20,513 nucleotides of DNA, taken from a virus. The DNA lies in the IMG/VR virus record IMGVR_UViG_3300028844_003003, positions 1 through 20,513 of that record. One strand, 5' to 3'. Made by a program: the position numbers and the translations under genes. Below, piece by piece: positions 1 through 20,513 of this stretch. The notes beneath the pieces were generated by a model. That model saw nothing but the letters and a program-made list of their open reading frames with translations, ran no database searches and was not told the origin of the DNA. Position 1 is the stretch's first letter; each line of letters begins with the position of its first letter.

Positions 1-8
1 GGCATTCT

Positions 9-992
9 TTATCTCCCTCTGTTTGCCAAGTTGTAAGCAGCATATGCACTGATACCTGTTCCAGCAGCCTGAGCTAATGGATTAGTTCCTGGTGCCGTGG
101 TCGCTGTAACTGCAGACTGTGATGTTGGCATGTTAGTCATAATACCTTTTAAGAATTCTAATCTTTGGTAAGGTTCATATTGTCTTGCTATTGTAGTTTG
201 TCTTTGAGCATCTAAAGCTTGTTGTCCTAGTTGTCTTTGAACACCACCTGCTTGTAATAAACTTTGTATATCGGCTTGTTGCATTGCTTGTTGTTGGCCA
301 CCTAAAGCTCCAAGTGTTTGCCCTGCTTGTAAACCTGCTCCAGATGCTAGCTGTGCTCCGGATAAACCTAACTGCCCTGCTTGTAAACCTGTTTGTGTTT
401 GAAGTCCCTGCTGTTGTTGTGCAGCTCCTAATGCCTGACCAAAACCTTGAGCCATTGATTGGCCAATATTAGCTTGTGTTGCTCTTTGTAATTCTGCTTG
501 TTGAATACCCTCTCTGGCTCCACCAAATGCACCTGCACCAATAGCATTAGCTGATAATTGATTTGAAGCCATCTGACCTTGTCTTGATATTTCATCAGTA
601 ACATATTGTTGATAAGGATTTAAAAATTGAGAAATGTTAGGACCACCTGCTGCTGTACCCATAGCTGAAGCTCCATATAGATTTCCTAATTGTTGTCCCT
701 GAAGTGCTTGACCAGCTCCTCCTAAAACAGATCCAATTCCAGCAGTAGTCGTCGGTGCTCCAACACCTGTTGTTCCTGCTTGGGTAAATCCTGTTTGTTC
801 TAAAGCACTAGGCCCTGCAACTTGAAACGCAGGAATACCTCCTGATATAGGATCCTTAGCTAAAGCCGCAGCCTGATCGTAAAGAGCGAGTTTTCTGCTT
901 TCTACTTCTGGTGCTTCTCTTGCAATTGAAACTTGTGTTCCTGAAGTGGAGCCGCCTCCGCCACCACCTCCGCCTCCGAAGATGAAACTCAT
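9..992 (-). CDS. Gln/Ala/Gly-rich internal virion protein
   Basis: The 327-residue protein begins MSFIFGG and an uninterrupted run of glycines (about residues 6-14). Then comes a P-E-V-E-S-R-K-L-A-L-Y-D-Q-A (28-41) helix, F-L-N-P-Y-Q-Q-Y-V-T-D-E-I-S-R-Q (122-137), and G-A-G-A-F-G-G-A-R-E-G-I-Q-Q-A-E-L (151-167). A long Gln/Ala/Leu/Gly helical region with degenerate L-Q-A-G/T-Q heptad-like repeats (195-260) follows, ending in A-A-Y-N-L-A-N-R-G-R. The NPY…D and GAFGG-R-E/Q-G motifs are typical of pelagic podovirus internal or tail-needle-like proteins. A strong AAAGGAG site supports the start. After its TAA (9-11) an ATG at 3-5 may begin the next gene, cut by the window edge. Confidence 0.68.
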   Translation of the reverse strand: MSFIFGGGGGGGGGSTSGTQVSIAREAPEVESRKLALYDQAAALAKDPISGGIPAFQVAGPSALEQTGFTQAGTTGVGAPTTTAGIGSVLGGAGQALQGQQLGNLYGASAMGTAAGGPNISQFLNPYQQYVTDEISRQGQMASNQLSANAIGAGAFGGAREGIQQAELQRATQANIGQSMAQGFGQALGAAQQQQGLQTQTGLQAGQLGLSGAQLASGAGLQAGQTLGALGGQQQAMQQADIQSLLQAGGVQRQLGQQALDAQRQTTIARQYEPYQRLEFLKGIMTNMPTSQSAVTATTAPGTNPLAQAAGTGISAYAAYNLANRGR

Positions 993-993
993 A

Positions 994-1455
994 TTATGTT
1001 AACTCCTTTGTATATAAATATCTTTTTACTTGCCATTGTTTAGTTCCTAAAAATTTTTTCCAACCAGGTCTTGCATGAACCGCTATCTTTTTGCAATTTT
1101 CTGATCTTGCAAAATCTTCTATTGTCTCTGCAGCCTCGTCTTGCCATAATTCTCTTTTGTCTCCTTTTAACAATATAACTTCACATTGTTTATAGTTCGG
1201 TAAAATCATTACTCTAGTGACAAATACACCAAACACTTTGTACTTCTCACCACAATCGGAACCAAACATCATAAAGAGTTGATAGTCCCCATCTTTAATT
1301 CCGTCTCGAAGATCTTCAATACTCATGGGGTCACCATCGTATTTTAAACCTTCTCTTAACATAAACTCTACAAGTGACCAATACTCGTCAAGTTTATTAG
1401 GTTCGATGTAAAGTACACCGACCTCTTTTTTAATTTGTTTCTTTTCTGGCTTCAT
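994..1455 (-). CDS. GNAT-like, T7 gp13-type internal virion protein
   Basis: The 153-residue protein resembles T7 gp13 and its phage relatives, which have an acetyltransferase-like (GNAT) fold. Early K-L-D-E-Y-W-S-L-V-E-F-M (21-32), Y-Q-L-F-M-M-F (58-64), V-F-G-V-F-V-T-R-V (74-82), C-E-V-I-L-L-K-G (91-98) and the end block N-C-K-K-I-A-V-H-A-R-P-G-W-K-K-F-L (119-135) fit it. In T7 gp13 is needed for virion maturation of the internal proteins. The classical acetyl-CoA loop Q-x-x-G-x-G/A is not evident, so catalysis is doubtful. One nucleotide separates its stop from the next start, and the AAGGAG site for that gene lies in its 3' end. Confidence 0.72.
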   Translation of the reverse strand: MKPEKKQIKKEVGVLYIEPNKLDEYWSLVEFMLREGLKYDGDPMSIEDLRDGIKDGDYQLFMMFGSDCGEKYKVFGVFVTRVMILPNYKQCEVILLKGDKRELWQDEAAETIEDFARSENCKKIAVHARPGWKKFLGTKQWQVKRYLYTKELT

Positions 1456-2374
1456 CTAGTAAATCAAATATTCGTTTGAACTTAGCTTGTTGGCCATAAA
1501 AGAATGCTGCTCCTTTTTTTCTCATGTCCTTAAAACTTTTAGGATTAGCACCTTCCATAATACCTGCTCCTAAAATTGCATCCGCTCTCGATACGAATTC
1601 TCCATCTGCTAACTGAGCTAACATAGTGTCTTCATCTTTATCACCATTACCTGAACCATCTTCTACATAGCCCATAGCTCTTACATAATTGTTAACATCA
1701 TTTTTGTCATGATCTGTCATAGATGGTAAATAATTAATACCACCTTTATTAAATTTTTTTACTTCTGCAATACCTCCACTGCTGAACGCGAAAGGTCCTT
1801 GAGCACTATAGTCATAAGGTGATGCATCATCATCTTGGTAATTACTATAATCGTAACCCTCTGTTATACCTTCCAATTGTTTATCAGCTTTTTCTTTAGC
1901 TTCTTTATAATCTTCTGGTTTAGTGCCTTCAGGCATTTCAGGTGGCTTTTCCTCCCCCTCTAATAAAGTCATCGCTCCTAAGCCTAAACCTAGTTGAGCT
2001 CCTGGAGACATACCTAAAAATCCAGCTCCACCTTCACCTTGTGCGTCTGGTTTTTTACCGATTCCTGCTTTTACTAATTCACTAATACCTCTTCCTGAAG
2101 TAGCCATTTGTTGGCCTAGTGTTTGGTTTACTCCAGCAGCACCTGTAGCTGTAGGAACTGCAGCTTGTCCTATAAAATTACCTGTCATTCCTGGTAAAGA
2201 TGTTTGACCAAATGCTTGTGGTGCAAACCTACCTAATGATTGACCTACGCCTGCCATACCTGCAACTTGGCCTATACCGCCTGCAAGTGCAGCGTCTCTT
2301 AATGCTCTATTTGTTGATTTACCTCTAAGCTTTTGTATGCCAAAGGTTGCTAATGCTATAGTAAATGGATCCAT
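1430..2374 (-). CDS. probable internal/ejection virion protein, 314 aa
   Basis: The N-terminal 140 residues are Gly/Ala/Gln-rich with hydrophobic runs (F-T-I-A-L-A-T-F-G near 4-12; G-A-Q-L-G-L-G-L-G-A-M-T-L-L near 124-137), of a type that could insert into or cross membranes. An acidic Glu/Asp/Tyr linker (140-190) follows, then F-S-S-G-G-I-A-E-V and K-G-G-I-N-Y-L-P (196-216). The C-terminal block D-T-M-L-A-Q-L-A-D-G-E-F-V-S-R-A-D-A-I (250-268) with G-A-N-P-K-S-F-K-D-M-R is conserved among pelagic podoviruses. Position before a gp13-like gene suggests an internal or DNA-ejection protein. It overlaps the next gene by 26 nt. Not a T7 gp14/15 match that I can prove. Confidence 0.6.
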   Translation of the reverse strand: MDPFTIALATFGIQKLRGKSTNRALRDAALAGGIGQVAGMAGVGQSLGRFAPQAFGQTSLPGMTGNFIGQAAVPTATGAAGVNQTLGQQMATSGRGISELVKAGIGKKPDAQGEGGAGFLGMSPGAQLGLGLGAMTLLEGEEKPPEMPEGTKPEDYKEAKEKADKQLEGITEGYDYSNYQDDDASPYDYSAQGPFAFSSGGIAEVKKFNKGGINYLPSMTDHDKNDVNNYVRAMGYVEDGSGNGDKDEDTMLAQLADGEFVSRADAILGAGIMEGANPKSFKDMRKKGAAFFYGQQAKFKRIFDLLDEARKETN

Positions 2375-2397
2375 AATATTTTAACTAGTTATTATGG
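2371..2397. repeat. 8-bp inverted repeat across a start codon
   Basis: CCATAATA (2371-2378) and TATTATGG (2390-2397) are perfect reverse complements separated by 11 nt. On the minus strand the second arm contains the ATG (2374-2372) of the following gene, so an mRNA hairpin could partly hide its start codon. It falls in one of the few true intergenic gaps (2375-2429). That gap also holds the 10-bp palindrome ATAGCGCTAT (2411-2420) and no strong Shine-Dalgarno sequence. There is no U-tract to suggest a terminator. Confidence 0.45.
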
Positions 2398-2429
2398 TAT
2401 TTTAACTTATATAGCGCTATTCTTCAATA

Positions 2430-3188
2430 TCAGTCAATTTTATAGAATTCGTCTTTGACTTTACCTGTGTACTTATACTCTCCAATATGGCTTATTTCCT
2501 CATCTGTAAGAGCATATATCTTCTCTCCAATTGATGTCCAAAGTTTACAGAAATAAAAGTCCTCTCCCATATATGTTTTATTTTTAGGACTCCAATAAGT
2601 ATCAAAAAAGTTATAATAATTAGGTCTATCAACCATCTCACCATTCATTAAAGTCTTTTGTTTAATGACTAATTCTTCATAGTTTTTAATAAGTTTGTTA
2701 AAAGCAGATCTCTTAATCATCATCATACCAGTAGGTCCTTTTATTACCTCTATAAAGCCATCAACAGGTTTAATGTTTTTAGTGTCTGGTAATTCGATAG
2801 GAAAAAGATGACCCATAGTATTAATATCATCATCAGGTCTAGCTTCTAGATCATTTCTTATTTTATTATCTGTCTTTTGTTTCATAGGGTAAGGTATTAA
2901 GCTAACCTCATGCTCTGATTTAAATAGTCTATAAACCGATCTAGTACTAAACTCTATGTCTGAATCTATAAATAACATTTGATCTGCATCTGAGTTTAAG
3001 AAAGCAGAAGCACATAAGTTTCTACCTTGTGTAACTAATGATGACTTCATCAATTGAAAGGTAATCTTAGTCTTATTTAAAATACATTCTTTCTGTAAAT
3101 CTAAACAGGCTTTCATAAAGTGTATTGATACATCAGAATGCACAGGAGTACACACCATTAAGTGATTCTTATTTATTTCGTTTGACAT
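2430..3188 (-). CDS. GT-A-like glycosyltransferase
   Basis: The 252-residue protein has the GT-A order: V-C-T-P-V-H-S (12-18), Q-G-R-N-L-C-A-S-A-F-L (54-64), then M-L-F-I-D-S-D-I-E-F (71-80) with the D75-x-D77 metal motif. K-G-P-T-G-M-M-M-I-K-R (148-158) is the acceptor-side strand, and G-E-D-F-Y-F-C-K-L-W (207-216) carries the likely catalytic acidic pair. An AAGGAG ribosome site 5-6 nt before ATG 3188 confirms the start although it lies within the preceding glycosyltransferase. The two enzymes probably act together, perhaps glycosylating a virion or host-surface component. The acceptor and sugar are unknown. Confidence 0.78.
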   Translation of the reverse strand: MSNEINKNHLMVCTPVHSDVSIHFMKACLDLQKECILNKTKITFQLMKSSLVTQGRNLCASAFLNSDADQMLFIDSDIEFSTRSVYRLFKSEHEVSLIPYPMKQKTDNKIRNDLEARPDDDINTMGHLFPIELPDTKNIKPVDGFIEVIKGPTGMMMIKRSAFNKLIKNYEELVIKQKTLMNGEMVDRPNYYNFFDTYWSPKNKTYMGEDFYFCKLWTSIGEKIYALTDEEISHIGEYKYTGKVKDEFYKID

Positions 3189-4107
3189 TGATGGCTCCTT
3201 TTAAAAAGTTATTCCAATGATTTCCAATATACTTCCAATCGTAAAATCGCTTGTAATATTCTTGTTGAAATTTAAGTGGGTTAGTTAGATCTTGTGACAG
3301 CATTCTTTTAGTCTGTAAAATACATTCAGCTAGTTGTAATGCTAGTTTAGGTTTATTCTGTGTATAAGGAATATAGATTGGAAACTCACAACAAGTTTCT
3401 GGTAAGGCGCCGAGATCCGTGGTTATTAAAATCTGACCTGCTGCTAATGATTCCATAGCAGATATACAAAATGTTTCTTCCCAAATACTAGGGAAACAAT
3501 TAACATCATAATCTTTTAATTTACTGACTAATGTTTTGTGATCACAGTAACCCATGTAATTAACATTAGGCATGTTCTTAGCTTTATCATATAAAGGTTT
3601 GTACTGATCATCATTTTGTTGTTCAAATGTTTTACCGTATATAATGGTACTTGAATAAACATCTAAGGTTATATCTGGATCTTTGATTCCATCCATAGCA
3701 GCTAAAGCTATTTCTAGTCCTCTCCAAGGCGTAGAGATATAACACATCTTAATTTTTTTCTTTGGTGTAAAATCTGTTTTTAATTGTAGCTCATCATAGT
3801 CAATTGCATTTTTAATTACTGTGCATTTATCTTCAGGTATTTTAAAAAAGTACCTATACTTTTCATAACTCCAATGTGAGTTAAACACATACCAATCATA
3901 TTTAGAATGATTGTCTTTGTTTTGAAACCAAGGTGCTAAGTTAGGTTGATCGTATGAATTTTTTAACCAAAGTATATTTGGTTTTATAGGATCTAAAGGT
4001 TCTTTTTCAGGAATAGACGTCGTAATCTGTACTGAATCTAACACTCCTTGATCTGAGTATTTCTTTAAATATCCTAGTTGTATTTCAGTACCGCCTGCTG
4101 GTTGCAT
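3169..4107 (-). CDS. GT-B glycosyltransferase (GT4-like)
   Basis: The 312-residue protein shows a GT4-type layout. An N-terminal A-G-G-T-E-I-Q motif (4-10) corresponds to the GG-x-E nucleotide-sugar loop. Y-V-F-N-S-H-W-S (73-80) and V-I-K-N-A-I-D (97-103) are typical of the inter-domain region. The C-terminal Rossmann domain has P-S-I-W-E-E-T-F-C-I-S-A-M-E-S-L-A-A-G with the EX7E pair E211 and E219, followed by T-D-L-G-A-L-P-E-T (230-238). It is expected to transfer a sugar from an NDP-sugar to an unknown acceptor. It starts in TAATG with the previous gene and overlaps the next glycosyltransferase by 20 nt. The N-terminus is very short before the GG motif, as in other phage members. Confidence 0.82.
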   Translation of the reverse strand: MQPAGGTEIQLGYLKKYSDQGVLDSVQITTSIPEKEPLDPIKPNILWLKNSYDQPNLAPWFQNKDNHSKYDWYVFNSHWSYEKYRYFFKIPEDKCTVIKNAIDYDELQLKTDFTPKKKIKMCYISTPWRGLEIALAAMDGIKDPDITLDVYSSTIIYGKTFEQQNDDQYKPLYDKAKNMPNVNYMGYCDHKTLVSKLKDYDVNCFPSIWEETFCISAMESLAAGQILITTDLGALPETCCEFPIYIPYTQNKPKLALQLAECILQTKRMLSQDLTNPLKFQQEYYKRFYDWKYIGNHWNNFLKGAINVKRNK

Positions 4108-4328
4108 TATTTGGTTTTACCAAAAATACTCATAGATGCAACTGTTATTTTCTGGTTAATTTGTAAATCATCCACGCTAGTGTCAGTGTTGGTATCAGCA
4201 ACATCAGCATCAAAATCAGCTTTGCTAGCATAAACTTTACCTGTTCTTTTGTTTTTAATTTCTTCCTCTGCTTTTGCAGGGATTACTGGGACTTCTTGTC
4301 CATTTATAATTACTGTTTTTTGTTTCAT
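4107..4328 (-). CDS. small conserved phage protein, 73 aa
   Basis: The protein starts MKQKTVIINGQEVPVIP, has a K-R-T-G-K-V-Y-A-S-K-A-D-F-D-A-D-V-A-D motif (about 27-45), an acidic Thr/Asp-rich linker, and ends V-A-S-M-S-I-F-G-K-T-K. This arrangement (…TG.vY.S..d...DV...T.T...Dl…) belongs to a small hypothetical family that I associate with marine podoviruses and T4-like phages. The ATG overlaps the stop of the 41-aa gene (ATGA); the stop overlaps the glycosyltransferase start (TAATG). A virion or scaffolding role is plausible; the function is not known. Confidence 0.7.
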   Translation of the reverse strand: MKQKTVIINGQEVPVIPAKAEEEIKNKRTGKVYASKADFDADVADTNTDTSVDDLQINQKITVASMSIFGKTK

Positions 4329-4450
4329 CTTCCTTGCCTGTTATATTTTTTATAACATCTTTTTTTATGTTTGTTAAGACTCTTAGTGTGACGTCTAGGA
4401 CGTCTCTTAGGTTTTGGTCTTTCAACAAAGTCTTTAAATTTTCTAGCCAT
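4325..4450 (-). CDS. very basic 41-aa conserved phage protein
   Basis: The frame opens with ATG 4450 (MARKFKDFVERPKPKRRPRR) and ends with TGA 4327-4325 overlapping the next start as ATGA. More than a third of its residues are Lys or Arg, with a single Cys. From memory almost the same small protein (M-x-R-K-F-K-D-F-V-E ... S-L-N-K-H-K-K-R) is found in many marine phages at this place, so it is very likely real despite its size. The charge suggests binding to DNA, RNA or an acidic virion surface. It overlaps the 114-aa gene by 8 nt. Confidence 0.75.
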   Translation of the reverse strand: MARKFKDFVERPKPKRRPRRHTKSLNKHKKRCYKKYNRQGR

Positions 4451-4787
4451 TTTCTTCTGATCTATTTATCAATGCATATGATAAAACACCGTGACATGTT
4501 CCTGCATTATCTACTTGCATAGTTAACGAGTCACCTTCTTCTAAATTTAAAGGTTCTCCATTCAATGGGTATACAGTTAAATCTGCAGCAACCTCTTTAT
4601 GATAAACAACAAAGCTTGTACTGGCACTACTGTCATGAAAATAAATATGAGTATTGACATTGTTATTATGTTCGTTAGCTAAAGTATAACCTTTGACTAT
4701 TGCTCTTGAATCTGTAGCAATAGTAAGCACAGTCGTTAAATTGGTAGTGCTTAATTCGTATCCTGCGTTTTTATATTGTAATGCCAT
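4443..4787 (-). CDS. small conserved beta-rich phage protein, 114 aa
   Basis: The protein begins MALQYKNAGYELSTTN and continues with alternating short strands: T-V-L-T-I-A, A-I-V-K-G-Y-T-L-A-N, H-I-Y-F-H-D-S, F-V-V-Y-H-K-E, P-L-N-L-E-E-G-D-S-L-T-M-Q-V. The L-E-E-G-D-S-L pattern near residue 80 is typical of a small phage virion protein with a jelly-roll-like fold seen in many marine phages next to the tail genes. It starts within TAATG of the 54-aa gene, and its last 8 nt overlap the following 41-aa gene. A decoration or tail-surface protein is likely but not proven. Confidence 0.65.
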   Translation of the reverse strand: MALQYKNAGYELSTTNLTTVLTIATDSRAIVKGYTLANEHNNNVNTHIYFHDSSASTSFVVYHKEVAADLTVYPLNGEPLNLEEGDSLTMQVDNAGTCHGVLSYALINRSEENG

Positions 4788-4951
4788 TAACTATTAAACC
4801 AAGCAAAAGCTTGATCCTCCTCTTTTGTTTCTTTCTGATAATTTGTATTTAATTGGTTCTGTAAATTTTCTAAGGCTAGATTTATCTGTCTAAAACTTTC
4901 ACTAGAAAATTCTTGTGGTGGTTCAGGTAAAAATACTTGTACTTTAGCCAT
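4787..4951 (-). CDS. small hypothetical phage protein, 54 aa
   Basis: The ORF runs from ATG 4951 (MAKVQVFLPEPPQEF) to TAA 4789-4787. Both the start and the stop are TAATG overlaps with neighbours, which is strong evidence that this short frame is translated. The middle (about residues 19-45) is Gln/Asn/Glu/Leu-rich and probably forms one long helix; the end is A-F-A-W-F-N-S. It has no cysteine and no membrane segment. Its place after gp10 and before the small beta protein suggests a tail-assembly or virion role; the function is unknown. Confidence 0.7.
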   Translation of the reverse strand: MAKVQVFLPEPPQEFSSESFRQINLALENLQNQLNTNYQKETKEEDQAFAWFNS

Positions 4952-6411
4952 TATCTTCTTCCGTCAGGTTGTATGTCAAATCTAAATTGACCAAATCTCC
5001 AACTTTCATCAGTTCCGTCATTTTCAATTTTTACTGCAGCAAGTCTTGCTCTTGCTCTTGTATCTACTTTATCTGTAGATGATGTAACTGTAAATGGCCC
5101 TAGTGGTGAGCCTACTTGTATGTTTGCTGGATAATCCCTAAGCTCTAACGTTACTTTTGCGTTACCGTTTAGATATTTAAAATCAGGTATAAATCTTCTT
5201 ACCTTAATAAAAAACTCTCCATCTCCCTGAGCATCTAAGTCAAAGTCACCTGATTTAATAAAAGCAGGAATAGCATTTATTGTTCCATCGGCTAATACTT
5301 CATTGGTGCCAATCTCTTGGTTAAATACTCTTGATGCTCCGTTAGACACCCCTTGAATAGTTGGAGTTGTTGGTGCAAGACTAGCAGAAAATTCAGTTGC
5401 AATTGGATCGCCAAATACATGAGCATCTTCATAAGTAGTTCTAGCCAGTGTGCTAGTAGTCCAAGTTTGTTCAGCATAGTTATAAGAAACTAATCTATTC
5501 ACATAACTAGAATTTGCTGTTGCATAAAACCAATATATTTCTGAATATAAACTATTATGTGATGCCATAGTAAGCTCAGAACCATTTGCAAAATTAAATC
5601 CTGGTGCACCGTCGTTAGTTTGAAATACAAAGTCTTCAACAAGTGAACCTAATGATTTAACTGTACCATCAAATACAAAGAAACCACCTGAATCTGACAT
5701 CCAATATACAGCACCGTTTGCATAAACAATTGAATGTTGACCTACACATCCACAGTTAGATCCAACCTGTCTAATACTAAATGTAAACGGTGGACCTACA
5801 AACTGCATTAAATAAGCAGATGTATCAGTAAGAATTAATATATAATCTTTTGCTTTTGCAGCACCTACAATCTTTGTACCACTATCAATTCTAAAAGATC
5901 CTGCTGTATTGGTAGAAGTTGCTGTGTAATCTGTAAGTGATTCTTGATCCGAGAACCTTATAAACATTTTATCTTGTGTAGTTGGTGATCCAATTGTTGT
6001 TTCAGTTCCAAGTACTATTAAGTGTCTATCTCTATCCGATACCATGCTCATAACTGATCGTGTAGGAGCTCCAGATAGTATAGTTGCTCTTGTAGCTACA
6101 CCACTATTTGGATCCCAAGAAAAAGTTTGACCGTTTTTAATTGTTGCGATTAATAGTTCACCATAATTATCTAATGACCATGATCCAGGGTCTAAAACTG
6201 CTTGTGAAGTTGCTCTTGGTGTACCCCAAGTCGATCCACCCCATAAAGCTGTACCCCAACCAAAACCAAATGCTTGTAGTAAGGGACCTACTTTGTAATA
6301 AGGTTTGATATCCAAAGTTCCATCATTTGTTGCTCCTGTACCCGTCTCAGCTGTTGGCATCGTAATTGTGAAGGTCGTTGTAGTAGGAGCCAACTGCACT
6401 TCAAATAACAC
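4951..6411 (-). CDS. P22 gp10-like stabilisation protein, C-terminal part
   Basis: This is the main body of the gp10-like protein. The listed start is a GTG at 6411, the only usable start in this frame, but the frame is open back to 6570 and the coding signal continues there (G-L-E-P-G-D-I-L-T-F-E-N-A-G). Family features include F-T-I-T-M-P (about 14-19), F-G-F-G-W-G-T-A-L-W-G-G-S-T-W-G-T (48-64), S-W-D-P-N-S-G (98-104) and a WD-like beta-propeller stretch with V-Y-W-M-S-D-S-G-G-F-F-V-F-D-G (235-249). The end reads W-R-F-G-Q-F-R-F-D-I-Q-P-D-G-R-R. Its stop overlaps the next gene start as TAATG. As a separate protein it would lack the N-terminal docking domain. Confidence 0.75.
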   Translation of the reverse strand: MLFEVQLAPTTTTFTITMPTAETGTGATNDGTLDIKPYYKVGPLLQAFGFGWGTALWGGSTWGTPRATSQAVLDPGSWSLDNYGELLIATIKNGQTFSWDPNSGVATRATILSGAPTRSVMSMVSDRDRHLIVLGTETTIGSPTTQDKMFIRFSDQESLTDYTATSTNTAGSFRIDSGTKIVGAAKAKDYILILTDTSAYLMQFVGPPFTFSIRQVGSNCGCVGQHSIVYANGAVYWMSDSGGFFVFDGTVKSLGSLVEDFVFQTNDGAPGFNFANGSELTMASHNSLYSEIYWFYATANSSYVNRLVSYNYAEQTWTTSTLARTTYEDAHVFGDPIATEFSASLAPTTPTIQGVSNGASRVFNQEIGTNEVLADGTINAIPAFIKSGDFDLDAQGDGEFFIKVRRFIPDFKYLNGNAKVTLELRDYPANIQVGSPLGPFTVTSSTDKVDTRARARLAAVKIENDGTDESWRFGQFRFDIQPDGRR

Positions 6412-6556
6412 ATCATCAAAATCAGTTGCTGTATAATCAGTTTGTCCTCCTGTAAATGATCCTGCGTTTTCAAAAGTTAATATATCACCTGGTTCGAGGC
6501 CGTGAGCCGTGGGGCTTGTGATTGTAACCGTAGTTGAGCCATTAGTAGTAGTGATG

Positions 6557-6573
6557 TCACAACCTGATTGTTA
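6557..6573 (-). other. frameshift site in the gp10-like gene
   Basis: The N-terminal frame stops at TGA 6559-6557. The C-terminal frame is closed upstream by TAA 6573-6571 and open from 6570 on. Continuity therefore requires skipping one base (+1, or equivalently -2) between these points, around ACA ATC AGG TTG. After the shift the frame reads G-C-D-I-T-T-T-N-G-S-T-T-V-T-I, which fits the repeat-like beta domain expected next in this family. An assembly or sequencing indel, a real mutation, or +1 recoding at the AGG codon are all possible. Confidence 0.7.
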
Positions 6574-6895
6574 ATGTAGATTGTGCTAATGATGTATCAA
6601 ATGGAGTAATGTCATAATAATCATCACCATCGTATACATATAAAATTTTATTTGTACCAAAAGCTATGTATCTTCTGCCATCTAAATCAGCCCAACTATG
6701 TGAATCTCTTGCAGCTCCGACAAGTTTTTTGTTCATTATTTCTTGCCATCCACCTACTTTTTCAGGCATACCATATCTAAATCTAACAAAGTCCCCATCA
6801 ACCCATTGGTTCTCAGCCCCTGAGTCGGATGCTTGTTTGTTAAATCCTGGTGCAAATTGTACTTTTGTTAATGGCATACTTGGATTATACACCAT
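6557..6895 (-). CDS. P22 gp10-like stabilisation protein, N-terminal part (frame broken)
   Basis: The translated N-terminus M-P-L-T-K-V-Q-F-A-P-G-F-N-K-Q-A-S followed by W-V-D-G-D-F-V-R-F-R-Y-G-M-P-E-K-V-G-G-W is the hallmark of phage DNA-stabilisation / tail-accessory proteins of the P22 gp10 kind (PF11134-like). These close the tail channel after packaging. The more likely start is the internal ATG at residue 7 (6877), where family members begin; no clear ribosome site precedes either. The frame ends early with TGA at 6557-6559 after S-T-L-T-I-R-L. The rest of the protein continues in another frame (4951-6570), so this is the first part of a gene of roughly 640 codons. Confidence 0.75.
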   Translation of the reverse strand: MVYNPSMPLTKVQFAPGFNKQASDSGAENQWVDGDFVRFRYGMPEKVGGWQEIMNKKLVGAARDSHSWADLDGRRYIAFGTNKILYVYDGDDYYDITPFDTSLAQSTLTIRL

Positions 6896-6919
6896 ATACG
6901 TATATCTATAAACATAAGG

Positions 6920-7243
6920 CTATTTTGGTAATATTATATTCCAATCTAGCTTAGAAATTAAGTCCTCTAATTGAACCTTCTTTAAATTATTAACCTTCAA
7001 ATACTCAATTAATTCTTCCATATCAACAATAATCCATTGATCTTTAATATCAAAAACCATTTTATCGGCCTTAGAATTAAAAAATCCTCCTTTAGTGTTA
7101 TTTTTTAAAGGTCTTAGATCAAATTTTAATAACTGATTTGATTTATCTTTTATAATACCTTCTATATCCCAACATTCTTTTTTTCTTTGTATGGGAGTAG
7201 CAATATTAACCTGACTTAAGTTACGTTGAAATTTATTATACAT
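6920..7243 (-). CDS. unrecognised 107-aa protein at the end of the island
   Basis: I do not recognise this protein. It begins MYNKFQRNLSQVNIATPIQR, has a charged middle (D-L-R-P-L-K-N-N-T-K-G-G-F-F at about 42-55), then two likely beta strands K-M-V-F-D-I and W-I-I-V-D-M leading into a Leu-rich helix E-E-L-I-E-Y-L and a Lys/Leu tail. It contains one Cys, no signal peptide and no membrane segment. The strand-D-strand-helix order faintly recalls small nuclease-like folds but no catalytic set is clear. It overlaps the preceding oxygenase by 28 nt and shares the island's AT-rich, Lys/Asn-rich make-up, so it probably belongs to the same acquired unit. Confidence 0.6.
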   Translation of the reverse strand: MYNKFQRNLSQVNIATPIQRKKECWDIEGIIKDKSNQLLKFDLRPLKNNTKGGFFNSKADKMVFDIKDQWIIVDMEELIEYLKVNNLKKVQLEDLISKLDWNIILPK

Positions 7244-7713
7244 CTAGTTCCATTAGTAGGTTGCTCTGCAGTATGCCATAGGGAACCATCAAAAGTAATC
7301 ATTCTTCCTTGTTTAGGAGTAATTCTTTTCCATTCTTTTTTATTTTTAAAAATAACAGTATCCCCATCAGAATCTTTTACATAATAAATATATACTTGAT
7401 GTGGTTTTTCGACATCTATGTGTGGAGGATCTTGTTTATTTTTAAGTAGCTTTGGATTTAATGGTAATTGCACAAACATTCTAGCACAATCTACATTACC
7501 TTTTATAATATCTTTAAAAATATTTAATACTTCTGCTTGTTTTGTTTGGATCTTATCGTCCAATATAAAATTATGATTAAAAGCAGGACAATAATCTTTA
7601 CTACTTTTATCAGTAATATTATTCATATACCATAGTGGCATCGCAGATGAGAGTAATATATTTTTTAACCACTCTTGTTTTTCTTTCGAAAGAGCTCGCT
7701 CTATAACTTTCAT
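7216..7713 (-). CDS. small 2OG-Fe(II) oxygenase
   Basis: This 165-residue dioxygenase has a full active-site set: H98-x-D100 in P-P-H-I-D-V-E, H147 in S-L-W-H-T-A-E, and R157 in G-T-R-C-I-I-N-F-N. The strands V-Y-I-Y-Y-V-K-D (107-114), D-G-D-T-V-I-F (116-122) and G-R-M-I-T-F-D-G (136-143) match short phage oxygenases. It is the ninth and last oxygenase of the island and the only one after the tail-associated protein. Its sequence layout is nearest to the 166-aa protein at 11437-11937. Its end overlaps the next gene by 28 nt. The substrate is unknown. Confidence 0.8.
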   Translation of the reverse strand: MKVIERALSKEKQEWLKNILLSSAMPLWYMNNITDKSSKDYCPAFNHNFILDDKIQTKQAEVLNIFKDIIKGNVDCARMFVQLPLNPKLLKNKQDPPHIDVEKPHQVYIYYVKDSDGDTVIFKNKKEWKRITPKQGRMITFDGSLWHTAEQPTNGTRCIINFNVT

Positions 7714-7735
7714 AAAAAGTTTAAAATTTATTTAA

Positions 7736-8224
7736 TTATTCTGCAGTCCAAGTCAGAGTTTCAGGATCCCAAATAAAAAGATTAGTAGGAGTTGAGTTAT
7801 CCATACCTTTCCATCTTAAATTATCTTCGTCCCACATAATTCCGTATGGAAGTTCAACACCACTTACTGTGTAAGTTTCAACAGTTGGGAATGGAACTGG
7901 TGCATCCCACGTATCGTCGTCTTGTAAAGTCCATGATGCATAAGGTTGCGCTGGAATAAATTTATCCCCTTCATAGTCATAAATGTCTGAAGTCGCAGCA
8001 AACTTTCCTCTTAAACCATCTTTAAAAGTTTGTCTCCAAGTACCACCTTTGAACCAATTAGTTACCCATGTTTCTCCATCGGCATGTCTAGGGTTATCAA
8101 CTAAAGGTCCATCTGCAGTTGGTATATCATTTCCAACAACAACAGTGTTTTGAACTTCCCAATGTTGACCACCTTGATCAAAAGGTCTGTTTCTTAATTC
8201 AATTCGTGCAAAATATTGTGCCAT
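7736..8224 (-). CDS. tail-fibre-associated virion protein family, 162 aa
   Basis: The protein reads MAQYFARIELRN at the start and contains W-R-Q-T-F-K-D-G-L-R-G-K-F-A (about 62-75), Y-D-Y-E-G-D-K-F-I-P-A-Q-P-Y-A-S-W-T-L (82-100), W-D-A-P-V-P-F-P (106-113) and a C-terminal W-D-P-E-T-L-T-W. This layout (…R.nyA..G..Yd...d.FippkPy.SWtLde…W.apvpyP) belongs to a family common in marine T4-like and T7-like phages, where it lies among tail-fibre genes. It has a clear AGGAGA site, less AT-rich DNA than the oxygenases around it, and its own promoter candidate. It is a virion-type protein embedded inside the enzyme island. The exact role is unknown; capsid/tail surface or fibre maturation are possible. 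Confidence 0.68.
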   Translation of the reverse strand: MAQYFARIELRNRPFDQGGQHWEVQNTVVVGNDIPTADGPLVDNPRHADGETWVTNWFKGGTWRQTFKDGLRGKFAATSDIYDYEGDKFIPAQPYASWTLQDDDTWDAPVPFPTVETYTVSGVELPYGIMWDEDNLRWKGMDNSTPTNLFIWDPETLTWTAE

Positions 8225-8234
8225 AATTTCTCCT

Positions 8235-8264
8235 ATTATATAACGGCTTGTTCCATCATGTCAA
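8235..8264 (-). promoter_or_regulatory. candidate sigma70 promoter with full consensus hexamers
   Basis: On the minus strand TTGACA (8264-8259), an 18-nt spacer and TATAAT (8240-8235) match the sigma70 consensus at all twelve positions. The elements overlap the last codons of the DUF6445-like gene and lie just before the ATG (8224) of the tail-associated protein. The expected start near 8228 would put the AGGAG ribosome site (8234-8230) upstream of the transcript, leaving a leader of only a few bases. So either the RNA is nearly leaderless, or the ribosome site serves read-through mRNA. No experimental evidence is available here. Confidence 0.5.
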
Positions 8265-8931
8265 GCCTAGTTCGAGGGGTTGATTTTACTTTAAGTTTAT
8301 TAATAAAGAATACCATGGTCAACCTGTCCTCACCAGGTTTAGTCCATAGATTATCTGCGGCATGCCACTGGCTTCCGTCAAATGCTGCTAATGTATTATA
8401 TATATTTTTAAAAGTATGTGTTTTTACAAACTGTTTTCTTAAATAGTTATACTTTTGAGTATATATCTTTTCGTTGTATTTACCACGCAAATAAAGATCT
8501 TCTTTAATTTTAATACAGGTTTTATTTCTTACAGGTTCTTTTTTTAAAGTATAAAGACTTGTACCTGACTCAGGGAAACTGTTTTTATTTAAATAAATAA
8601 TACCACCTAAAGCTCCAGCGTCTCTATGTATCCAACCTTTATTTCTTATGTCATCTTTCGATTTAGAAAAAGCTTTTGATTTGTGGAAAAAAATATAAGT
8701 ATTAGAAAATTCTAAACCTCTCATGTCCTCATAATATAAAGATAGTATCGACAAAATAGTTCTATTAAATAGTTCTTTATCTATATTGTAAAGATTATCT
8801 GTTCTTACTCCTGGCCATGAACCATCTGTTTTGTTTATATTAGTTTTGTAATCTAGTTTTTTCGAATACTTTACTAATTCGTCGGGATCATTAAAAAAGT
8901 TGTTTACACTAGTTATTGGGAAAAAATTCAT
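8236..8931 (-). CDS. DUF6445-like 2OG oxygenase-fold protein
   Basis: The 231-residue protein has N-terminal F-F-N-D-P-D-E-L-V-K-Y (12-22) and P-G-V-R-T-D (40-45), typical of DUF6445-like proteins. W100-I-H102-R-D104-A-G is followed by G-G-I-I-Y-L-N (109-115) and G-T-S-L-Y (123-127). The distal site is F-D-G-S-Q-W-H190-A-A, with R203 in E-D-R-L-T-M-V-F-F. The set H102/D104/H190/R203 fits an Fe(II)/2OG oxygenase. An AGGAC ribosome site lies 5-6 nt before the ATG even though the start is inside the upstream gene. In bacteria, as I recall, DUF6445 genes often neighbour tryptophan-halogenase homologues, so this pairing may be functional. A perfect promoter consensus overlaps its 3' end. Confidence 0.75.
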   Translation of the reverse strand: MNFFPITSVNNFFNDPDELVKYSKKLDYKTNINKTDGSWPGVRTDNLYNIDKELFNRTILSILSLYYEDMRGLEFSNTYIFFHKSKAFSKSKDDIRNKGWIHRDAGALGGIIYLNKNSFPESGTSLYTLKKEPVRNKTCIKIKEDLYLRGKYNEKIYTQKYNYLRKQFVKTHTFKNIYNTLAAFDGSQWHAADNLWTKPGEDRLTMVFFINKLKVKSTPRTRLDMMEQAVI

Positions 8932-9541
8932 CTTTGTCCTTTTTAAACTCTGAGGGTAAACCTACCATAGGTCTTGTATCAAATTTTTTTGTTGATGTAA
9001 TTTCATTATAATGCAGAAATACTTGACTTGAATTATCCCCCGTAAACTCTTCCCTGTAATGTTCCATCTTATCTCCTTTATACATTAACAGATCCCCCGC
9101 CTTTAAATTTATTTTTATACCTGCCTGCGCTACTCTACCTGAAGCATCAAGGTATATTGGCCATTCGTCACCACCTAAATGTAAAGTTGCTGATATAGTA
9201 CATTCTTCTCTGTCGGTGTGTCTCGCTAAAACATCTCCGTTTTTATAACGCCTAGCATATGAATATTGTTCAACTAAATCAAAACCAGATTTTTCTTCAA
9301 TCTTATCTTTCAACAGAACTAGTAAAGTTTCATAAGCAGGATCTCCATAAACTGAATACGTATTAGGTATTTGTCCGTCATTCATACAACCCCAACTATC
9401 GTCATACGGAGATAAAAATCTAGTTTTTTGTAAATAATCAAAAGCCTGTTTTCTTATTTCCATGTAATTATAAAGAAAATTACACAGCTCTTTATCAATT
9501 GCTTTTTTAATAACTAAAAAATTATTTTTTTTAAAACTCAT
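8909..9541 (-). CDS. 2OG-Fe(II) oxygenase-like protein
   Basis: The 210-residue protein has Y-S-Y-A-R-R-Y-K-N-G-D-V-L-A-R-H-T-D-R-E (93-112), giving H108-x-D110, then S-A-T-L-H-L-G (117-123), W-P-I-Y-L (127-131), L-K-A-G-D-L-L-M-Y-K-G (146-156) and M-E-H-Y-R-E-E (159-165) with H161. The final strand S-S-Q-V-F-L-H-Y-N holds Q173 and H177 where other members have an Arg or Lys 2OG contact, so R163 or another basic residue may take that role. This is a distinct oxygenase subgroup that I have seen in marine microbes, but I cannot name the family. It overlaps the next gene by 23 nt. Confidence 0.72.
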   Translation of the reverse strand: MSFKKNNFLVIKKAIDKELCNFLYNYMEIRKQAFDYLQKTRFLSPYDDSWGCMNDGQIPNTYSVYGDPAYETLLVLLKDKIEEKSGFDLVEQYSYARRYKNGDVLARHTDREECTISATLHLGGDEWPIYLDASGRVAQAGIKINLKAGDLLMYKGDKMEHYREEFTGDNSSQVFLHYNEITSTKKFDTRPMVGLPSEFKKDKDEFFPNN

Positions 9542-9543
9542 TT

Positions 9544-10059
9544 TTAATCTTCATTAATTTTTTTAAAATCTTTAGTAAACCAAGTGGCTAATATACCTCT
9601 TTGTCCTTTTATTATTTCTGTAACACCATGTAAATTATCACTTTTAAAAATTAATGTAAAGCCCTTTTTAGGTGTGTAACTTTTTTTGCCTACAAAAGTA
9701 TTACCTCCCTCAAAGTCATTATTTAAATATGTAACAGCGCTAACATATCTATGCTTTAAATAATCTAATCTATTATCGATATGCGCTTCCATACTTTTGC
9801 CTTTGTTCCAAAGAACTAAATCTGCAAAAGCAGGGTAGACTATTTGTTTATATTTTAAAGAAACCATTATACTTAATTTTAAAGTATAGTTTTGTATTAA
9901 TTTATTTATCTCTCTGTCTTTTATATCATCTAAAATTATATTATTATTTTCAAACCAAGGTCTTATGTTACCTTTTAAAAAAGTACCACTAGTATTATTT
10001 TTTAAATAATTATAAATTAAATCACAATCTTTATCTGGTATTAATCTAATTAAACTCAT
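9544..10059 (-). CDS. 2OG-Fe(II) oxygenase, P4H-like
   Basis: This is a 171-residue prolyl-4-hydroxylase-like protein. H93-x-D95 lies in E-A-H-I-D-N-R, H144 in S-D-N-L-H-G-V, and R154 in K-G-Q-R-G-I-L-A-T-W, so the metal and 2OG site is complete. The middle block Y-L-N-N-D-F-E-G-G-N-T-F (111-122) and P-K-K-G-F-T-L-I-F (130-138) are standard for the family. The ATG lies inside the end of the halogenase gene (14-nt overlap), making translational coupling between halogenase and this oxygenase likely. Three nucleotides separate its stop from the next gene. It is more like the 187-aa protein at 13196-13759 than the others, but with Asp instead of Glu. The substrate is unknown. Confidence 0.82.
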   Translation of the reverse strand: MSLIRLIPDKDCDLIYNYLKNNTSGTFLKGNIRPWFENNNIILDDIKDREINKLIQNYTLKLSIMVSLKYKQIVYPAFADLVLWNKGKSMEAHIDNRLDYLKHRYVSAVTYLNNDFEGGNTFVGKKSYTPKKGFTLIFKSDNLHGVTEIIKGQRGILATWFTKDFKKINED

Positions 10060-11434
10060 GTCTTACTCTTGTGAGCCATTCTTTGTGGGTTATAAAATTT
10101 TTAGTATTTTTATATTTAATAAGACTTCGTTGTTTCAATTGAGCTGCAAGCATATTATATTGTTTCTTTATATTTTTTACATTAATTAATCCTAAGCCAT
10201 GCATGACAACAATATAGTGAGGATCCCTAAATAATAAGTATTGAGTATCATTAAAATCTTCTCTTATAGGTAATCTTGTTTTAAATAAGTCTAGCCTATC
10301 TTTTAAAGAATCAGGAAATTTTTGTTCTCTCCAAAATTTTTCTTTTCTATTAGTAATGTAATGCATAGAAATAAAATCTCTTATATTTAACATTATTTTT
10401 TCTATAGTTTCGTTATATCTATCTATTGTCTTTTGGTTATAGTTTGAAAGATAATGACTTAATAAATACGCAGATTGTATACTTGTACCTATAGAACTTG
10501 CTTCAAGAGGTTCTACAAAATTAGCACTTAGACCTACAGCAAAACAATTTTTTATCCACGATTTATCGAGATAGCCAGGTGTAAATTTAATTTGTTTTCT
10601 AACTTGTATTTTATGTTTAAGTTTTTTTTCAACTTCTTCTTGAGCTTGAGTTTCATTTATTATGTTGGAATCATATATGTATCCATTACCATGCCTGCCC
10701 CAAACAGGGATATTAAACATCCAACCAGATGACATAGCTGTAGCAGTCGTATAAGGATTATAGTTATTTAAATCTTTTGTAGGAAAAACAATTGCTGAAT
10801 TAACTTTTAAATATTTACTAAAATCTATCCATTTGTTTTTAAAGTTATTAATTAAAACTCTTCTAAATCCTGTGCAATCTATGTAAAAATTACTTTTATA
10901 TTTTTTGTTTCCCTTAATAAAATCAATTCCGTCTTTATTAAGTTTTACTTGTTTAATAGTATCTTCTTCAATCGTAACACCTCTTTCCATACATTTCTTT
11001 TGAAGGTATTCATTTAATTTAAAAGTATCAAAATGGAATTGGTTTACTGGTGTTTTATCTTCTGGATTTATTTTTTTTGATAAGTAATCTTTGCCAAATA
11101 CACCATTGTTTACAACATAATCAAAATAGCCTAAATGCTCTTGTCCAAATTTTTTATCAAAATGCACTGTATGTAAATAATCTTTTTTACCCCAACCTTT
11201 AAAATAAATTCCAGATTTTAAAGTACAATTACATTCTCTTATAACTTCATTATAGTCTAAACCACACCAACCCATAAAATCTATCCAATGCTCTGTACTT
11301 CCTTCACCAACACCGATGATGTCTATATCTTTTGACTTTATAATTTTTATATTAATATTTTCCTGATACTTTGATTCTAAAATTAAAGCTGTAACTAAAC
11401 CTGCAGTTCCTGCGCCTACTATAGTTATTTTCAT
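10046..11434 (-). CDS. flavin-dependent tryptophan halogenase-like protein
   Basis: The 462-residue protein carries the FAD-binding start MKITIVGAGTAGLVTA (GxGxxG at 7-12) and a second G-V-G-E-G-S motif (41-46), then the family lysine context T-L-K-S-G-I-Y-F with K73 as the candidate catalytic lysine. The halogenase signature W-x-W-x-I-P appears as W238-M-F-N-I-P243, with Phe in place of the second Trp. The F-V-E-P-L-E-A-S-S motif (306-314) matches the conserved EPLE segment. Known members use FADH2, O2 and chloride or bromide to halogenate tryptophan or other indoles. No flavin reductase is in the window; the host's would be needed. At 462 residues it is shorter than PrnA/RebH (about 530). 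It overlaps the next oxygenase by 14 nt. The natural substrate is unknown. Confidence 0.85.
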   Translation of the reverse strand: MKITIVGAGTAGLVTALILESKYQENINIKIIKSKDIDIIGVGEGSTEHWIDFMGWCGLDYNEVIRECNCTLKSGIYFKGWGKKDYLHTVHFDKKFGQEHLGYFDYVVNNGVFGKDYLSKKINPEDKTPVNQFHFDTFKLNEYLQKKCMERGVTIEEDTIKQVKLNKDGIDFIKGNKKYKSNFYIDCTGFRRVLINNFKNKWIDFSKYLKVNSAIVFPTKDLNNYNPYTTATAMSSGWMFNIPVWGRHGNGYIYDSNIINETQAQEEVEKKLKHKIQVRKQIKFTPGYLDKSWIKNCFAVGLSANFVEPLEASSIGTSIQSAYLLSHYLSNYNQKTIDRYNETIEKIMLNIRDFISMHYITNRKEKFWREQKFPDSLKDRLDLFKTRLPIREDFNDTQYLLFRDPHYIVVMHGLGLINVKNIKKQYNMLAAQLKQRSLIKYKNTKNFITHKEWLTRVRHEFN

Positions 11435-11436
11435 TT

Positions 11437-11937
11437 TTAACCCTTGTAATAATTAAAGTTTATAACAACTCTAAAAGGATCACCAGTTTTATGAGTTACT
11501 GCCTTGTGGTAAGTTGTAGAGTCAAAAGTAACCATTCTATTTTCTTTGGCTTTTACTTTTTTTTCATTGTTTATTTTAAAAATAGTTGCACCTCTATCAG
11601 TCAAATAAAATAGTGATGTTGTTGCGTGTTTTATTTTCCCTGTATCAATATGAAAAATATCATCAACCTTGTTGTTGTAAAACGTTAAATTAGCTTTTTC
11701 TCTAATAATAGCACTTACTTTTAATTTTTTTCTTATAGGATCTAACAGTTTAAACCATTCACTGTTGGGTGTGTTGTTGTCATAAAATAGATGTGTAAGT
11801 TGTCTATCCCCCTCGTTAGGTTTTGTTTTACCATTTTGAGCAAACCAAGCAACTTTTGTGCCTAGCATTACATCTTTTATTTCTTGATAAACTTCTTTGT
11901 GTAAAAAGTTATCTATTATTTCTATTTTATCTTTCAC
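11437..11937 (-). CDS. small 2OG-Fe(II) oxygenase
   Basis: This is a compact 166-residue dioxygenase with the complete motif set: H96-x-D98 in I-F-H-I-D-T-G, H144 in T-T-Y-H-K-A-V, and R156 in P-F-R-V-V-I-N-F-N. Strand blocks T-S-L-F-Y-L-T-D (107-114) and N-R-M-V-T-F-D-S (133-140) match the short oxygenases frequent in marine T4-like phages. The start is GTG (11937), 3 nt after the previous stop, with no strong ribosome site, so translation is probably coupled. It resembles the 165-aa oxygenase at 7216-7713 (…-R-M-I-T-F-D-G-…-H-T-A-E) more than the others. It immediately precedes the halogenase gene. Confidence 0.8.
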   Translation of the reverse strand: MKDKIEIIDNFLHKEVYQEIKDVMLGTKVAWFAQNGKTKPNEGDRQLTHLFYDNNTPNSEWFKLLDPIRKKLKVSAIIREKANLTFYNNKVDDIFHIDTGKIKHATTSLFYLTDRGATIFKINNEKKVKAKENRMVTFDSTTYHKAVTHKTGDPFRVVINFNYYKG

Positions 11938-11940
11938 TTT

Positions 11941-12531
11941 TTAATCTACTTGGTTAGGGTTAATTCTAAAATTATAAGCTAGTGAAATTCTTTCTTCTTT
12001 ATCTTTTTTCATTTCTACACAATGATGAAGAGAAGATCTAAATATAAGAAGATTACCTTGAACAGAATTAAAATAACAATTAGGACTTAGTAATCTTGTT
12101 TGAACATCATTTTCAATATTATATAATCCTCTATCTTGTTGAAAACCAATTCTTGGTGAAGATGTATTTGATTTAAGAACATATATTACAGATATATCTC
12201 TAGACGGGTGACAATGAAATTCTTGAAAATCATGTTGTTTATAAACATTAAACCAACCTTCTTTAAAAATAATTTTTTGTGTGCTATTTAATTTAGTTAA
12301 ATACTCATACACTTTTTCATAAATTATATTATTAATTAATTTAAATTTAGGATCGTCACATATGTTATGGGTATGACACGTTTGGTATAATTTTGAGATC
12401 CAATCATTCTCAATATTAGGAGTCTTCTTTTGTATTTTTTTACAAACAGGAACTATTTTTTTTGCTATTTCATTATGGTTGGGTAAAATCTCTTGTCCTA
12501 TTAATGTAGGAAACCATGACTCAATATTCAC
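11941..12531 (-). CDS. 2OG-FeII_Oxy_5-like (PF13759-type) oxygenase
   Basis: The 196-residue protein starts with W-F-P-T-L-I-G, typical of this family's N-terminus, which supports the GTG start at 12531. The first metal motif is H106-C-H108 within F-H-C-H-P-S-R-D-I-S-V-I-Y-V-L; the distal ligand is H169 or H170 in F-R-S-S-L-H-H. The 2OG-binding arginine is R181 in E-R-I-S-L-A-Y-N-F. It is broadly similar in layout to the preceding 222-aa protein but clearly diverged (different lengths and loops), so it is not a recent tandem duplicate. Three nucleotides separate it from the gene before and three from the gene after. The substrate is unknown. Confidence 0.75.
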   Translation of the reverse strand: MNIESWFPTLIGQEILPNHNEIAKKIVPVCKKIQKKTPNIENDWISKLYQTCHTHNICDDPKFKLINNIIYEKVYEYLTKLNSTQKIIFKEGWFNVYKQHDFQEFHCHPSRDISVIYVLKSNTSSPRIGFQQDRGLYNIENDVQTRLLSPNCYFNSVQGNLLIFRSSLHHCVEMKKDKEERISLAYNFRINPNQVD

Positions 12532-12534
12532 TGT

Positions 12535-13203
12535 TTACCTCAAAAGTTCAACATTAGGGATAGCTTGTATGTTCCAATGTATAAATCTAAATGGTTCATA
12601 GCCAAGATCCACACTAAATAAGTGAGGTAAATAAGAAGGGAAGAACATCATATGACCTGGTTCAACTTGATAATGCACTTCAGGACTTCCGTAAGTAATT
12701 TCACCTTGTTCTTTTAAAGGCAAGCCATTCATAAGATGACCTGATCTTGGATCTTGAAAAATAGGTTTAGAAGTAAGTTTACTTGCCTTTAAAAAATAAA
12801 AACCAGATATATGACCATTCCAATGTGTGTGTAAAGTATGATGACCACCCCCTGCTTTAGCAAATTCTTGAACCCAACTTTCAGTTAAAACTGTATTAAA
12901 TTTTGTTAAATCATAACCCATTTCATTCAATAAATTATGACCAGTTTGAGTAACATAGTTATGAAACTCATCAAAGTTTTTTTCTTTCATTAAAGTTGTA
13001 GAATGAAAAACAGCCCCCATATCTTTTTTGTTACCATACTTTTTATTCTTTTCATCTATATCTTTCATGATAAATTTTTTTGCTTGCTTAATATAAGGTT
13101 CGGAATATCTATTTAATTCATCTACAAATTCTGGAGCTTTAGCATGCCAAATTGGACTTGGAAATATTTCATACCTATCTAATGTTTTTGGAAATTTATT
13201 CAT
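12535..13203 (-). CDS. 2OG-FeII_Oxy_5-like (PF13759-type) oxygenase
   Basis: The 222-residue protein follows the layout of the putative 2OG-FeII_Oxy_5 family: N-terminal I-F-P-S-P-I-W, then E-S-W-V-Q (108-112), H-T-L-H-T-H-W-N-G-H-I-S-G-F-Y-F (122-137), F-Q-D-P-R (149-153), and P-G-H-M-M-F-F-P-S-Y-L-P-H (182-194). R206 in the F-R-F-I-H-W-N strand is a candidate 2OG contact. The near metal motif reads H125-T-H127 rather than H-x-D; I believe H-x-H is normal in this family but its metal chemistry is less certain. H194 is the distal ligand. The ATG overlaps the previous gene by 8 nt. It is a different subfamily from its two upstream neighbours. Confidence 0.75.
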   Translation of the reverse strand: MNKFPKTLDRYEIFPSPIWHAKAPEFVDELNRYSEPYIKQAKKFIMKDIDEKNKKYGNKKDMGAVFHSTTLMKEKNFDEFHNYVTQTGHNLLNEMGYDLTKFNTVLTESWVQEFAKAGGGHHTLHTHWNGHISGFYFLKASKLTSKPIFQDPRSGHLMNGLPLKEQGEITYGSPEVHYQVEPGHMMFFPSYLPHLFSVDLGYEPFRFIHWNIQAIPNVELLR

Positions 13204-13759
13204 AATTATACCACCCTGTTACTATATATTTTTCATGTTTATTTGTTATTTGACTTTTGTGAACGTGAGTAAAATCAACTGGCCATATTAAAGTCAATCC
13301 TTTTTTTGCAGGAACTATAATATCTTGATATTTAAAAATAGTTCCACCATCTTTTACATTATTTAAATAAGTCATAAAGACTAAAAGTCTATTTCTAAAA
13401 TCTACTCCCTTTCTTTCAAAATGAAAATTAGGAAAACCCTCACCTTTTTTATAGTGTTGAATATTATAACCAGGTGAAGCGACATTAAATCTTCCCACAT
13501 CTTTTAATTCTGGATACATTTCAATATATTTTTCTAAACAATTTTGTAACTCAGCTCTATAATTATTAAAAGGATTAAAAAAGTTATCATTACCTACACG
13601 AACGTCAGTAGAATTTTTCATATCATTTTTTTCTAAACTATATTTAGTTTTTGTAAACTCAGGTGTTTTATTGAAAGTTTCTATAATTTCATCACATATT
13701 TTAGGATTTATATACCACCCACCTATAAAACAGTTTTTTTCAAATAAATGTTTTTTCAT
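13196..13759 (-). CDS. 2OG-Fe(II) oxygenase with H-x-E metal motif
   Basis: This is a 187-residue P4H-like protein. The expected metal site is H113-x-E115 in N-F-H-F-E-R, with Glu replacing the more common Asp; H165 or H167 in F-T-H-V-H-K is the distal ligand. The 2OG-binding residue is probably K177 in the H-E-K-Y-I-V-T-G-W strand. The core Y-L-N-N-V-K-D-G-G-T-I-F (131-142) followed by P-A-K-K-G-L-T-L-I-W-P (150-160) matches phage P4H-like proteins. The start is an ATG inside TAATG with the previous gene, and its end overlaps the next gene by 8 nt. The overall fold assignment is secure; substrate and activity are unknown. Confidence 0.8.
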   Translation of the reverse strand: MKKHLFEKNCFIGGWYINPKICDEIIETFNKTPEFTKTKYSLEKNDMKNSTDVRVGNDNFFNPFNNYRAELQNCLEKYIEMYPELKDVGRFNVASPGYNIQHYKKGEGFPNFHFERKGVDFRNRLLVFMTYLNNVKDGGTIFKYQDIIVPAKKGLTLIWPVDFTHVHKSQITNKHEKYIVTGWYNYE

Positions 13760-14337
13760 TATTTAAATCTAGGTCCTTTCATCCAACAAACAAGACTATG
13801 TCTTACCCCCTTAGTTATTGGAGCTACTTGATGATATAAATTAGAAGGAAATACAACTACTGCTCCTCTATTTTTCATAAAATCTAATTTAATTTTTTTT
13901 GTTTGCTCAGGTTCAGGGTGAGGTACATTTACTAAAAAATCACCTCCTTCAAATTCTTTAGGATCTGTTAAATTAATACAGATTGATAGCTTTCTTATTC
14001 TGTCCTTTTCACTACCTTCAATTAAATCTTTGTGCCAACCATAAAATTGATTTAAACCATATCTTGTATATTGAATAGCTTCCGCCTCTTCTAAATCAAA
14101 ATTATAGCCCCCTTGACGATTAGCTGTGTGAATAAACTTTAATATTTCTTTATAAATCCATCCCTCACTCATCCAAATAACTTCGGATTTTCTTAAAGGA
14201 TTTAATTGTTGAACAGTGTCGTTGCCTGTTTTACCTTTTCTTTTATTTAAGCTTTTAGAGAATCTTATAACATCATCACAAAATTTAGTTCCTAAACCAA
14301 AATCCCAATAATAATATATGTGTTTAAAATCGTCCAC
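13759..14337 (-). CDS. 2OG-Fe(II) oxygenase, PKHD/prolyl-hydroxylase type
   Basis: This 192-residue protein is a double-stranded beta-helix dioxygenase expected to use 2-oxoglutarate, O2 and Fe(II) to hydroxylate a substrate. The facial triad is visible: H102-x-D104 in Y-G-W-H-K-D-L, and H169 in S-N-L-Y-H-Q-V. The 2OG-binding basic residue is R179 in K-G-V-R-H-S-L-V-C-W. F-E-G-G-D-F (129-134) is the usual turn of prolyl-4-hydroxylase-like folds. The start is GTG at 14337; an in-frame TAA lies 2 codons upstream and no good ribosome site is visible. It is the first gene of the island, and its stop overlaps the next start as TAATG. The substrate is unknown; protein proline is only one possibility. 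Confidence 0.85.
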   Translation of the reverse strand: MDDFKHIYYYWDFGLGTKFCDDVIRFSKSLNKRKGKTGNDTVQQLNPLRKSEVIWMSEGWIYKEILKFIHTANRQGGYNFDLEEAEAIQYTRYGLNQFYGWHKDLIEGSEKDRIRKLSICINLTDPKEFEGGDFLVNVPHPEPEQTKKIKLDFMKNRGAVVVFPSNLYHQVAPITKGVRHSLVCWMKGPRFK

Positions 14338-14345
14338 AACTTAGC

Positions 14346-14373
14346 ATAATAGATAAAAAACTAAATATGTAAA
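14346..14373 (-). promoter_or_regulatory. candidate sigma70-like promoter at head of oxygenase island
   Basis: In the 45-nt gap after the adhesin gene the minus strand reads TTTACA (14373-14368), a 16-nt spacer, then TATTAT (14351-14346). Each hexamer is one mismatch from the sigma70 consensus. A start site about 7 nt downstream would fall at or within 2-3 nt of the GTG start of the first oxygenase gene (14337), giving a leaderless or near-leaderless transcript. The region is very AT-rich, so a chance match is possible. Confidence 0.35.
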
Positions 14374-14382
14374 GACTTAAGA

Positions 14383-15312
14383 CTAATCAAACGTAACGCA
14401 ACCAGATACTACAAATTTAAGTACTGTAGCAGCACCTGCTGTGATAATAGAATTACATCCTGGTGTTACCGCTATTTTACCTGGTTTACAAGAAGTTGGA
14501 AATCTTAAATAAACTGCACCGCTAGCTCCAGTTGAAACACACGCATTACCACTTCCTCCACCGCCACCGCCTTGGTTAGCTGTAGGTATAAAAGGTGCAC
14601 CTAATCTAGCAGTTGGGGCGTTTGCGCCTCCATCTCCTCTTCCGTTACAACCTCCATTATTGCAGTTTCCCTGACCGCCACCACCGCAGCCGTAGTTTCT
14701 ACAAGTTCCGTCTATATTTGATACGTGACCATTTCCGCCTGATCCAATTCCACCAACACCACCGACTTGGCCTGCGCAACATCTTCCGCCACCGCCACCG
14801 GCTCTAAATCTTGCTGGAGGGTTTCCAATTGGTCCTGATGTACCTGCTCCTGGATTACCATAACATGAACCAGCCCCACCACTTGTAGGACCTCCGTTGT
14901 GGTTACATCCACCACCGCCACCGGATCCACCGCCTGGGTTTGGTGCTGCAGCTCCTGATCGAGCTCTTCCATTTCCACCGCCACCGCCACCGACGCTGAT
15001 AGCTGAAGGCTCACATTTAAATGCTATAGATGTTGAGCCAGAAGTTCCGGGACTTCCGATAGTACCCCCTGCTCCAACTTGAATTGAGATTGATCCACAA
15101 TCAGTATTTTTAGTAATACTAGAAGTTCCTGGAGCATTGTAAGAATAGTGAACTCCCCCGGCTCCGCCGCCGCCTCCGGTATCACCTGTTCCTCCACCGC
15201 CACCGCCGCCGATGACCATAAAATCATATGTAATACAACGTGGTCCGCATACGAAGGAAGTTCCTCCAAATCCTTTTGTTGATCCTGCTGCAAATGATCC
15301 TAATACTGGCAT
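14383..15312 (-). CDS. Gly- and Cys-rich fibre-tip protein (probable adhesin)
   Basis: The 309-residue protein has long glycine blocks (residues 35-53, 108-113, 127-135, 172-176, 209-213, 248-253) set between short Asn/Ser/Pro loops. The start of the block, FMVIGGGGGGG ... GGGGGAGG, and the tail GASGAVYLRFP resemble Gly_rich_2-type phage fibre domains and polyglycine-II sandwiches of gp38-like adhesins. It has about 16 cysteines, unusual for a phage fibre, several paired closely (VCGPRC, RCC, C-R-N-Y-G-C, C-N-N-G-G-C). A strong AAGGAGG site precedes ATG 15312. It is the last fibre gene before the oxygenase/halogenase island. Receptor binding is inferred from composition and position. Confidence 0.7.
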   Translation of the reverse strand: MPVLGSFAAGSTKGFGGTSFVCGPRCITYDFMVIGGGGGGGTGDTGGGGGAGGVHYSYNAPGTSSITKNTDCGSISIQVGAGGTIGSPGTSGSTSIAFKCEPSAISVGGGGGGNGRARSGAAAPNPGGGSGGGGGCNHNGGPTSGGAGSCYGNPGAGTSGPIGNPPARFRAGGGGGRCCAGQVGGVGGIGSGGNGHVSNIDGTCRNYGCGGGGQGNCNNGGCNGRGDGGANAPTARLGAPFIPTANQGGGGGGSGNACVSTGASGAVYLRFPTSCKPGKIAVTPGCNSIITAGAATVLKFVVSGCVTFD

Positions 15313-15331
15313 AAATTTTCCTCCTTATTTA

Positions 15332-16405
15332 TTATGCAAATACAACTTGAGCTGCTAACGCTGTAAACGTTGCGTCTCCAGTTTTAATTATTGTATAAGT
15401 ATAAGCGTCTAATGAGTTAATATTTCCTGCAGCTGGCGCTGTTCCACCTTGCCATTCTGGTGTAATACTTGATCCATCAACTTGAACAGCTGAGTTGTAA
15501 TAAGCAGTTCCACCTTGTTTAACAATGTGAGCTATAGTAATAGATTCTCCAGTATCCATAATTGAGTTTAAAGTGTTTGATCCATCACCTCTAATATTTA
15601 ATGTCCAGTTTCCTGAAGCATCTGTAGTAAAGTTCCACACAGCTTGTGTAAGAACATCATAGTTGACTGTTCCTGTAGCTGCTGTTGCCTCAGATGTAAC
15701 TTTTTCAGCGACACCTTGAATTTTACCTTGTCCATTGAAAGTTGTTCTTCCAATACCTTTAGGTGTCAAATTTAAATCAATATTTGTATCACCACCTGTT
15801 GCGGATAAGTTAGGAGCATTTCCTGTAGCTGCATTGGTTGCAGTCATTTCGTTTACAGCAGAAGCTGTAGTTGCAAATTTGATTTGTTCGTTGTCATTCT
15901 CATCATTAATGGAATTACCACTATCAATTAAAATATTGTTTCCGTTTGCATCTAAATCACCACCTAATTGAGGTGTAGTATCTTCAACTAAATCTTTCAT
16001 AAAGAATACATCAACAACATTTGTACCGTCAGAAAAAACTAAAACTGTTTTACCTTCTGGAATTGTAACACCTGTACCTGATACAGTTTTAATAGTTAAA
16101 GTGTTTCCTGATCTTGTAGTACTGTCTGCAACGATATAAGTTTTTTCAATTCCGTCTGGAACATTTACAACTCTTGTGCCTGCTAAAGTTCCTGTTAAAT
16201 TAAGAACCATGTTTCTAGCGTTTGATAAAGTTGCGTTAGTCATAGCTAACGTTACATCTGCTGATGCAACATCAATAGCTTCATAACCTGCAATCGCTTG
16301 TTGTACTAAGTTTAAGTTTGTATTTGTTTTATCGCCCCAAGTACCAGAGTTTTCCCCTGTTACCATCAGCTCTAATTTTAAATCTGTTGAATAACTTGAT
16401 GCCAT
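15332..16405 (-). CDS. tail fibre protein
   Basis: The first 44 residues carry a conserved marine-phage fibre N-terminus: YSTDLKLELMVTGENSGTWG, followed by N-T-N-L-N-L-V-Q-Q-A-I-A-G-Y-E-A-I, thought to anchor the fibre to the tail. The remainder is beta-rich and Gly/Thr/Asn-rich, with D-T-T-P-Q-L-G-G-D-L-D-A-N-G-N-N-I (about 142-158) and N-L-T-P-K-G-I-G-R-T (about 212-221). The latter pattern is found in many phage fibre shafts. The C-terminal 90 residues look like a separate globular beta domain. An AAGGAT site precedes the ATG. It sits between the Trp/Gly-repeat protein and the Gly-rich adhesin, forming a receptor-binding module. Confidence 0.8.
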   Translation of the reverse strand: MASSYSTDLKLELMVTGENSGTWGDKTNTNLNLVQQAIAGYEAIDVASADVTLAMTNATLSNARNMVLNLTGTLAGTRVVNVPDGIEKTYIVADSTTRSGNTLTIKTVSGTGVTIPEGKTVLVFSDGTNVVDVFFMKDLVEDTTPQLGGDLDANGNNILIDSGNSINDENDNEQIKFATTASAVNEMTATNAATGNAPNLSATGGDTNIDLNLTPKGIGRTTFNGQGKIQGVAEKVTSEATAATGTVNYDVLTQAVWNFTTDASGNWTLNIRGDGSNTLNSIMDTGESITIAHIVKQGGTAYYNSAVQVDGSSITPEWQGGTAPAAGNINSLDAYTYTIIKTGDATFTALAAQVVFA

Positions 16406-16445
16406 AATTTTTATCCTTTTTTATAATACTTTAATTTTATTTCTA

Positions 16446-17843
16446 TTACGCCGCCTTGTCAACAACCGTCCAAGTAGGACTTGTTCCAGGGTCGACTAGC
16501 TCCCATACGTTTAGTCCAATTATACCAGTAGATGTGGTCATTGTCACTCCCGTAGGGAAAGCCTCTACACTTAAACCAGCTGTTGGAACGCCCATTGTAG
16601 TTGTTAATTCTATACCTGTAGGACTAGCTATTGTAACTGCTTCAGATGTTTCATCACCTAACGTAAGAGTCAATTGTTGACCAGAAGCTACAATATTTGC
16701 GTCTGCAGTAATAGATATTGCATTTACTGTAGTATTTAATTGAACACCTGTTATATCTGTATCAGGAGCAGGATCCACGGTTCCTTCATCCGCAGTCATT
16801 GAGATATCAACAGTAGCCTGACCCCATAGTTGTTGACCCCATTCAATTGTTGAACCCCAACCTGGATTAAATTGTGAGCTTACAGGAACATTAACTGAAA
16901 CATCAACATCTGTGATTGATACACCACCCCATTCTGTGTTGCTTGAACCCCATGTATCTTCACCCCAAGTTTGTGTGACTGAAGAACCAATAGATAAACT
17001 CTGTCCTGTTACATCAACAAATGCCCAATCTCCTTCAGCACCCCAAGCTTCAGCACCCCAATCATCTCTACCCCAACCCTGTTCGTTGTAAGCTTGAACT
17101 GTTCCAAGAGATGTTGCGAGGCTCACACCTGAAGGCATAACATCTGGTGCAGGATCAACTGTACCTTCTGATATTGTTAAAGCGTTAAGTGGATTTTCGG
17201 ATAAGAAAACTTCTGTAGCAATTGTAATAGCTACAGAGCCGGTAGTACTATTTAATTCTTCAGCTTGTGTTATAGGTATTTCATTAAATATACCAATATC
17301 TACTGAACCTGTACCACCCCATCTTGTATTATAAGATGACCATGTATCTTGGCCCCAAGGGTCTTGGTTTGAGTCAATTGAAAAAGATGCTTGGTTTCCA
17401 CTTAAAAGTACATCACCTCTAATACCCCAAGCTTTTGTTCCCCATGTTAAAGCACCCCAACCTGTATTAATTTCGTTATCAATTGTTACTGATTCTACTG
17501 AAGTAGCTAAACTTAAATTTGATGGAATTACAGTTCCATAACCATTCCAAATATTTGAACCGTAAGTTTTTCTACCCCAACCTTCATTAACTATACCCTC
17601 AGCTGTTTCATCACCTACAGATAAAGTAAGACTATTACCTGTTGGAATTATTGTGTTGTTAAGAAGATCTCCCCAAAGATTAAAGTTCCATTGTTTTCCA
17701 CCCCAACCTATCTCATTAAAAGCTTCGGGAGTGTTAATAGAAAATGTAGGAGATTGATCACCGCCATATGAACCGTAGCCATATTCTTGGTAACCGTAAT
17801 TGGTAAGACCCGCTGACGATACCTGTACTGTAATATCTGCCAT
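16446..17843 (-). CDS. Trp/Gly-repeat virion structural protein
   Basis: This 465-residue acidic protein is built from repeated beta units. The core repeat is G-W-G-x3-W-G/N-x3-W-G, seen near residues 46-58, 89-100, 128-140, 257-268 and 328-341. A second unit is W-G-x-D-T-W-S/G-S-x-N-T-x-W-G-G (163-177 and 293-307). Further duplicates are EGTVDPAPD (226-234 and 353-361) and LTLSVGDET / LTLTLGDET (72-80 and 391-399). I count 23 tryptophans, about 5% of residues. The ATG has a GGGAGG ribosome site. It lies just before the tail-fibre gene, so a fibre or tail-surface role is likely. Similar Trp-Gly-rich proteins occur in marine myo- and podoviruses. Confidence 0.7.
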   Translation of the reverse strand: MADITVQVSSAGLTNYGYQEYGYGSYGGDQSPTFSINTPEAFNEIGWGGKQWNFNLWGDLLNNTIIPTGNSLTLSVGDETAEGIVNEGWGRKTYGSNIWNGYGTVIPSNLSLATSVESVTIDNEINTGWGALTWGTKAWGIRGDVLLSGNQASFSIDSNQDPWGQDTWSSYNTRWGGTGSVDIGIFNEIPITQAEELNSTTGSVAITIATEVFLSENPLNALTISEGTVDPAPDVMPSGVSLATSLGTVQAYNEQGWGRDDWGAEAWGAEGDWAFVDVTGQSLSIGSSVTQTWGEDTWGSSNTEWGGVSITDVDVSVNVPVSSQFNPGWGSTIEWGQQLWGQATVDISMTADEGTVDPAPDTDITGVQLNTTVNAISITADANIVASGQQLTLTLGDETSEAVTIASPTGIELTTTMGVPTAGLSVEAFPTGVTMTTSTGIIGLNVWELVDPGTSPTWTVVDKAA

Positions 17844-17860
17844 TGGGCCTCCCTGTTAAT

Positions 17861-18292
17861 TTATGCGATTCTTAAAATAGCTGACGAACTCGTAAAGTTT
17901 GGAAATTGAATTGTGAATGTTCCAGAAGTTGCAGTTTTATCAGCACCAAAATCTAGGACACAAACTGCTTTTTTAGATTCAGTTGTGTTATAGATTAATG
18001 CACCTCTCGCAGTTAATGTTACACCTGTGAAAGATAAATCATTGAAATCTGCGATTGCAATTCCGCCTGTTGCTAATGAAACTTGTTGACCAGCTAAAAC
18101 TCCACCACCAGCCGCATACGCGCCTGAAGCTGCAACTTCATTTCCTGTTGTATAGGAAGTTGTTGCTCCACTTAAAGTTGCTTGTGATGTATATAAAGCT
18201 AATTGAAATGTATCGCCGCCATTCTCTAAATCATGAACTCCTTCTAGGATTTCTTTTTTAAAAGAATTGGCTACTGCTTGTGTAATTGCCAT
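17861..18292 (-). CDS. small conserved virion structural protein, 143 aa
   Basis: This matches a protein type very common in marine podo- and siphoviruses: an N-terminal block MAITQAVANSFKKEILEG, then D-T-F-Q-L-A-L-Y-T-S, a Thr/Gly/Ser-rich middle, A-R-G-A-L-I-Y-N-T near residue 94, and a C-terminal V-L-D-F-G-A-D-K-T ... F-T-I-Q-F-P ... A-I-L-R-I-A. It is beta-rich, with no signal peptide or membrane segment. A strong AAGGAG site precedes the ATG. Its position between adaptor and fibre genes suggests a tail or capsid-decoration protein. The family is usually annotated only as a structural or hypothetical protein. Confidence 0.75.
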   Translation of the reverse strand: MAITQAVANSFKKEILEGVHDLENGGDTFQLALYTSQATLSGATTSYTTGNEVAASGAYAAGGGVLAGQQVSLATGGIAIADFNDLSFTGVTLTARGALIYNTTESKKAVCVLDFGADKTATSGTFTIQFPNFTSSSAILRIA

Positions 18293-18316
18293 GTTGTTTT
18301 CTCCTTATTAAAATCT

Positions 18317-19006
18317 TTAATTATTCGGTGAAGGTGCAGGAATTTTCACTCTTGGCACTCCATCCGTATACTCGTCTCTACGTCTTCTGCCCATTTGCTC
18401 TAACGCAAAACTTTGTATAGCTACATTATACTTGTCTGAATAGATTTTGTACATATCCATAGGTCCTTTTAGAAACTCGTATGCATTGACCATAACAGCA
18501 TTAAATAAAAGATCAGGAGCATTTTTTGACACATAGGTTTCTGTATTTGTAGCTGATAATTCATCAGGTGAGTAAATATAACTTAACTGAACTTTGTATT
18601 GAGCATCTGGAGCTGGAGCCATAATCAATGTAGTCTCCTTCCAATTGGAGTAATATTTAGGAACCCCTGTTGCTCCTGTTGAATTGTATTCAAATATAAA
18701 ACTTGTATCTCTCTTATCTAAATATTCTTTAGTTGTTGGAGTTTGAGTAGAGTCAAATACTAATATTGATCTAACAATAATAGATGTTCTAGTTCCTGTA
18801 GTAGCAGGAGCACTTGGTAGATCTAAGTATGGTGAATTTGTGTTTAAATTAGCTGTCGCATATTCTCTAGTGTAGTCTGCATCCACTTCTCTAAAGATAC
18901 GAAGCTCTGCATCTCTAATCATACCTTGAATAATAGAATCAGTTAAAACAGTAGATCCAACTTCAGTATAATCTCTAACTTTTTGTAATAATTCTGCGTA
19001 TGTCAT
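18317..19006 (-). CDS. second head-tail adaptor protein (SU10-adaptor / tail-tube A type)
   Basis: The 229-residue protein begins MTYAELLQKVRDYTEV and then I-I-Q-G-M-I-R-D-A-E-L-R-I-F-R-E-V-D-A-D (about residues 24-43). This N-terminal helix pair is typical of phage adaptor proteins of podoviruses (SU10 adaptor or T7 gp11 type). The middle is beta-rich (S-N-W-K-E-T-T-L-I-M-A-P-A-P), and a helical domain near residues 160-205 is followed by a basic R-R-R-R-D-E tail. It lies right after the gp4-like gene, as expected for neck proteins. The exact family label (PF24175 versus gp11-like) is inference from pattern and position. Confidence 0.7.
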   Translation of the reverse strand: MTYAELLQKVRDYTEVGSTVLTDSIIQGMIRDAELRIFREVDADYTREYATANLNTNSPYLDLPSAPATTGTRTSIIVRSILVFDSTQTPTTKEYLDKRDTSFIFEYNSTGATGVPKYYSNWKETTLIMAPAPDAQYKVQLSYIYSPDELSATNTETYVSKNAPDLLFNAVMVNAYEFLKGPMDMYKIYSDKYNVAIQSFALEQMGRRRRDEYTDGVPRVKIPAPSPNN

Positions 19007-19007
19007 A

Positions 19008-19349
19008 TTATGTTGTTATTGTAACACTCCCTACGCTTACTCCCAACTGTCTCTTATTATTTTCTTCTAAAGGACTTTCAGATGGCTGCATACCATCTGA
19101 TGTAAACTGACCTGGCCAATACTGTGGATCTAAATAAACAGTTACAGGTGCAGGTCTTTGAGGTCTTGCATTCCATAATGCTTGAGGATCTGCCATATGT
19201 GGCTTAGGGTCTAGTTGTGGATGTTTTGCTTCAAATTCAGATGTATGTACCCAAGAACCATTCCATTCTTTTACCATTTCTCTGTATGGAAAAGCTTGTC
19301 CTGATCTATCTGAGATGGATTGTGAATATTTACCTTTTGCGTAAGCCAT
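19008..19349 (-). CDS. conserved marine phage protein, 113 aa
   Basis: The protein starts MAYAKGKYSQSISDRSG and contains F-P-Y-R-E-M-V-K-E-W-N-G-S-W-V and K-H-P-Q-L-D-P-K-P-H motifs at about residues 20-52. From memory this N-terminal block is typical of a small conserved protein found between the two adaptor genes in uncultured marine podoviruses. The second half is Pro-rich and ends in a Val/Thr strand. The gene sits exactly between the two neck/adaptor genes, joined by TAATG on one side and a 1-nt gap on the other, so a structural or assembly role is likely. The biochemical function is unknown. Confidence 0.7.
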   Translation of the reverse strand: MAYAKGKYSQSISDRSGQAFPYREMVKEWNGSWVHTSEFEAKHPQLDPKPHMADPQALWNARPQRPAPVTVYLDPQYWPGQFTSDGMQPSESPLEENNKRQLGVSVGSVTITT

Positions 19350-20023
19350 TACGATCCTTGTGGGTAATAAACATTAGGAGTAATGTAAACAGATGTTCTT
19401 TGTCCATCTTCTTCTAATGCTCTTTTTAATTCATCTTCATATAATAATTTTAATGCTTGTATTCTATCAGGTGCAATCTTTTGTGATAAATAAAAGGCTA
19501 ATCCAGATACCATACATGGGAAGAATCTAAATGGCATATCTGAAGTATTAGTATATGCACCTACATCTTCAATTCTTGCAAGATAGTAATAGAATATATT
19601 CGTCACGGCGCTCGTATCAGGAGCCAGATATAAACTAATAGTTGGATTGATTTGTCTATCAACATAATACTGAGAAGGTGTACCTGCTTGTGTCTTATCA
19701 GGTATTGCAATGTATTCAGATCTAGATACTTTAGTTAAAGTTTGTTGATTACCACCTGTTGTAGTAACAACAGCCTCGAGAACATCATTACAATCACTAG
19801 GAGTACTATAAGTTACTTGATTATTAACTAACGTTGTAGTTTCTGATTTAACTTTCCAAAGATTAATACCTCTGTTGCCCCATTCAGAAAATAAAAGATT
19901 TAAACTTCTTCTAGCTGACTTAATATCGTTTCCAGAATTAGTTCTTACGCCACATCTTTCGTAAGCTTCTTCAATAACGTCATCAATAGTAATGTTAAAA
20001 CTTGTAGTTCCTGATGTAGCCAT
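19349..20023 (-). CDS. P22 gp4-like head-to-tail adaptor protein
   Basis: The N-terminal third resembles P22 gp4-type tail accessory factors: a helical unit with D-V-I-E-E-A-Y-E-R-C-G-V near residues 14-25, then R-R-S-L-N-L-L-F-S-E-W and a following R-G-I, matching the A..L..LGV ... A...L..m..EW...GI pattern of that family. Such proteins dock on the portal after DNA packaging and seal the head. At 224 residues it is longer than P22 gp4 (166), as usual for marine relatives with a beta-rich insertion. A good AAGGAT ribosome site precedes the ATG. Its stop overlaps the next start (TAATG). A P22 gp10-like protein lies downstream in the same operon, which supports the assignment. Confidence 0.75.
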   Translation of the reverse strand: MATSGTTSFNITIDDVIEEAYERCGVRTNSGNDIKSARRSLNLLFSEWGNRGINLWKVKSETTTLVNNQVTYSTPSDCNDVLEAVVTTTGGNQQTLTKVSRSEYIAIPDKTQAGTPSQYYVDRQINPTISLYLAPDTSAVTNIFYYYLARIEDVGAYTNTSDMPFRFFPCMVSGLAFYLSQKIAPDRIQALKLLYEDELKRALEEDGQRTSVYITPNVYYPQGS

Positions 20024-20030
20024 TTCATCC

Positions 20031-20267
20031 TTACGCTTTTATTGCTTTTTGTAAATGTAAAGGTAAATTTTTTTGTTTTTCTGTTAACTTGCCTGTTTTA
20101 GCTTTTACCATGCCCGTCATTTTATAATTTTTATGACCACCACCGATTGCCATACCACCTGACATTCTTTTTGTCATCATTTTTTTAGGGTCTGGTTTAT
20201 ACTCTTTACCATCTTTGGTAAAAAAAATTTGTTTTACTTTTGGTTTTTTTAATTTGTCTTTACTCAT
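20031..20267 (-). CDS. small basic hypothetical phage protein, 78 aa
   Basis: This is a Lys-rich, very basic protein with a central Met/Gly-rich stretch (MSGGMAIGGGHKNYKMTGM, about residues 35-53) between two lysine-rich halves. It has no membrane segment or signal peptide. Its start codon overlaps the stop of the 59-aa gene (TAATG), and a 7-nt gap separates it from the adaptor gene. Position just before the adaptor genes suggests a head/neck assembly or nucleic-acid-contacting role, but that is inference. I do not recognise a named family beyond similar small basic proteins of marine phages. Confidence 0.65.
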   Translation of the reverse strand: MSKDKLKKPKVKQIFFTKDGKEYKPDPKKMMTKRMSGGMAIGGGHKNYKMTGMVKAKTGKLTEKQKNLPLHLQKAIKA

Positions 20268-20446
20268 TACTTTACTCCTTCAAATTTTCCTCCCTTAACA
20301 GCGATACCCATACCACCGCAAGAGAAATTGGTTATTCTATTTTTAGCCACAGCTTTTGCAGCTTTATCCTGTTTGTCACCTTTGACAGAATCCGTTGCTT
20401 CTTTTAATGCTTTTAAGTAAGCTTTATATTCAGTTGCTTCATCCAT
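20267..20446 (-). CDS. small hypothetical phage protein, 59 aa
   Basis: The ORF starts at ATG 20446 (MDEATEYKAYLKALKEA) and stops with TAA at 20267-20269. Both ends are TAATG overlaps with neighbouring genes, which strongly supports translation. The first 38 residues are Lys/Ala-rich and probably helical. The tail carries a C-G-G-M-G-I-A-V motif followed by KGGKFEGVK. A similar GG-M/I motif is present in the genes on either side, so these may be related small virion or assembly factors. The function is unknown; it is too short to show a domain. Confidence 0.65.
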   Translation of the reverse strand: MDEATEYKAYLKALKEATDSVKGDKQDKAAKAVAKNRITNFSCGGMGIAVKGGKFEGVK

Positions 20447-20513
20447 TACCTTAGTAAATCTCCGTAATATCCTGATAAATTTTTATTTGATAATTCTATT
20501 CCGCCTGAATCAT
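20446..20513 (-). CDS. 3' end of an unidentified gene (partial)
   Basis: Only the last 21 codons lie in the window; the rest is beyond the right edge. The visible tail begins DSGGIELSN and ends GDLLR before a TAA stop. That stop overlaps the ATG of the next gene as TAATG, which is how most neighbours are joined, so it is probably a real gene end in the same operon. The SGGI motif recurs in the two following small proteins and in the 314-residue protein at 1430-2374. No function can be assigned from this fragment. Confidence 0.6.
   Translation of the reverse strand, partial: DSGGIELSNKNLSGYYGDLLR

Follow-up and report, generated by a model that had tools for sequence, protein, structure and literature searches.

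A glycine-rich tail gene precedes nine oxygenases and a halogenase

The window, a 20,513-nt stretch of viral DNA that was analysed at its full length, carries eleven ORFs on the minus strand at 7216-14337, boundaries that a first-pass annotation of the same DNA had also given (Table 1). Nine of the ORFs encode 2OG-Fe(II) oxygenases, one a halogenase (HAL) and one a non-enzymatic protein (g162W). The junctions had been described as 3-nt gaps or overlaps throughout; this is correct for most of them, which are gaps of 2-3 nt or overlaps of 1-23 nt, but not for the gaps of 11 and 22 nt that flank g162W. Scans for promoters and terminators revealed no excess over shuffled sequence. A check for chimeric assembly had been set beforehand, and a chimeric join of contigs is ruled out because independent assemblies (L004, L007 and L009-L018), with halogenases 63-98% identical to that of the window, share the gene order. 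The array genes tested are under purifying selection, with dN/dS of 0.05-0.33, where computable, for eight oxygenases and the halogenase; OX6 had zero synonymous changes relative to its single relative and its dN/dS was not computable.

Table 1. Genes of the array and its surroundings, in order of decreasing coordinate.
Feature	Coordinates	Strand	Assignment	Evidence and remarks
WG465	16446..17843	-	Trp-rich structural protein, 23 Trp	set aside as halogenase substrate
TF357	15332..16405	-	tail-fibre-like, upstream of GLYR	phrog_31104 2.8e-41, phrog_5906; order conserved in relatives
GLYR	14383..15312	-	glycine-rich protein, putative tail tip/adhesin and candidate substrate, first gene of array	PF21722 Gly_rich_2 2e-10, phrog_2295 1.8e-18
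OX1	13759..14337	-	prolyl-4-hydroxylase-like 2OG-Fe(II) oxygenase, core	PF13640 7.6e-15 (above cut-off), phrog_61
OX2	13196..13759	-	2OG-Fe(II) oxygenase, HFE..H..K	PF13640 1.1e-6 (above cut-off), phrog_61 1.2e-32
OX3	12535..13203	-	2OG-FeII_Oxy_5 family, HTH..H..R, core	PF13759 2.6e-13 (above cut-off), phrog_81
OX4	11941..12531	-	2OG-FeII_Oxy_5 family, HCH..H..R	PF13759 9.6e-12 (above cut-off), phrog_81 7.3e-33
OX5	11437..11937	-	2OG-Fe(II) oxygenase	phrog_274 1.1e-38, PF13640 8e-5 (below cut-off)
HAL	10046..11434	-	flavin-dependent halogenase	PF04820 1.7e-89, phrog_2928 2.2e-100
OX6	9544..10059	-	accessory 2OG-Fe(II) oxygenase	PF13640 1.4e-10 (above cut-off), phrog_2297
OX7	8909..9541	-	predicted 2OG oxygenase fold, core	phrog_2954 9.5e-43; no Pfam match; AlphaFold/Foldseek
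OX8	8236..8931	-	2OG-Fe(II) oxygenase, DUF6445-like	DUF6445 8.6e-5 (just below cut-off), phrog_1644 1.2e-31
g162W	7736..8224	-	Trp-rich non-enzymatic partner	phrog_7759 4.6e-15
OX9	7216..7713	-	2OG-Fe(II) oxygenase	PF13640 2.3e-6 (above cut-off), phrog_274 3.5e-36
Tail protein	4951-6895	same as array
Two glycosyltransferase-like genes	2430-4107		downstream of array

What is new at this locus is the partner of the cluster: immediately ahead of it, upstream of OX1 across a gap of 45 nt, lies GLYR, a glycine-rich (PF21722) putative tail-tip gene. OX1 or another oxygenase comes directly after GLYR in every relative that reaches that far. The GLYR protein has 309 aa, of which 31% are Gly and 16 are Cys, with no Trp, and its PF21722 match scores 41.5 bits against a cut-off of 24.3. 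The first-pass annotation did not remark on this distinctive upstream neighbour. Relatives of GLYR are fused to tail-fibre trunks, and its homologues in Syn10 and HTVC023P match the tail-fibre families phrog_863 (5.8e-63) and phrog_972. In the S16 gp38-type polyglycine adhesins (PF21722), a glycine-rich domain of the same family occupies the tip position of the tail fibre; GLYR differs from these in that a sequence search found no match for it, nor for g162W, among solved structures. The S16-type glycine-rich adhesins of enteric phages are not known to require such enzymes or to undergo enzymatic modification.

The oxygenases and the fold predicted for the 'ferrochelatase'

Assignment of the nine ORFs to the 2OG-Fe(II) oxygenases, already made in the first-pass annotation, was confirmed for seven by Pfam (one below cut-off) and for two by AlphaFold and Foldseek. 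All nine carry the H-x-D/E/H motif and a distal His and eight a basic residue thereafter, as had been reported; OX7 lacks the Arg that normally follows the distal His. The iron site is HxD/E..H in seven of the enzymes, whereas OX3 and OX4 carry HxH..H instead, and this HxH is kept in 129/130 OX3 relatives and 90/94 OX4 relatives. PHROGs divides the nine into six families (61, 81 and 274 twice each, 2297, 2954 and 1644) rather than the roughly seven subfamilies first proposed. OX5 merges with the remaining oxygenase families in iterated searches, and the PHROG label 'DNA endonuclease V' on OX5 and OX9 (phrog_274) is a mislabel. The family profile of OX1 matches structures of PKHD-type enzymes and prolyl 4-hydroxylases, with E-values from 6.9e-12 down.

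Since profile-profile comparison with OX1 was uninformative for OX7 and OX8, their structures were predicted. The model of OX8 (pLDDT 84.2) matched PHD2/P4H enzymes, the best being human PHD2 (E 3e-5). The best Foldseek match of the OX7 model (pLDDT 82.7) was the P. putida prolyl-4-hydroxylase 4j25 (E 1e-9), and the viral collagen prolyl hydroxylase (vCPH) 5c5t was also matched (2e-8). These collagen and EF-Tu prolyl hydroxylases resemble the window's enzymes in the fold of OX7 and the sequence family of OX1, although identity is low, at 11-15%. H108, D110 and H161 are invariant in OX7. Its database label (phrog_2954), ferrochelatase, was rejected, as the protein has no Pfam match and its top structural matches are prolyl hydroxylases. 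The gene called 'ferrochelatase' in work on pelagiphages is OX7, whose product has a predicted prolyl-hydroxylase-like 2OG oxygenase fold.

Enzymes of this kind have been interpreted as products of auxiliary metabolic genes that alter host 2-oxoglutarate, nitrogen, iron or haem metabolism, and published proposals speak for this: cyanophage oxygenases were read as acting on 2OG and NtcA signalling (PMC3037559), the pelagiphage ferrochelatase-oxygenase pair as metabolic genes with a link to iron, the 'ferrochelatase' being taken for a haem enzyme (PMC9599517), and an enrichment in seasonal phages was described (PMC11561400). We consider such a role very unlikely here. The predicted fold and invariant HxD..H set of the 'ferrochelatase' argue against it, consumption of 2OG poorly explains why a single tail operon should hold nine non-orthologous enzymes next to one structural gene, and a halogenase does not suit it.

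Related loci form a continuous series

The density of the cluster, regarded as exceptional in the first-pass annotation, is not unique; the window stands near the top of a continuum. Related tail loci have three core oxygenases in most relatives and up to 11 in close ones, and another metagenomic phage group has 10-13 oxygenases with 4-5 halogenases. The published pelagiphages HTVC008M and Mosig EXVC030M have five to six clustered oxygenases and cyanophage Syn10 has 11. OX1, OX3 and OX7 make up the core set, and the remaining oxygenases are gained and lost; OX6, for example, is absent from L006/L007.

The window matches the tail module of the HTVC023P-type pelagiphages (HTVC023P, HTVC027P and 023Pt_psg01), in which the tail protein gene and the glycosyltransferase-like and ejection-like genes are arranged as in the window. 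Their tail protein shares 47-48% identity with its counterpart in L011, which is closely related to the window. In HTVC023P and psg01, oxygenases including the OX7 'ferrochelatase' adjoin glycine-rich tail genes; unlike the window, these phages have 3-5 oxygenases and no halogenase. The module also occurs on contigs of the Pelagibacteraceae single-cell genomes L345 and L346; SAR11 is a candidate host for the window. HTVC008M and Mosig EXVC030M likewise have a glycine-rich gene adjoining their oxygenases, OX7 among them, and HTVC008M also has g162W and, 4 kb further on, a halogenase. Both differ from the window in being T4-like, and the oxygenases of HTVC008M lie on the opposite strand. In Syn10, glycine-rich tail-fibre genes are followed by two halogenases and the 11 oxygenase-like genes; the second halogenase, 2.1 kb from a glycine-rich gene, is VirX1 (100% identical to PDB 6qgm). 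Syn10 differs in being T4-like and in having a JmjC_2 gene and phrog_7084 in its cluster, and a profile search of it found no g162W homologue.

The halogenase and its candidate substrates

HAL, recognised from the outset as a flavin-dependent halogenase homologue, matches Trp halogenases (1e-51) and VirX1 (7e-34) in the PDB. It carries GxGxxG, the conserved catalytic Lys, the catalytic Glu and the EPLE motif; in place of WxWxIP it has WMFNIP at 238-243, with one aromatic substitution. Trp halogenation of the window's GLYR is excluded, as there is no Trp in it or in the glycine-rich protein of any of the 12 lineage members. Activity of the Trp-halogenase type on GLYR would therefore need Tyr, His or another residue. 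A comparison of the composition of glycine-rich proteins, among related sequences, revealed no rise in Trp or Tyr with a halogenase. His was 1.34% with and 0.53% without a halogenase, which is only a hint of enrichment given that many residues were tested in related sequences.

The cluster could instead serve small-molecule synthesis, for example of a halogenated metabolite, or modify a host surface polymer. VirX1 reportedly halogenates many small molecules in vitro, and two glycosyltransferase-like genes lie downstream, both of which favour this possibility. We regard it as distinctly unlikely, as neither the window nor the relatives read hold a synthase, carrier protein or export gene, and the cluster follows a structural gene, sharing its strand and spacing.

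Oxygenase clusters pair with glycine-rich tail genes across phages

Oxygenase clusters lie close to glycine-rich tail genes more often than chance predicts. When loci were selected by OX7 alone (80 in all), a glycine-rich ORF was found in all 56 that have >1 kb of upstream DNA, and most of the 80 keep the core order GLYR-(g162W)-OX1-OX3-OX7-tail gene. Among 40 loci chosen by the tail gene, 24 held both partners, 12 oxygenases only, none a glycine-rich ORF only and four neither (Fisher p 0.02). In 14 complete isolate genomes holding both oxygenase clusters and glycine-rich ORFs, random shifts would place 3.3 of the 21 clusters ≤5 kb from a glycine-rich ORF; 14 lay that close (p 1e-4), as did all 10 OX7-family clusters (2.0 expected) and five of six halogenase-bearing clusters (0.9 expected; p 6e-4). 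Related phages are not independent samples, which bears on all these counts and p values. The pairing was found in podovirus-like pelagiphages, T4-like pelagiphages and T4-like cyanophages. The 12 tail loci with oxygenases only were scored at the threshold used, and two of them hold a weaker ORF with 24-26% Gly. Some oxygenase clusters sit elsewhere, for example adjoining baseplate or clamp-loader genes, and the Pro content of glycine-rich proteins did not track oxygenase number.

Receptor-binding loci are known recombination hot spots, and gene content differs between L004 and L007, which are 98% identical in the halogenase. Both observations would fit unrelated cargo accumulating around a variable receptor-binding gene, with proximity devoid of functional meaning. 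This is nevertheless highly improbable: nearly all of the cargo is of one chemistry, dozens of loci share the core order, no glycine-rich gene in this lineage occurs without oxygenases, and purifying selection acts on every gene tested.

The enzymes might also act on another virion protein of the late region (TF357, WG465, the tail protein or g162W) and not on the glycine-rich one. In favour of this, all four genes lie nearby on a single strand, Trp, a natural halogenase target, is abundant in WG465 (4.9%) and g162W (6.2%), and loci in which a Kelch-like protein stands in for the glycine-rich one still have oxygenases. In many of the 12 loci with oxygenases only, that slot is taken by Kelch-like repeat or tail-collar proteins. 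WG465 is, however, not supported as the Trp substrate of HAL, being equally Trp-rich in HTVC027P and DSL-LC04, both of which lack a halogenase. Loci with WG465, TF357 and the tail gene can be oxygenase-free where the glycine-rich gene is absent (4/40) but never where it is present (0/24), and in T4-like phages the other surrounding genes change and the glycine-rich neighbour stays. Collectively, these results make this alternative unlikely.

A possible role in maturation of the tail tip

The first-pass annotation proposed that the system oxidatively tailors a protein or surface polymer produced late in infection, which is consistent with all findings, and GLYR can now be named as the candidate protein. 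Protein substrates are suggested by the prolyl-4-hydroxylase-like character of OX1 and OX7, and because numerous ocean phages that are not related to one another show the same pairing, the enzymes may chemically decorate the host-gripping part of the phage. The JmjC_2 gene of Syn10 belongs to a family with known protein hydroxylases. We favour the reading (probability about 0.6) that the array is dedicated to hydroxylating, and at times also halogenating, the tail tip that binds the receptor. GLYR as the substrate, the modified residues and the effect on binding are what we infer. GLYR would form the receptor-binding tip of the tail fibre, and the downstream oxygenases, made from the same late transcript, would hydroxylate its side chains; in phages with a halogenase, some tip residues would be halogenated as well. 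Gain and loss of the non-core oxygenases may vary this decoration and so change or protect receptor binding.

More broadly, there is perhaps an even chance that marine phages carry a modular tail-tip maturation system, in which core protein hydroxylases and exchangeable hydroxylases, halogenases and methyltransferases make non-standard residues in a polyglycine adhesin, with VirX1 as a member and the pelagiphage 'ferrochelatase' as the core hydroxylase. A search of open-licence papers found no publication that connects these enzymes with tail adhesins. Should the enzymes act on the phage's own adhesin, the genes would not be host-metabolism genes, 'ferrochelatase' would have to be abandoned as a label, and the native substrate of VirX1 would become a specific, testable protein. 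Tail-tip chemistry would then be a new route to vary host recognition, in place of sequence change. The non-enzymatic member of the array, g162W, is present in 51 of the 80 OX7 loci, mostly adjoining the glycine-rich gene, and is possibly a tail-tip assembly protein.

A conserved oxygenase array behind a putative glycine-rich tail-tip gene

The 20.5 kb window is a fragment of a tailed phage with all assigned genes on the minus strand. Read from its high-coordinate end, it carries portal-side and adaptor genes, then the genes for the Trp-rich structural protein WG465, the tail-fibre-like TF357 and GLYR, a glycine-rich putative tail-tip protein. Next come the oxygenase array, the gene for a large tail protein, a pair of glycosyltransferase-like genes and, last, ejection-like genes. 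A 45 nt gap separates GLYR from the array, whose genes encode nine oxygenases (OX1-OX9), a halogenase and the Trp-rich g162W. The count of nine in the first-pass annotation was borne out. Pfam matches were obtained for seven, one of these below cut-off; OX7 had no Pfam match and OX8 matched DUF6445 just below cut-off. Models of OX7 and OX8, built from alignments of window-lineage homologues, were confident, with prolyl hydroxylases as the top solved-structure matches. Six PHROGs families cover the nine enzymes.

A halogenase search recovered IMG/VR contigs of independent assemblies at 98, 73 and 63% identity with the gene order of the window, which excludes a chimeric assembly. dN/dS was 0.05-0.33 for eight oxygenases and the halogenase, where computable. 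The array is thus real and under selection. Gene content differs even at 98% halogenase identity: OX6 is missing from contig L007, which carries an additional phrog_7084 gene.

The tail module also occurs on two contigs of Pelagibacteraceae single-cell genomes (L345, L346), which may point to SAR11 hosts. In the window, a frameshift or an assembly error divides the large tail protein between two ORFs; in contig L004 it is a single 654 aa ORF. The glycosyltransferase-like pair downstream of the tail genes, also found in HTVC023P and HTVC027P, could have hydroxylated residues as targets.

Features of the window and copies of phrog_7084
Feature	Sequence	Coordinates	Strand	Remark
GLYR	window	14383-15312	minus	31% glycine; PF21722 (glycine-rich domain family)
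OX3	window	12535-13203	minus	PF13759/phrog_81
OX4	window	11941-12531	minus	PF13759/phrog_81
Large tail protein	window	4951-6895	minus	ORFs 6557-6895 and 4951-6411
Glycosyltransferase-like pair	window	2430-4107	minus	
phrog_7084	L007	5822-6469		
phrog_7084	L009	4165-4821		
phrog_7084	L022	2893-3675		
phrog_7084	L024	14500-15225		
phrog_7084	L041	3456-4244		

Oxygenase clusters recur beside glycine-rich genes

The rarity initially suggested for the array was overstated, since other loci have as many oxygenases or more. Among annotated phages, those nearest to the window are HTVC023P-type pelagiphages, with 47-48% identity in the tail protein. Most relatives sampled via OX7 have OX1, OX3 and OX7 alone, and others reach 11 oxygenases (L290). 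Among isolates, clusters of 5-6 occur in HTVC008M and Mosig; in Syn10, profile search counts 9, with a JmjC_2 gene and a member of phrog_1644 in addition. Clusters of 2OG oxygenases are already known from pelagiphages, with eight non-orthologous enzymes and a 'ferrochelatase' often nearby (PMC9599517); cyanomyoviruses have up to five, with prnA alongside (PMC3037559). A separate group of contigs (L020-L024, L027) carries, within the stretch covered, 8-13 oxygenases together with 4-5 halogenases. These metagenomic clusters, far denser than that of the window, adjoin three tandem glycine-rich genes of ~370 aa; some lie near a phage GroEL gene and some include a methyltransferase.

The array is confirmed, and its context is more interesting than its enzyme count: oxidative and halogenating enzymes are recurrently coupled to a putative glycine-rich tail tip. 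Among 80 contigs selected solely for encoding OX7, a glycine-rich ORF was present in all 56 that extend >1 kb upstream from the first enzyme gene. In reverse, 40 contigs selected by the downstream tail protein and having >4 kb upstream comprised 24 with both features, 12 with oxygenases and no glycine-rich ORF, none with the glycine-rich ORF and no oxygenases, and 4 with neither. The slot in the 12 often held Kelch-like repeat or small tail-collar proteins; two had an ORF of 24-26% Gly, under the threshold used. In L300, L331 and L342, Kelch-like repeat proteins of about 600 aa take the place of the glycine-rich tip between TF357 and the oxygenases.

Eighteen isolate phage genomes were also tiled, and the 14 with both features were used for a proximity count. 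Fourteen of 21 clusters lay <5 kb from a glycine-rich ORF, against 3.3 expected under random position shift (p 1e-4, the test floor, which overstates independence because the phages are partly related), and 12 of the 14 genomes had at least one such cluster. The pairing spans podovirus-like pelagiphages, T4-like pelagiphages and T4-like cyanophages. One cluster of P-SSM2 adjoins baseplate genes and another cluster sits among clamp-loader genes, both away from adhesins. That cargo simply gathers next to a variable receptor-binding gene, as at a hot spot, retains a low probability.

VirX1 (PDB 6qgm) is CPUG_00131 of Syn10 (100% identity); the adjoining gene, annotated as tryptophan halogenase, is a second, separate enzyme. 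Both halogenases are preceded by two PF21722 genes with tail-fibre family matches (phrog_863, 5.8e-63), the nearer 2.1 kb from the VirX1 start and the two together the sole PF21722 matches in the whole 177 kb genome. This arrangement recurs in S-RIM44, S-CREM1 and Sf-FP1.

Possible modification of the adhesin

With folds, motifs, gene order and proximity to glycine-rich genes established, we propose that late transcription would supply the adhesin and its enzymes together. OX1, which matches prolyl and PKHD hydroxylases, and OX7, P4H-like by predicted fold, would hydroxylate the adhesin, and accessory oxygenases and halogenases may add further marks. Known JmjC_2 members include protein hydroxylases, and the JmjC_2 gene in the Syn10 cluster therefore supports a protein target. 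In most loci g162W lies beside the glycine-rich gene and may be an assembly partner of its product; in another group, PF16778, a tail assembly chaperone family, adjoins OX7 within the cluster.

GLYR contains no Trp, so the canonical Trp halogenase reaction is impossible on it, and any halogenation would have to involve Tyr, His or a different protein. Glycine-rich proteins of halogenase-bearing loci are higher in His, which is only a hint, and not in Trp or Tyr. The 12 relatives of GLYR each contain 12-16 Cys, at least seven of them invariant, an unusual feature in phage tail proteins.

OX3 and OX4 have HxH instead of HxD, kept in 129/130 and 90/94 relatives, respectively. These PF13759/phrog_81 enzymes and their relatives show an invariant HxH..H..R, a three-His pattern versus the usual 2-His-1-carboxylate. 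phrog_7084, of no assigned function, occurs in oxygenase/halogenase clusters of unrelated phages, often adjoining a halogenase, and is a possible partner. Families labelled 'ferrochelatase' (phrog_2954), 'DNA endonuclease V' (phrog_274) and 'minor coat protein' (phrog_1644) in PHROG match 2OG oxygenases here.

Follow-up and report, generated by a model that had tools for sequence, protein, structure and literature searches.

The question raised by this locus is what a tryptophan-halogenase homologue with an altered signature motif does in the genome of a marine phage, and whether the motif or the surrounding genes set it apart. The window, i.e. the whole 20,513-nucleotide stretch of DNA analysed here (IMG/VR record IMGVR_UViG_3300028844_003003), is a 20.5-kb viral contig in which the halogenase gene is intact. 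Genes for halogenases and 2OG oxygenases have been known in phages since the early cyanophage genomes, and speculative roles in antibiotic protection, DNA repair or nitrogen stress have been suggested for them in the literature.

The halogenase gene

An open frame over the positions assigned to the gene by the first-pass annotation exists on the minus strand only, which that annotation had omitted while giving the coordinates correctly. The product matches the Pfam family Trp_halogenase (PF04820) over residues 2-418 with an E-value of 1.7e-89 and 301 bits (curated cut-off 21) and PHROG 2928 ('tryptophan halogenase') with 2.2e-100. The GxGxxG motif, the catalytic lysine and the catalytic glutamate of PF04820 are all present, as GAGTAG (residues 7-12), K73 within LKSG (72-75) and EPLE (308-311). 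The exact W-x-W-x-I-P signature is replaced by WMFNIP (238-243) but was not treated as family-defining; according to a review it is a signature without being universal, and it or its variants are missing from a number of flavin-dependent halogenases (FDHs). Pfam, PHROG and motifs thus bear out the earlier description of a phage tryptophan-halogenase homologue with intact catalytic Lys and Glu, and the GxGxxG, K73, EPLE and W-x-F-x-I-P elements were all recovered, K73 and E308/E311 at the residue numbers given there. The protein is indeed shorter than PrnA and RebH, although by about 75-90 rather than about 70 residues when compared with the PDB chains (538 for PrnA and 550 for RebH). This shortening falls partly into the stretch that separates the Lys from the HxD segment, where residues 84-132 align against 86-167 of PyrH; from Lys to HxD the window's protein has 60 residues, compared to 89 for VirX1. 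By sequence position, the Trp2 and Trp3 substrate motifs belong to the same region (PMC8269204).

Synonymous and nonsynonymous codon differences amount to 34:9, 47:12 and 46:12 relative to three close relatives and to 137:124 relative to a 73% relative; the gene is intact and under purifying selection. The evidence for a complete FDH homologue is strong, and we infer its activity and substrate below. The gene is real and had mostly been read rightly, but its motif had been given too much weight; what is unusual are the gene's neighbours (Table 1). PADLOC defence models gave no match for the FDH, for which reason a defence-system reading was dropped; three of the five neighbours tested matched a generic 2OG model only.

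Table 1. Genes of the window discussed in the text.
Position	Strand	Product	Remarks
7216-7713	-	2OG-like protein	PHROG 274; HxD...H
7736-8224	-	Trp-rich protein, candidate substrate	6.2% W; PHROG 7759
8236-8931	-	2OG-like protein	DUF6445 just under cut-off; PHROG 1644; HxD...H
8909-9541	-	2OG-like oxygenase	PHROG 2954; HxD...H; directly after FDH in 23/28 related loci
9544-10059	-	2OG-Fe(II) oxygenase, P4H-like	PF13640; overlaps FDH by 14 nt; in 5/28 related loci; weak kin of prolyl 3-/4-hydroxylases (2e-5, sequence)
10046-11434	-	FDH homologue, 462 aa	K73; W238-x-F240-x-I-P; E308/E311; S313-S314 at halide site
11437-11937	-	2OG-Fe(II) oxygenase-like	below Pfam cut-off; PHROG 274; HxD...H; stops 2 nt ahead of FDH
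11941-12531	-	2OG-Fe(II) oxygenase	PF13759
12535-13203	-	2OG-Fe(II) oxygenase	PF13759
13196-13759	-	2OG-Fe(II) oxygenase	PF13640
13759-14337	-	2OG-Fe(II) oxygenase	PF13640; kin of PKHD-type hydroxylases (5e-6, sequence)
14383-15312	-	Gly-rich tail-fibre-like protein, candidate substrate	Gly_rich_2 PF21722; PHROG 2295; no Trp; 5' end of block
16446-17843	-	WG-repeat protein, weaker candidate substrate	4.9% W; no PHROG match

The signature motif among relatives

The W-x-F form had been taken as a possible sign of a shifted substrate or reaction, an interpretation which the distribution of the motif does not support. According to the alignment table, the 153 listed viral-contig FDH ORFs read W-x-F in 76, W-x-W in 73, W-x-L in three cases and Y-x-F in one, based on the best 80 of at least 592 relatives in the viral scan and on loci many of which are near-identical, such that the counts are not independent. 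W-x-F also occurs in 19 of 67 FDH ORFs from bacterial contigs (W-x-W in the other 48) and in 74 of 95 close homologues (W-x-W in 20), while all 12 named-phage ORFs carry W-x-W. K73, E308, E311, F306 and P309 are kept in 153/153 listed viral ORFs; since the relatives were fetched with patterns including [NS]F[VI]EPLEA, the invariance of this segment partly reflects how they were chosen, from which K73 and the tandem FDHs in the flanks are exempt. On a quick tree of 78 rows, in which the motif's own columns were kept and only W and F labels were counted, at least four W/F changes are required. In a few rows (SB64, Syn10_A, PSSM2 and others) the regular-expression motif labels of this tree are incorrect, and the alignment table was therefore preferred. 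The window's FDH belongs to a clade of 45 rows, almost all of them from phages, whose sister group consists of three bacterial MAG rows. Because W and F replace each other repeatedly while the catalytic residues stay, W-x-F is a clade-wide and ordinary feature uncoupled from any loss of halogenase residues.

Individual copies deviate at other positions. EPLQ replaces EPLE (E311 to Gln) in the FDHs of the named phages S-PM2 (L031), Syn1 (L033) and Campylobacter phage CP21 (L036), and the FDH frame is interrupted by an in-frame stop in the S-PM2 copy AJ630128 (L031, about 9001-10473) and in locus L021 (10001-11443).

Predicted structure, halide site and substrate class

The AF2 model of the window's FDH, calculated from 68 sequences of the window and the fetched loci, has a mean pLDDT of 94.7 and a pTM of 0.93. 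Comparison with solved FDHs by Foldseek and VIA-align gave near full-length matches to SttH (Z 45.0), AbeH (45.0), Xcc4156 (44.7) and PyrH (44.5) as well as to BrvH (42.8), PrnA (42.2), MibH (40.5) and VirX1 (36.9); the predicted three-dimensional fold is that of an FDH. An overlay on PrnA and BrvH had been recommended as a check, and since the model displays the full-length FDH fold, the outcomes that would have argued against a halogenase are absent from the prediction, the placement of K73 being judged by alignment.

At the halide site the signature F..P..S.G reads F..P..A.S, with S314 in place of Gly. A loss of function by this exchange was considered and rejected, as the brominating BrvH has a Ser at the second halide position too; two brominating Xcc enzymes are likewise described with Ser there. 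A preference for bromide might be deduced from Ser314. The Trp4 motif of free-tryptophan halogenases, with patterns taken from PMC8269204, is absent from the window's FDH, from all 153 listed viral ORFs and from the 12 named-phage ORFs; by this criterion the window's enzyme falls outside the PrnA/RebH/PyrH class. With Ser at the second halide position and no Trp4 motif it conforms to BrvH-like brominases, an assignment based on motifs and not on the tree, which contains no PDB sequences. A substrate larger than free tryptophan, perhaps a protein, is likely on these sequence grounds, because the Trp4 motif is absent and the lid is short.

Among characterized enzymes, BrvH and Xcc4156 (open-site brominating FDHs; pdb-codes 6frl and 6y1w) have the same fold and likewise carry no Gly at the second halide position, which is Ser in BrvH and Asn in Xcc4156. 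BrvH also shares the absence of Trp4. The active site of Xcc4156 is described as open, with substrates 'possibly even peptides'. In contrast to these enzymes, to which identity is only about 25%, the window's FDH has W-x-F and is encoded by a phage gene within a 2OG block. VirX1, the iodinase/brominase of cyanophage Syn10 (6qgm), is likewise a viral FDH whose gene has a 2OG battery and Gly-rich tail-fibre-like genes as neighbours, but it forms a separate supported clade on the quick tree, carries W-x-W and EPLESTG and shares 22% identity. The nearest named-phage relatives, annotated 'PrnA' in P-SSM2, S-H38 and S-SCSM2R, are 37-41% identical and have the halide motif EPLEA[ST]S, whereas they read W-x-W and lack a comparable compact block in their annotated regions. 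MibH and SrpI, peptidyl Trp halogenases with the FDH fold, differ in that their substrates are natural-product peptides, their activity has been shown and their genes are not phage genes. MibH is reported to chlorinate a peptide Trp after proline hydroxylation of the same peptide, and SrpI to be an obligate peptidyl brominase.

FDHs as a family are described to use FADH2, to generate HOX at the flavin and to hand it on via Lys and Glu, the reductase being a distinct partner protein whose gene may lie elsewhere. No flavin reductase (PF01613) was detected in the window, as previously noted, or in 29 related phage records. This absence is less informative than had been implied, since the Syn10 record, the source of the active VirX1, is also devoid of a reductase.

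The oxygenase block and its conservation

The FDH gene is surrounded by nine ORFs with 2OG-oxygenase signatures (Pfam, PHROG or HxD/E/H...H), and the block extends between the Gly_rich_2 tail-fibre-like gene and the virion genes. The G+C content at 9-14 kb is 26-29%, compared to 30-44% elsewhere in the window. The PHROG label 'ferrochelatase' for the ORF at 8909-9541 looks wrong in view of its 2OG-type HxD...H.

Across the window and 28 loci from the same clade, the genes follow the order Gly-rich, several 2OG, FDH, 2OG of the PHROG 2954 type, 2OG of the DUF6445 type and Trp-rich, with gains and losses; the 2OG labels in the relatives were assigned with HMMs built from the window's own proteins. 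The Gly-rich gene is found in 21/29 loci, i.e. in all 21 that reach its position, as the remaining eight start inside the block, and the Trp-rich gene in 27/29, i.e. in all 27 that reach it (L012 and L014 stop short). More broadly, a 2OG ORF lies at most 300 nt from the FDH in 69 of the 94 listed viral loci. The ten Trp columns of the Trp-rich protein are conserved to 97% on average (21 rows), more than F, Y, G and P. Its AF2 model (pLDDT 88.1, pTM 0.74) retrieved no PDB match at E <= 0.001, and from BFVD only phage proteins without a named function.

The translational overlap of the FDH with the P4H-like gene, which amounts to 14 nt, had been considered in the first-pass annotation a sign of a common target. 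However, the P4H-like gene follows the FDH in only 5/28 related loci; the overlap is therefore recent and does not sustain that conclusion. The broader suggestion that FDH and oxygenases act together finds its support in the conserved block instead.

The nearest phages are the SAR11 podophages HTVC023P (57%) and HTVC027P (54%), as judged over one virion protein. Their corresponding regions contain a smaller 2OG set and no FDH among the CDS tested. HTVC023P and 023Pt, which have no FDH match, contain 2OG genes, Gly_rich_2 domains and a Trp-rich homologue; Gly_rich_2 thus tracks the tail/2OG region rather than the FDH. The WG-repeat protein was set aside as a specific substrate, as HTVC027P has a W-rich counterpart (3.4% W) and no FDH match among the CDS tested.

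Contigs with several halogenases

FDH ORFs of 390 aa or more are present in 91 of the 94 listed viral loci, with one copy in 64, two in 12, three in two, four in six and five in seven. Pfam indicated up to five full-length FDH genes plus one shorter on single contigs, some five-FDH contigs also carrying 9-12 2OG ORFs. On the quick tree these copies belong to deep subfamilies, the VirX1 clade among them, and in contigs with four or five intact FDHs all catalytic residues are kept. Four or five different FDH ORFs are interleaved with 2OG ORFs in L018, L020, L021, L022, L025, L061, L062, L067, L074 and L079, and in L007 (4821-7684) a VirX1-clade FDH directly abuts an orthologue of the window's FDH. 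In Syn10, where VirX1 corresponds to the CDS L029:7989-9581, two FDHs and three Gly-rich ORFs lie side by side with 2OG ORFs; two of the Gly-rich ORFs match Gly_rich_2 and one matches tail-fibre PHROGs. In P-SSM2, S-B64 and S-MbCM6 the FDH is located among non-tail genes.

The association of Gly-rich and 2OG genes was analysed in the window, in a 60-kb Syn10 slice and in chosen long contigs that underlie 15 of the 94 viral loci. Gly-rich ORFs defined by composition occur in 11/12 of the records that hold five or more 2OG ORFs and in 0/5 with fewer; by Pfam, Gly_rich_2 is also recognized in G012, which belongs to the latter five, and is missing from G009, a record of the former twelve that ends at an FDH. 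In a rotation test on nine genomes (two contigs and, out of 13 complete named phages, the seven that match Gly_rich_2), Gly-rich and 2OG genes lie within 2 kb in seven, compared to a null mean of 2.7, and within 1.5 kb in four, compared to 2.4. The proximity signal is modest and threshold-dependent.

Proposed function and alternatives

We tentatively propose, with somewhat less than even confidence, that the halogenase works as an open-site BrvH-like FDH in a phage cassette for the modification of virion tail proteins. The enzyme would be an FAD-dependent halogenase, probably a brominase, which receives reduced flavin from the host; HOBr (or HOCl) would be formed at the flavin, and K73/E311 would pass it on to an aromatic residue within a protein, not to free tryptophan. 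Hydroxylation by the 2OG oxygenases and halogenation by the FDH would be directed at tail proteins encoded alongside, namely one or both of the Gly-rich tail-fibre-like and Trp-rich proteins, and might alter receptor contacts or stability. Tail proteins are put forward as the target because the block is conserved together with tail-like genes. Counted against this proposal are the lack of Trp in the window's Gly-rich protein and the occurrence of Gly-rich, Trp-rich and 2OG genes independently of an FDH (HTVC023P, 023Pt), as well as the modest Gly-rich/2OG proximity signal and the FDHs found among non-tail genes (P-SSM2, S-B64, S-MbCM6); the cassettes may simply gather near tail genes. This leads to the alternative that morons including FDH and 2OG genes collect at a tail-gene hotspot and have unrelated targets. 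The scattering of 2OG genes across cyanophage genomes, the variable FDH and 2OG content of relatives and related phages without an FDH match at the corresponding site fit such passengers, which we nevertheless regard as unlikely given that the gene order on either side of the FDH persists among FDHs sharing 63-99% identity with that of the window and that the contigs with four or five intact FDHs retain all catalytic residues. An inactive relic or a catalytically dead paralogue, as might be suspected from the copies with an in-frame stop (S-PM2, AJ630128; L021) and the three named-phage copies with Gln for E311, is highly improbable for the window, whose copy is intact and under purifying selection and whose catalytic residues are invariant in the viral contigs.

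Two further alternatives concern the reaction itself. As an auxiliary metabolic gene product, the FDH might halogenate a metabolite of the host, such as free tryptophan or indole, for instance to protect the infected cell from an antibiotic. Such a role has been proposed in print for the cyanophage prnA, VirX1 is reported to act in vitro on many small aromatics and some phage FDHs are found among metabolic genes. The missing Trp4 motif in the window and in 153/153 listed viral ORFs, the lack of other biosynthetic enzymes seen around the FDH and the tie of the block to tail-like genes render this role improbable in our estimate. Still less credit is given to a flavin monooxygenase, in which the W-to-F exchange would let the substrate approach the flavin so that a protein Trp or Tyr becomes hydroxylated as in QhpG/LodB-type maturation. 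LodB and QhpG are described as related flavoproteins with protein Trp as their target, and QhpG, itself similar to FDHs, as an enzyme that dihydroxylates this residue; the best NCBIfam relative of the window's protein is LodB, and W-x-F occurs in distant cellular proteins as well. However, the LodB score of 34.1 bits is far under the cut-off of 400, QhpG is not listed for the window's protein, the catalytic Lys and Glu of halogenases are fully kept and close relatives switch freely between W and F. The W-x-F cellular proteins were also considered as LodB-type enzymes and rejected, since none of the five tested (L152, L153, L160, L162 and L165) matches LodB at 1e-6 and the weak QhpG scores obtained for two of them stay far under the cut-off.

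Returning to tail-protein modification, a bolder version, which we consider doubtful, would be that marine phages possess a dedicated virion-tailoring island in which up to five different FDHs and about a dozen 2OG enzymes place halogenated and hydroxylated residues in a pattern on the tail-fibre adhesins and their Trp-rich partner and thereby diversify host recognition by chemical means, the natural role of VirX1 being one step. Titles and abstract openings of the papers listed in topical searches contained no report of halogenated tail proteins, which does not prove its absence. Block conservation, contigs with several halogenases and the position of VirX1 together lead to one testable statement, the presence of bromine and hydroxyl groups on the tail proteins of cultured phages such as Syn10. 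If true, viruses would halogenate their own structural proteins.

Additional observations

A function-unassigned protein of about 242 aa (PHROG 17480 in L062) is located between two FDHs of multi-FDH contigs. GroEL-like ORFs, identified by eye, lie at the far edge of the multi-FDH cassette in L062 (374-2047), L074 (384-2376) and L018 (557-2558), with GroES-like ORFs, also by eye, at the edges in L074 and L018; a tail-fibre-assembly-like protein adjoins the GroEL/GroES-like ORFs. Phage-type FDH/2OG genes were also encountered in bacterial MAG or single-cell contigs (L107, L108, L109 and L113), which are probably phage contigs binned with bacteria. Finally, two glycosyltransferase-like ORFs were recognized by eye beside the virion genes of the window (2430-4107), and HTVC023P and HTVC027P have annotated glycosyltransferases in the corresponding region.
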